Shown piece by piece: positions 1 through 64,000 of a stretch of 64,000 bases of DNA. Source of the stretch: Collybia mongolica (taxonomy: Eukaryota > Basidiomycota > Agaricomycetes > Agaricales > Clitocybaceae). Numbering within the stretch: the first letter of the stretch is position 1; each line of letters opens with the position of its first letter. The notes below the pieces were generated by a model, which saw only the letters and a list, made by a program, of their open reading frames with translations, did not search any database and was not told the origin of the DNA. The position numbers and the translations under genes are program-made. The stretch is taken from assembly GCA_013420905.1 (NCBI GenBank), contig JAAXNY010000011.1:2480001-2544000 (forward strand), read 5' to 3'.

Positions 1-793
1 ACGACGACACGCGTTGGGCTAGCGAAGGTCACGTGACCGTGCCCTTGATAGTCCGAACAAGTGCGAAGTCCGGCGGCGAACTGCGCGCGAAGTAGAGAGT
101 GGGGGTGCGTGTGGGCGTAGGTAATGAACGTGCGATGTAGTGAATGTAATTGAGTGAGCGCGAAGTAAGCAGAGAAATTGTATCGTAAGTCGGCGGGATG
201 ACTGAGTCGCGAATCGGCAAAGTAGAAGTCGGCGGAGTGAGATTCGGCGAAGTAAGGCTAGATCGGCGAAGTAAGGCGGAAATGGAGTTCCCCTTACACA
301 TCCTTAATCTATCATATGCTTCCCATCTGCCATATATTTTCAGCTTATATTTATGCTTACATATACCCATGCTGGTGAATATATTTATTGCCACCTCATT
401 TTGAGAACCTGTGTGATCCTCTAATGTTGAACATTCCTTGCCTGAATTCATTGCATTACCCAAAACAATACAGAGGATAGGTATGACTGGAAAGCTCTAT
501 AGGGAATCCCCCTGTCCTGTGCAGTAATACACAGTGAAAATGATAGCTTACACAGTGATTCACAGAAGATCTGTGTCACCATACAGAGCTGCCACTATAG
601 GGACGTGTACTGTGGACTCTGTGGTACTGTAGGTCTCTGCATAGTGCTGTCACACTAGGCACCAGACTGATCAGGATTTGCTGATGAAGTTTGTGCTACA
701 GCCTCTCGGTTGGGAGAGGAGAGGGTAAGGAGAGCAGGGTAGTTGGGGACTGGTGCCTGGGTGGTGGGGGTGGGGTGCAGGGTGAGGAATTGT
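1..793. other. No gene seen; short GGCGAAGTAA-type repeats
   Basis: I find no convincing coding sequence here. Around positions 190-290 a short motif of the form (T)CGGCGAAGTAAG recurs several times with variation, which looks like a small decayed minisatellite. The stretch from about 680 to 793 probably belongs to the 3' end of the decayed LINE fragment that follows, because its GT-rich complement resembles the proline-rich tail region of the intact LINE ORF2 elsewhere in the window. Confidence 0.4.
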
Positions 794-1705
794 TTAGGTG
801 TGGGCCACTTGGTGGAAGCGTTGTGTGGCTTGGATGAATGCTAGTAGGGGTGTGATGCCTTTGGGGTTGGAGAATAAGTAGGAAATGGACTCAGCTTTGC
901 GTTTAAGCCTTGCTCTAAGGAGGTGTCTCTCACGTTGGTACTGTGGGCAGTAGAATAGGTAGTGCTTAATGGATTCTACAGTAAGGCCGTGATGGTGGGG
1001 GCATGTTGGTGAGGGCAGGTGGCTGATGCGGAAGAGGTAGAGGTTTAGAGGGATGTGGCCAGTTTGTAATTGGGTCAGGATGGTAGATTGGTTGTGAGTG
1101 AGGGGGTCTGTTATTTTGAGGTATGAGCATGATGGGAGTTTGGGGTCAATGGCATTAATGGTTTGGTAGCAGGGTGATCTTTTCCATCTGGTTTTCCAGT
1201 TTTGGAGCAGATGTGAGAGGTGGGCTTGGCATGAAGCTGGAATACTTGTTGGGAGAGGGGCTTTGCGGAGGAGTGGGGGGAGGGAGGCAGTTGGGCTGGA
1301 GTTACCTAAGGCGGCAGTTTTTGCTAGTGCATCAGCACGCTCATTGGGCCCAAAGTCCATGTGGCCTGGTGTCCAGTGGAGGTGGAGTTTGATAACACTT
1401 CTGGTAGGTGGTGGGGGGGGAATTTCACCTTGTGCTTGAATGGCTTTGTTGGCTTGCACATTGATGAGTTTGTGTTGGCAGGAGTGGAGTTTTTCAGAAG
1501 CCGAGTGGGCAATGTCAAGGAGGTAGTGTGCTGGGTGGGGTCTTTGATTGTTCATGGCCTTAATTAGGGCTTGGCTGTCAGTGCCAATGGTTGTGGTGTC
1601 TCATAATTGGCGTGTAAGGCCATTGAGTAGGTGGAGTGCGAGGATGAGTCCTACAGCTTCGCCTTCGTATATGGTGATACACTGTGTCCCCATTGGATCA
1701 TGAAA
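794..1705 (-). pseudogene. 5'-truncated LINE ORF2 fragment (RNase H and C-terminal region)
   Basis: On the minus strand this reads as the RNase H and C-terminal part of a non-LTR retrotransposon ORF2. It contains YEGEAVGLILALHLL, a GTDSQAL segment, NNQRPHPAHYLLDIAH and WTPGHMDFGPNERADALAK, closely matching the same segments of the intact LINE at 32941-39143. The reverse transcriptase and endonuclease are missing, the usual result of incomplete reverse transcription or later deletion. An in-frame TGA at 1601-1603 breaks the RNase H region. The fragment ends abruptly at the palindrome at 1705. It is a dead copy of the same or a sister LINE family. Confidence 0.8.
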
Positions 1706-1756
1706 TTCAGCCATTTAAGTGTGGAAATATGAATTTCCACACTTAAATGGCTGAAT
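1705..1756. repeat. Perfect 24-bp inverted repeat with 4-bp loop
   Basis: Positions 1705-1728 and 1733-1756 are exact reverse complements, separated by ATGA. Each outer end reads ATTCAGCCAT or its complement, the same word that recurs in the neighbouring tandem repeat (…TTTCAGCCAT…). It may be a terminal hairpin of the repeat family or two head-to-head termini of a small element. It sits exactly at the end of the LINE fragment. Confidence 0.9.
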
Positions 1757-1792
1757 TAAAGGGGTATGAATTGTGGCTGAAATTCCACCCCA

Positions 1793-3213
1793 CATATTTC
1801 AGCCATCCAATAGATGAAAAAAGGTATTAAATTTTCCCTCCATTAATTGGATGAAATTTCATCCTATAAAGGAGTGAAGTTGGTGGCCTGATCTTCATCC
1901 CCCATATTTCAGCCATTTATTAGATAAAAATATGTATTAAAAATCCCTTCAATTAACTACAATTAATTGGATGAAAGTTCATCTTATAGAAGAGTGAATT
2001 TAGTGGCTGATTTTCATCCAAAATATGTTAGCCATCCATTAGATGAAAAAAAGTATTAAATTTCCCCCAGTTAACTGGATGAAATTTCATCCTATAGAAG
2101 AGTGATTTTAGTAGTTTATTTTCATCTCACATATTTCAGCCTTTTTTTTTTTTTTTTTTTTTTTTTGGTCATATAATAATATTAAGCACATGTGGGTTTG
2201 ACCCAGCTACATGCAGGCATAGACACCTATTACCACTAAGTAATCTGTAATGAGCCATCAGGGTGGAGCTGTACACTAAGTTGCTCTCCAGGTCATATTA
2301 CTGGTCTAGACTGAGGATACCTGCAGTCCAACGGTATTGTACTGTACCATGTCTGAACCTCCCAACGCCTTAAAGGTTTGCCTTCGCTTGTCGGGACATG
2401 GTCCCCTCCCTTCACGTTGGTACCCCGTTCCACTCCCCCCCTGGTATTTTCAGGGTGCCCTGGAAACCCATTACTCCCCCCCAGTGTCAAAGATAAATGT
2501 CCAAACTAAATGAACGACCCATACCTCAAACCTGCTCCCCCTCTCCTGAATCCCCCCTATTACTTTCCCCCCTGTTCCACACTGCTCTCCCAAAGCAATG
2601 ACTCCCCTCAAAGTGAGGCCGCCAAATCCCACCATTGGTCGATAAACTGGCATTCTCCCCAAGAGGTGTGCTCTGTGCAGGGACAGTAGCTGATTGGGGG
2701 CCAGACCCCTTCCTCCTTTTGTATTTGGGTGTAGTGGTTAAGCGAGTACGAATAAATCGTCGAGAATGTTGGCGGTGACACTCCCTAAGGATCTGCGCGA
2801 AGCAGAGTACTAGAGTTGTGGTGTCCTCATGTGGCCTGGTAGTTAATGAGGTGGATGTGAACGGATTAGTGAAGCCCCCAGTACAGGCAAGATGAGATGA
2901 CCCTGCAGATAGTCAGGATCAGCTCTGATAAGTTAAAAATTTGGATATTGATAAAAGGATGGTGGCCCAGGCCGAAAGAGTGGTCCGATGAAAGGCGATG
3001 TCGATTAGGGATGAGGTGTTAGGTAGTTTAGGGACGACCTAGTGCAGGAGGGACAAATTCCCACGGTCAGATGGTGGTGGTAAAAGATCAAGAAGCGTCG
3101 TCACATATTTCAGCCATCCTTTAGATGAAAAAAGATATTAGAATTTTCTCCAATTAACTGGATGAAATTTCAACCTATAAGAGAGTGAGTTGGGTTGTAT
3201 ATTTTCATCTGAT
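1793..3213. repeat. Imperfect ~110-120 bp tandem repeat, four units
   Basis: Units begin with CATATTTCAGCCAT at about 1793, 1903, 2022 and 2130, and each continues with a variant of TAGATGAAAAAAGTATTAAA, then AACTGGATGAAATTTCATCC, then TATAAGAGAGTGA, then TTTTCATC. The fourth unit is split: its first ~12 bases end at 2141 and the rest resumes at 3101-3213, with a 959-bp insertion between. No protein is evident. The AT-rich hairpin-prone sequence resembles a small transposon-derived satellite. Confidence 0.75.
2142..3100 (-). mobile_element. Poly(A)-tailed retro-insertion of 959 bp, minus orientation
   Basis: The insert starts with 25 T residues (2142-2166), a poly(A) tail when read on the minus strand. 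It is flanked by an exact 15-bp direct repeat TCACATATTTCAGCC at 2127-2141 and 3101-3115. A tail plus a long target-site duplication is the signature of LINE-mediated target-primed reverse transcription, so this is a SINE-like element or a retroposed transcript. I find no long ORF and no confident tRNA or 5S head. Its source RNA is unknown. Confidence 0.75.
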
Positions 3214-3497
3214 AGGGGGGTACAAAATTTATACAAAAGAATGGAATTTAAAGACAGTACTTTGATTAATTAAATTAATAGGGGGAACAATCTGAGGTTA
3301 TATTTTGTAAGCTTGGAGTACTTAGTAAGTTCAGGTGAAGGGGGCCCAAAGGCAAGCTCTTGAGAGTAATTCAGCATGGCATTAAGGAACCAAAGGATTA
3401 TGCTATTACTATTATTGAAATATTGCTTGAGCAAGGCTGTAAGATGCATGGGCAAAAAGAGTAGTATATGTAGTTGATAAAAGAATGGATGTATCAA

Positions 3498-3755
3498 CTA
3501 TGTATGTATTGAAGATAAGGAATGACATCGACCAATAATTGACCACTTTCCACGATCCATAATGCGACCAATCACACATCCCACCTGGTTGAGATCAACA
3601 CATTCTATAGATCCTAGGTCTTTGTAATAGTTCAAGGAACAATAATCAGTTGCTGCTTCTGATATCTTGACCTGCCTGATAACTGCATAAATGAATGATT
3701 CTGCCTCAATCCCCGAGGTCTTTACACTAAGCCACATAACCCGTGCGGACTCCAC
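3498..3755 (-). pseudogene. Possible remnant of a Plavaka/CACTA-like transposon protein C-terminus
   Basis: An 85-codon minus-strand frame contains YYKDLGSIECVDLNQVGCVIG followed by a short R-rich W-containing segment (RIMDRGKWSIIGR). I recall this pattern of a hydrophobic valine-rich strand, GR(V/I)xDRGxWxIIDR, from the extreme C-terminus of large fungal Plavaka-type (CACTA-like) transposon proteins. The rest of the protein is absent, and the first few codons run into the GTCCGC repeats of the KDZ element. The likely reading is that an old Plavaka remnant was later cut by the KDZ insertion. Family assignment is from memory of the motif and needs a search. Confidence 0.4.
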
Positions 3756-4257
3756 ACGGACTCATTTAGCAGGACGCTCAGTCAGATGATAGTCCGCATC
3801 CACGCCGAGTCCGCGTCAATCCGCATGATTTCACGCGGACACACAGACAAGCACAGCCGGACAGCTGGTAGAGTCCGCATGGCCAGATGCTGACTAATAT
3901 TATTTCTAATCAGATTATTAATGTAATTTTTATTGACTCAAATTATGTAACTGAATGACCTAATATAACGGTGCTGAAAAATTTGCACCCAACAAGATTC
4001 GAACATGCACAGGCAGAAGCATTACATAATATTTTTGACATTCATAACTGTTAGGCCAGACTGGCATTCATAGCTGAAAGATACATGGCCTCAAGTCTAC
4101 GCATTTCAGTCACATGATTACGGGCACGTGCTGCGGTCACATTACCGTTGCCACGTCTTCGTTGATTATCTTCAACCACATCAACGACCACCAACGCACC
4201 AACCGCCAACGCACCCAACATTGCCCAACGCCGACCAACAAACCAATGCCCGATGCC

Positions 4258-6328
4258 GGTATGCCAGCAATGACACGCTCTATGGGATCCACCACGTGCA
4301 GCAGCTTATGCCGCTTGTTGCCTCCTCCATCAAAATCTCGCAAGCGTGCATTATTGAGCGCCAACGAAACCGCTGCTGCAGCCAAGAAGACCAAAACAAA
4401 AGCAAAAGCCCCTCAAGCACCCAAAGCGCCTGGAGACGCACAAACGGCAAACAACGAGGCCAAGGGAAGTGGGGGAAATGGTGGAAAAGGACGCAGAATG
4501 AGGGGACGGCGCGGAAAGGGCGCCCCGAGGGGTGGAGGGAGGTTAGAGAATCTTGTTTCCTTATGCGCTCACCACACAGACTGTCCCCCCCTCCAGGAAA
4601 ACGTCAGGAACCCAAAACAAGGAGGACACGGCCACCATTGCCCAAGGTGCCCCAGCGCACCTAACTGCGTGCGTTCGATTTTTATTATAATTGCATCCCC
4701 CCGTTACTAATTCTCCATCCCAGGACCGAACGTGCGCTCGATGCAGGAACCGCCAGCATCGCACCCCCACCTCGTGTGTGATCAGCCACCACACCCACGC
4801 TGCCAGTACAGGGCGAAGTCACCTGAACAACAACCGGGCATCTGTGATGCTTGGATATCAAGACGATACCCGAGGAAGGCAACAATGACGACGACAACGA
4901 CGAAGATAGCAGCGGCAACAGTGATGATGAGGCCAGCGGCAATGACGGCAACAGCAGCGGCAGCAACAATGACGGAGAAGCGGACGACTACAACAAAAAC
5001 AAGGACAACGAGGACAACAACGAGGACAACAACGAGAACAACAACGACAAAAACAACGATGAAGGTGTGGACAACAACAAGGACAACGATGAAAACGACG
5101 ACAAAGGTGCGGACAAAGGTGCGGACAACGGCAAACTGCGCAACGACGGAGCACACGACGGCAATGACGAGGAGAAGGCCAGCAGCGAGCGAGCACCACC
5201 CCACACCACCATGGCCGGTAACGACAATGGCAAGGCCTCCACCCCAATCCCTGACACTATTCAAGAAGCCACCCAGGACAATGCAGAAGGCTGGGGTGAT
5301 GAGAAGGGTGAGGATGAAGGTACTGATGGTAGGCTATACCTACTCATTCCATACTATACATCTTTTACATCTACTTTACTAGCTATGGGACCCAACACAG
5401 ATACAGGTAAACTTTGTATTTAGAAATTGAAAATAAAAATAATCATTGACTTTTATCAATATAAATAGGGGGAGATATCCATATGTCTAGCCCTCCAATT
5501 AGTCCACCCAAATTTTATGGTGCTTCTCGCACAACTGGGGGGATTATTAGGGGGAGGGCACAAGGGAATGCCTTGAACCATGCAGACCTGCAGGAGCTTG
5601 GCTCTATGGACAATTTCCCAGTTATATCTCAACAAGGCCATGTTCAGGTCTATACCAACAGAGAAAGACAAGGTTTACCAACCTTTTTTAAACATGATGT
5701 AACCTCAACTCTTGGACCAGTTCTAGAGACCTTATCTGATCTTCTATCACCAGTTTGTAGTAAGTATATTCAATTTCAATAACCTAATTTCTTTTTGACC
5801 ATATAGTAACAGAACAAAACCAACGCATTTTTGTATTTAAAGAGACTGGCTGGGCTATAAAGGGAAGGTATGAAACAGCACTCAGAAAAAATGATGAAGC
5901 TGTCTGGGTGGCCAAAAATGGAAAACAAACTCTTGACTTTTATATTGTAAGTTTTTTATGCACTTGTTATATCATTTCCTAACTAACTAAACTTTATTTC
6001 TAATTACTCCATTCAGGAGTCTGATAATCCATCTACAAGTCGCCACTCGTCTACTCCATACTCTATTGCTTCTGATCCTCCAGGTTCTAGAACTGTTACA
6101 CGTGCTCCAAGCCCTGATCCATTCTCTAGTACTGTTAACTCTGGCTCTGGCTCTGGCTCTGGTTCTGGTTTTGCTTCTGGCTCTGACTCAGTAGATCCAC
6201 TCAAGGCAGCTATCTTAACTAAGCTAGGGGTGTCTGCACATCTTGCTAGTTGTCAGGACTGGGGTCTTCATAGTTCTTTTGCTAAGTGGAAAGGCTATCT
6301 ATGTACCTCAATTCAGCAAAGTTCATAA
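4258..6328 (+). CDS. KDZ-associated accessory protein, basic N-terminus and acidic Asp/Asn-rich middle
   Basis: I do not recognise the function. Splicing joins exon 4851(approx.)-5328, micro-exon 5383-5406, 5469-5759, 5807-5946 and 6017-6328 with consistent phase and canonical GT-AG borders, ending at TAA 6326-6328. The first exon is uncertain: the frame starting near 4246/4258 encodes a basic Ala/Lys/Arg-rich segment (…KKTKTKAKAPQAPKAPGD…, then RRMRGRRGKGAP) and must be spliced to the acidic frame, which has no ATG of its own. The acidic block (about 4880-5160) is dominated by D, N, E and K. Downstream come a folded-looking part (TGWAIKGRYETALRKNDEAVW) and a Ser-Gly repeat. Its position inside the KDZ element suggests a transposon-encoded DNA- or chromatin-binding helper, which is inference. 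Exons 2-5 are well supported; the start is not. Confidence 0.5.
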
Positions 6329-7900
6329 AAGTTGGTTCAAATCTCTGGGTGGATCGCATATTCTCGGGTGGTGTTGTTAATGGCATGTATAGTTTTCATG
6401 CTTCATCATCAGCTTATGCAGAATACTGGAACAATAGCTTCTGGAGAGGTGCCTCAGTTAATGCAAATAAAGTATCACGCTGTCAAATATGGGGATCATT
6501 TGTACAAGAGTCTATCAGATCTATTGCAGGTGCAGCTAATATGAATCTAGAGGTTCAGGAAGGCTTATCTACCAATGAACTCACAAAACAAGCATTTAAA
6601 GAACTAGGTGAAGATGGAATTATTGGAATTGCCAGTGATCATGCTTGTAGTGAATGTTCACAGCCATATAAAAGAACAGCAGAGCTAATTAATGGAGATG
6701 ATGCTGCTGCCCTTGTTGGCATTGATCAGAATACTAGAGCAGTTCCAAGGTTCACTGGAAATAGAGAACAGATACTCCCTGATCCTGATGCACCTGAACC
6801 TGGGCAAGCTGATAATACTATGGATAATGACTGTCTTGAGGTAAAACTAAGAGTTGTGGATGGGATGGTTACAGGCCCACAGAAATGTGCAATTGATGGC
6901 TGTACATCTGAAGTTGTTAATTTGTGAGGTGGGGTATTTTGTGCCACACATCTAGCAGAATATGGGGACAGATGTCATGTTCGGAATTGCCAAAACCCCA
7001 ATGTCAATGGCACTCGTGCATGTAGGGAACACCAGCACCTATGGGCCAGACATATTGCCAACCACAGTAGGCAGACATATGCTGGTGCAAGAAGGGCAAT
7101 CAATAGGCCAGCTGAAAATCTACCTTGGCAGACTGCTGCAGTACCATTCAGACAAGCACATGATGAACATACTCCAGAAAGTGAAAGAAGTAACTACTTC
7201 ACAGCATCACATTACTACTGTGTTGAAACAATTTGTGCTCCCTGTGGTGTTGTTGTTGCATGGACCAAATTTGATAAATCAGAGTCACCTACAAAAATCT
7301 TAGAATTTTTGGAGAAGGTTTATCCTACTGAAGAGTCAAGACCAGCATATATCTGCATTGATAAAGCTTGCCTTGTTCTCCGCACTGCTGTTGCAAATGG
7401 GAGCTGGGATGGGGTGTGGAAATCAACAACTCGTTTTATTGTTGATGCATACCACTATATAAACCATCGTGCTGAAGATTACTTATGCCAAAAGTGGTGT
7501 AACCCTGCTCCAAAAAATGGTTCTGCACCAAATTTAGTTGTAGTAGCCCATGATAAGGATGGAAATCCTTATTACAAGAGAGCCTTCAATACACAGGTAT
7601 GTTAATGTGTGAGCTTTAAATGCAGTCATGCTTATTACAATATTACAGGCATGTGAACAATTAAATGCATGGTTAGGAGGCTTTGATTCAATTATCAGAA
7701 GAATGAAGCCTAGTAATTTTGACTGGTTCTTGCATGCCATGATGTTTTACCACACAAGATATGTGATTGAAAAGCAAGCAAGTAGAGATTCACCACCCCA
7801 GGTACAACAGGAGGAGCAGGAAGAAGATGAAGATGAAGAAACAGAAGTACAGCCAAACATTGATATGGCTGCAGAGGTTGTAGATGGGGATGTTGAATAA
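6286..7900 (+). pseudogene. KDZ transposase-like protein with cysteine clusters, one nonsense codon
   Basis: Two exons (to 7596 and from 7649; intron 7597-7648) give one frame of about 520 codons. It starts with SLWVDRIFSG-type residues (actually NLWVDRIFSGGVVNGMYSFH), characteristic of the cysteine-cluster domains that accompany KDZ transposases. Cysteine clusters include HACSECSQPYK, KCAIDGC, FCATH, CHVRNC and YCVETICAPCG. Candidate catalytic acidic residues sit in CIDKAC, VDAYHY and the EQLNAW segment opening exon 2. A TGA at 6925-6927 lies between KCAIDGC…VVNL and GGVFCATH in an otherwise uninterrupted frame; a CGA to TGA change would explain it. The start is unclear because a TAA lies just upstream (6283-6285), so an upstream exon or truncation is likely. 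The C-terminus is Glu-rich. Confidence 0.7.
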
Positions 7901-8217
7901 ATATAGTTTTATGTGTAGTTACTAGTATTATATGTGTTAGTAGTATATAAATGAGTGTTTACTAGTATTGGTGTGTGTTAGTAGGACATAAATGGGCAAA
8001 TTTATATAGAGTCCGCACAGAGTCCGCGCGGACTCCGTGCGGACTTGTACAGACTTTTGCAGTTTGTACTGATTTATATTATTTATATGGTGTCCGTGCG
8101 GAGTCCGCACGGATTTTTGCAGTCCGCGCAGAGTCCACAAGGACACGTGGGGGACTGTAAAGTACAGCAAAAATAGGTGACAAGAGAGAGGCTGAGCTCA
8201 GATCGACAGGTTGGAAG

Positions 8218-8994
8218 TAGGCTGCACACCGTACCGTATACGGCATACGGCCGTATAGTTTATGGTTCTGACGGCGACGGGTTTGCCATAACCGTAACTG
8301 TACACCCTTCGGCGGCAAGCCCGACGGCACGGTACAGGTGCCAATACGGCCATTGATGGGCTAATATGGGCATACGGCTAATAGATCTTACAATAACTTT
8401 GTGAGTATTGGATGTATGCCCTCTCGTTGTGTTGTGATTGCACTTCTTGCCTCAAGGGTCTGTTTTTGACAGCGGAATATCTGTAATATGCAAGAGTACA
8501 GCTGTTATTGATGATCTCACCAGGTACGTGAATCAGAACACATACCTCTGCACTGAATTTATGATTTGGCAGGAAGCGTGCCGTTCCCATCAAATGTTTA
8601 CAGGCCGTAAACTAACCTTAGTGTTGTATCTTATATCCCTCCACCCTGATATGTCGCTCCCCTTCGAGCATCCATCACCAATGGGAAGAGGACGTGATAC
8701 AGAGTGCAATCCCAGCACACAAAGTAGAGGGGTTGATGCTACAACCCTTCTTCTGTCATCTGGGGAGGTAAATGCATCATCACGCCAGTCTTTTGTGCAA
8801 ATGCATCGACGAGGCGCATTTTCGAAGTCACGTGGGCCGTATACCCGTATCGAGCCGTCAACGGCCGTCAATTGACGGGCCGGACGGCGGATACCCGTAC
8901 CGTACACCGTACCGTCAAAGGGGTGCGTTGGGGTGACGACGGGCGTAATACGGCTACCGTATCGCCGTTAATACGGATACGGCGTGCAGCCCTA
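8218..8994. mobile_element. Non-autonomous hAT-like element (777 bp) with 8-bp target duplication
   Basis: The left end reads TAGGCTGCACACCGTA and the complement of the right end reads TAGGGCTGCACGCCGTA. The element is flanked by an exact 8-bp direct repeat GTTGGAAG at 8210-8217 and 8995-9002. TAGGG-type termini, an 8-bp duplication and no transposase ORF match a hAT miniature element. The terminal ~150 bp on each side are rich in CCGTA/TACGG words that can fold back. Excision of the element restores continuity of the flanking reading frame (…G-W-K-A-M…), indicating insertion into a former coding exon. Confidence 0.85.
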
Positions 8995-9002
8995 GTTGGA
9001 AG

Positions 9003-9392
9003 GCTATGGTCGAACAAGGCTCTGTGACGCCGCGCTTTCATCGCACACACAAGTCAGCGTGGGGCACTCTATACCCCTTCGTGCGAGACGCAAACACTCG
9101 ATATGCTCGTCTACTCCAAAAAGAACTAGCGGAAATGGAAAAAAAATTGTCGGTCACAAACTCGGCACAACAGCTGATCACGAAACTCGAAATTTTGGCC
9201 CATAAACGATAATCAACTCTCCGGAAAATGCGGGAGGAAGCTGCGCTTCGCCATAATCCGGGAACACTGGGCGCTTTGATCACTGAATATGATAGCATTC
9301 GAACGCGTTTTGCGATCGTCTTGAACAACATTCAGAAACGGAAATACCCGTTGGCGAGCATATCAATCGTTTGGCCTGAGTTCTGTTTATAG
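9003..9392 (+). pseudogene. Remnant of an unidentified gene cut by hAT and KDZ insertions
   Basis: A single frame from the hAT right border runs through LYPFVRDANTRYARLLQKEL, a charged coiled-coil-like part (AEMEKKL…), a TAA at about 9210-9212, then REEAALRHNPGTLGALITEY and continues to TAG 9390-9392. Composition and amphipathic pattern look like real protein. The left piece of the same exon (about 8177-8209, DKREAELRST) lies on the other side of the hAT element and abuts the KDZ right end. I do not recognise the family. The internal TAA could be a CAA to TAA change or an unrecognised intron. Confidence 0.45.
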
Positions 9393-10074
9393 GGCCAGAG
9401 ATAATTCAAAATTGGTTAGTCGTCACCATTCTTTCTAACCGAACGAGAGCCTAATGCAAGATCCCAGCGCCGGCTAGCCCACCTGGGACGCTGCACTGTC
9501 TGCACGATCGCCTCTGATAAGTTATTGGACAGCACATCGACCTCGAAGTGCTACCAGGTACTATCGACAATATTTCTTGTGAAGGCCTTGCAATTCTGAA
9601 TTGATAGCGCTTCAACTTTCGGAAAGCCTTGAAACGGGAACAACTTGCACATATCCTCCGATCCCTTATATAACCAGTTCGAGCCGCAGGTCAAAAATTC
9701 GCGGAGCCCGATGATGCAATGTTACCTGTTGGGCATTCACGAGCGACGAAGCTATGAGAGGCCACCTGGGCATCGTGAGTTCCCGAACTCCTGCAAGATG
9801 TTAATGAGCTAGACAGACGAGAACCAGCCTCCAGGAGCCCAAACGGAAAGCGAACATCAGCAAGGTGTTCCACCCATTCCACCGATTAACGAGGAACGTC
9901 AACCCTGCTATTCTAATTGGATGTTTTCGAAGCGATCATATCTCTTGTTGGATCACGTTTGCCACATTACTATTAAAGGAGGTTCCTACCAAGGCGCTAT
10001 TCTGTCTTGTGGTACTTATAAGATTCTCGTATGGAATAGTCATGTGTTATTGTTCTCCACCCGTCCAAAATACC
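9393..10074. other. No gene seen
   Basis: No frame with a convincing protein, RNA gene or repeat. The last ~200 bases precede the 3' end of the first ICMT gene and probably contain its 3' UTR. Confidence 0.4.
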
Positions 10075-10840
10075 TCAGTACAGCCACGGAATAAGGGAAT
10101 AGGGGACGTTGTGCGTATATTCGACCCATTCTTCGTCAAATTGCTTTCTCAAAAGCCCATCCTCCACAGACATTCTGCGCAGCAAGTACACCATTATAGA
10201 CCCCATCATTGTACCGAATATGCCGAAGAACGCCCCCCCTACTCTCGTTTCTAACACGCCAGACGCCCTTAACCAGGATCCCTGAGAACCGTACCAGCAC
10301 ACCATCCCAGCGTATACCATTAACAGGGCGGAGTAGCTTGGGTGGCGGACTATTCCATAAGGCCCCGTCGTCACTAATTTGTGGTCCTTGTGGATACTGA
10401 CGTGATAGGTGAATAATTTCTTCAGTACTTGGTAACACCGCACCCTCAACAGGGTGCCGAGAGTTATCAGCACCATGCCTGTCACAGAGAGCGACGTAAG
10501 GCAAATATCATTGACGTTGCCTCGAACCATCAGCTTTGAAATTATTTGAGTAGATGTTGGGGCTGATGGCCATTCGTTGGCGCAAATGGTAGCTGCCTCT
10601 GTGATTCCAACCATCCAATATACGCCCTAGCAGACACTCCTCAGTACGTGGAATATGATGTTTGAGTGATAAGCTTCTGACCTTAAGAGACCACATGTAC
10701 CTTCTCATTATCATCATGGACCAATCGAGAGGGCCAGTTGGGCGTGGTTCCTCGCCTTTTGAGGAGACATTCGGGGGCGTGAAGGATTTGTGTATTCCAA
10801 CTGTGGCTACCAAAATGCAAGGTACTTTGATGATTGACAT
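10075..10840 (-). CDS. Isoprenylcysteine carboxyl methyltransferase-like (ICMT copy A)
   Basis: Predicted to be an ER-membrane enzyme that transfers a methyl group from S-adenosylmethionine to the carboxyl of a C-terminal prenylcysteine, the last step in maturing CaaX proteins and fungal lipopeptide pheromones. Two exons, 10840-10682 and 10626-10075, joined in phase 0, give 236 residues, the normal size for short STE14-like ICMTs. The SAM-binding signature TGPYGIVRHPSYSA lies near residue 145. The C-terminus has the family pattern RRMSVEDGLLRKQFDEEWVE followed by a Tyr/Pro-rich end. Four or five hydrophobic segments are visible. The start MSIIKVPC is shared with copies B and C. It is the most diverged of A-D at the HPSYSA and LFTYHVSIHK segments. 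First of five tandem minus-strand copies; frame fully open. Confidence 0.88.
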
Positions 10841-11640
10841 TACTCGAAATCTGCTGGCGTGCAAAGCTATTGCAGTGGGGAAGGGGGGGAAGAACAAGAA
10901 CTACCTAAACTTTCCATGCGCGATAAATCGACCCTGCCGACGCTGCCTTGCTCGCGGAGCCCAAAACAGTCACAAAACACATGGTCCATCGGCGCTAATT
11001 GATAGGCACATAAGACGAAGTACAGAGTCCGGAACTGCGGATACGAACAACGTCAACACGAGACACAGGTGACATCCTTGAGCTCCGAAAATTCTGATAT
11101 AATATCACAAGCCCGATATGGTGTCACTGAACGCCTTAAAGCCTTGATTGATCCTGGCTAACGTCGCGCCTCCATCATTTCACGACGATACACCGCGTTC
11201 GGTAGCGTGGTGGTTCGGTATGGATTTTACTGTATGTTTCATCGAGACAAACTAAAGTTGATTCCCAGTAGAGCGCTTCATTGGTCTCGCCTCACAATGG
11301 GTGCTTCACTCCTGTTAACAGCAGCCCGCATGACGGGTCACTGTCAAAGCAACTTAGAGGTTGCCATGAATGTTACTGAACCGCAATATCGCAGTGGTCC
11401 TTATCAACGCAAACCTCGAGAGTTAGGAGGGAGACAATTCATATCTTTCTCGCATCTTAAACACAAAACGGGCGTGGATATTTTTGACTGGACACGTGGA
11501 AACCAATTCGATCCTTTATCGAATTATATTTCCTATATCACCATCACACAGACCATTTGGTAGAGCATGGTTTATCGGGATCCATAAGTCTTTCATTTCG
11601 AACAGAAATATGCTGTGACAGCTGTCATTCGTGGAGTATC
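10841..11640. repeat. Intergenic segment between ICMT A and B, part of duplicated unit
   Basis: No intact gene. The part from about 11150 to 11600 shares long stretches with 13300-13720 and 15220-15440: a block around ATTTCACGACGATACACCGC, a block around GAGGGAGACAATTCATA and a block around ATATCACCATCACACA. These mark the boundaries of a tandem segmental duplication that carried the ICMT gene together with about 1 kb of flank. Confidence 0.65.
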
Positions 11641-12413
11641 TCAGTACACCCCTGGGATCACGTAGTACGGAACATTTTGCGCATATCGAACCCATTCTTC
11701 GCCAAATCTCCTCTTCAGAGCTCCGTCTTCCCTAGGCATCCTCTTTAACAACCCCACCAATAGACCCCCCATGAACGCGCCGAATGCGCCGAAAAACGCC
11801 TTCCCTCCGCTCGTCTCCAGCACACCAGACTCCCTCAGCCAGGATCCCCGAGAACCGTACCAGAATGCCATCCCAGCGTACACCATTGCCAAGCCGGAAT
11901 AACTTGGGTGGCGGACTACTCCATAAGGTCCTGTTGTCACCAGTTGATGATTCTTGTGGATGCTCAGGTCGAACGTGAAGAACGTCTTCATTGCTTGGAA
12001 ACACCGCATCCTCAATAGGGTGCCGAGAACTATCAGTACCATACCCGTTGCTGAGAGCCGGGTAAGGTAAAGATTGTGGACATTGCCTCGAAACATCAGT
12101 TTAGAAAGGATTTGTTGGGATCTTGGAGCTGATGGAAAATTGTTGGCCAAAATGGCTGCTGCTTCTGCGATTCCAACCATCCAAAATATACACTGGAAGA
12201 CGCTTTTTAGTATGTGGGATGTGATGCCTGTGCAATAAGATTTTGTATACTTACCTTGATAGTTCCCATCGACCTCGTCGCCAACATTAGGAACCCATCC
12301 CACGGGGTAGTATGGGGTAATTCCTCGCCTTTCGCGGAGACATTTGGAGCCGTGAAGGTTTTGTGTAGTCCAAGTGAGGCTACCAATATGCAAGGTACTT
12401 TGATGATTGACAT
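11641..12413 (-). CDS. Isoprenylcysteine carboxyl methyltransferase-like (ICMT copy B)
   Basis: Same predicted role as copy A: carboxyl methylation of prenylated C-terminal cysteine. Exons 12413-12255 (159 nt) and 12192-11641 (552 nt) match the exon sizes of A, C and D exactly and splice in phase 0 through a 62-bp intron beginning GTAAGT and ending TTCCAG. The product is 236 residues, with TGPYGVVRHPSYSG as the SAM-loop signature and RRFGEEWVRYAQNVPYYVIP at the C-terminus. Its N-terminal exon encodes MSIIKVPCILVASLGLHKTF. No stop or frameshift is seen. A longer read-through frame through the intron exists, but the shared intron position in five copies argues for splicing. Confidence 0.9.
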
Positions 12414-13762
12414 TACTCAAACCCTGTGGAGATGCAAAGCTATCCAAGGAAAGGAACAATATCTCCGCTTATAAATGTACAACTCAAGGTGAAATTTCCT
12501 ATTTCGTTGTTGCCTTACCCACAGAGCCAGATCTTTCCCATGACATGCGACCAATCATCGCTCCTGCGGTTAACTCGTGGGGTCAAGGTATGCTTCTGCG
12601 AAGGCTTGAGGTAGTGAGTAACGAGATGTCATTTCTTAGAAGCTCCTTGTGGGGTCACATTACCGATTTGAAGGGAAAGCATGGACCGGTGGCCGATCCC
12701 CTACGAGACGAAGCCTTGGTGCTTCTGCTTCATTAAGAGGGACGGTGGTGAGTCTAGGGAAAGCAAGGTTGTCATGATGGTTTCGCTGAAGACTTTAAAA
12801 CTAGTTGGTCCTGCCAGTGAGTCAGACCCACGTCTTTTCGCCTTGTAGTACAACGACCTTGAACCGCCCTGTCGGGACGCTTTTTCAATGCAGGTCCCTT
12901 TCCACGCGCCACGATACCAATACTCCCACGCCTTGCATTCAGTGATGGAGCGCAACGAGGCGACGATCGGTCGGCCTTCGGCATTGTTCTCGTAATCGAA
13001 CTGCATGCGCAACAATAGACAGGGTATCGATTTGTGTAACGTCAATAGGCTGGATCGTCCCAAGGTCTGCAGTCTCTCCACAGCAAAGGCAGCCACCGGC
13101 ATGTCACAGGACTCGGGGAGAATTCGAAGGTAATGCCAACGACGTTTAGCCGAGCACACGGGAGAGGCGTGAAGGTACCTATCAGCAAGTCATGAATCCA
13201 TAGCTGTATGCACCACCGACCTGAAGCGACCAACCAATCATGGATCAACGCAATCAGTTGAATTGGACTACGTTTTTAGGCATCGTTCGAGCCTGGCCAT
13301 TGTCGCACTTTCACTCTTTCACGACGATGCGCCGAGTTCAGGAGCGTGGTGGTTTGGTGTGTATTATACTCTGTGCTTCATAGAGACAAGTTAACATTGT
13401 TAACAAGCAGAGCGCTTCACTGGATCACAATAATTCGTCTCGCTATAAAACAGGTGGTTCTCTGTCAATTTCCATGAAGGGTTATTTCCAAAGTAACCTA
13501 GGGGTTGCCGCGGATGTTACTGAACCCCACGCAGGATTGCTGTAATCCTAACCAACGCAAAACCCAAGAGTTTGGAGGGAGACAATTCATAACTTTCACG
13601 TCTTCAGGCTAGACACGTGGAAACCAACTGGATACCTTGTCGAATCGTATTTCCTATATCACCGTCACACCATTGGAAGAGTGTGATTCGTCGAAATTAA
13701 CAAGTCTATCATTTCGAACAATCTGTCATTAATGCTGTCATTCTCTACATGTGTGGAGTATC
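12414..13762. repeat. Duplicated flank with decayed coding-like segment, between ICMT B and C
   Basis: On the minus strand a frame at 13159-12701 runs through HYLRILPESCDMPVAAFAVE and a YWYRGAWKG segment. Related but frame-broken versions lie upstream of copies C (about 15170-14760) and D (about 16960-16600); the shared landmark is a DNA word CACGGGAGAGGCGTGAAG at about 13160, 15160 and, with changes, 16950 and 18832. I read this as a passenger gene or 5' region that was duplicated with the ICMT genes and then decayed. No family recognised. Confidence 0.55.
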
Positions 13763-14531
13763 TTAGTACAACCCTGGGATCAGGGAATACGGAACATTGT
13801 GCGCATATTCCACCCATTCTTCGCCAAATCTATTCTTCAAAGTTCTGTCTTCCACAGACATCCTTCCCAATAACCCTACCATTAGAGTCCCCATCATCGT
13901 GCCGAATATGCCGAAGAACGTCTTCCCTCTACTCGTCTCTAATACGCCAGACTCTCTCAGCCAGGAACCCCGAGAACAGTACCAGAATGCCATCCCAACA
14001 TGCACCATTAGCATGCCGGAATAACTTGGGTGGCGGACTACTCCATAAGGTCCCGTTGTCACCAATTGATGATTCTTGTGGATGCTCAAGTCGAATGTGA
14101 AGAACGTCTTCATCGCTCGGAAACATCGCATCCTCAATAGGGTGCCGAGAGTTATCAGTACCGTACCCGTTGCTGAGAGCGGGGTAAGGTAAAGATCATT
14201 GGCGTTGCCTCGGACCATCATCTCAGAAAGGATTTGTTGAGATCTTGGGGCTGATGGAAAGTTGTTGGCCAAAATCGCTGCTGCCTCTGTGACCCCAATG
14301 GTCCAAAATATACTCTGGTAGATGCTTCTCAGTACGTGGGGTGTGATACCTGAGCGATGAAATTTTGTAGACCTTGATAGCTCCCATCAACCTCTTCATC
14401 GCCACCAGGTACCAATCCCATGGACCAGTACGGGGTAATTCCTCGCCTTTTGAGGAGACATTCGGAGCCGTGAAGGTTCTGTGTAGCCCAACTGTGGCTA
14501 CCAGTATGCAAGGTACTTTGATGATTGACAT
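13763..14531 (-). CDS. Isoprenylcysteine carboxyl methyltransferase-like (ICMT copy C)
   Basis: Third tandem ICMT. Exons 14531-14373 (159 nt) and 14314-13763 (552 nt) give 236 residues. The second exon opens with S-I-F-W-T where the other A-D copies have a V/I-Y/F-W-M motif, so the methionine common to the others is threonine here, which is why a naive start in exon 2 fails. TGPYGVVRHPSYSGMLMVHV carries the SAM loop, and the C-terminus reads FGEEWVEYAHNVPYSLIPGL. The frame is open throughout. Methylation of prenylcysteine carboxyl groups is inferred from family signatures. Confidence 0.88.
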
Positions 14532-15476
14532 CACTCGAAATCTGCTGGGATGCAAAGCTGTCCAAGGGGAAGGAACGAGATCTCTGCTTATAAGTGTACA
14601 ACCCAAGGTGGGATTGCCTTATTCCGTTGCTACTTGGTTATACCCAAAGAGCCAAATATATCCCATGACATGCGACCTATTGTCGCTTCTGTGATTGATG
14701 CGTGGCGTCAAGGCATGCTTCTAGCTGGAAGACTTGAGGTATAAATATTCGATATTCGATATTCAGCACTGATCCCTTTCCACGCGCCATAGTACCAATC
14801 ATCTAATTTCCCACGCGCGTAAATAATCTCACCAGGGCAAATGATATCTATACGTTTATCAAAAACTGTTGTGCTCCTTTCCTCTTCAATATCTCCAGGT
14901 CTTGATTTTTACCTGTCGAGCGGGCGACGCGATGGAGAGCAATGCGGCAGCGATCAGTTGGCCTCGGTGTCGTTCTCAGAACAATCGAACCATGTTGCTG
15001 CTCGCAACAAAATGCGCAACGATGGACGGGACATCGATCTAACGTCAATCAGCTGAATTGTATCGGGGTCTCCACAGCAAAGACACCCACCGGCACGTCG
15101 TAAAATTGCGGGAAAAGCAGTGCTGATGCCCAACGACCTTTGGCACACGGGAGAGGCGTGAAGTTACCGCCTTTTGAGGAGGCATTTGGATGACGTCTGC
15201 GTCTGAATCTCTGAACTCTATGCACGATTGCAGTGGTCCTAAATAAGGCAAAACTCACCAGTTTGGAGGAGGTAATGCATATCTTTCGTAGCTTGAAACA
15301 CAAAGCAAACGTGGACACTTTTGACTGGACATGTCGCCTCGAAGTGGATCCTTTGTCGGGGCTTTTTTCATATATCACCATCACACATACAATTGGAAAA
15401 GGATGGTTTACCAAGATACAAGGGATTTTTATTTCGAACAATAACATGCTATCATCCTCCACCTATGTGGAGTATC
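14532..15476. repeat. Duplicated flank between ICMT C and D
   Basis: Contains the second copy of the passenger segment (frame-broken on the minus strand, with a piece reading FPQFYDVPVGVFAVETPIQF) and the conserved block around ATATCACCATCACACA before the next gene's 3' end. A short ATATTCGATATTCGATATTCAG repeat-like word lies at 14745-14767. No intact gene. Confidence 0.6.
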
Positions 15477-16241
15477 TCAGTACACCCCAGGGATCAGAGA
15501 ATATGGAACATTGTGCGCATATTCAACCCATTCTTTGCCAAATTGCTTCCGCAAAGCTTCGTCTTCCACCGACATCCTTCTTAACAACCCTACCATCACA
15601 GCCCCCATCACCGTGCCAAACATGCCGAAAAATGCCTTCCCTCTGCTCGTCTCTAGCACGCCGGACTCCCTTAGCCAGGATCCCCGAGAACCATACCAAA
15701 ATACCATTCCAATATATACCATTAGCATGCCGGAATAGCTTGGGTGGCGGACTATTCCATAGGGCCCCGTTGCCACCAGCCTGTGATTCTTGCGGATGCT
15801 CAGATCGAATGTGAAGAATGTCTTCATCGCTCGAAAACACCGCATCCTCAATAGGATGCCGAGAGATATCAGTACCATGCCAGTTACTGAGAGCGGAGTG
15901 AGGCAAAGATCATCGACATTGTCTTGGACCATCAGTTTTGAAAGGATTTGTCGAGATCTTGGGACTGAAGGCAAATTGTTGGCCAAAATAGTTGCTGCCT
16001 CAGCGATCCCAATCATCCAATATACACACTGAAAGACGCTTCTCAGTAGCGGGTATGATGCCTGGGCGATAAGATTGTATACCTTGATAGCTCCCGTCGA
16101 CCTCCTCGTCATCATCATGAACCAATCCCACGGACCGGTAACGGGTAATCCCTCGCCTTTCGAGGAGACATTCGGAGCTGTGAAGGCTTTGTGTAATCCA
16201 ACTGTTGCTACCAATATGCAAGGTACTTTGATGACTGACAT
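15477..16241 (-). CDS. Isoprenylcysteine carboxyl methyltransferase-like (ICMT copy D)
   Basis: Fourth tandem ICMT. Exons 16241-16083 and 16028-15477 splice in phase 0 and give 236 residues; the 54-bp intron is a multiple of three and free of stops, so the gene also reads through as 254 codons, but the intron coincides with those of the sister copies. Start MSVIKVPC. SAM signature TGPYGIVRHPSYSGMLMVYI, C-terminus RRMSVEDEALRKQFGKEWVE and a VPYSLIPGVY end. Predicted membrane enzyme for prenylcysteine methylation. Closest to copy C by eye. Confidence 0.9.
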   Translation of the reverse strand: MSVIKVPCILVATVGLHKAFTAPNVSSKGEGLPVTGPWDWFMMMTRRSTGAIKVYNLIAQASYPLLRSVFQCVYWMIGIAEAATILANNLPSVPRSRQILSKLMVQDNVDDLCLTPLSVTGMVLISLGILLRMRCFRAMKTFFTFDLSIRKNHRLVATGPYGIVRHPSYSGMLMVYIGMVFWYGSRGSWLRESGVLETSRGKAFFGMFGTVMGAVMVGLLRRMSVEDEALRKQFGKEWVEYAHNVPYSLIPGVY

Positions 16242-17768
16242 CGCTCAAGCTCTGCCGGCATGCAACGCTGTCCGAAGGAAAAGAACGAGATCTCCACCAA
16301 TAAGTGCACGAACTCAAGATGGAATTGCCTGTTCCGTTTCTGCCTTACCCAGAGCCAAATCTATCCAATAACATGTGACATATTATCGCTTCTGTGATTG
16401 ATGCGTGGGGTCAAGGTATGCTTTCAGGAAGACTTAAGCTTATAAATAACCAGGTAGCGTTTCTTGGAAGCTTCTCGTTAGGTCACTATCACGATTTGAA
16501 GGGAACCTAAAGCTGCTATAATAGTTTTGCTGAAGACTTTGAAGCCGATTGATTCTACCAGAGTCACTCACGTCTGGTGAAGCGCCCCTGCCAGGATGCT
16601 TGTGCAGCGCAGGTCCCTTTTCATGCGCCATGATGCCAATATACGCAATGGTCCTGTCCCACTAGCCTACGCCCATGCACAATCTCATCAGGGCACCTCC
16701 ACGCCTTGATTCATCCTGTCGACGGCGAATGACGCGATGGAGCACAATGCGGCGATGATCAATTGCCTTCGACACCATTCTCAGAATAAATGAACTACTT
16801 CGCAACTCGGTGCGCAACGATATATAGGACATCGATCCAACGTCAATCAGCTGGGTTGTCTCAAGATCACCACAGCAATGGCAGCCACCACCACGTCGTA
16901 GGGTTGCGGGAAAGGTAGTGCCGATGTACAACGACCTTTAGCACATGGGAAAGGCGTGAAGCTACCCACTAGTTGATAATAAGTCATGAATCCACATCTG
17001 TGTGCACCATCAACCTGAAGCAAGCCGCAATTATAGATCGATGCAACTAAAATTGGACTACGACTACGAGCCCTGGCATATGCGACACGTAGCATCCCGA
17101 AAGTCAGCGTCCCGCTTTGTGAGACCAAGTAGCCCGTCCGTTGCACAAACATCTTGCATGCTTGTGCACGAGCTGTCACATATTGGCGCCGGCTATCCGG
17201 CGTCACGAATGGTAGCGAGTTGTGAGATTTTTGTATCTCCATGCGTCTGGCACCCCATATTATGATAACGAACTAGAAAGCATGATAGTACCTTTGATCT
17301 GCGAGAAATCAATCCAAATATCCACTTCCATGTGGTATAGGGAGACGGATAGATCCTAGTTTATCGCGGTTATCATCATACGTCACCATTGACTAGCACA
17401 CGGAATAGATTTTTTCGTGACTTTGTACGAAGCTACTTTTTGTACGTGCAACACAATACTTCTATGAATCCTCATATCATGGAGGGCCATGCTCACATTG
17501 TGACGGGAACCCGGCCAGGAGGGGGCAATTTCCTCAATACGGGCCTGTTGCCTAGAGACCTTCTCTATGTTCTCATGTCTGTTTTCCTGGAACAATATCA
17601 ACAAGTGTCATTCTGTCAAATTCATTCAGTCATTAATAGCTTCCTGGATTTCTCTTCTCCGCGGCTACTTTGGAACAGCGTTTACGCGGGAGAGGCATAA
17701 GCAACTCAAATCCACTCGACCCCGGAAAGAAAGAAATACATAATAAGTACACGGTGTTTGGCGGTATA
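16242..17768. repeat. Duplicated flank between ICMT D and E
   Basis: Third version of the passenger segment (about 16500-17060; on the minus strand a piece reads LVGSFTPFPCAKGRCTSALP). The part 17250-17700 has no counterpart elsewhere and no convincing gene. Unit spacing is larger here than between A-D, in keeping with E being the older copy. Confidence 0.55.
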
Positions 17769-18535
17769 TTAGTACAAGTACGGTATGAGTGAATATCGTA
17801 CACGTTCTGTCCATTCCACCCATTCAAACCCGTACACGTCCTTTAGCGCCTCGTCCTCGGACCGCATCCTTCTGAAGAGCCCGAAAAGGAGACCCACCAT
17901 CGCTACTGCAAAGGCTGCAAAAAATGTGCTGCCTGCCAGGGTCTCCAATATACCACTTTCTCTTAGCCAGGATCCCTGAGACCCATACCAGAGAAAAGCA
18001 CCGATATATGTCACCAGTAAGCCAGCATAACCCGGATGTCGCACAACATCGTACGGTCCTGTCGTTATCAGATTGTGATCGATACGGATAGCGTGCTCGA
18101 ATGTATAAAGGTGCATCATCACTTGATGACATTGTATTTGAAGCAGGGTCCCGAAAACGATGAAGAGGATTCCCACTGCGGAGAGCGGCGTGAGGTAGAT
18201 GTTCTGCGCGCTGCCGTATAGGAACAGCGTAGCGAGGATGCGTGTCAAATGTGGCGACAGGGTGAGATTTGTGGCCATGATGGTGATTATTTCCGCGGCA
18301 CAAATCGCCCATAAGACACCCTGAAAAGAGCTGTAGCACAGAACGACGCAGTTTTCGTCTCTCGACGTACTTTAATAGGCCTCATGAGTTTTATCATCGT
18401 CTTCAAAAAGCGGTCCCAACCATCTTGTATTGGCGCCTCTTCTTTCTCCGAGGATGTTCCAGGAGGCGTGAAGGAAATGTGTAGCCCGAGGGTGGCCAGC
18501 AACACGCAAGGCAGTTTCACGAGTGGCTCGTACAT
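17769..18535 (-). CDS. Isoprenylcysteine carboxyl methyltransferase-like (ICMT copy E, diverged)
   Basis: Fifth and most diverged member of the array. Exons 18535-18371 (165 nt) and 18320-17769 (552 nt) join in phase 0 for 238 residues. The start is MYEPLVKLPC and not MSIIKVPC, the SAM loop is TGPYDVVRHPGYAGLLVTYI, and the C-terminus is RRMRSEDEALKDVYGFEWVE with a VRYSLIPYLY end. The second exon has exactly the length seen in A-D, so the fold is presumably conserved. It is nearest to the pheromone/receptor core (1.4 kb from Phe1) and could be the ancestral copy from which A-D were duplicated; that order is inference. Confidence 0.88.
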
Positions 18536-19723
18536 CGTGCGGAAGAGTGTTGTCTTCCTCGAGAGTTTCGGAGGGTAAGATGTGGGGCGTCAGAGCAACA
18601 TACCAATCCTCTTTCGATCACGTCGTAGCATTTCTTAAATCCGTGTTGTGGGGGAGAAGACAACCCTGTGAATCTCCGCCTTCCAAACATTCGTGATAGT
18701 GAGTGGTGCATCAGCATCAAACTGCTTTCGGATGTTCAGCGCGTTTTGTGAGAAAGTCTTGGAAGATCCGAAAATAGGCGCAATAGGCAAGGGCTCCACA
18801 GCCGGACGCCGTCGGGATCCGGTGTCGTGATGGGAGAGGCGTGCATAGTGATTTAGTCCGGGAGTACACCGGTATCATCGAATGGTGCTAAAAAGAGATA
18901 CAGCTTTATGTTCACATTATGGAGAAGATGGGAACCGTTTTCTGTGGGACCTCAGAACTTGAGGTTGGCTGAATTACTTACGTTTTCGAGCGGGCTGAAG
19001 CGCAGGGGCTTTAGAAACTCCGCATTATATGCGCGCAGCAGAAAATGAAGTCGTTTTTCTGCTTTCCCTTTCCTGTCGCCTTATGACAGTTATGCTGACC
19101 GGTTAGCCATGGTTCCTTCTTTTGCATCTGGAGGCGTTGATGGTGACGTTCTTCTACTTTATATCGTCGGCGCTCTGCCTAGGTGCACGGAGCTTGTCTT
19201 TCTCGGCATATTAGACCCTCCTTCGGGGACAGGCACTGTACAGGACATCGGTTTTTGCGACCTACTTATCGCCTCTTGTCCGTTCAGTTCGGCTTAAAAG
19301 TAAGTGGTCAGACTCATACCAGAAGAAGAATGGGGAACCATCACCTTGTGATCATTGAATATTGGGCGCCAGGTGTAACTGAGGAAAGATTAATCGCCCG
19401 CGAGGTTCAAAAACTTTTTCAAATCTTTGGGCGGTAGGGCCGGGCCGGGAACTACATAAGCAGGGTGGGACAGGAAAATATTACAGTGATACTTCAGGCG
19501 AATCGCAGCGTTTGCTCAAACTCCTTCGTTCTATGTCTCAGTTGAGAAGGCCACAACTCATATGCTTTTGCTCTGACTTCCTGGAATCTCTTGGGGCCCT
19601 CCAGATAACCTCCACTGTTGGGTCCAGTCATGGGCTTGCTGCCGTGATTTGATGTCACGGGACGTGACATTCGCATTGTGTGACTATTGTCCAGATTTTT
19701 AGCGGTCCATGCATGGACCCACA
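18536..19723. other. Intergenic, no gene supported
   Basis: A last trace of the ICMT duplicated flank (GATGGGAGAGGCGTG at about 18829) is present. Several frames of 60-120 codons exist on both strands but none has recognisable motifs, and they overlap one another. The right part leads into the promoter of the first pheromone gene. Confidence 0.4.
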
Positions 19724-19796
19724 ACAATGGAAAGTCGTATTTGGAGGACAATGGCCTCCCATAAATTTCCGCTTGGCTAGTGGAGGGTATATATAT
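19724..19796 (+). promoter_or_regulatory. Phe1 promoter: ACAATG sites and TATA box
   Basis: ACAATG occurs at 19724-19729 and 19748-19753, with an ATTGTCC at about 19686-19692. A TATATATAT run at 19788-19796 lies about 175 bp before the Phe1 ATG. ACAATG/CATTGT resembles the target of HMG-box regulators of fungal mating genes; binding is inferred. Confidence 0.5.
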
Positions 19797-19968
19797 GCAG
19801 GGTAGGCTGATGATTTGGCTTCTCAACGCTTTCGTTTGTCCCAACCACACCTACGGTTTCGAGAAACCTCTTCGCGCTACTTCACTCACTTCGATTGCTT
19901 TCAACCAGTCTCAACTGCCATCCAGCCACCACCACTAAACAACTACCACCCAATCATTCTCATTTTCA

Positions 19969-20091
19969 ATGGATCAGTTTACTAGCCTTTTTCCCGAGCC
20001 CCTCTCTGCTGAAGAGATCGAATCATTCGTGGATCTTCCGGTTGACGAAGATTCTGTGTACCGTCCACCTACCTGGTGCGCGATCGCATAA
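19969..20091 (+). CDS. Lipopeptide mating pheromone precursor Phe1 (CAIA)
   Basis: Forty codons, too short for default ORF detection. The product starts MDQFTSLFPEPL, is acidic in the middle and ends RPPTWCAIA. The CaaX box CAIA directs farnesylation of the cysteine, removal of AIA and carboxyl methylation, giving a secreted lipopeptide for a partner's STE3 receptor. The M-D-x-F start, acidic pro-region and CaaX end are shared with three other small genes here. A clear Glu-Arg processing site is missing; the acidic DED before SVY may serve. An intron-like sequence (GTACGC…ATAG, 20092-20144) begins directly after the stop. Situated between the ICMT array and receptor R1. Confidence 0.88.
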   Translation: MDQFTSLFPEPLSAEEIESFVDLPVDEDSVYRPPTWCAIA

Positions 20092-20144
20092 GTACGCGCC
20101 TGTTCGTTCTGAAAGTCTGACGATGCTAATGTTTGCTCTCATAG

Positions 20145-21159
20145 ACAGTTTCTATACCAGTAATAACCCGGATACCTCTCAATCACTTCTCGAGTGCCTC
20201 GCGCCGTACGTGTTCTATACCCCTTCAACCAGAGGCTTTGTCCTAAAATTTCTCTGGCATCAGTCATAACGCTCCTTCAACCCTTTCGATTCTCTTTTCC
20301 TCATTCTTGGGCCTATCATCTCTTCCCAGCTGAATGCAAACATTCAGAATCTTTCTCACATCTGTATCGATAACACCATTCTCTACCAGCACAGTCTCGG
20401 GTCGTATTTATTCCTATAATTATGTACCGATGTAGCACACCTGACAATCCAAATGATCCATGGGCTGCGCCCTAAAATCTCTAAAATGAATTATAACATA
20501 TTTCCCTCTTCAGGACACTGGGCCATAATCCATGTGTTTCCTGAAAATACCTGGAGATGATGATAAAACAAAGGTTGAAATTTGTCCATTGTTATCCCAA
20601 GTTTGAAGGACAATGTGTTACAACCCTGGAGACCCTACGGCTCTGAGTTCTCGGCTGGGATGGAAGGTCCTTGTTGATATGAGGGATGGTCCTTAGTGCG
20701 ACTGCCGATGGAGGACGAGGCCCGAGCCCAAACCTCACCTTCTCACTATTTGTCCTCCACAGCTCTCGACACCACTGTATGTTAATTTGATACAAGGTCC
20801 AGACGAGGTAATATGCGGTTGATTCGGCGAGATTGAAATTGTCCATTCATAGTTTGTCCATATCTAATCCCAATTTTTCGAGTCTGAGCATCCTAGGACT
20901 TTGAAACTGAGAAGGGCAACGTTGGTCGCATCATGGGTGACAGAAAAATGCATAAGAGCTGCATGCAATGGATATACGAGTGTAAAATACAGGAAATATG
21001 TATCAAGACAATACATCTATGGCTACAATTGCTTCGTGATTCGTGGTCAACGTAAGATCTAGCGAACGAAAATGAGTGTGAAAATTCTGAAAAGGAATCG
21101 CGTCGAATGATAGCTATGAATGGTAGTAGTACAGGTGAGAAAATGCGATCAACGCAGAA
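20145..21159. other. Intergenic, two ATTGT motifs, no gene supported
   Basis: Contains the Phe1 3' region. CATTGT at about 20588 and ACAATG at about 20609 are further HMG-like sites. A minus-strand frame at 20846-20592 begins MDNFNL like a pheromone but has no CaaX end. No other coding signal. Confidence 0.4.
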
Positions 21160-22584
21160 TCATGCCATATCGTGAGAGGGCCGAGAGAGAGAGTATTTGG
21201 GAGGACCATATGGCGATGTTGGGGAGCAGGCTAGCGTACAAGAGGAGTCATGCATTGTGAAGGAGGAGTTGGATGGCGTCGTCGCATACAATGAAGCCTT
21301 GTCCAAGGGTATCGAACGTAGATCGAACTGTTCTGATCCTGGCTTGCATGTTATACCCGTTTTCGTCTCCTGGAAACTAGTTGTTCGGGGCGGGGTTGGG
21401 CTACGGGTAAGGAGGTCAAAAAAAAAAAAAAGGGCGAAAGAGTAAAGCTGAATAACACATACTGAGAGAATGTAGGAAAAGATATCGACCCTTTGATGCT
21501 TGGGGTATGTTTCCTCCTGAACACAACCCTTACAAACCAGTCAATACACGCCTTGTATTCTTTCATCGCATCCTCGCCGAAGGAAAAGAAGACGAAGAAG
21601 AGGAAGGAGCTGATAGGGACTGTCCACCATGTAAAATGGGTCCAACTTAGAATGAAGCTTGGGATAACTCGCGTCGGAAATACACCAACGCGGGAGAAGT
21701 TGCTATGGACGTCAGCCCAATCCGTCCAGGGTCGTAGCCCATTGCGACAGGTGAACCAGACGTTGATGGACATCATGAATATTCCCCAGAACATTTGGAC
21801 AATGGCCATGGCCATGAGTCGGAAGTACCTCGAGGTAGTGAGGGCTGAATTTGAGTCTTGTAAATGCCGCGAGAAGGCAAGTCGTCTTTGAAAGAAATGC
21901 ATTAAAGCGAGGCCTAAAGGAATAGACTTTTTAGAACTCAGACGAGGAAGAAAATTGACGGATACTGACCAGCGAAGACCATCGTCAACACAACGACGAG
22001 AAGGGGGAGTGCCCATATTACTAGGACAGATTGAATTGAAGTGAAGATGGCAGGGCGGCACCCAAAGTCCTCTACGATGTCGTAACGATGCCCTTGCACA
22101 ATGTAGTCTGTGGCATGTGTCAATTAGGAAAGCGAGGATAAATGGGCCAACACATACGTAGTGCCATGTAAATGAAAGGTAAGCCCCAGCAAAGTAGTAA
22201 GTCGAATAGCGTCCTTCGTTGCTTCTGTTGTATAGTGATTTGTGCGTGGCGTATGGATGCAATTCGTTCAAGATGAATACACAGACATAAGCAGCATGCA
22301 GGGAGAGCCATCGTGGACCCAATTTGAATTTTAGTTACTAACATAGATGAGTTGGTGACTTTCAATAAGAAGGCATTGAACACACCAATATCACACCAAA
22401 CAGGAACGACAATTCTAACATTTCCGGCCCATATGATCGCATTCGCGCCGTATATAATGTTTGCGAAGAACAGCCAGATGACAATTGAGAGTGTCGGTAC
22501 ATTACGAGCTCTCCAATGCCACGGTAAGGGAATGAGGACAAGGATTGCTGCAAGGAAGGCACTGAGGGGGAGTTCGACATGCAT
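21160..22584 (-). CDS. STE3-type pheromone receptor R1
   Basis: Class D seven-helix receptor expected in the plasma membrane, binding farnesylated pheromone and signalling through a heterotrimeric G protein. Five exons: 22584-22386, 22337-22158, 22107-21970, 21913-21463 and 21376-21160, total 394 residues. Family landmarks: LPWHWRARNVPTLSIVIWLF (helix 2), VPVWCDI, the MALPACCLCLCIHLERIAS segment, IVQGHRYDI, TSRYFRLMAMA, RPWTDWADVHSNFSRV and FSFGEDAMKEY at the end of helix 7. The final splice uses GTATGTG to an AACTAG acceptor; a read-through frame would instead stop at 21351. The first three exon lengths (199, 180, 138) are identical to R3 and R6. Divergent from Phe2, with which it shares a 430-bp promoter region. 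Confidence 0.92.
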
Positions 22585-22642
22585 GGCTTTGTGAGAGTAA
22601 AAAAACTACCAATGACCATCACGAATCCTTATGTATGGTGAG

Positions 22643-22819
22643 CATTGTGCGCGTAATCACAATGGACAAACAGGTTGGGAAGGGAGCAAATCTGGCGAAC
22701 AAAGGCGTCACGAACATCACATGACCTTGTGACCAACTCCGCCGCCCATTGTGCAAACACCTCGGCGTGCTCGGTTAATGAGGACAATGCGTCCCCACAA
22801 ATTTATCAGAGGCCATTGT
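22643..22819. promoter_or_regulatory. Shared R1/Phe2 promoter with five CATTGT/ACAATG sites
   Basis: Sites at 22643-22648, 22659-22664, 22747-22752, 22784-22789 and 22814-22819 alternate in orientation within 180 bp between divergently transcribed R1 and Phe2. A TATAAAG at 22858-22864 faces Phe2. The spacing density is far above chance for a 6-mer, and the motif matches HMG-box type recognition. Factor identity is inferred only. Confidence 0.6.
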
Positions 22820-23012
22820 GGTCAAAAAACGGTCGCTTGTGTTGTGCGGTAACTAGCTATAAAGTCAAGCGCAACCCCGTGCATTTTTTCTAGTCTGAAA
22901 TCGTCCCCTTCGTACAAATCGATTCATTCATAACGTTATATCCTTGCGCCATACCATCCAACACACAACTCATATCATACCAACCGCTGCTAACTCTCAA
23001 CTCAACACCACT

Positions 23013-23171
23013 ATGGACGATTTCGAATTGTTTGACACAACCGCCCTCCTTGGGACTACCGCCCTCGTCGCACAAAACGACTCTAACTGGTCAATACCAT
23101 TTGAGTCTATTCCCATTGATTCCGAACGTGTTGATGGCTATACATCCCATGGCTTTTGCGTTATCGCATAA
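23013..23171 (+). CDS. Lipopeptide mating pheromone precursor Phe2 (CVIA)
   Basis: Fifty-two codons, start MDDFELFDTTALL and end GYTSHGFCVIA. CVIA is a good farnesylation CaaX box. The SER-VDG context gives a Glu-Arg processing site ten residues before and including the cysteine (V to C), the expected size of a mature basidiomycete lipopeptide. The ATG is chosen because MDxF starts all four precursors here and follows a CAACACCACT leader. A 3' UTR intron (GTTTGT…CCACAG) is likely shortly after the stop. Placed between R1 and R2, both transcribed on the other strand. Confidence 0.92.
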   Translation: MDDFELFDTTALLGTTALVAQNDSNWSIPFESIPIDSERVDGYTSHGFCVIA

Positions 23172-23954
23172 ATTAAGCGCTCAGTTTCTGCATCAGGTTT
23201 GTTATGCCTGACTTTATCCTCACTTCAACCTGACTTCTCTTCCACAGGACTAAACGGACTTTGAGAGCTCCGTTGATATCACAACCTTTGTTCAGCTTTC
23301 CCACATCTCTGACCAACATGTATCTCAACCCTCATTACCACGGCCGCGCAATCTCATCCACCGTCACTCCTTCACATCTCACCAACCCTTACTCGCACAG
23401 GCTGTAGGATCACTGTATTGCTAGCACTATTTATTTATTTATAAAGCCAAGCGATGTACTACATCTTACTATAAGTGTTCTGTTTCCTATTTTCAGATAA
23501 CTGTTTGGTTGTTCCCAAGTGATGCTGCATAGAAATATCATGTATATGAGAATCCTGATTATTTAGCATACGGGACTACTGTTAACTACAACCGGTTATA
23601 ACAAATCGCTACGCGTATACATACATCTACAACGTAGTGGTCAGACTTCAATGATGCCTGTGGTCACCATTGCAGAAACGCTGGACTGGGGATGTGAATT
23701 TTGTTGGAAAGAGTATGTGATTGGCGGTTGAGGTTTGGTAACAGTCAAATAGATAATATCTAGGTGAAAGTTGAAACGATAATTATGGTATATATACTAC
23801 AAGGTTGTGCGGGGGATATCGCCACAAGGGTGGATACTAATATGAATGTATAAGGTAAATCAAGAAGGTAACGAAAGGGGTGTCCGTGAGCTGTTGCTAA
23901 TATACATTCGAGGCTGCCTTCAAGACAGTATTTTGCATCAGAAATATTTTGACA
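23172..23954. other. Phe2 3' region to R2 3' end, no further gene
   Basis: Probably holds the Phe2 3' UTR and terminator and the R2 3' UTR. No ORF, RNA gene or repeat seen. Confidence 0.4.
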
Positions 23955-25548
23955 TCATCGTGCGATAGGACCAGCTGAGGTCGTGTCGACTCGGATCATT
24001 ATATAGTCAGAAGGAAGATCGGTGAGACGAGAAAAAGGCGGAGAGTCAGGATCCGGAGTTTCCGAGTCCTGGTCCACATGGGTGGCTGACAAAGTGTGGA
24101 AAGATCTCTGATAGTGTGGTAAAGAGGATCGGGTCGATCCTTGGTCGCTGACGTCGGTAAATGAGGATGTAGGTGCCTTATGACCTTGGATATCATATAG
24201 AGGAGTAAATGAGGAAGATGGTGATAAGTGTGATGGTGAGAGTGAGTACATGGGCAATGGGGGCGTGGCCGACGTCGTAAAGAAAGGTTTGAGTTTATGT
24301 TGTCTGTTGAGGGGCTTAAGCAAGGAAAGGAATGCGAGACAACTGAGGACACTTACCCAATCGATGGATACTTTCCCGACGTCTGAACGGCCGCAGGACA
24401 AAAACCAAACGGCTTGACAATACACCAGAATGCGGCACGATAGTTTTTTTGCGCTTCATCTGCAAAACCAAAGAAGGCGAAGAAGACCAAAGCACACAAT
24501 GGGGTGACCCAACGAGAAAATTCAAATGACATGGAAAGAAGCTGATTTGATCTCCAGAAGATGGCAGGTATCTGCTCAACACGAGAAAATGCGAAGTGTG
24601 TGTCCTCCCAACTTCTCCAAGGGCCAACTGGAGTGGCAGTTGCGTTGAGCCAAATCATGAAAATAGCAAGGGGTGTCGTAAGGAGCATTTCGGTCATCGC
24701 GAGGGCCATGAGACGGAAGTAACGGCTGACTGTAAGCGACTTGTTGGAAGAAAGGAACTGACTAAACTCTACACGGCGTAGAGCAAAAGAGCGGAGGGAG
24801 AGTACTAGATAAAGGGAGTGTTTAGGATCGCGTCGCGTCGCCAGGAATGAAACGAGGAACGTACCACAGTATACAAGAGAAATCAACCCAATGACGATCG
24901 GCCACATGCCCGATATGAAGTAGGTGAGAACAGTATTATACAAGGCAGGGTAACAGCCAATATCTTCAAGAATGTTGAAACGATGACCTTGTACGACATA
25001 CTCTGGAATAATCGGGTCAGATGGTTGACAAAGTGATATATGACATAAACTCACGCATCGCGATGTAGATTATAGGAAAAAGTACGCAAATCAACGCGTC
25101 TACCAAAATTGAACGCATTTTCTGGGTAATGAGCCAGGTTAGCAACAACCTGGAGAAAAAAGAAGCATGGCACACCTCCCCGCGGGATATGCTAACGGAC
25201 CGGACATTGGCAATCATGTAAAGTCGCCTATTGATGCATAACGATGCTGCGGGAAGGCCAACCGATGCCCCCATCATGATTCGGATAGCTGTACTTTGGA
25301 TGAGACCGAGCATACAGTGAAGCGAGGTCTGAGTACATACAGATGTCACACCATATCGGGGCAGGATTGAGGGAGTTCCCGTGCCATACGATGGAGTTTA
25401 CGAATTGATTCAAACACGCTAGAGCGGCCCACATCATGTAGAAACATGTTCCTGAGTTCCATGCCTGAAGGTGCCATGGTAGAGGAATCAAAGAAAGGAT
25501 GAAACCGAGAAATGCGAAGATTGGGAAGAGAGGGTAGCTTGGGTCCAT
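23955..25548 (-). CDS. STE3-type pheromone receptor R2
   Basis: Seven-helix receptor for lipopeptide pheromones. Six exons: 25548-25341, 25288-25176, 25121-25055, 25002-24865, 24804-24357 and 24303-23955, total 440 residues. Landmarks: IPLPWHLQAWNSGTCFYMMW, APIWCDI, ASLCINRRLY, YVVQGHRFNILEDIGCYP, TVSRYFRLMALAM, RSWEDTHFAFSRVEQIPAIF and FFGFADEAQKNYR after helix 7. Two introns (54 and 60 bp) are multiples of three without stops and would be missed by ORF calling; they are supported by alignment with R4 and R5. The cytoplasmic tail is Ser/Thr/Pro-rich. Head-to-head with Phe3. Confidence 0.92.
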
Positions 25549-25660
25549 CGTTCAGAGTCGAGGGGTAGAACGGAGGAAGGTAAAAGCGTGGCATCATGTT
25601 GGCCAGAGCACATTATATCAGTACGCAAAATTTCTTTGTTCGAAAGATGAAGAGGGTCGG

Positions 25661-26015
25661 ACAATGCGAAATTGTTTGCTTACCTAATGGACCCAAATAA
25701 AGGCATCCCGCCTTCAACTTGAAGAACCTCAGGCGTACTTAGTCCTAGATTCTGCATTTTCAGCAGATTGTCAGGGTGAGTGATTCCACCACTTCCCATA
25801 GGTGTAAGGTGTAAGGCAAACCGGGTAAAATGACTACATCCTCGAATCCATCCGTGCGTCGAAATGCTGCGCGGCATTGTCACCCAAGTCGCTCATTCAA
25901 ATCCGGTATACAATGGCCTTTGGCTATTTCCTGGTGTACGGAAAGCACGTTCTGGGTCCTAAGCGAGAATTTGGGACCGCAAATACACCATTGTTCTGTC
26001 GGACCAAATACAATG
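25661..26015. promoter_or_regulatory. Shared R2/Phe3 promoter with ACAATG/CATTGT sites
   Basis: Sites at 25661-25666, 25875-25880, 25910-25915, 25989-25994 and 26010-26015 lie between divergent R2 and Phe3. Two of them sit in the repeated word TACAATGGCC. Interpreted as HMG-box-type mating-response elements by comparison with the other intergenic regions here. Confidence 0.5.
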
Positions 26016-26135
26016 GCCAACAGCCCTCGTATAAGAAGGCGCTCCTGAACATTAAACCCTCATCGCCTATTCAACTGCCACTTCGGACTTTCTGCACCTG
26101 TATACCTTCCTACTAAATTATTGTGCAACCTTAAC

Positions 26136-26285
26136 ATGGACGCCTTCACAAACCTAGAAAGCTTCTTCGCGTCTATTGAGCTTCAAGTTCCTCCCCAACC
26201 ACACGAGTCGTTTGACTCATGCCCACCAGTGGACGAAGAGCGGTACGACGCTGGAACAACCCGGGCTTTCTGTGTTATCGCCTGA
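26136..26285 (+). CDS. Lipopeptide mating pheromone precursor Phe3 (CVIA)
   Basis: Forty-nine codons, beginning MDAFTNLESFFASIEL and ending with DEERYDAGTTRAFCVIA. The EER-YDAG junction is a canonical Glu-Arg cleavage point leaving a ten-residue peptide (Y to C) for farnesylation and carboxyl methylation. The start MDAFT is identical to Phe4, suggesting a recent common origin of the pro-region, while the mature part differs. A 3' UTR intron starting GTACGTGTCC and ending CACGCAG follows the stop after a few bases. Sits between R2 and R3. Confidence 0.93.
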   Translation: MDAFTNLESFFASIELQVPPQPHESFDSCPPVDEERYDAGTTRAFCVIA

Positions 26286-27384
26286 TTCTTGGTACGTGTC
26301 CTTTGTACGTTTGTATGACCCATCGCGCGTCTTCTGAACGGCGACACGCAGATAACGTACCCCACACCACACTGTCAAATCATAGTTTATCTCTCCAAGT
26401 ATTGCGCAAACCCAACTGTAAGTCGACCAGCTGTACAATGACAACCTCCAATGACCACTTTTCCCCGCCAGGTGTATCAAGTTAGCTATCTTATTTCACC
26501 CTTTGCAAGGGGCATCATATATACCCATTCGATTCTCCGTTCAGCTACCCACCATTCTTTTCTTCGTTTACTCCACGATTATCAATAACCACCACACTCT
26601 TTCAAGTTGTAGCCAGTAGTTCAATTCCTCATCTCTATATGAATCAAATCAATATTAACTGTTTAACCTTCAAACCGTTCCCATGGCAAGTACATCTAAA
26701 CCATGAGAAAACCCAAGATTCAAATTTGAGCACGCCTATGTAAAATGTATGGATTCCGTTGAGTTGGGGACAGAATGAAAGTGACTGCTGACTGGTGATC
26801 TGCAATCTCAAAAGTTATCGCCCGCATTATTTTACAATTTAAACGGAAAGGTGAACTCAAACCAGTTCCAAAAACGCCTTTGCTGGAGTAAATCAAGCTT
26901 GTTCTAAGTATCAGTAAATCGTAGGACCGAGCTTCATCGAATTCTGGTCGCTAACTAATTTATTGTTCAAACCTCAACGGGGAATTCCACCATGGAGTAT
27001 ATCATCAGAATTTAGCTGGCACACCAAACATAGGAAGTAATAAAGACTCCTCAAGGTCGAACTTTGCGCTTTGACTAAGGCGCATAACGGGCTTGAGGGC
27101 TTCAGCGGCGGCCCGCCTTTCCTGCCGTCGAGCATCGGGATTACTCTAAAAATAGACGCTGTGAATCGTTATTGTGACATATGACGTGTCACGCACCATT
27201 GTGCTCCCATATTGAACCTCGTCCGACAATCGACAAATTCCGCATTGTCATTTTTTCATTGATCCCTGCCTTTGTCCTGGCTCGCATGCTCATCGGCTTT
27301 TATACGAAATCGCCTCAAATATGGGGACCGAAAGAGCCTTTCTTTCCTTCGTTTCCCAACTATACCCCTCCTCCTTAAGCCGCC
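26286..27384. other. Intergenic between Phe3 and R3, with CATTGT sites near R3
   Basis: No gene. The last ~200 bases before R3 carry ATTGTGACATATGACGTGTC, CATTGT at 27197-27202, a GACAATC and CATTGT at 27243-27248, again HMG-like. The middle part is AT-rich and featureless. Confidence 0.45.
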
Positions 27385-29054
27385 ATGTATCCTGAATTCG
27401 CCCCCATCGCCTTCATCGCTGCAGCTTCTGTTCTGATGGTCCTACCGTGGCACTGGCGTGCTGGAAACGTGGCCACGCTTGCTCTTGTCTTCTGGCTGTT
27501 CATCACCAACCTCATCTATGGTGTGGATGCTATTGTGTGGGCGGACAATGTTAAGATTATCATTCCAGTGTGGTGTGACCTCAGTGCGCCTACTATTATA
27601 ACTTGTGCGGTTTCCTGTGATTGACCGTTTTTATTTCGTTTACTAGCAACGAAATTGATCATTGGTGCCAACGTCGCTTTGCCAGCAGCTTGTCTTTGCA
27701 TTTGCATCCACCTCGAACGAGTCGCCTCTGTTCGTATGGCGCGCACGAATATATCGGACAAACGACGTCGTCAGATATTTGAAGCCTCAGTGTGCTTTGG
27801 CCTTCCTCTTCTTATCATGGCCCTTCGTACGCAATGTTTCGTTATCCCGATATGACACCCCCTCATGCAAGCACCTCCAGATTACATTGTACAGGGTCAC
27901 CGCTACGACATTATTGAGTCGTATGGATGTCGCCCGACGACGTACTTCTCAGTTGCGGGAATTTTCATTGTCTGGCTTCCTCCCATTCTCCTATCCATTG
28001 CCTCACTTGTATACGCTGGTAAGCGATGCCATGGCGAATCCTTTTTCCAATACTTATTCAGCGCGTCTAGCCCTCGCATTACGCCACTTTATGCAACGTC
28101 GTGTATCATTTGCCGCTCATCTAACCACAACCCATTCCGCCCTAACGACGTCACGGTACCTACGACTCATGCTCATGTCCGTGCTTCAGATGGTTTGGTC
28201 TCTCGCCATAACATCATACGCGCTCTGGTTCACGACAATATCCATTCCAATCCGTCCGTGGACTACATGGGATGACGTGCACTCCGACTTCCTCCGTGTC
28301 GATACTTTCTTGACCATTTTCACGCCATCTAAGATCATCACCAGCTTCTACATCCTATGGTGGACGGTCCCCGCCAGCACATTCATCTTCGTTGCCTTCT
28401 TCGCATTCGGTCGTGATGCGCTCGACGAATACAAAAAATGCTTCATGTGGTTCCGAACACGCGTTCTTCGTCAAACTATCGCTACCAAATCGTCGAAGGG
28501 CAGCTTTTTAAGTATTCCGACCCTACGGTAAGCCTACTCTCATTTCCATCTCATTCCACATTGTTCTAATTCAACCCGACAGGTCATCTCCCGCCGAAAG
28601 TAAATTCCAATTAGCCTCAAAATCATTTGCAACGTCAACAACGTCGACTGTACCTACGTACAGCGCCCCTGCTCCCCCTTCCCCAACGAAATATAAAAGC
28701 ACGCTTGATATGTCTGACCACGATTCTCAATCCGTATTATCACACTATGGGTCACGCGTGTCGCTCCCGTATTCCCATGAACCGAAAGCTATCGGTTCTT
28801 TCTCCGATCTCACTCAACCCCCAACACCCTCTACGCTAGTCACGTCAGCGTCGCCCTTCTCACAACACCATAAACTGGACAATGTACCATTAACGCCTAG
28901 ATCTCCACCTACCCCATTCCCCGCGCCCCCACGACACCCCCGCGTTGAGGAAGCTGCCGCAGCTCAGACTCCAACCTCACCTCGTCCTTTCACGTACCCC
29001 TCGCTCCATGCGTCTCATAGAGGAATCAATTCTCCGAATCATAATATTGTATAG
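27385..29054 (+). CDS. STE3-type pheromone receptor R3
   Basis: Plus-strand receptor, the only one in this orientation. Five exons: 27385-27583, 27647-27826, 27881-28018, 28062-28527 and 28583-29054, total 484 residues. Landmarks: LPWHWRAGNVATLALVFWLF, IPVWCDL, ALPAACLCICIHLERVASVR, YIVQGHRYDIIESYGCRP, TTSRYLRLMLMS, RPWTTWDDVHSDFLRVD and FFAFGRDALDEYKK. The tail of about 150 residues is Ser/Pro-rich (SLHASHRGINSPNHNIV end). Exons 1-3 equal those of R1 and R6 in length and phase, so R1 and R3 are sister genes. It is followed on the same strand by Phe4. Confidence 0.93.
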
Positions 29055-29665
29055 CAACATTTCATCTGGTTGTTTTTCTGTCTCTCTTGCCTCCCCATGA
29101 TGCTCGATGCCATGTGACTTTCGTTTATTAAACCATGTATCAACCATATTACTATCCTTACGAACCCTCATTACTCCTTACGTGTAATCTTAACTTCTTT
29201 GACTCTCAATATTATGGTTATTCTTGGAACAGAATTCATATGTCAGACTCGAACTGCGACAAAAGCGTACATCGGGCCTTCTGCCCATGCACTCAATCCT
29301 TCGGAGCCTTATTCTACGCTAGGGGATGATTCAACGCTCCAGGACGTTATGGTAGATGCCTCAGGTCGGCCAGTCGGTGCTGAACAAGCGGAGTTTCATT
29401 TAGTGATCCGGCTGGCGCCACCAGCCCCAGGATCACCAGTTGAATTCACACCATGCTGGCTGGCTGAGTTCACCCTAGAATCAAAGCTAAGAATCATGCA
29501 GCTTGTTACACACCCACCCCATACGTTCCACTCTCACAGATCTCTGATACTAGCTCCGATGCGCATGCAGCGTGCAAAAAATCGGCGAGCCGCCCAGAGT
29601 TTTGCCGCAGTCGGAGTTGGAACTTACATAAGGTTTTCCCGAAAAGGCAAGTAAGGTTCGGGCGG
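29055..29665. other. R3 3' region, no gene supported
   Basis: A plus-strand frame of 151 codons (29199-29654) exists but overlaps nothing recognisable and lacks motif or composition support, so I leave it as intergenic. Confidence 0.35.
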
Positions 29666-29730
29666 ACAATGGACGATCAGCGCATTGTGCATTGTCCTCT
29701 TACCAGCCATACCGCGCACGGCGAACAATG
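29666..29730 (+). promoter_or_regulatory. Phe4 upstream ACAATG/CATTGT cluster
   Basis: Sites at 29666-29671, 29683-29688, 29690-29695 and 29725-29730, four in 65 bp, the densest cluster in the window, about 300 bp upstream of the Phe4 ATG. Two are arranged as a direct repeat GCATTGTGCATTGTCC. Confidence 0.6.
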
Positions 29731-30031
29731 CGCTGCGTCAACACGTTCTCCCTCTTGCCGATCCTTGGCGAAGGTCAATGGCACTTTTTCCACTTTGTTC
29801 TCCTAAGCGGCAGTTTAAAAGCTAGGGCCCTGTGCTGCAAACCCTCCTCAACCCCCGCGAATCCGCCCTTCGTCTTCATTTGAGCATCGAGTGCCCTTCG
29901 TAGCATATTATATCTGCTCTATCGCGTTGCCTTCCATAACCAATACCAGCGTTCGCACTTACCCCTGCCTAACCAGCACTACAACCCCACAACTACCACC
30001 CAACTAACTCATCATCCACCCAACCGAAACA

Positions 30032-30202
30032 ATGGACGCATTCACATCTATCGACCTCGAATTCATACTTGACGCCGACAACGTCGCCTCATTCTTCTCC
30101 ACCCCCACATCCACGTCCTCACACGGGGACACAGAGATCCCCGTAGACTTCGAGGTCCGGCACGGTCCGGGAGGCTCGACCTGGTTCTGCGTCGTCGCCT
30201 GA
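30032..30202 (+). CDS. Lipopeptide mating pheromone precursor Phe4 (CVVA)
   Basis: Fifty-six codons, start MDAFTSIDLEFIL, acidic and Ser/Thr-rich middle, end FEVRHGPGGSTWFCVVA. CVVA is a farnesylation-type CaaX box. The probable processing point is after EVR, leaving HGPGGSTWFC; the pair is VR with the Glu one residue earlier, a variant of the Glu-Arg site in Phe2 and Phe3. Located downstream of R3 in the same orientation and marking the right edge of the dense core. Confidence 0.92.
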   Translation: MDAFTSIDLEFILDADNVASFFSTPTSTSSHGDTEIPVDFEVRHGPGGSTWFCVVA

Positions 30203-30810
30203 GCGCGGCGGCCCCTTCGGTGCAAGCTGGCCTGGCACGCGTTTTGTTTTGCTCATAACACTGTATCGAGTGCGTCTCCCCCTGTTCTTCCTATCCCGTA
30301 TGGACTGCTGGCTGATCCCCGCTTTCTCTACTTTAGCTAGTAACACCCACCACAGCCCCAATCACACAACTCATCAACAATATTTATTTCAACGATGTAT
30401 CACTAGGATCCTACCCCCTTCGCCTTTCTCCCTGGCTTGTCCCTGTTCCTCATACCCTGCTTGGCTTCTTAGCTACAACACATTCCTTCAGTCCTTGAAT
30501 TCCAAATTTTTTTTATTCTTATCATTATGCGAACCAACTGTACTAGATCAAGCATCTATCATCAATGGAATACAAGACTCGGAGAGTCTCCCTTGAACAT
30601 GACTATATCTAAGATTCGTGAAGTAACATCATGTTAACTAATCCATTGTATTGCAGATGATGAATACTTGATGGGGCAAATACCAATAATTCTAAGATAT
30701 CATGTGGGGTTGACCACATACCAAAGATAATAAACGCTAGAAACCCTCCAGGCCCTAAAGTAGCAGACAGCATCGCCGGGATGATAGGGAGGGCATTATG
30801 CCCGTTTAAT
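30203..30810. other. Phe4 3' region, no further gene
   Basis: CT-rich and AT-rich sequence between Phe4 and the F-box-like gene. No ORF with support. Confidence 0.4.
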
Positions 30811-32480
30811 TTAGTTGAAGATGGTATTTAAATGATGAGAATGATCCATCCTACACACAACCTTCACCGAGGGAATCGATCCCTTGAGTGCGCTCAAGAT
30901 GTCGTGCGCGGTCTTAGTCGTCATATGCGAGCGTTGCCAGATCCAGAGAGCGTACAGCGACCACTGCGAGTAAATCCGCTCCGACATCTGTTTGAGGAAC
31001 GCTTCGATGTCCTCCAAGTATTTCCGTCAGTTCACAAGAACACCAAGAAATAAAAAGTAGCCTCACCGACTCGCCCGGTGCCTCGTCATCAGACGGATAC
31101 GGACTTTCCTCCTTGACATCAGCAAGGAGGTGGTTGAATTTGATATCCAGATCATCAAGACCAGGCAGTTTCTCCGCGAGAAGATCGAACAACTGCGGGT
31201 TCAGCGAGATGACCTTCACATATAGTGTTCTCAAGCCCGACTTTGCCGGGCGGTGAGTAAAGACATCAACAAGAGCCGCTAGATCAGAGAACGATAGGTA
31301 CCGATCGCCAAGGACGAGGCTCGTCAGCGTGTCTTTAGAGCGGAGAACGTAAACGCCCGCCGTGTCTAGATTCGCCGACGACGACAGGTCGGTGGAGGGT
31401 AATATCACAAGGGACTGCAAGCCACCAAGGAGCTCGCCATCCTTCGCGCTGCCCGCCATCCACTGGCTGAAGTGGTTGTACGCAGGCCCGAGGATGGACG
31501 GCGAGCGGAAGGACTCGTGCGGCTGGAAGCGCACGTGCCTGAGGCTCGCGGTGTTGATGCGGAGGAACGCGGTGAGCCCAGTAGGATCGACAAGGAGCGG
31601 GGGGTAGAACCCGATATCGAGCGAGAGCGTGGTGAGCCGCGGGAAGCGCCCCAGCGCGCCGAAGAGCTCCGAGTGGTCGCCGAGCGCGGAGGACATGATG
31701 TTCAACCGCCGGAGCTTCGGGGCGAGGGCGCGTAGGAAGGGTGCGATGGTGTGGTTGAGCGTGTGCTTGTCGAGGGACTCGTCACCCGAGGTCATGTCGG
31801 TGCTGAAGCGCAGCGTGAGTCCTTGGAGGGATGTCAGGGCGGCTGGGGAGGGGAGTAAGGGCTCGAATCCCCCGAGGGGGGCGTTGATGGTGAGTCGGGT
31901 GAGGTTGGGGCCGAATGTCCGCCAGGAGTTGGAGAGGAATAGGGGGAGACTGTGGGGGTGGGGGAAGTAGCGTGTCACGATCACGAAGGATGTGATGTTT
32001 GGGAAGAAGTTGACGACGGAGACGGTCAGCGCGTCGATGGACTCTCTTTGCTGCTTGACATTAGCGGTGCGGTTCGTAAAGTCCAGCCGCCGCTCGACCT
32101 CCGATTTTATTCGCCGCATGATGTTGCTCTTGTTCGGCAAGGAAGTCTTGACGGACGATGCGTGCAGCTTAAACCAGACGGGGTTGACACGCAGACGACG
32201 CACCCGGTTTGCGATGTTGGGGTCACTAAAAGGCGGGCATTGACAGCTGTGAAGCAGACTATATGTAAAAAGTAGCCACTACGCACCGCACATGCTCGAG
32301 AAATCTGAGGGTCCTCGGATTGACCTGCAGAAAGTCGACATCCCGATATCGTTCGTTCAAGGCTAGTTGGAAAAAGACCCTGTTGACACTGTAGAGATCG
32401 CGAAGGTCTTTATGTGGGATGAAATAGGATATGTACAGCCAGATGTCGGTAGGAATGTCGGGCCGGGTCGATGAAGGCAT
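30811..32480 (-). CDS. F-box-like protein with leucine-rich repeats
   Basis: Three exons, 32480-32287, 32225-31067 and 31011-30811, total 517 residues with consistent phase. The N-terminus (TRPDIPTDIWLYISYFIPHK followed by DLRDLYSVNRVFFQLALNERY) is an F-box-like helix bundle that would bind Skp1 in an SCF ubiquitin ligase. The rest has irregular leucine-rich repeats (e.g. APKLRRLNIMSSAL, FPRLTTLSLDIGF, LRTLYVKVISLNPQLFDLLA). This is one of the large lineage-specific F-box-like families of Agaricomycetes; substrate unknown. It lies between Phe4 and the LINE insertion and has no evident mating role. Confidence 0.8.
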
Positions 32481-32927
32481 GTCGTCAAGAGGGTAACCTA
32501 TTTATAGGACTCAGCCATCGCAATATTCATGTGTGTATGTAAGCGGGTGATGTTTATTTGGTTGCTTCCTAATTTCGGGCCGAAAGTCGAGGAACGAATC
32601 GCAAAATGAAAGGGCGTAAATCGGTCTGATATCCTCCACTTTTCTTTGTGTGCTTTTGGCAACATACCCTAACAACCTACTCTCATCAACCCAAAAATTT
32701 CTGTTATTCGGATTCTCTGAGGTGGTATACTACGATCATCGATGTATGTGTGTTATTGGGCTATCAATCAAAGTCTGTTATACAAGTGATGTTACAAAGG
32801 AGTGCAGAATGATCCGGAAAATTCAAAGAGTCCAAAAACACGAGATGGCGCGACCGAAAGAAGGGTTGCGAATATCCAAGAGAATTACTTGGGTTGGATC
32901 GCTACAGATGAGAGTGGAATGAGGTCT
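32481..32927. other. Intergenic, no gene seen
   Basis: Promoter side of the F-box-like gene and sequence leading to the LINE insertion point. No supported feature. Confidence 0.4.
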
Positions 32928-33105
32928 AATTATACAAGTTAATCGCTTCTTGCTCCTGAACCCCCATCATCCCCCTCGGGGTCCTGGGTAATTCACCACT
33001 TTTAGCCATCCTTTCCCCATTTATTGCCTCCTTTCAGCTCTGGCCCCTCAAGCCACCCTTTCTTTTCTCAAAACCCGTCACCCCTCCAACTCACGTACAC
33101 CAAAC

Positions 33106-34842
33106 ATGCCCAGCACTGCCCCCTCCACTTCCAAAACCAACAAACCAACCAGGTCCCAGGACCCCGAACCCACCCCCATACGTGGCATGCCCACGAGATC
33201 CGAGATCAATTCAATCCTAGCCGCTGACCCGTGTAAGATCGACAACGCAAATGACGCTCGCGCCTGGCTCGAAGGCAAGAGCTGGATTCTCGAAAGCGAA
33301 CCCTACAACCGGTCTAAGCTAGTCCACATCTTATTAACCATCTCTCTCTCTCCCGGTATACCCTCTAACCTAATCCCAGCCATCCGTTCCGTAGCATTCC
33401 TAATAGAAGACAATGTCAACGACACCATCTCCACCGCCCTAGCCAAAACCATCGCCAACAAAATCTTACCATCTCTTTCTATAATTTCTGATAACTTATC
33501 CTCCTCCACTAATTTCCTAGACAAAGTTTCCTCAACACAAGCAACCACATCCCTCTCGCTAACTGACACTACTGACAAACTCTCCTCTATTACAGAATCC
33601 CTAGAAACAACAGCCTCTACTCTCGCCACACTACCCCCCCCTCCCCCCGCCCTCCCCTGCAAAACCCCCACCTGGGCCGATATCGTCGCCTCAACTCCCT
33701 CACCTCCCTCCCTCCCCTCCCCCAATTTCAACCCCTCCCTCCCCACCCAACACACCCTGTTACAACAACGCATCCTAGCAGCAGCCAAGACCATCATCAT
33801 ATCCTATAACCCCGAGGACGTCGGTGCCCCTCAAAGTGCCTTGTCCAAAGACCTAAATGACACCCGTCTCGACCTTAACAAACTCCTTACCAGCCTCGAC
33901 AATACTGAAAACGAATTCGCGGACCCCGGAGAACTTCAAATCCAGTCCAACATCCGAGGAATACAAGCTCTTGAAAGCGGCGACCTTCGATTAGACTTTT
34001 CCACCCCCGAAGGAGCGGAAGCCTTCAAACGTCGCGCATTGGAAGCGGGCTCCACCTTCATCTCTACCTACTTCGGCACCTCAGCCAGGATCAAACCTCG
34101 AGGCCACAACGTCATCATGAAATTTGTCCCCTGCACCGGCACCTTCGACCCCTCCAACCCCACCCATATCTCCGACTTTGAACTAGACAATAACCTACCC
34201 CCTGGCTCCATCATGTCCGCCACATGGCTCAAGAGGATCGAAGCACGAAACGTTGGCCAGAAAGTTGCCAACTTAAAGTTCGTCTGTAACTCTGCTGCCA
34301 TTGCTAACCGTCTACTTTCAGATAGAGTCTACGTCCTCGGCACCCTAACCCCTGTATGCAAAGACATACGCATCCCCATCCGCTGCAACAAATGTCAGCG
34401 CTATGGCCACCTACGCGCCAACTGCAAAGGCTCAGAGACCTGCGCCAGATGCAGCAGTCATTCTCATCCTACCTCCAACTGCCCCGGCATCGACCCCCCT
34501 CGCTGCGTCTCCTGCGGTCCCTCCTCCTCTCACGCTAGTAACAATTCTAACTGCCCTTCTTTTCAGGAAAAGTGCGCTGCGCTCGACGCCAAATACCCCG
34601 AGAACATCATGCCCTTCTTCCCCACCAGCGAACCTTGGACCTGGGCCACCGCTCCCCCCAAACCCTCAAAGATCACCACCACACTCCCACCACACCCATC
34701 CCTCCCCCCACGTCCCCCCTCCCCACACCACGCATCCCGCCACCCTATTAACTCCCAATCAAATTTCAACCCCACCCCCCAACCAACCGGCCCCTCTACT
34801 CGATCCACCCCCCCTCTAACATCCCCTCGAATTGATGATTAG
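33106..34842 (+). CDS. LINE ORF1, gag-like nucleic-acid-binding protein
   Basis: 578 residues. The N-terminal half is Ser/Thr/Pro-rich with predicted helical parts (TTDKLSSITESLETTASTL). The C-terminal third holds cysteine-histidine knuckles: CNKCQRYGHLRANC (CX2CX4HX4C), CARCSSHSHPTSNC and CVSCGPSSSHASNNSNC. Such proteins coat the retrotransposon RNA and act as chaperones in reverse transcription. The tail is very proline-rich. Its TAG stop (34840-34842) overlaps the ORF2 start. Confidence 0.9.
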   Translation: MPSTAPSTSKTNKPTRSQDPEPTPIRGMPTRSEINSILAADPCKIDNANDARAWLEGKSWILESEPYNRSKLVHILLTISLSPGIPSNLIPAIRSVAFLIEDNVNDTISTALAKTIANKILPSLSIISDNLSSSTNFLDKVSSTQATTSLSLTDTTDKLSSITESLETTASTLATLPPPPPALPCKTPTWADIVASTPSPPSLPSPNFNPSLPTQHTLLQQRILAAAKTIIISYNPEDVGAPQSALSKDLNDTRLDLNKLLTSLDNTENEFADPGELQIQSNIRGIQALESGDLRLDFSTPEGAEAFKRRALEAGSTFISTYFGTSARIKPRGHNVIMKFVPCTGTFDPSNPTHISDFELDNNLPPGSIMSATWLKRIEARNVGQKVANLKFVCNSAAIANRLLSDRVYVLGTLTPVCKDIRIPIRCNKCQRYGHLRANCKGSETCARCSSHSHPTSNCPGIDPPRCVSCGPSSSHASNNSNCPSFQEKCAALDAKYPENIMPFFPTSEPWTWATAPPKPSKITTTLPPHPSLPPRPPSPHHASRHPINSQSNFNPTPQPTGPSTRSTPPLTSPRIDD

Positions 34843-37800
34843 AGCCCCAGCCACCCTCCCCGCATCCCTCTGTATTTGGCAACAGAACGTCCGGAAATCA
34901 ACCGTTGCCCAACAGTACGTCATCGGAGTCGCCGACCCTCGCGAATGGGACATCATCGCAATCCAGGAACCCTGCCTAGACCACTTCCACAACACACATG
35001 CCTCACCCTACTGGCGTGTCGTCTACCCCCTCAACCACACCACAAACTCCGCCGCCAAAATCCGCTCACGCTCAGTCCTCCTCATCAACACCAACATCGA
35101 CACTGAAGCATACTCTACACTACCAATTCCCTCGCCAGACATCACAGCCATCAAATTCCGCACCGAAACCGGCTCCCTATCCATCTTCAATATCTACAAC
35201 GACTGTACCCACAACGCTTCACTAGAAACGCTCGCAAACTTCCTCCCCTCACTAGCACTCGATCGCAACGGCACCGATCATATGCTATGGCTAGGCGACT
35301 TCAACAGACACCATCCCCTCTGGGAATCCTCCGAAAACCGCCACCTCAACTCACCAGAAGCTCAAGTACAGCCCCTCCTCGACCTCCTAAAGGACTACGA
35401 TATGGATTTGGCCCTCCCCCCCAACCTCCCCACCTACTTTTCCTATCGCGGCAGATGGACGCGTCCCGACAACGTCTGGTTCTCCTCCTACGACCCTGAC
35501 CTCCTCATCTCCTGCGACACACGAACGGACATCCTCCCACCCCTCACGGACCACACCCCCATTCACACCACCCTCAACCTCCCCATCCCTAGACCGCCAG
35601 CTCCCCCCTCTTACAACTTCCACAACGTCAACTGGGAAGAATTCTCTTCAACCCTCGAACGCGAACTTAGCGCCGCCTCCCCTGCGTCCAGAATTCCCAA
35701 CGAAGATGAGTTCCTCACCAAAGTCGACACACTCACCACCATCATACAGAACACAATCTCCCAGCACGTTCCCCTCCGCAAACCCACGCCCTTCTCCAAG
35801 CGCTGGTGGACTGACGAAATTGCCAGTTTAGTCAAACAGAAAAACAAACTTAGTAACCAAGTTAAGCGCTTCTCGCACATAACTAATCACCCCTCCATAG
35901 CAGCCCATAGACGAATATCCAACAAGCTAGCCGAAACGATACAAAAAACCAAAAAATCCCATTTCGTCAACTGGCTCGAAGGAGCCACATCTAAGGACAT
36001 CTATGTTGCCAACAAATACGCTACTGACGAACCCTCCGACAGATCCTGCGCCCGCATACCAGACCTCAAAATTGATGCCAACGACACACCGGCGCTAGCT
36101 ACCTCCAACCAAGAGAAAGCCAAGCTCCTCGCAGAGTCCTTCTTCCCACCTCCTCCCCCCACCCCCTCCGTCCCACCCAACTTCACTTACCCCAAACCCC
36201 TCCCTGATATTGCCTACTTCTCCCACCACCGAATTAAGGATGCCATCTCCCAGCTTCACCCCCACAAAGCCCCAGGCCCCGACGGTATCCCCAACATCGT
36301 ACTCAAGAATTGCGTACCGATACTCCTCAACCACCTCCACTACATCTACAGAGCAGTACTCGAACTCAACATCTACCACCCCCGCTGGCTACAATCCACT
36401 ACCCTCGTGCTCAGGAAAGGTGGGAAACCAGCCTACAACGTCGCCAAAGCCTACCGGCCAATAGGCCTCCTCGACACCATAGGTAAACTCTTCTCCACCC
36501 TCCTCGCTGCTGAGCTCTCCCACCTAGCGGAAAAACACAACCTCCTTCCCCCATCTCAATTCGGAGGACGCTCAGGTAGAAACACCTCCGACGCCCTCCA
36601 CCTCATGACGTACAAAATCAAAGAAGCCTGGCGAAACAAAAAAGTAGCCGTCTCACTCTTCCTTGACGTCCAAGGTGCCTTCCCCAACACGGTAAAAGAA
36701 CGACTTATTCACAACATGAAAGCTAAAGGCGTCCCAGTATGTATCACTAACATCGTTAGTCAAATGCTCACCGGACGCACCACACGCCTAATGTTCGACG
36801 ATTACCTCTCGGACTTCTTCAACGTGGACAATGGAACCACCCAAGGTTGTCCCTTTTCCATGCTAGCATACGCATTCTACAACACCCCCCTCTTCTCCAT
36901 CCGCTTTCGCAAACACGAAATCACCATCGGTTTTGTGGACGACTGCACCCTCCTGGTCATTGCCTCCTCCCTCGAAGTCGCCCATGAATACATCAAAAGC
37001 CTCATGGAATGCCAAAACGGCGGGTTTGAATGGTCCATCTCTCATAACTCACCCTTTGAACTTTCCAAAGTTGCGCTAATGAACCACCCCCGCACTACTA
37101 ACGACATCATCCCACAGGACCTTGTCCTCACCCGCACCAACCCCAACGGCACGGTCACCACGCAGACCATCAAAACGGTTACCGAATACAAGATCCTCGG
37201 GGTCACGATAGATCCAAAACTCAAATGGACCAAGCACCACGACAAAGTAGTTGCAAGCGCTACGAACTGGACCTCTCAAATAGCCCGCCTCCCCCGCCTC
37301 TCCGGGGGCCTCTCCGCGAAAAATATGAGGCAGCTCTACAACACTGTTGCAATCCCCGCCTTCACATACGCGGCTGACGTTTGGTACACAGGTATCTCAA
37401 CCCCCTCCTCAGGCTCCAAACGATCCGGTTCCATCTCAGTAACTAAAAAGCTAGCCTCAATCCAATGCAATATGGCCAAAACCATCACAGGCTCCATACG
37501 CACAGCCGCAGGTGATGCCCTCGACGTCCACGCTAACCTTTTACCCATAGACCTCCTCTTCCACAAAGTTCTCTTCCGCTCTACGTTACGATTAGCCTCC
37601 CTCCCCCCTTCCCATCCCCTCCACCCCCTTGTTAAAAAAGCCGCCACCCGCCGCACTAAACGGCACCGCTCCCCACTACACAACCTCTTCCACCTCTACG
37701 ATATTACCCCCTCCCTGATTGAAACCATCCTCCCCACACGCCTCTCACCCAACTACTCCCCTCCCTTTACTATCAACATCCCAGACGACAAACCTACGGC

Positions 37801-38851
37801 CCTACAACAGGCCAACCTCTTCCACACCACCTCACCTATCTCCGTATACTGCGACGGTTCCGGCCTCGACGGGAATGTAGGCGCCTCAGCCGCCCTATAC
37901 AAAAACGGCATCGAAACTGCCCACCTAACCTACCACCTCGGGCCGATTACCAAACACACAGTATACGAAGGCGAACTAGTTGGCCTCACGCTAGCCCTCC
38001 ACCTCCTCAAAACCTCCAACATCCTCACCACTAAACCCATTATCATCGGCTCAGATAGCCATGCCTCCCTCAAAGCAACACAAAACCAACGACCCCACCC
38101 AGCCCACTACATCCTAGATGTCATCCACACCCAATCCAAGCACCTATCCAAACATCAACGCGCCCTCCATCCCTCCCCTTCCCAACCCCCCCTCCAACTT
38201 CATTGGACTCCCGGCCACGTCAATTTCGCGCCGAACGAACGCGCCGATGCCCTAGCCAGAGACGCGGCCGCGGGCCTGACAAGCCTCCCAAGCTCTCTAC
38301 CCCGATACCTAAGAAAGAACCCCCTCCCCGACAGCATCCCAGCCCTCCGCCAACACCACCTCTCCTCCCTCAACAAAACCTGGAAAGCCAGGTGGAAGAC
38401 CTCCCCCCGTTACCGCCGCATTCACCAAATCGACCCCTCCCTCCCTTCCAAACGCTACCTCCAACTTATCTCCAAACTCGACCGCCCTCAAGCCTCCATC
38501 CTTTCTCAACTACGCACCGGACACATCCCTCTCAATCATTACCTAGCTCGCATTGGCAAATCCCCATCACCCGCATGCCCACACTGCCCAGAAAACATCC
38601 CAGAAACAATACATCACTTTATCTTTGCTTGCCCTCACTACCAACATGCGCGCCACCTCATGCGCGTCAAACTCAAACGCAAGGCCGATAACCTCCCCTT
38701 CCTCCTCTCTGACCCCCGCGCGTCCAAAACCCTGTTAGCTTACATTTCCTCCACCCATCGATTCACCCACCCGCCCCCACCGTCTCCTCCACCCCCACCC
38801 CCACTCCCCCCACCAACCACCATCCCTGCACGCGCACACACCTCCCCCTAG
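34835..38851 (+). CDS. LINE ORF2, AP endonuclease, reverse transcriptase and RNase H
   Basis: About 1338 residues from ATG 34835. Order: AP-type endonuclease (QQNVRKS, AIQEPCLD, LGDFNRHHPLWE, TDHTPIHT), a linker, reverse transcriptase with HKAPGPDGIP, FLDVQGAFP, GTTQGCPFS and the catalytic FVDDCTLLV, then RNase H (YCDGSGLDG, YEGELVGL, IIGSDSH, WTPGHVNFAPNERADALAR) and a C-terminal CPHCP…HHFIFACPHY zinc-like motif. This domain order fits Tad- or I-clade elements. The ATG lies within ATGATTAG, overlapping the ORF1 stop by 8 nt, so translation by termination-reinitiation is likely. No internal stop. Confidence 0.93.
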   Translation: MIRAPATLPASLCIWQQNVRKSTVAQQYVIGVADPREWDIIAIQEPCLDHFHNTHASPYWRVVYPLNHTTNSAAKIRSRSVLLINTNIDTEAYSTLPIPSPDITAIKFRTETGSLSIFNIYNDCTHNASLETLANFLPSLALDRNGTDHMLWLGDFNRHHPLWESSENRHLNSPEAQVQPLLDLLKDYDMDLALPPNLPTYFSYRGRWTRPDNVWFSSYDPDLLISCDTRTDILPPLTDHTPIHTTLNLPIPRPPAPPSYNFHNVNWEEFSSTLERELSAASPASRIPNEDEFLTKVDTLTTIIQNTISQHVPLRKPTPFSKRWWTDEIASLVKQKNKLSNQVKRFSHITNHPSIAAHRRISNKLAETIQKTKKSHFVNWLEGATSKDIYVANKYATDEPSDRSCARIPDLKIDANDTPALATSNQEKAKLLAESFFPPPPPTPSVPPNFTYPKPLPDIAYFSHHRIKDAISQLHPHKAPGPDGIPNIVLKNCVPILLNHLHYIYRAVLELNIYHPRWLQSTTLVLRKGGKPAYNVAKAYRPIGLLDTIGKLFSTLLAAELSHLAEKHNLLPPSQFGGRSGRNTSDALHLMTYKIKEAWRNKKVAVSLFLDVQGAFPNTVKERLIHNMKAKGVPVCITNIVSQMLTGRTTRLMFDDYLSDFFNVDNGTTQGCPFSMLAYAFYNTPLFSIRFRKHEITIGFVDDCTLLVIASSLEVAHEYIKSLMECQNGGFEWSISHNSPFELSKVALMNHPRTTNDIIPQDLVLTRTNPNGTVTTQTIKTVTEYKILGVTIDPKLKWTKHHDKVVASATNWTSQIARLPRLSGGLSAKNMRQLYNTVAIPAFTYAADVWYTGISTPSSGSKRSGSISVTKKLASIQCNMAKTITGSIRTAAGDALDVHANLLPIDLLFHKVLFRSTLRLASLPPSHPLHPLVKKAATRRTKRHRSPLHNLFHLYDITPSLIETILPTRLSPNYSPPFTINIPDDKPTALQQANLFHTTSPISVYCDGSGLDGNVGASAALYKNGIETAHLTYHLGPITKHTVYEGELVGLTLALHLLKTSNILTTKPIIIGSDSHASLKATQNQRPHPAHYILDVIHTQSKHLSKHQRALHPSPSQPPLQLHWTPGHVNFAPNERADALARDAAAGLTSLPSSLPRYLRKNPLPDSIPALRQHHLSSLNKTWKARWKTSPRYRRIHQIDPSLPSKRYLQLISKLDRPQASILSQLRTGHIPLNHYLARIGKSPSPACPHCPENIPETIHHFIFACPHYQHARHLMRVKLKRKADNLPFLLSDPRASKTLLAYISSTHRFTHPPPPSPPPPPPLPPPTTIPARAHTSP

Positions 38852-39232
38852 CACAAGTCTATAAGACCTGACACCTTCCTTTTACCTCCCCCTCCCGCTC
38901 GCGGGACCGTTGCTTACCACACCAGTCCTACATAGCCATCACAAGGGTAGTATTGGGGAGTGGAACTTAAAACTCGGTACGGAATCCGAGGGTCATTCTT
39001 ACTCCGCGTACGCGGGGGGACGCTCCACTTTCCAGCTCTCGTAGCTTTTTCCTTAATTACCTCCCTAGTGTAAATGAAATGTCCAACATAGGGGCATAGC
39101 CCTTCTCGGACAATAAATAGGATTTAATAATAATAATAATAATAATTATACAAGTTGATAGTGATTGCCGAACGACGCAAAGGTGTGGCATATACCGTGG
39201 AACGGTGGACAGGCCAATTTGTGGTGACTAGT

Positions 39233-40535
39233 TCACACAGGCAAAGTCAACGTAGGGTCGTGCGTTGGGCGCTCTGGCCTTCTGTAATTTTTAAAACGTT
39301 AGGAATGGTGGACATTGTTGCAAGCGAACAAACAAACTCACCTTACGTAGGACACCAGAGGATCCCATATGCGCCTCAACACGAACGAGAAACAGGAACG
39401 ATACCCCTCCAGCACCTCCTCCCCAACCCCAAACAAGATGAAGAACGTGAACGCGAAGGCCACGACGAGCCAGCGGCTGAACTCGAGAGTCGCCTCCAAG
39501 TCCGGGACGTTTCGCCAGTGCTGGCGGTCGATATACATTATGGCGCTGTGGGACATTTCCCAATCCCCACATGGCGCCGCGTCACTAAAGGCATGATTAA
39601 AATAAAGAGACAGCGCCGCAAGGGGGACGATGCAGAACCCATGCATGCCCGTAATAAAAAGGAGTCGGATCCATAAAGTGGGGCTTCCCTGGCCTACATG
39701 GATAAACTGGTGCCAAGGGCGGATGACAAGGAATCTGTGGAGGTTCAGGACTGGGCAAGAGTGAGTGATAAGATCTTCGGACTCAGGAGGACGAGCGCTT
39801 ACTTGTATATATACTAGACAAGCAGCTGATGACGATAGACGGTGTCCAGACGAGGACGATCCCTATAGGGTTCTTCTGGGTGACGGGGTAACAGCCGATA
39901 TCCTGATATATATCGTAGCGGCGGCCTTGCGAAACATACTCTGTAACCCCGTGAGTGTGCATATGAAGGGGAACCTCGCATGACCTACGTAGAATTATGG
40001 CAATTGCTGGAAGTCCAACTCCGATCCCCAAATCTACCATAGCCGAAAGGCGCTTCTGGCAACAAACATATGTTTTTGTTCGCATACAACTAAGGTGGAA
40101 CCGGGACGCACTGGTGTGATTAAAGGTTCTCGCGAGGATAAAATGTGGTAGAGCCGTCGATTTATACAGAGAGAACAGGCTGGGATCGCAACTGCAGAAC
40201 CCACAATGATTCGTGCCGCTGTAGACGGGCGGTTAACCCTGCATACGAATTTGATCAAGCTCAAACTCACAGATATCACACCATACCGGTGCGTGATTGC
40301 TCACGTTGTTATTCCAGATGACTGAGTTGGTGAATTGGTTAAGGCAAGCGAGGCCTGTCCAGATCATATAAAGGCACGTGGCTATGTTGCGGGCTGGACG
40401 GTGGCAGTGGAGTGAGATTAATGCACCATATGAACGAGGAAGCATCGCACCTTTCAATTGCGCTGCAAAGGGTACACAACATATCACAAACCCGAAGAAA
40501 GAGAGTACTGAGAAAAGAACGTTAGGGTAAGTCAT
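39233..40535 (-). CDS. STE3-type pheromone receptor R4, short tail
   Basis: Seven exons: 40535-40451, 40393-40271, 40218-40112, 40055-39989, 39940-39803, 39750-39342 and 39281-39233, total 325 residues. Landmarks: CLYMIWTGLACLNQFTNSVI, APVWCDI, ACSLCINRRLYHI, YVSQGRRYDIYQDIGCYP, ATLEFSRW and a helix 7 end LFGVGEEVLEGYRS. The highly conserved RHLRLM-type segment after loop 3 is strongly altered and the tail after helix 7 is only about 35 residues, against 100-300 in the others. Frame is open with all splice phases consistent, so it is probably expressed, but altered function is possible. No pheromone gene adjoins it. The LINE ends 90 bp beyond its stop. Confidence 0.85.
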
Positions 40536-43064
40536 TACGACAAAACAGACGTGCCACCCCGAAATTATTCGATGGGCACTAAGAAGCTAGGGAATCAGGA
40601 TGACCATTCTTCCAGTGTACGCTTTTAAAACTATGAATCCTTGTTCGTTTTTCAGATGGCGTATCCGTCCTTCACAAACCTTGCAAGGCGCTGGGGTAAG
40701 ATTTAGGGAAGCATCAGTGGTCGTGTATCTGGAGATCGTTGCACGAACACGCCGTTGCCAAGTGAGTATAATAGAGCAGGAGGCCCCCCTGGATACCTTG
40801 CTTGCGCAGGCTGGTGGTATCTGAGCAGCGGAGAACAACGACAGGAGTTGGCCCGCCGACGCGATGATAACAAGAGCTGGAAAACAAGCTGCGGAGGATT
40901 GAACAGCTAGCACTCGGGCATTCATTATGAAGCCCTCTGGCGGATCACCGTCATTCAGAGCTCAGTTGATCTTGCAACATTGCCTGAGATGGATAATAAG
41001 TGATCAATCTTGAAAACTGAGAAATAACGCACAGCTTTTGTACGGTTCACCTTGGGGGATGATCATGTCAGCAAATGACTCACACTCGCTATTGACAAAA
41101 AGGTCCCTGTCCCATTTTAGCGCGGCGCATCGAGGGAAATTCAATTGAGTGTTTTTTTTTGCGTTGTGGTCGCTGCCCCAGGCTCCTCCTGTGCTTTGCA
41201 TAATTACGTGAAAACCGAAAACTTTGTGCAAGCTCCGGAACATTCCGTGTGATAAGATAAGCCCAGGGCTTCGCTTAGACCAGATTTAGTCTCCTAAAGC
41301 TGACCTAATCAGAAGATGAAAGTCGATCTATCTGTATAAGATATGCTTCAACTCAAGGCCGTCGTGGCAGGAGGTGAGTCAGTCATTTTTGAATGGATTA
41401 TCATGAGTCTTGTTGTTCACATAGCTTTAAAAACATGCCATCTATGATTCCGCCCACTGTTTACATGAAAAAGTACCCTATTTTTTATGCAGGAGCCCAA
41501 AAATTCGAACAGATCTGTTGTTTTGTAATCTTATCTTATACTAATCACTGCATGACCCATTTTTATCACCTTTAGGTAGAAACAACCAGTAGTATATTTT
41601 ATGTATACAGTGCTTTCCTTGACTAGCATTTGAATGCCAAAGGTAAAACAAATTGTGAATATATTAACTAAGCTAAGACATCAGCCCATACTATTATATT
41701 CATGCATCAATTAACTGTGGTTACAGTTAAAGTGTAGTACATGATTGACTCTAATAACAGACATTGTTGTGACATATCACATTAATGCTCCCAGCCTTAT
41801 TCACCAAGCTATGTACATGTTTGGTGGCCTTGGCCTTTTGTTGCTCACATATTCTGCCACATTTACCTTTCAGAATGGCACACTCTTGGATAAAACTAAT
41901 CAGCAACCCTTCCTTCACTGACAACCTGGGTGTCAAGAGAAGTAATACCAAAAGAACCACTGTCAACCAGCCATTTGACCATTCATTAGCTTATATAATA
42001 ATATAATGCAATGACAGATGTTTTATTTGAACTGTCTACTGGTTTTGGAGAGGGTAAATCATTCAATTGTGACCAGCTTCCCAGCAAATTCCACATCATA
42101 TTACTTGCTTCCTTCCAGCTACTGCCTGACTGCCTGTTGCTGAGATGGTCCTGGCACTGCCACCTCAAGGTTGGCCCTCCAAGACACCAGTGAGACACTA
42201 TGTGAGGGGGCGGCCTTTATGGCCAATGATGAGAGGGTCATGGTAGCCATCATGTTGGCTCTGACTGCATATACACACTGATATCATTATTATGTAAGGA
42301 TAAAGGTAGAAGATACTCACATGATAGTATCAAATGGAAAGATATGTACATGTGGCAGACTGACATTGGCTGTGTTAGATTTGATTGTGTCTGATCTGCT
42401 CATATCTGCTGATATCATATCTGTCATCTGACCCTATATTATTCCTAGATACATTACTATGCTGACTTATGTATTACCAATTCCTTACTAAGATTTATGT
42501 ATTAGCTCTTAGTCATCTTCATACTATCTTGTATATAGCTGACTGTCCAACCAAACTAATACCTCAGTCACAACAACTCAAATACATGGATCTTCTGACT
42601 ACTTGAGGACACTCAGCTCCAATAGTAGAGACAGGCATTCACTCTTGTTCATTTGTCCTCTTCTGCTCATTCTAACAGGCTAGTCAGCAGCAAAGGTTGC
42701 AACCTCCATTCTGTTAGACAGCAGCCCAATTAGGGGATAATACAGGGTTACTGATTAGTTTTATCCCACACTCTTGTGCTAATAATAGAAAATGACAATA
42801 CTCTTCACTGTGCCAAATGGTGAATGGCAGCTTTGGTCTGTGCAATTTCAGTGGACACTTCACTAAAAAACAGGATCTATGTATCTGTATACTATATAAT
42901 TGTTTATCAATGTGAATTGACTGGAATAGAACATTTGCATTTGTTTTCATTGCCTTATTCAGTTCTGCAGCAACTGTGTATGTCATAGCACAACACCTAA
43001 CTTCTAAGTTATTACAGATACAGGATATACAGATAGGAACATTGATAGAAATACAAGTTTAGCT
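40536..43064. other. Intergenic, becoming AT-rich and CpG-poor from about 41.3 kb
   Basis: Several overlapping frames of 60-112 codons on both strands carry no motif. From about 41.3 kb the base composition shifts to AT-rich, TpG/CpA-rich sequence with hardly any CpG, consistent with old methylated transposon DNA. No gene supported. Confidence 0.45.
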
Positions 43065-43289
43065 TCAGCCAATATGTTCAGTATTCAATGAGCAGTTGAT
43101 AGTGCTTGAGTTAGGGTCTGCTATTGCAAATAACATAAGTGAAGTCCCTGGATACTGCTGCTCAAGCTCCTGAATTTGGGCTTGTGCTGCAAGTAGTTGT
43201 TGTTCCAAGGTTGGTTGGAAGGGAGGAAGGGATTCCATGGATGGACCACTGGGTGTGGATAGGAGAGTAGGGTCAAATTGTGAAGACAT
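43065..43289 (-). CDS. Hypothetical coiled-coil-like small protein (weak)
   Basis: A minus-strand frame starting MSSQFDPTLL contains LEQQLLAAQAQIQELEQQ, a clear heptad-type Gln/Leu/Ala helix. It resembles the start of gag-like or transposon-associated proteins, and may be a fragment. It is divergent from the next frame at 43623. Function unknown; confidence low. Confidence 0.3.
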   Translation of the reverse strand: MSSQFDPTLLSTPSGPSMESLPPFQPTLEQQLLAAQAQIQELEQQYPGTSLMLFAIADPNSSTINCSLNTEHIG

Positions 43290-43622
43290 AGTATAGATCT
43301 GATAGATTGGAAAAGGGTAGATGATGAGACTCCCAGGTACTCTGTCTGGATTTTCCCCCAGTTGAGCTCTATGCACACCTGTTGTGAGAGAACTGCTCCT
43401 GTTTTCTCCATTCAACCAGGCAACAGTGGTAATTTAACACCCTTAGCAATTGCCACTTGAGATGGACTCAACATTTTTCAAGGTCAGGCACAATCAGAGC
43501 TCTCACACCTCTCCCCCACTATGACATTTCTATATATAGTAGCTGGTCATGTGATAAACATGCAGGCATCCAGTAAACAATGGTGGGCGCTATTCGGTAC
43601 AAAAAGTTCTGTCCTACACATC

Positions 43623-43952
43623 ATGGAGAGCATCTCTCCGACGAAAAAATGCACTAAACCATGGTGCAAAAACACTGTACCAAGCCAATCATCCCAAAAA
43701 CACTGCTCAGATTGCCAAGAACGTGACCGGGAGAACCAGAAGGCTTTGCGTGCTCGGAAAAAGAGCAAACAGGCCCTCGCGGGACAGAAGCGCAAATGGG
43801 AACATGGCCCAGAATCAGGTGAGAGACCTGCCCAACGTGTAAGAGCCAAGAATGGGGATGGCGGGAGAATATCAGAAGAGGTAGACCGTAACAAACATGG
43901 CTCAGACTCTGAATTGGAGGATGAGGGGGACACAGCCGTGAGTAGTCAATAA
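43623..43952 (+). CDS. Hypothetical Cys-rich basic protein fragment
   Basis: From ATG 43623 the frame reads MESISPTKKCTKPWCKNTVP and then KHCSDCQERDRENQKALRAR, followed by charged residues. CTKPWCK…CSDCQERDRENQKA is a small zinc-binding-like pattern seen at the start of many uncharacterised basidiomycete proteins. It is CpG-richer than the sequence around it. A possible splice near the end (…AVSSQ stop at 43950-43952) could extend it. Possibly the first exon of a degraded gene. Confidence 0.35.
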   Translation: MESISPTKKCTKPWCKNTVPSQSSQKHCSDCQERDRENQKALRARKKSKQALAGQKRKWEHGPESGERPAQRVRAKNGDGGRISEEVDRNKHGSDSELEDEGDTAVSSQ

Positions 43953-46741
43953 GACAATAGATACAAAGCTCACGATTTCATTGATTGCAGCTTGCAGAAA
44001 ACTTTTGTGAAGCAGAAGACCTCTTCGACGTGCTGAGGGCAAGTTTTAGGCACGTTTCCTGTCTTCTTTGATGAAACTTCCTCTTTGGTACATTCTCTGT
44101 ACATTGCTTACTTTGGACGAACGTTATACATGTACTTCGTAGTTCTTACTTTTCCTCCGAAACGATGAACATACAAGCCCTCTAAGGTCGTTTATCTTAT
44201 CTACTGATAACATCGGCTTAGGTTGGGCCGGTTGCCCGAAGGTCACATGTTGTCATAGTGGGGGAGAGGTAGGACGGTTCACAATCAGTGTCTCTTTAGT
44301 AAACATACACACAGGAAAGAAGATGGTCTGATTTGGTCAGTATGGGTTTGGTGTGAAGCTGAGTGATTACATGGTGTAGCAGCAGTGAGCGTATAAGGGA
44401 GTCTTGAACTTCTGTTAGCAATGCAACAATAACACTTTGCACATTGGACATTGGACATCAGCCTTGGTACTGTCATCATGTCAGTGGTGCAACAATGGTG
44501 GTCACTGCAGAAAGTCAGAGAGTAGAAGGAAAGAGAGAGCACAAGGGATAGAGAGCTGAGAAGACCTGTCTGTATTGCAGAGAATAGATGAGATCAAGAC
44601 TACAGAACAAGTACTGGGGATAGATGAATTAACAGCTAATTCCACTAGATAAAAGATAAGATAAGATCAAAAAGATGGAGATAAGATTGAAATGTAATTT
44701 TCATAATACATCAGACATTGGCATCAGAGGTTGGTACCACACATCAGTATTGGTACTCACACTCACATATCAGTACCTGTACCTGTACATGGCCAGACAT
44801 TCATTTGTGACAGAATACAGATATTTGATTTTAAGATGGCCACAGATAATATCTTGAGATCATAATGAGATCAAAATATGTTGATCTCCAATTTTTTGAT
44901 TCCAAATATAACTGCTGATTAGCATAGGCTCAACACAAGAAAAGGCTATCTCAAGTTTATTTCAATACTCAAAACATAAAATGAACCTTTCATTTGCTCT
45001 CTTTTGGTTCCCTTCTCATGTTTGTCCAGCCATCAGTGGCTTCAAAGAATTCCAATGAACTGTATAGTTTGTATGTATTTATACTCACACCACTTTTCCA
45101 CAACTCAATTTGAATTCTTGACTTTCACCCCATCATCCCAAGTTCCCTCACTCCCACAGTTGCACTCAAGTACAAGGCTTGCCCATAACTAGGCTCACCA
45201 TTTCCATAGGTAACTTAGATTCTAAGCAAGGTAGTTGGATATATGTACATAGCTAGTACCTTCATAGTTACATTAGTTATTGCTAGATAGTACATGACAC
45301 ATACTCATACTTCAGAAAAATGATATATGTTTGTGATGTTCCCTCTTTGCCAGCTGGTACTTGAAGAAAATGTGAAAATGAACCAACTTCTATATAAGGA
45401 ATGATTCTGGGAGAAACTGAATTTTTGGCTATTCAATGCTGGTGAGATCTAAATTGGAGCTTAGGATGAACACAAGCATGCAAAATTAGAATCATTGTTG
45501 GTCGCTAGAAATGTGATAGTCACTAGATTTTCTTAAGTTCAACTTATACATCAACCATCTCAGGATTATTTTGAATGAAAGGTTTGGCCATGTATGTTGG
45601 CACTTGCAATTACATGTTGGATTCCAGTCAGAGTACATTGGACTCTAGTTGGAGCACATTGGTTTGCTTGTAGATAGTGTACATTACAACCCTGAGCCAT
45701 GTAGCAACAATGGGACTTTATGACTATTGTTTATAATAGGTACATAGGATAGAGACCCCTGGCAGAGGATCCTCAGAGTATTCTCTTTAGATTCCTCTGC
45801 TAGATTATGCATTGGCTGACTTGGGGTTAGCATAGCACAAAGTAGGATTGCCCTAACAATTCAAGAATCCCATATACAACAAGATTCTTCCAAAAACCTA
45901 ATTATGCACCATGCTGTCAAATTCCATGTTCATAGTTGTTAAGATGAGATAAGTACAATATTCCATTTACAGTTCTGGAATTCATGAAATAAATTATGCC
46001 CCTCCTTTACAGCTACCATTAAGCTCTTGGCATTAACAGCCAATGCTTTAAGGCTAAGTTTGACCATTCCTTGAACCTATATATGCATTGGATTATCATA
46101 TGATGAACCAAGGAACCTGGAACTCAGTACTCACATGGTCATTGCCCAGTTCAACTAATGGTGTAACAATGAGTGTGACAGGAGATTTGGGTTTGAGGAA
46201 TGGGATGTTGAAGGAGATATTGAGTATGGGCCCATGGAGTGAGGCAGTCTTTCCTGTCCAAGTGGATGCAATGAGTATAAGGTATATTTTTCACAATATA
46301 TGTGCCCATACTTCAACTTGCCATGAGCAAGGGCCATTTTTCCATTGTGAATGTGTTCTTCAATGCTACCCCATATCCTGCTACAGCCCTCAGTTGGCAA
46401 CCACAATGTTGAAGTGCTTGTAGGGCTGGCCATTGGGCATTTTTTGCTCATGTGAATGCAAAAATATCTTTTTCTTCAAAACTCATTGTATGTTGCTTGT
46501 TGCTGGTCATACTGGTCAGTGCTGAACAATCTCTTAAGGCCACTTAGTATCCGATAGAAGTGGAATCAACCCACCACCAAGAATTACTTAAGTTGGTGTA
46601 GCCTAGGTTGGATTGGTGGTGGGTGCAGGGCTGTCCCCTGCTGCATCATCAATGGCTCCCATAATGTTGGTTGAACTCAAACAAAGGATTGTGAAATGGT
46701 ATTTGGGTGATGGAGAGTCTATGGAAACTGTAGCAGTGATA
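43953..46741. other. Gene-empty, CpG-depleted DNA
   Basis: AT-rich sequence with only a handful of CpG dinucleotides over 2.7 kb and abundant TpG and CpA. No frame has protein character. Probably ancient repeat DNA eroded by deamination of methylated cytosine. Confidence 0.5.
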
Positions 46742-46746
46742 GCTGG

Positions 46747-47044
46747 TGTAAGGGTCAGGTCCTCAGACCACGGTCTATTAGCACACCACGGTCTTTCTTA
46801 GCTACCAAACGTTTACTTACCTTTTCAACGGGCTCTGATGGACTCTTGCTCACTCTCGACATAGTCAAACAGACGCTGTTTGTATGTATTTACATCCGAC
46901 CATATCTGGTGGCCAGTTAGCATTTGTAATGACTTTGTCAAATCAACACCAGTTTTGGGTCTCGTTTCCTTCGCAAACCCTCTCACTCACTCAAACCACT
47001 CGCACTCGCTTGTTTAATGGCCTGGACCGTGCCTTGCCCGTTCA
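46747..47044 (+). repeat. Left LTR
   Basis: 298 bp, about 93 percent like the right LTR by hand alignment. Nearly every substitution is CpG against TpG or CpA. Confidence 0.9.
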
Positions 47045-47118
47045 AAAAACAAAACTTGTAACTATTTTTGCTCTGCTTCTTTTTACTAATCTTCTCCTTT
47101 TAGGTCCACTCTGGACAG

Positions 47119-48297
47119 ATGTCACACAGCATGCAATCCGATGGAGAATCGACCCCATGGGAGTCTTCCCAGGGTCCCAACCCTGCATCAGGACAGGCAG
47201 ATCAGCCCATCCACCAACCCCCCATGGCCACACCAACATGGGAGGATTTCGGGGGACTAGTGAAACAGTTCCACAACCTGTCTGAGGTTGTTCAAGAGAG
47301 CCAACATGCCATCACGCAGTCCTCTCGACTGCTTGCCGCCCTCATGGAATGACTGGACTGGCCTACTTTGACCCAACCAGCTCCACCTCCACCTCCAGCA
47401 CCAATTCTCCCCTTGACCCCAGCAATTGTTGATCTGCTGAACCCATGTGGCGCAGCATGCTTTTGCGAGCCAAAGCCGTTCAAGGGTAAAGCCAACGATG
47501 TACCAACATTCCTTTTGGACATTGCCAACACAATCAGCCTCTCGCAAGGTATGCTTCCCACTGAAGAAGATCGATGTGTTTACATGGCATCATTCTTTGA
47601 CAAAGGAGTGGCAAAACAGTGGTACATATCCATTTGTATTTCCCAAACTCACCTCCTTTTGAATTTCAAGGATTTTTGCTCCACTTTTGAGCAGCACTTC
47701 GGAAACCCAAACATTGCTACCTCAGCCAAAAACAAGATTGATGCCCTCCAGCAGACAGGTTCCATTGCGGCTTATGCTGCACGGTACTTTGAGCTCATTG
47801 TTCATGTTGACTGGAGCGAACAAACAAAAATTGACACCTTCTACAAATGGCTCAAGCCTGCTGTGAAGGACATCATTTCCTACACCCCCATCAACTCTTG
47901 TCCCAATACTTTTAAGAAGTGTGTTGGCTTTGCTGTCAACATCGACAATCGTGTCCATGAGTGTGAAGTTGAACACCGCCTCGAATCCAAAGCCTCATCA
48001 TCCAACAAAAATTCCTCCACCACTTGTCCAAACACCACTATGACCTACACCACACCCTCCACATTATCCCCAGGGCCCTCAACATTGCCTGCTGGAGTAC
48101 CCATGGAGATTGATGCAACGAAAATGGTCAAACCTCACAGCCAACTCACTGATGCTGAGAAGAAGTGCTGACATGAACAAAACCTATGTATGTATTGCAG
48201 CAGGGCAAATCACAAGGCTGCTGAATGCCCCAATATGCCAGAGATTATGAAGAAGTGCTTCGCATCCACCAAGGCAGCTCCTTCGGGAAAAGCCTGA
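47119..48297 (+). pseudogene. LTR element gag, interrupted by TGA codons
   Basis: From ATG 47119 the frame is broken by TGA at 47350-47352 and 48169-48171 and ends at TGA 48295-48297. It contains a typical retrotransposon gag core (WYISICISQTHLLLNFKDFC, FEQHFGNPN) and a zinc knuckle CMYCSRANHKAAEC. The pol frame starts before gag ends, in the -1 frame, consistent with frameshift expression. It would form the RNA-packaging particle in an intact relative. Confidence 0.8.
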
Positions 48298-51200
48298 CCA
48301 AAAGTTCCCCTGTCCCTGGGCTTTCGGTTGATGCTGGGACTCATCTAGCTGCTCTTTGCGAGCCGGAGCCCCGATTCATCCGTACTATGGATGGGTCATA
48401 TATACCCTCTCAATTTACTGTTCCTGCTTACATTTTTTCCTCATCCTCTCGTTTTTCAGCTAATCATTTCTTTATTTCTATAAAGCTTCGTTTTACTAAC
48501 AGGTCTTCTATTATGACGTATGCCATGGTTGACTGTGGCACTACCACATCTTGTATCTCCAAGTGCTTTGCGTCTCGTCACTTGCTCCCTCGTTGTCTTA
48601 AGGACACACCCATACCTATCATGGCGGTTGACAACCATCCTATTGCATCTGGATTGATCACCCAGGATGTCTTTGCTAACATTTCTGTAGGCTCTCACTC
48701 AGAAACTTGGGCCCTTGCTGTTGTCGCAGTTGGATACCCAATTATTTTGGGTCTCGACTGGCTTCAGGACCACAATCCCAACATCAACTGGGCTGAGTCT
48801 CATCTCATGCTCAACTGTTGTGGACTCTCTCCAGCCAACCCCTCCAAGGTGTATGCCAAGGGCTTTGGTCCTTCACTACAGCCTGCTTTAGCTGCGTTTC
48901 GCTCAATTCCAGATGTTGGTTTAGGCTTTGGTCTATCTAACCCAATTCTCTTGCCTTCTCATCTTGTACCACCCTCTGCTCCTCAGGACCACCCCAAACC
49001 TCCCTCAAAACCTTGTACCTCATTCCTCTCTGCTTTTGTTGGGATGAATGGCTTCAGTCACTCTACCCCCTCTCCTCTCAAACCCACTCCTACCCCTTCA
49101 ACTCCCAATGTCAGGGTGTTTAGCCCCAAAAAATTCACTCACCTTGCAAAAGGTGAGGAGGTATGCTATTTACGCTTTCATAATCCCTCCTCTTCCATTT
49201 TTATCAACTCATTTGGCACTGACCCCCCTCCTCCTGCACCTGATGGGTTATCTATGGCTCCCTCCTCTTTGGATAGTCAGACTGATCCTCAGGCGGATTT
49301 CTGCACTTTTGTTCCAGGTAAATATTGGCCTTGGGCTGATACCATGTTCAATCCTTTGGAATTCGACAAACTCCTTGAGCATCAGCCATTCAACATTGAC
49401 ATTGAGCTTGAAGAAGGGAAGTCACCACCCTTCAGCCCCATCTATCGCCTCACACCAGCAGAACGTGAAGCCGTGGCTGAGTATGTCAACTCAAACCTCA
49501 AGCATGGTCACATTCATCATTCCACCTCTTCAGCTGGTGCTCCAGTCCTTTTCATCAGGAAGAAAACTGGTAATATTTGACTTTGCGTTGATTTCCATGG
49601 CTTGAATGCCATCACACGGAAAAACAGGTATCCCCTTCCTCTCATTAATGATCTTCTTGATTGTGTTCAAGGCTGTAAAGTCTCTACAGTTATTGACTTG
49701 AAGTCGGCCTATAGTCACCTATGCATTCGCAATGGTGATGAATGGAAAACCACTTTTTGTACCCATTTGGGTCTTTTCAAACATCTTGTTGTTCCTTATG
49801 GACTCACTAATGCCCCAGCAGCATGGCAGTCCTTTATTCAGGACGTTCTTTGAGATCTGCTGGACATCATCTGTGTTGTCTACCTGGATGACATACTTAT
49901 TTTTTCCAAAACACAGGAAGAGCATGATTGACATGTTGGACTAGTCCTTGACCGACTTTGTGATGCTCAACTCTGTGTAATGCAACAAAGTGCGAATTTG
50001 ATTGCTCTGAAGTCGAATATTTGGGCTACATCATCAGTGCTGACAGCATTAAGATGAACCCAAAAAAACTCAAAACCATCACAGATTGGCCTGAACCAAC
50101 AAAGGTCAAGGATCTTCAATCTTTTCTGGGTTTCACCAATTTTTATCGTTGTTTCATTGATGGTTACTCTCGTTTAACTCTCCCACTTACTGAACTTACC
50201 AAAAAATCTTCAAATTGGAATTTTGCAGGTGCAGCTCAAGGCACTTTTCAGGCGTTGAAGGCTGAATTCATCAAATCCCCAGTTCTTGCCCACTTTGACC
50301 CACTTGCACCTTGTACCCTTGCCACTGATGCCTCTGATTTTGCCATTTCAGGTGTCCTTCAACAACCAGATAGTGACAGATTCCTCCACCCAGTTGCTTT
50401 CTACTCCCGGAAACTCTCACCAAGCAAAATCAACTACAATGTGCATGATAAAGAACTCCTCGCAGTCATTGATTCATTCTGTGACATGCATGGTTGGGTC
50501 CTTGGTTTGCCATCTTCAATTTTGGTCATTTGTGACCACAAAAACCTTGAGTATTTCATGTCTTCTCAAATTCTCAATTGTCGTCAAGCACAATGGGCTA
50601 TGTTTCTCTCTGATTTTGATTTTTGTCTAACTTGGGGTCCGGGTCATTCAAACGTTGCTGATGCCCCATCGCGATGCCCGGATTTGGTCCCTCAAAAGGG
50701 GGATGAGCACCTTGAAGCTCAACGTTGAGTGTTACTGACCAAGTCTCACACCGAGCAACTTTTTCCCTCAGATTCTACCACTTCAACACCTATCCCATCC
50801 CTCAGCTCCATCACCACACTCTCAATTGACAACTCTCACTTACTAGATCACTTCAAGCGTGCTTTCCAGGAAGACACAGAATGGCGCAAAGCAATAGCGA
50901 GAGGTGACACAAGTTTCACGACAGAAGGTGGTCTGGTGTTTCACCAAGGCTGTCTTTACATTCCACCACCTCTTTGAGCTGATATCCTCTACACCTGGCA
51001 TGACTCCGTCATTGGAGGTCACCCAGGTTGAAATCGCACAATGGGTCTGGTTTCATGCAACTACTCATGGCCCAGCATGAACACATACATTCGATGCTAT
51101 ATTGAAGCTTGTGAAACATGTCCAAGAATCAAAACACCTCGTCACAAACCATTTGGCCTCCTCCAGCCCCTTGATATCCCTTCACGCCCATGGCAGTCCA

Positions 51201-52600
51201 TTTCGATGGATTTCATTGTAAAACTTCCCAACTCACATGGATATGATTCCATCTGGGTCGTTTGTGACCATCTAACATGTGCCACCCATTTTGTGCCATG
51301 CAATGAGACACTTACTGCCCCCGACCTCGTGTGGTTATTCCTCAATCGCATTTTTTGTCTTCATGGATTGCCCCACTCAATAATCTCTGACTGTGGTTCT
51401 GTCTTTGTTTCGCACTTTTGGCAAGCTCTCACCTCTCATTTGAATATTGACACTCGTACTTCCACAGCTTACCACCCACAAACAGACGGTCTCACTGAGC
51501 GTACCAACCAGACGCTTGAGACTTACCTTTGTGCATACTGTTCATACCAGCAGGACAACTGGGTTGATTACCTCCCTCTCGCAGAGTTCGCATTCAACAA
51601 TCTTGAGAACGCATCCACTCAACAAACTCCGTTTTTCACCAACCTTGCATTTCACCCCACATTTGAACCACAGATCACTGAACATTTGACTGTTCCTGCC
51701 GCCAAAACCCTTGCACAATGGCTCGCTCAAATCCACAAAGAACTTTGTGCTGAGCTGGAACATGCACAGAAGATTCAAGCTCATCACTACAACCAACAGC
51801 ACCTAGCAGCCCCAGAGCTCAAGAAGGACCAATTTGTTTGGTTACTCCGTCAAGACATCAAGACAACATGACCTTCCAACAAGCTTGACCACCGTCACTT
51901 GGGCCCCTACTGCATTGTCAAGAAAATCGGCTCCTCCTCCTATCATCTCAACCTTCCTTCCTACCTCTCTCATTTACACCCTGTATTCCACAGTTCCCTC
52001 CTTGAACCCTATTGCAATCCCTCCTTATTCCATCCTCACACTTCCCCTGAACCATTTGACCTCGCCAACAATCCCGTGCTTGCCATCCAATCCATTCACA
52101 ATGCTTGCAAGATTGGTCACCACTACAAATATTTTGTACAATGGAAAAACCTTCCAGAGTCTGAAAATTCATGGGTTCCCCTCTCTGACATCCCTACATT
52201 GAGCAACAAACTTGTCAACCACTTTCATCGTCAAAATCCTCACATACCGCATCCTCACACACTCGTTATGAACCAAAATTTCTCCATTCCTATATCTACC
52301 AACATTCCTGCCATTTTTACTGAACTAACTCCTCGTCCCTCTTCCCCTCACACAGATCCCGTGCCCATTGTACCTCCAAATGCTCCAACACCACTTGCTG
52401 CCCAGCCCTCACCCAGTCTCACGCCCCCCACTGTTCTGCTCATTCCTGCAATCCCAGTCGCTGCCGCTCACCCCGCTTCTCCTCCAATTGTACGTCAGAG
52501 GTTGAGATCTGAGTATGAACCGCCCATGTGGACCATGACACAATCTGGTCATGTGTCAAAAACCGCTGAACACTATGACCCCAGAATACCCAGTTGGTAA
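48225..52600 (+). pseudogene. LTR element pol: protease, RT, RNase H, integrase, chromodomain
   Basis: Protease core AMVDCGTTTSCIS; RT with PVLFIRKK, VIDLKSAYSHL, VVPYGLTNAPAAWQ and VVYLDDILIF; RNase H with ATDASDFAISGVL; integrase with a zinc-binding end, SMDFIVKLP, IISDCGSVF and HPQTDGLTERTNQTLE (D, D, E residues visible); and a chromodomain-like end (YKYFVQWKNLPESENSWVP). Breaks: TGA at 49578, 49851, 49929, 50726, 50975, 51029 and 51869, plus a 1-nt frameshift near 49980. Several other changes at usual Arg positions (SDCGS for SDRGS, HLCI for RI) are also C to T. Ends TAA 52598-52600. Confidence 0.85.
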
Positions 52601-52635
52601 TCTGAGCACACATTTCCACCTAAAAAGGGGGATAA

Positions 52636-52935
52636 TGTAAGGGTCAGGTCCTCGGACCACGGTCTATTAGCACACCACGGTCTTTCTTAGCTACCAAACG
52701 TTTACTTACCTTTTCAACAGGCTCTGACGGACTCTTGCTCGCTCTCGACGTAATCAAACGGACGCTGTTTGTATGTATTTACATCTGACCATATCTGGTG
52801 GCCGGTTAGCGTTTGTAATGACTTTGTCGAATCAACACCAGTTTTGGGTCTCGTTTCCTTCACAAACCCTCTTGCTTGCTCATAACCACTCGCACTTGCT
52901 CATTTAACAGCCTGGACCATGCCTTGCCCATTACA
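52636..52935 (+). repeat. Right LTR
   Basis: 300 bp, begins TGTAAGGGTCAGG and ends CCCATTACA, followed by the GCTGG target duplication. Confidence 0.9.
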
Positions 52936-52940
52936 GCTGG

Positions 52941-53669
52941 GTCCTCAGCAGGGCTGGTGCACAATATTTTGAAGCAGTAAGTAGAACCATCCCATGTACC
53001 ACTTTACAAGTAAGCAAATTGTCATTTGTTTGTACTGTGGCAAACATCTCCCATGAAAGAATAGGGGCTGGCAGATTATGTCTTAGTGATCTTGGAGGTC
53101 ACCCCCCACAGCCCCCCAGACCACCTTCATCTTCTATTTAACCATGATAACCCCCATATTACTACTGTTGTAAATTCTTAAATTGTCAAAGAAAATTGTG
53201 GCTTGGTTGCATGAAAATTTAAGAAGCACCTTTGTTAATTGCAAGTTAGGGTTACATTTGCCTTACATGCAGACATAGATATTGTTACATAGGTGGCCCC
53301 AGGTGCTAGGAAAAAACCTTTCTTTTTGGACTCCACTGCTAATGGACTTGAGAAAGGAATTATGCAGTTCACCTGTAACCCATTTGTTGTGGGATTGGCT
53401 CTCAGTTGATCACCTAATCAAAAAAAAGCTAGGCACAGGTAAATAAAGGTTCAGACCAAATGAGTTTCTTAACCCTACACTAGGAGTAAAAATAGGTTTG
53501 GCAAGATCACCAAAATGACCAAGCCAGACAAAGTGCCAGCTGCTCTGTCACAATTTGGGGTTTCAGGAGTTGCTCAGTCACTTCAGACTTAGCACCAGTA
53601 GCCAGCCACCCGGGATTAAGCCCCACTTGAGTGACATGGGCACACTGGTTTTAGGAGCCTGCCAGTATA
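52941..53669. other. CpG-poor spacer, no gene
   Basis: AT-rich sequence between the chromovirus and the Tc1 element. No coding signal. Confidence 0.45.
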
Positions 53670-53671
53670 TA

Positions 53672-55279
53672 CAGTGGCTCAAAAAACTGCCCCAATGTTT
53701 GTACATTTTTGAAAGATCAATATGGTATGAAGTGCTGACATAAGCAGGGGACCTGGAGTAATTATGTAAGATACTATGACATCGTGGCTTTCCAATGGAC
53801 CCTGGATCATGTGATTTGGATCAATATCCATTAAGCTATAAGCCAAACAAAATGGTTACTTATTGGGGCAGTTTTTTGACCCTTATCTTATTTTCCATTA
53901 TTCTGGCATTTATGATCCAATGCAAGAACATTATGGACTGTGGGAAGAATAAACAATGTCATGTGACTTTATTTGTATCAATTTGACATGTTGGAATTGG
54001 TTCAATCATCTTCTTGACCTCTTACCACCATCATGAAAGCCATTTCTACTGCTCAGCACAATACTGTTGTTTCTCTCCTCAATGAGGGCTATTCTCAGCG
54101 TCAAATCAAGGAGAAAACTGGTCTAGGGAAGGGTACCATCAGTAGGATCAGCAAAGATGTGGATGGAAACAAAGAAAACAACCTTGGTGGCCGCCCCTCC
54201 AAGCTGTCTGTTCGTGACAAACAGTCAATTATTTGTCAAATCAAGTCAGGGAAGCTTGATAATGCACTTCAGGCTACCCAATTCATCAATGGCATCATCC
54301 CCAATCCTGTCACACCCCAGACAGTCAGAAATGCACTCAAGGAAAATCAATTTTATGCTGCTACAAAGAGGAAAGCTCCTTTTCTCAAACGAGCCCATCG
54401 CATCCGGCGTCTCCAGTTTGCAAAATATCATGAAAGCTGGACTGTGGAGGACTGGAAAAGGGTTCTATGGACAGATGAGACCAAAATCAATAGGATTGGG
54501 TCAGATGGAAAGGTTTATGTCTGGAAACAAAGGGGAGAACCACCATCTGATAGAACAACATCACCTACTGTCAAACATGGAGGAGGAGGAAACCTCATGG
54601 TATGGGGTTGTATGGGGTGGAATGGAGTGGGAAAGCTCATAGAGGTGCAGGGGAACATGGACAAGGTTCAATACTGTGAAATTTTGGAGAGTGGAGTTCA
54701 GGAAAGTTTTGAGAAGTTGGAAATGGTGGATGGCGAGCGCTACTTTCAGCAAGATAACGACCCCAAACACACATCTGGACTGGCCACACAGTGGTTTGAA
54801 GACAACAACATTCAAGTCCTTGGCTGGCCTGCCCAATCCCCTGACATGAATCCAATAGAACACCTTTGGGAACATCTCAAGCGCCGTCTTAAAGAATATC
54901 CGACACCACCCAAAGGAGTACATGAGTTGTGGGATAGATTGGCTGAAGAGTGGGGTGAAATTCCACCAGAGGTATGCCAAAACCTGATAGAAAGTATGCC
55001 CAGGCGGATACAAGCAGTTATAAAGGCAAAAGGTGGTCATACAAAGTATTAGATAGAAAATTAATAGAGGGTCAAAAAACTGCCCCAATGAGTAATCATT
55101 TTGTTTGGCCTATAGCTTAATGGGTTTTGATCCAAATCACATGATCCAGGGTCCATTGGAAAGCCACGATGTCATAGTATCTTACATAATTACCCCAGGT
55201 CCCCTGCTTATGTCAGCACTTCATACCATATTGATCTTTCAAAAATGTACAAACATTGGGGCAGTTTTTTGAGCCACTG
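53672..55279 (+). mobile_element. Tc1/mariner transposon (1608 bp) with 212-bp terminal inverted repeats
   Basis: TA duplications at 53670-53671 and 55280-55281 flank the element. The termini CAGTGGCTCAAAAAACTGCC form inverted repeats of 212 bp (53672-53883 and 55068-55279) with only a few differences. Within each repeat, the word TCAAAAAACTGCCCCAAT occurs at the outer end and again, reversed, at the inner end (53679-53696, 53862-53879, 55072-55089, 55255-55272). The transposase ORF is intact. A young and possibly active copy. Confidence 0.95.
54033..55052 (+). CDS. Tc1-type DD34E transposase
   Basis: 339 residues, single exon, no stop. N-terminal paired-like helix-turn-helix region (SLLNEGYSQRQIKEKTGLGK, then GTISRISKDV) and a second one with LGGRPSKLS, a GRPR-like hook. 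Catalytic residues: D148 in WTDET, D241 in QQDNDPKHT and E276 in MNPIEHLW, with 34 residues between the last two. It cuts and pastes the element at TA sites. The gene lies about 150 bp inside the left terminal repeat and stops just before the right one. Confidence 0.95.
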   Translation: MKAISTAQHNTVVSLLNEGYSQRQIKEKTGLGKGTISRISKDVDGNKENNLGGRPSKLSVRDKQSIICQIKSGKLDNALQATQFINGIIPNPVTPQTVRNALKENQFYAATKRKAPFLKRAHRIRRLQFAKYHESWTVEDWKRVLWTDETKINRIGSDGKVYVWKQRGEPPSDRTTSPTVKHGGGGNLMVWGCMGWNGVGKLIEVQGNMDKVQYCEILESGVQESFEKLEMVDGERYFQQDNDPKHTSGLATQWFEDNNIQVLGWPAQSPDMNPIEHLWEHLKRRLKEYPTPPKGVHELWDRLAEEWGEIPPEVCQNLIESMPRRIQAVIKAKGGHTKY

Positions 55280-55281
55280 TA

Positions 55282-55795
55282 TCTGTCTCATCTTGACTGA
55301 TACCCATGTATGCTTCCTCTTGAGATTTTATGTAAGTGAGTAAGTAGAACTCAGGAGGCACTGAATATAGCTGACTGTTATCTTCTGCAGGATACTCACT
55401 TGCAAGGTGCCACAGAAGTTTGTATTTCCAGAATGTTTTCTGTTGTCCCATGGGAGTGGGCAGACATATTGAACAGTGGACTGGTAGATTTGGACATGGT
55501 GATGCTTTTGACACCTGCTTTGTCCTTCCATATAGTAATGATACTGGCAATTTGAGGTGGTGGAAAATGTGTTGCCCTTTTTCACAAGCTGTGTATTACA
55601 CCCATCCATCCCACACCAACCACATGGGTCAATCAGAGACTCTGTAGATACACCAGGTAGTAACTTCTCAAATTGACTTGTTTTCCTCTGAGCAAAAAGC
55701 AAGTGCTTTCCCAAATGATTCCTCATGTCTTTGAGCTTTGTAGTTTGCCCACATAAGTAACAATTAATGTTGGCCTCAGCCTCAAGCTTTTTCAC
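55282..55795 (-). pseudogene. Cys/His-rich hypothetical protein remnant, frameshifted and hit by Tc1
   Basis: On the minus strand: NINCYLCGQTTKLKDMRNHL (C2H2-like), then CGWCGMDGCNTQLVKKG, then in another frame SKASPCPNLPVHCSICLPTP and KYKLLWHLASEYP. The three Cys/His clusters occur in this order in a family of uncharacterised basidiomycete proteins I recall only loosely. A frameshift near 55550 separates the halves. The Tc1 element sits directly at the 3' end of the readable part, probably truncating it. Confidence 0.5.
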
Positions 55796-56431
55796 TGTAA
55801 GTAGCTACAGCTAGGGCAGGCTCCCCTAAGTATATTGGTAAGGTTAAACCAAAGACCCTTAGTATCATTTATCTTAACTTGCGAATATTTATATGGTGAA
55901 GTACATAGATGGGATGGAATAAGGGAGGGAAGATAACAGATTCTCATTCAGTGTGGTGCGATTGAACTTGGCCGAAATTAGCCGAACTGAATTTCCTACT
56001 TGAGACGTTGTCCCACCCCTACGAGACCCTTGATGTAAGGGTCCAGGGGAGTCAAGGTCTCGGATTCTTCTACCGCCCCCCCCCCTGAGTTAAGGTATCT
56101 CGAAGCATTATCGGACGACGATGGGTCTAAGGGCCTCTGGGCATTTGAAGTATATAGCTTCTGCGAAGGGTATAGTTGGCACACATGGACTCAGACGTTG
56201 GGGTCAAAATGCTAATAATTGTAAGATTATTTTCATTGAGTGTTTTTTTTTGGGGGTTGGGTTCGAGTACGAACAAAATGCTACATCAGGGGTGGAATAT
56301 GTACTACTGAAACAGTATGCGTTGAAAGTGTAATTAATGAGGGTCATATAGTAGGGTGGGGCTAATGCTACAGTGGTGTGAGTCAAGGGTATGAGTCAGG
56401 GTATGTATCGATCCGCAGAATAATAATGGTA
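55796..56431. other. Spacer before R5 3' end
   Basis: No gene seen. Short homopolymer runs of C (about 56080) and T (about 56245) only. Confidence 0.4.
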
Positions 56432-58116
56432 TCAAACGATGTCCAGCGAGTTTCTATAAGCCACTGTGGGTGCGTCTGGTGCGTGGCGAGGGACGGTGGA
56501 GATGGTATGTGCAGGCTCGGGGTACGTGGGATGATCTGCGATCTCGCCGACGTCAAGGTGTCGCACGGACGAGATCTCAATATCAGGCCGTGTAGCTGCG
56601 AGACGGGGAGACGGTGGTGACGAGTCGACTGGTGAGGAAAATGTGCTCGTAGACGATGAGGAGCCAGAGGAAGGAGCCGGGGAGTAGGGGCCGTCGTTGT
56701 AATCAGCCAGGGTACCACCGACGTCCTTGAGGGAAAGGGCACCGAAAGATGCATCGGGGTCAAATTCCTTCTTCTCGTCCAGAGCGCCTCCGGCATCGAC
56801 AAATGAGACGGACATGTCCGTGAAGGACTCGAGTGAGTCGTGTTTGCGAATAGTGTGGCGCTCGACGAAGACCGGGAGTGTCGCGGTGCGACCGTTGGTG
56901 GATGTCATATCCTTTGACTTCGTGCTAAGAGAGGAAAAGATATTAGTATCCGACCGTTACGGTGAATCGAAGTAGAACATACCCAGAAGAGCTGAACATG
57001 CCAGAGCTGAAAGAGCCGCTCGATACACCGACGCGTTTGGCGACGGACTGGACCACAGAGCGGTAATTTTTGCGGGCCTCCTCGGCAAAGCCGAAGAAGA
57101 AGAAAAAGATGAAGGCGCAGACGACGGACATCCATCGGCCCATCTCCAAGTTACCCTGAAGCTCGGGGTTCATGCGCCAGAGGATGGCAGGGATCTGGTC
57201 AACCCGAGAGAAACCAAGATGAGTGTCCTCCCATCCCCTCCAAGGCTGGATGTTGCCGACAAGAATATTGCGGTAGAGAGCGTAGCAGCCGAGGGGGACG
57301 GTGAGGAGGGTTTCAATGCCAGCCAGACACATGAGACGGATGTATCGGTTGGTGTTGAGGTTCTTGTTGCTCGACATCAACTCCTTGAATTGCGACCGGC
57401 TCTTGTTGAAAGCACGGATGGCAAGGACGGAGTACACTGCAGAGACAAGGCCGATCACGATGGGGGGGACCATCACGATGACGACAGCAACGGGAGTGTT
57501 GTAGGTGAAGGGGAAGCATCCGACTTCTCCAAAGATGTTGAACCGATGACCTTGAGGGATGTACTGCAAAATCATTTCCATGATGGGAATACCGAGCCCA
57601 ATGGCAAGGTCGACCATGATACCGCGACGTTTCTGATAAGGAGGACTGTAAGGAAGGAGAAGAGAATCATAAAAACTGATGTATTACCTCGGCGTGGGTA
57701 ATGGTGACGGAGCGTACAGAGGCGATATGGTAGAGGCGGCGGTTGATGCACAGCGAACTCGCTGGGATTGCGACAGCAACACCCACAATGAATTTTGCAG
57801 CTGGCGACACAGGTAAGAACGGGCGCAATTACTCCGAGCGGGATGACGTACAGATATCGCACCAAACAGGAGCATAGTTAATAGCAGTGGTGTTCCAGAC
57901 GACCGAGTTGATGAAAAGATTCAGGCACGATAGCCCAGTCCACGCCATGTAAAGGCACGTCCCAGTGTTCCATGCTGATTTCAAGGTAAGCTTGCGGAGA
58001 GAAAGAGACAACTGATTATAAATACCTTGCAAATGCCACGGGAATGGGATGCAGCACATGAGAAAGCCAGTGAAGGCGAAGATGGAGAACACATAGTTGG
58101 GGGGTGCGGGGATCAT
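56432..58116 (-). CDS. STE3-type pheromone receptor R5
   Basis: Five exons: 58116-58026, 57974-57852, 57800-57688, 57632-56983 and 56924-56432, total 489 residues. Landmarks: IPFPWHLQ, CLYMAWTGLSCLNLFINSVV, APVWCDI, ASSLCINRRLYHIASVRS, YIPQGHRFNIFGEVGCFP, NTNRYIRLMCLAGIE, RGWEDTHLGFSRVDQIPAIL and FFGFAEEARKNYRS. Start MIPAPPNY chosen because it gives the expected extracellular N-terminus; an upstream ATG at 58167 also exists. Exon 4 (650 nt) fuses three exons that are separate in R2 and R4. The long tail is Ser/Pro/Asp-rich. No pheromone gene is near. Confidence 0.92.
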
Positions 58117-59433
58117 GGTGAGCGGACAATAAGACTCGTCAAGAGACGGGGGAACCCTTGAGTACACTGAGGTGGAATCAGCTGGAGGAACGAAAGATCA
58201 CTCGTCGATCCAACAGGTTTAAGAGCGAACGCTCCGATTTTCCCTCCTTGTACACATTTTGGGTATCCCCTTGTCTTCGGTTACTGAAGAGTTCGACATC
58301 ATCCTTAGAGCTTTCCCGCTTTTGGACGCAAGTTTGTTCGAGTCTAAATATGGATGAATCATACTCCCACATCAGCCACAAAAAAACGTCCCCATTTAGA
58401 CATTACCTTGTCCCAACTAAAAACATCAAGTCATGTTATGATCCCACCATGCGTTTAGATCCTTTCGCCGAAGAAAACGTGTCTGATGATAGCCTATCTC
58501 AGAATTCCCGACGGGTCGATCAGAAAGTCGATGAAGAGGAGCGAACAAAGTTGGCCAGAAAAAGAGCGACCAGAAAAGGCTGTTTGCGGCTGTTTGCAGG
58601 AGGCTAGCACGCGATGAGAGCGCGTCGTGAAAACAAGGTCGTTGCTCCAGAGGGAAGGAGTCGCCGCAGTTGCGAAAAAAGCAACAAGTTCCGAATGTCT
58701 ATTCTTTGTTGTAACAGATGGCTCTTTGTTCCAGGGTAAGATAAGCGGCAGAGCATTGACTTGAGCGTAGCAACCGTTGAGAAACCGCCCAATAACTACC
58801 GTCACTGGTGGTTAAAAACTGTCAAAAAACAAGGTCGTTAGTTCTAACTCAAGTAGGCAGTATTTGTAAGGAACGCACCATAAGCCTCGAAGGTCACCGA
58901 CCCTTCACCAGTCCCATTTTCTGCAAACCTTCCCCCCAACACGATTTCGCCTTGACGGGATGGGAAGAGCGATGGGAAACTACCACAGGCCTTCAAAGGT
59001 CAGCATGATGGGGAGAAGGAGAGAGATATCGTAGGCTACCCACAGATGCAGCCTTTATGTCGAGCCCATCTAGCCGACCTCTATTGTCTTTATTGTTCTG
59101 AGCCACATGCGGGGTGATTACGTAACAACAATAAGAGATGTCACGAGCACGCACGGATCATCTGATGGGCACGCCACCAGCTCCAGTCAGTTGACACGCA
59201 GAATCGCAGAGGATATTTTGCTCATGCAGAGCGGGGAAGGATGTCATATTTCATGGAAATGGCTATAATACAGTCGAAGTAGCTACAGTTGGGCATAAAG
59301 CGGGTGAATGGATACAGTTGGAGGATTCAGGATTCAGGAAAACCAGAACAAAACCCGGAAGATGAAGGACGAATATACAAAAGGCCCAACTCCCGAAACG
59401 ATAGAGACGTCAGGCAGGAATAGGACAAACATA
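58117..59433. other. R5 promoter and R6 3' region, no gene supported
   Basis: One GACAATA and no clear CATTGT cluster. A short plus-strand frame from 58448 (MRLDPFAEENVSDDSL…) is charged but has no motif. No pheromone precursor found on either strand on inspection for CaaX ends. Confidence 0.4.
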
Positions 59434-61366
59434 CTAAACGATCTCCTTCACCACAGTCATATAGATGATCTCGCCAGGGGCATAAACGCTAAATTTCTCG
59501 CCACTGAGCGTGCGCCTCAGGCTCGACACACTCGGGCGTTTCGGAAGACCTTTCTTGGGCTGAGGCGACGGTGAAGCAGGGACCTCGGGAACAGACGAAA
59601 TACTGGAGCCTTGGAATGGCCGTGATTGCATATGCGGTGGTGTGACAGAAGGGTACAATGGGTATCCAAACGACTGCTCAGGGGAGACCGGAGAACTCGA
59701 GCGCGAACGATCGGTGTGTCGTGAAATGGTCGAGGGGGTGGAAACTGGAGGGTGAGGCCAGGCAGCATCAAACACTGATGAAATGACAGATCGTACATCA
59801 TCTGGAACGTTCCGAGGCGGTGGGGTAGAGTGGGTGCTGTGGGTGTCAGTGGGAGAGGGTATAGAAATAGGCAGTTGTTTCTCATATACAGGTTTTCGGG
59901 GGGATGCATACACTGGTGGTGGGGAGATAAGGGCGGTGGGTGTACCAATACCAAGGGACTTCGCCGTGGGAGACACGAGGTAGTCCAATGTAGAAGCCAT
60001 GAAAGCCTCATCTTCAGCCGTGGAACTTGGGCTTGGGCTGGGTGAGTCGGCGCCACGGAACGAATTGGGTGATTTCCGACCAAGCGACCACAGCTTCGGC
60101 TTCTTGGGATCTAATGTGTCATCCCAGCCTGATTTGAGATCTAGGGCTTGAGGTTTAGGACGCGGGGTGCTCATGATCAAAGATGCCGGTCGAGAGATCA
60201 TCTCAGGAGCTAATTTAGCAGTACTATGTTATGTGAGTCGAGATAAAAGATGTTTCGATCAAATAGACATACTGTGTGGGTAACATCTCCGCCTCCGCCT
60301 TGGGTTTTGGCTTTGTTGTAAGGACTTTGTGGATCCACTTTGCAGAGTCGCGCAGCTCTTCACTGATCGTGAAGGACAGAATGATATAGACCAGAGAGAC
60401 GACTGGGACGCCCCACCACACCAACTGGATGCTTCGGACTTCGGGGCGGATCTGAACGATCGATATCACCGTGATCTCCGCGTGAACAGATGCCCAGGAT
60501 GTCCATGGCTTGAAACCGGAAATAGTGAACATGGAGAACAGCGTCACAATGAAAAGGGCACCAGTGGTGAGGAAGGTTGTGGCGATGCGGCGAACGAAAA
60601 GCGATGAAGTGAGATTTGATCGTGATTCGAGATGGGTGGTGAAACGCGCAGAGACGAGACGGAACGAATTATGCACCGCAAGTCCTGGGGAATGACATAA
60701 ATGTTGAGATCTGTACCATGATAGCTGATGGAATACATGAACATACCAGATAAAACGAACGATGCTGTGCAGATGATCATAGGCGGCAGCCACATGATGA
60801 CAAGTCCAACTGTTGATGGGTGTATAGATGCGGAACAGCCAAAATCTTTGACAAGATCAAACCGGTGATCTTGCACAATTATATCTACAAAGAACTGATA
60901 AGCGACCATGCAGTTAGATACAAAGAGAACATACGCAGTATCATGTAAAATACAGGAACAATGTAACAAAAGAGAAGGTCGAAGAGCACACTGTTTCGTC
61001 TGCTTCGTGGATCTTTGGGAATCGTTCGGGTGGACGCTACTAGCTCTAGGTTTCGTGAGATGCAAAGACATGCTCCTGGAAGTGCGACCGTAGCGCCTAG
61101 CAGAAGTTTCGTAACTACAAATATTCAGACAATCACGACTAGCGACGGGGGGGGGGGGCCAACATACCAATGTCACACCAGACCGGGATGTGAATGTCAA
61201 CATTACCCGACCATACGAGCGCGTTGATACCGTGGACAAGGTTGCAGCCAACGAGCCACGAAACAATGGCGAGGTTCGCCACATTGCAGCGGACGCGCCG
61301 GACAGGGATGAACACAGCGAGCAGAGCAGCACATACGAAGGAGATGACAGGCAGCTCAGAACGCAT
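59434..61366 (-). CDS. STE3-type pheromone receptor-like R6, long tail
   Basis: Five exons: 61366-61168, 61114-60935, 60884-60747, 60684-60273 and 60223-59434, total 572 residues. The first three exons have the same lengths and phases as R1 and R3. Landmarks: NVANLAIVSWLVGCNLVHGI, IPVWCDI, GACLCISRNLELVAST, IIVQDHRFDLVKDFGCSA, KPWTSWASVHAE and WWGVPVVSLVYII. QDHR replaces the usual QGHR, and the FSRV(D/E)Q(I/F) motif after the tryptophan cluster is absent. The tail of more than 250 residues is Ser/Pro-rich with basic patches. The first intron has a run of 12-13 C. Could be a non-mating receptor-like gene. Confidence 0.88.
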
Positions 61367-62848
61367 ATCTGCTAATAGACCCTACTCAGGACGTGCGTCC
61401 AGCTGATAATGGAGGCAGGGTAGGACAAAAAGAAGTCGAATGGGTGGATGACTGCGAGTCAAAAGAGCCCATATTAGAAGGAAAATAGAACAAGAAGTTG
61501 TTTGACAGCAAAAGAGGCTAATGAGCGTCGAATAGCCGATGTGGCGAACGCCTGAGTCCCAGCACTCGAGACAGGTGGACAGAAGAACAAGTTTGCTGCC
61601 TGTTTGATAACAAGGTGATGATGTCGGAAGACCTGGTCGCTATCGCGAAAGTTGGTTTACCCGGACCGAAGGCTAGCCAGCACTGCTGGGAATGGTGAAA
61701 ATGACAAGGGGAAGTGCAAATCCGGCAGTGTCAATAGCGAGCCACGAGAAACGGAGATCAACCAGAAACGGGCAGTCGTATGTGAATTCCATTTTGGGAA
61801 ATCAGGCACGTGTCGTGGCTGTGCTGACCCGGTGTTCCAAATCACTCAGCTCCGGTGTTTGGCCAGGGGCGGGGAGTTGGAAGTTGGGAGTGGCTTTTGA
61901 ACCAATCTTTATCCCCAGCTGATTTTGGGGGTGTGTGGAAAGGCCCAGGACTTTTTCCTTCAAACCGTTTTTTAGAGATGACGCGCGTAAGATAGAATCA
62001 CTGACGAATTTCAATGCCTTGTACGTTGTACTAGCTCTACTGATGCCAGATGGTGGACATCCTCAGAGGATAGCATTCGAGTAATATAGAAATTGGAATG
62101 TGACTAATGCTGCGACCACTGGCGGCGCAAGCGATCCTAGACGGACCTGAGTTTCCTTATTCCTCATTCCTCAGGCCTCAGCAGTTCCACGACCTCCAAT
62201 GATCCACAAACATAAAATCGATTTAGCCCACATGACGAGTAGGTACGAAAGAGACGTGTCCGACGAGAGGTTTTTGCACTCTTATATGGTACAAAATCCG
62301 AGAAAAAGTATCGATCGAGCTGGGGACCTGAGTGGATCCTGGAACCTCAATTTAAGGAAGTAGGACTCACGGGCAGAAAAGATCGAATCATGGGCAACAG
62401 GCCGCGCTAGATGAGAGTATCGGGTTTCAAAGGCTGCTAGCGTCGAGTAATCCTGGCAGCCTCTGCACCTACTCCAAGTCCGCCACCGTGTTGAAAGAAG
62501 AAAGAATTTCTGAACCCCATAGATCAATAATGAATTTGATTCGCTACGTACATGTCGTGCATGCCTCATCTGTCTGTTATAACATCCGAACAATGGCGAG
62601 TAATGAGATACTTCACCGTCGAAAGGTTGCTCTAAACGTCACGTAATCACGCCTTCACCAGCCCCATTTCGCTGTTTCCCGGTACTATTACATATCAAAC
62701 ATGGAACTGTCAGACTGAATCAGGGGGTCCATTGGGGGTCCAAACGAGAGTCTGGACACTATTTGGGCGGAGTTGCTGCCGTTGTGCTACAGCGGGTATT
62801 GAGTTGGCTATCCGCTGCTGCTGCTGCGACGATTCAAATAAAATGGAC
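61367..62848. other. R6 upstream region, no gene supported
   Basis: No convincing gene. An AACAATGG at about 62589 is a single HMG-like word. May contain the 3' end of the next gene if its last exon extends past 62849. Confidence 0.4.
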
Positions 62849-64000
62849 TTACTCTTTATCAATAGGCCCGGTTTGCTGCGAATAAACCACGGGCGGGAAA
62901 GTGTAGACGACGATGCTCATGTAGTTCAGTTCAGAGCAATAATCGGTGAAGGGAGAAAATAGGCCTTCGAAGAGACTGGGTAGGGGCGTGTAGTGGGTGA
63001 CGCGCGGATGCAAACTCAAATGCTGCAAGTGAGGCCAAGCACGTGCCATGTCCTCGGTCGCCGACATGTCAAGGTAATATGGTAATCGTATAATCAACTC
63101 GACCTTTGCGAGATTGAAAAAACCTAGGAGGGGCCGGATTGTATCAATGGTGATAGGCTGTAGCGCTTGTCCGACGTCTGGCGTGCGATAGCCTTCTTTA
63201 ACTTCAAAGCAAGTAAGGGTTGACGTTTGGCAGTGGGTTCGCACTGTGGTGAAGAAGTTCTTCCACGCGAAGGCAGTGTCAGGATAACAGAGGCCGACCG
63301 AGATAGCTTTGAGAGCGGCACTATCCAAGCATCCAATTAAGCCGCTACAAAAAGAGAGAGAGGAAAGCTGAAATATGAGCGATTCCAGGGCTGGAAAGGC
63401 TAGCGGTAATGCCGGAAAGAACGCAGGCTTCAGGACGTTGGATCCCAACATACTAAACCTGCGTAATTTTGGAAGGTTGGAAATGCATAACAAGGCCTCT
63501 CGGGACATTACATCGATTTCCAGGTCTTCCAGAAGACTCCACCCTTTAACAATCGTGGAGGTGAGTTCCACTTTATTCATATAACTCCCCCTAGTGAAAG
63601 TGACATGTTTAACGAGAGGGTACTTGGATTGCAGCAATTTTATGTGGTCGTGATCAGAATCAAGAGTCCTGATTTCGGTGACTGAAAGGCTCTCGACGTT
63701 AGGGCCCATATGCCAGTCAAGATATTCGAACCCTCCATATGGGTACGCGTGCCTGTGCCGACGAACTCCTTTCAAATTGGGAAAGAGTGTATGCTGTGGA
63801 AGACCCAGTTTCTCGTAGACAGTCACGTCAAGTTCAAGATCATGAAAACGGCGGCCATTGCCCATAAACTTTACACGCCGGCTGTATTCCAAAAATCGGG
63901 GCCAGTCACTGTCAATGGCTTCCCTCCTGAGACGCTGTAGAAAAAGCTTAGGTAAGTGTGTTTATCAGCGGGTAGAGTGGGTTTACAACGAACCAGGACT
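62849..64000 (-). CDS. F-box-like LRR protein, partial at window end
   Basis: The main exon runs from 63934 to 62849, reading RLRREAIDSDWPRFLEYSRR, then leucine-rich segments such as LPKLRRFSMLGSNVL, FPALESLIFQLSSLSF and MARAWPHLQHLSLHP. An upstream exon (63987-64000, ending SWFV) is joined by a 52-bp intron (GTAAAC…CTACAG) and continues beyond the window, where the F-box should be. The DW(P)RFxxYxRR segment after the first intron is a hallmark of a large agaricomycete F-box-like family. The stop at 62849 overlaps a GTAAGT donor; splicing to about 62805 would add a short tail ending CSTTAATPPK. Confidence 0.75.

What the first reader, a model, noticed from the sequence alone, without database searches (positions are those of the whole stretch)
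10075..18535. Five-gene tandem array of STE14-like prenylcysteine methyltransferases beside a pheromone/receptor locus
Most eukaryotes keep one ICMT gene. Here five intact copies with conserved exon sizes (159/165 + 552 nt) lie head to tail 1.4 kb from the first lipopeptide pheromone gene. ICMT catalyses the last maturation step of CaaX pheromones, so the array could be a dedicated, co-inherited pheromone-maturation module, possibly with copies tuned to different C-terminal contexts (CAIA, CVIA, CVVA precursors). I know of no described system of this layout. The sequence shows the array and the adjacency; the joint function is inference.
Basis: partly seen in the sequence, partly recalled or inferred. 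Interest (0 to 1): 0.88.

Follow-up and report, generated by a model that had tools for sequence, protein, structure and literature searches.

The report
Methyltransferase gene cluster beside mushroom mating genes
A mushroom chromosome carries a real row of five related membrane methyltransferase genes beside its mating-pheromone genes; neighbours of this kind, in one or two copies, are already known from bolete fungi, so this looks like an enlarged version of a known arrangement whose role in mating is still untested.

Summary
The array is real. Five two-exon genes (236-238 aa) lie head to tail on the minus strand; the last starts 1.4 kb from the first of four lipopeptide pheromone ORFs. Corrections: (1) only A-D are a recent tandem set (65-78% identical); E is 46-48% identical to them. 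(2) The exon sizes recur in dispersed paralogues. (3) The family is large: 12 modelled members here plus broken or partial ones, including an intact sixth copy and two relics 27-37 kb left of A. (4) They are not STE14: the one STE14-type gene found lies unlinked on C5; the family is 21-25% identical to it and shares an insertion of about 19 residues. (5) C and D have weak splice donors. Cofactor-site motifs are kept and dN/dS among A-D is 0.22-0.46, so most copies are probably active. ICMT genes beside the B locus are published for Boletales (Mujic et al. 2017, PMC5473757): one or two copies in 9 of 11 genomes (my count). Tuning to CAIA/CVIA/CVVA is unlikely, because aaX is removed before methylation. 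New member of a known kind; a pheromone role is plausible, unproven.

The parts
10075..10840 (-). Copy A, ICMT/PEMT-type methyltransferase, exons 10840-10682 and 10626-10075, 236 aa
   Evidence: donor GTCAGA
11641..12413 (-). Copy B, exons 12413-12255 and 12192-11641, 236 aa
   Evidence: donor GTAAGT
13763..14531 (-). Copy C, exons 14531-14373 and 14314-13763, 236 aa; weak donor GTCTAC
15477..16241 (-). Copy D, exons 16241-16083 and 16028-15477, 236 aa; weak donor GTATAC, intron open in frame (254 aa if retained)
17769..18535 (-). Copy E, exons 18535-18371 and 18320-17769, 238 aa; divergent neighbour, not part of the recent A-D expansion
11150..16505 (.). Tandem units around B, C and D: DNA blocks of about 1.3-1.5 kb, 77-78% identical, reaching into the flanks; A's homology with them (74-77%) stops at about 10071-10870
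   Evidence: blastn self-comparison
19969..20091 (+). Pheromone precursor ORF 1, 40 aa, ends CAIA
21555..22560 (-). STE3-type receptor 1 (span of HMM matches)
   Evidence: coordinates minus 2,480,000
23013..23171 (+). Pheromone precursor ORF 2, 52 aa, ends CVIA
24440..25521 (-). STE3-type receptor 2 (span of HMM matches)
26136..26285 (+). Pheromone precursor ORF 3, 49 aa, ends CVIA
27406..28432 (+). STE3-type receptor 3 (span of HMM matches)
30032..30202 (+). Pheromone precursor ORF 4, 56 aa, ends CVVA

Best explanation
A lineage-specific tandem expansion (A-D, beside the older neighbour E and, further left, an intact copy and two relics) of a divergent, intron-conserved family of ICMT/PEMT-type membrane methyltransferases, of the sort already known to flank the B mating-type locus in Boletales. 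Shown: the genes, their relationships, retained cofactor-site motifs, dN/dS below 1, and a separate unlinked STE14-type gene. Inferred: the copies are ER-membrane, SAM-dependent carboxyl methyltransferases that methylate farnesylated cysteine after aaX removal, adding capacity for pheromones and perhaps other CaaX proteins to the housekeeping STE14. The array arose by unequal crossing-over with birth and death of copies; sequence tuning to particular pheromones is not needed and not indicated.
For: Gene models and HMM matches. A-D 65-78% identical, with homologous flanks around B-D and a supported A-D clade (96/96). Relics and a sixth copy nearby. dN/dS 0.22-0.46 by NG86 and 0.24-0.58 by YN00 for the six A-D pairs; bootstrap upper limits 0.33-0.72. 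RHP[S/G]Y and R[M/V]xxE[D/E] kept in 12 of 12 modelled members; their His and Arg match by position the S. pombe Mam4 residues H168 (cofactor) and R205 (prenyl substrate) named in a passage of PMC5519673, whose spacing of 37 is that of STE14_C5. The best NCBIfam match of D and E is the isoprenylcysteine methyltransferase model, though far under its cut-off (42.6 and 31.4 bits against 160; STE14_C5 itself 73.2). Published adjacency of ICMT genes to the B locus in 9 of 11 Boletales genomes. A ste14 deletion is sterile in C. neoformans, so ICMT activity matters for basidiomycete mating (PMC4894686 passages).
Against: PEMT outscores ICMT in all five and in 3 of the 6 other family members scanned. 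A profile of 12 members reaches the solved ICMTs with only 35-36 bits, no more than it gives a plant protein called AtTam46 (35 bits), with sterol reductases at 23-28 bits; STE14_C5 reaches the insect ICMT with 161 bits over 218 residues. A shared insertion of about 19 residues lies between the conserved His and Arg, and the GTQ...NP stretch of STE14 is absent. Introns are nearly as conserved as exons among A-D (70-80% against 74-86%), so constraint rests on dN/dS alone. No dispersed member lies within 360 kb of a STE3 match found, and no CaaX pheromone ORF passed my filter in the 10-kb stretches around seven dispersed sites, STE14 included (the C5 3800k and C1 2625k sites were not scanned). 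Adjacency in this one genome would arise by chance at about 2% in a crude, after-the-fact simulation. The order of the fungus was not established. No expression data.
Confidence: 0.5

Rival explanations
1. The family methylates a different lipid or lipid-linked carboxylate (PEMT-like or another amphiphile). Its place beside the pheromone genes is inherited linkage in a duplication-prone region, with no part in pheromone maturation.
For: PEMT scores above ICMT in A-E; substrate-side divergence and insertion; an unlinked STE14-type gene with open frame is available; the six other modelled members outside C11 lie away from STE3 matches; an ICMT-family enzyme with a glycolipid substrate is known (RhlM, PMC11069360 passages).
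Against: Adjacency to the B locus is reported in 9 of 11 Boletales genomes; the equivalent of the prenyl-substrate Arg is kept in 12 of 12.
Confidence: 0.33
2. First reader's module: a dedicated pheromone-maturation array whose copies are tuned to the different precursors.
For: Array next to four pheromone ORFs and three receptors; dN/dS below 1 among the copies.
Against: CaaX proteolysis precedes methylation, so CAIA, CVIA and CVVA look alike to the enzyme; the family insertion is the most conserved of seven segments among A-D; copies C and D have weak donors.
Confidence: 0.07
3. Mostly decaying duplicates: only B and E (perhaps A) give protein efficiently, the rest are on the way to relics like those to the left.
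For: Weak donors in C and D; C unspliced hits a stop; introns nearly as conserved as exons; relics with stops at C11:2456866-2457573 and 2462064-2462678.
Against: All five frames are open after splicing and dN/dS lies below 1 in all six A-D pairs; one STE14 intron also lacks the +5 G.
Confidence: 0.1

Closest known systems
B-locus ICMT genes of Boletales (Mujic et al. 2017, PMC5473757)
   Same: ICMT-type genes immediately beside the pheromone/receptor cluster; within-species duplication; top STE14 hits elsewhere in the genomes; many further ICMT-like genes
   Different: One or two copies beside the P/R genes there (two more 130 kb away in C. puteana; the P. involutus pair sits with one receptor on a separate contig) against five here; sequences could not be compared with the tools on hand
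STE14 / eukaryotic ICMT (PDB 5v7p, 5vg9)
   Same: RHPxY and RxxxE(E/D) cofactor-site motifs; membrane enzyme superfamily
   Different: 21-25% identity to this genome's own STE14-type gene, insertion of about 19 residues between the conserved His and Arg, no GTQ...NP stretch, two exons in A-E instead of five
ICMT gene cluster of Coniophora olivacea (PMC5689174, Table 3)
   Same: Multigene ICMT family (eight signal-peptide-bearing members clustered by similarity) in one Boletales genome
   Different: No location relative to mating genes given in the section read
RhlM rhamnolipid methyltransferase (PMC11069360)
   Same: ICMT-family enzyme outside STE14
   Different: Bacterial; substrate is a glycolipid; shows that family membership does not fix the substrate

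Membership tests
STE14 / canonical ICMT orthologue | End-to-end similarity to solved eukaryotic ICMT | tested here: not met
   Array-family profile 35 bits in all, best stretch positions 96-163, against 161 bits over 218 residues for the C5 gene
STE14 / canonical ICMT orthologue | Conserved cofactor His and substrate Arg | tested here: met
   Present in 12 of 12 modelled members; roles from a passage of PMC5519673, mapped by the 37-residue spacing shared with STE14_C5
STE14 / canonical ICMT orthologue | Carboxyl methylation of farnesylated cysteine | not testable with these tools
   Needs enzyme assay or yeast ste14 complementation
ICMT/PEMT-type membrane methyltransferase superfamily | Pfam PF04140 and/or PF04191 above curated cut-off | tested here: met
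   A-E above both cut-offs; 12 of 12 family members match both at E <= 0.01
B-locus-linked ICMT genes of Boletales | ICMT-type gene immediately beside pheromone/receptor genes | tested here: met
   E starts 1,434 bp from pheromone ORF 1; receptor matches start 3.0 kb beyond E
B-locus-linked ICMT genes of Boletales | Orthology to the published Boletales genes | not testable with these tools
   Protein database was off; no fungal sequence collection on hand
B-locus-linked ICMT genes of Boletales | Host belongs to Boletales | not tested

The most novel reading that the evidence does not exclude
The B locus of this fungus carries its own, expanded set of pheromone methyltransferases of a family distinct from STE14, inherited with the mating type, so that pheromone methylation capacity is partly a mating-type-linked trait and can differ between B alleles by copy number.
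Probability: 0.15. Interest if true: 0.6.

Novelty: new member of a known kind. Interest (0 to 1): 0.32.

Why it matters
If the cluster does methylate pheromones, a maturation enzyme would be co-inherited with the signal it matures, and mating capacity could vary between B alleles by gene dosage. If it does not, the case shows that 'ICMT' labels near mating loci in mushroom genomes name a separate family of unknown substrate. Either way it extends an arrangement already described in Boletales, so the surprise is moderate.

Tried and rejected
Rejected: the array as STE14 duplicates (the STE14-type gene is on C5, 22-25% identical to A-E). Rejected: exon sizes as an array signature (shared by dispersed members). 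Rejected: assembly duplication, since A-D differ by 22-35% in protein. AlphaFold2 from five window sequences gave mean pLDDT 40, so no fold search was run. Tree: E, the sixth copy and the C4 828k/C10 325k pair group with A-D (97/95) but their branching order is unresolved; the first tree, with STE14 and the partial C13 row, was poorly supported (1 of 11 inner branches starred), and those two rows were dropped. dN/dS with E, F and the two dispersed members tried is saturated (dS 1.6 to 3.3 or undefined, YN00 failed) and is not used. Papers opened by search terms that gave nothing on ICMT at the B locus: Phlebopus portentosus PMC12411881 and Boletus edulis PMC12134998, Serpula lacrymans PMC3564976 (no 'methyltransferase' in the main text), Gomphus PMC9498453 (pathway-table row), Suillus bovinus PMC10971629 (pathway-table row).
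Full report
Observation. Spliced models give 236 aa for A-D and 238 aa for E, all on the minus strand, with exon sizes 159+552 nt (A-D) and 165+552 nt (E) and GT-AG introns of 50-62 nt. All five match PF04140 (ICMT) above its cut-off, but PF04191 (PEMT) scores higher in each: 46.2 against 39.8 bits for A, 51.0/39.1 for B, 48.0/41.9 for C, 50.0/39.8 for D, 39.2/29.1 for E. The start of E (18535) lies 1,434 bp from the start of the first pheromone ORF (19969). Four pheromone precursor ORFs passed my CaaX filters in the window, ending CAIA, CVIA, CVIA and CVVA, and the STE3 matches in the window fall into six regions by my grouping.

How intact. Of 16 splice donors read by eye in A-F, the dispersed members and STE14, 13 have G at +5; the exceptions are C (GTCTAC), D (GTATAC) and one STE14 intron (GTAATG). 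A's donor GTCAGA resembles GTCAGT, found twice in the STE14 model. D's 54-nt intron is open in frame (255-codon stop-to-stop frame); C unspliced runs into a stop. So 'five intact copies' is right for the reading frames and less sure for splicing of C and D. No transcript data were available.

The wider family. PF04140 gives 16 matches in the genome and a search with copy D gives 30 matching stretches. I modelled 12 full family members: A-E; F at C11:2452611-2453379; C4 at 828k and 2039k; C10 at 325k, 3172k and 3174k; C1 at 2635k. Broken or partial ones are C10 at 323k (stops inside), C13 at 903k, C5 at 3800k, C1 at 2625k and two relics at C11:2456866-2457573 and 2462064-2462678. Of the seven non-array members, three have exactly 159+552 nt (C4 828k, C10 325k, C10 3172k), F has 159+555, C10 3174k 150+552, C1 2635k is a single open frame, and the C4 2039k model failed there and was completed with a further intron. 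The exon pattern is thus a family trait.

Relationships. Protein identity is 65-78% among A-D, 46-48% between E and A-D, 51-56% between F and A-D, 33-53% between A-D and the six other modelled members, and 21-25% between the 12 and STE14_C5. A-D form a clade with 96/96 support; E and F join a wider clade (97/95) without resolved order. Self-comparison shows DNA blocks of about 1.3-1.5 kb, 77-78% identical, around B, C and D, while A's homology (74-77%) stops near its gene ends. This fits unequal crossing-over, with E an older neighbour.

STE14. C5:3028813-3029793 holds a five-exon gene of 262 aa that matches insect ICMT (5vg9) with 161 bits over 218 residues and PF04140 with 86.9 bits (PEMT 48.2). 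A profile of the 12 family members reaches the archaeal ICMT (4a2n) with 36 bits, a plant protein called AtTam46 and the insect ICMT with 35 bits each, and sterol reductases with 28 and 23 bits; the insect match lies mainly over the cofactor stretch. In NCBIfam the isoprenylcysteine methyltransferase model is the best match of STE14_C5 (73.2 bits), D (42.6) and E (31.4), all under its cut-off of 160. Between the His of RHP and the Arg of RxxxE the spacing is 37 in STE14_C5 and 55-56 in 12 of 12 family members, hence a shared insertion of about 19 residues with an invariant GSW. The same 37-residue spacing separates S. pombe Mam4 H168 (cofactor) and R205 (prenyl substrate), which I saw in a passage of PMC5519673; I take the family's His and Arg as their equivalents. 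So these are ICMT/PEMT-type enzymes with a kept cofactor site and an altered substrate side, not STE14 orthologues. PEMT outscores ICMT also in F, C4 828k and C10 325k, but not in C10 3172k, C10 3174k and C1 2635k.

Selection. NG86 dN/dS for the six A-D pairs is 0.22-0.46 (YN00 0.24-0.58); bootstrap 95% upper limits are 0.33-0.72. Exons are 74-86% identical among A-D, introns 70-80%, the 300 bp upstream 49-69%, and the 250 bp downstream 42-46% for pairs with A and 71-76% for the other three. Introns are thus nearly as conserved as exons, and the case for constraint rests on dN/dS. Among A-D the insertion is the most conserved of seven segments that I set (16 of 23 positions; SAM core 19 of 29), which gives no sign of specificity changes there.

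Adjacency. In a crude simulation, made after the fact with nine ICMT-type places and six STE3 places of my grouping scattered at random, at least one pair falls within 1.5 kb in 2.3% of runs (4.2% within 10 kb). One genome alone is therefore modest evidence. The literature shows that the arrangement recurs: Mujic et al. 2017 (PMC5473757; I read the sections on the B locus and on receptors and ICMT genes, and search passages of others) report an ICMT homologue immediately 3' of the B locus in all Boletales genomes examined except Pisolithus. Their Table 3 lists 11 genomes, two of them Pisolithus, hence my 9 of 11: one copy in six, two in R. vinicolor, S. lacrymans and P. involutus (the last pair with one receptor on a separate contig), and two further copies 130 kb away in C. 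puteana. [quoted passage not shown] They report that all top STE14 BLAST hits lie away from the B locus and suggest differential pheromone maturation. My searches for other descriptions (listings from open-licence PMC papers only, of which I opened those named here) showed no array of five. The order of the present fungus is not established; linkage of this kind would fit Boletales.

Mechanism. Methylation is the last CaaX step and follows aaX removal (PMC5014548 passages), so the copies cannot tell CAIA, CVIA and CVVA apart. A ste14 deletion is sterile in C. neoformans (PMC4894686 passages). In C. cinerea two ICMT genes are among those downregulated in the snb1 fruiting mutant, and the authors only speculate on pheromones (PMC10949477 passages). 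An ICMT-family enzyme with a glycolipid substrate exists (RhlM, PMC11069360 passages). My preferred reading is extra carboxyl-methylation capacity at the B locus on top of STE14; another lipid substrate with inherited linkage is a serious rival.

Limits. No homologue search was possible, the structure model was useless, and there are no expression data. Names of transposons below are from my reading of translations, not from a family search.

Noticed in passing
window 54018-55052 (+) and C11:2475239-2476270 (-): Two open 344-aa frames, nearly identical by eye, that look like a Tc1/mariner-type transposase (label by eye), one in the window and one about 4 kb left of it: recent transposition around the B locus.
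   Followed up: no
window 32992-38851 and 47353-52600: Long open frames that look like a non-LTR element (reverse transcriptase-RNase H) and a Gypsy-type LTR element, lying between STE3 receptor regions (labels by eye).
   Followed up: no
window 39401-40421, 57063-58083, 60715-61348: Three further STE3-type receptor regions with no CaaX pheromone ORF found near them by my pattern; possibly non-mating receptors or pheromones missed by the filter.
   Followed up: partly
window 12944-13272, 14893-15168, 16697-17062: Repeated stretch upstream of copies B, C and D (66-76% identity in blastn pieces), part of the tandem units.
   Followed up: no
G000 C11:2739752-2740776, C1:4660422-4661472, C15:162969-163346 and 242475-257467, C4:1671040-1672126: STE3 matches outside the B locus; no pheromone-like CaaX ORF in the six 10-kb stretches taken around them except one unconvincing 27-aa frame in L022.
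   Followed up: partly
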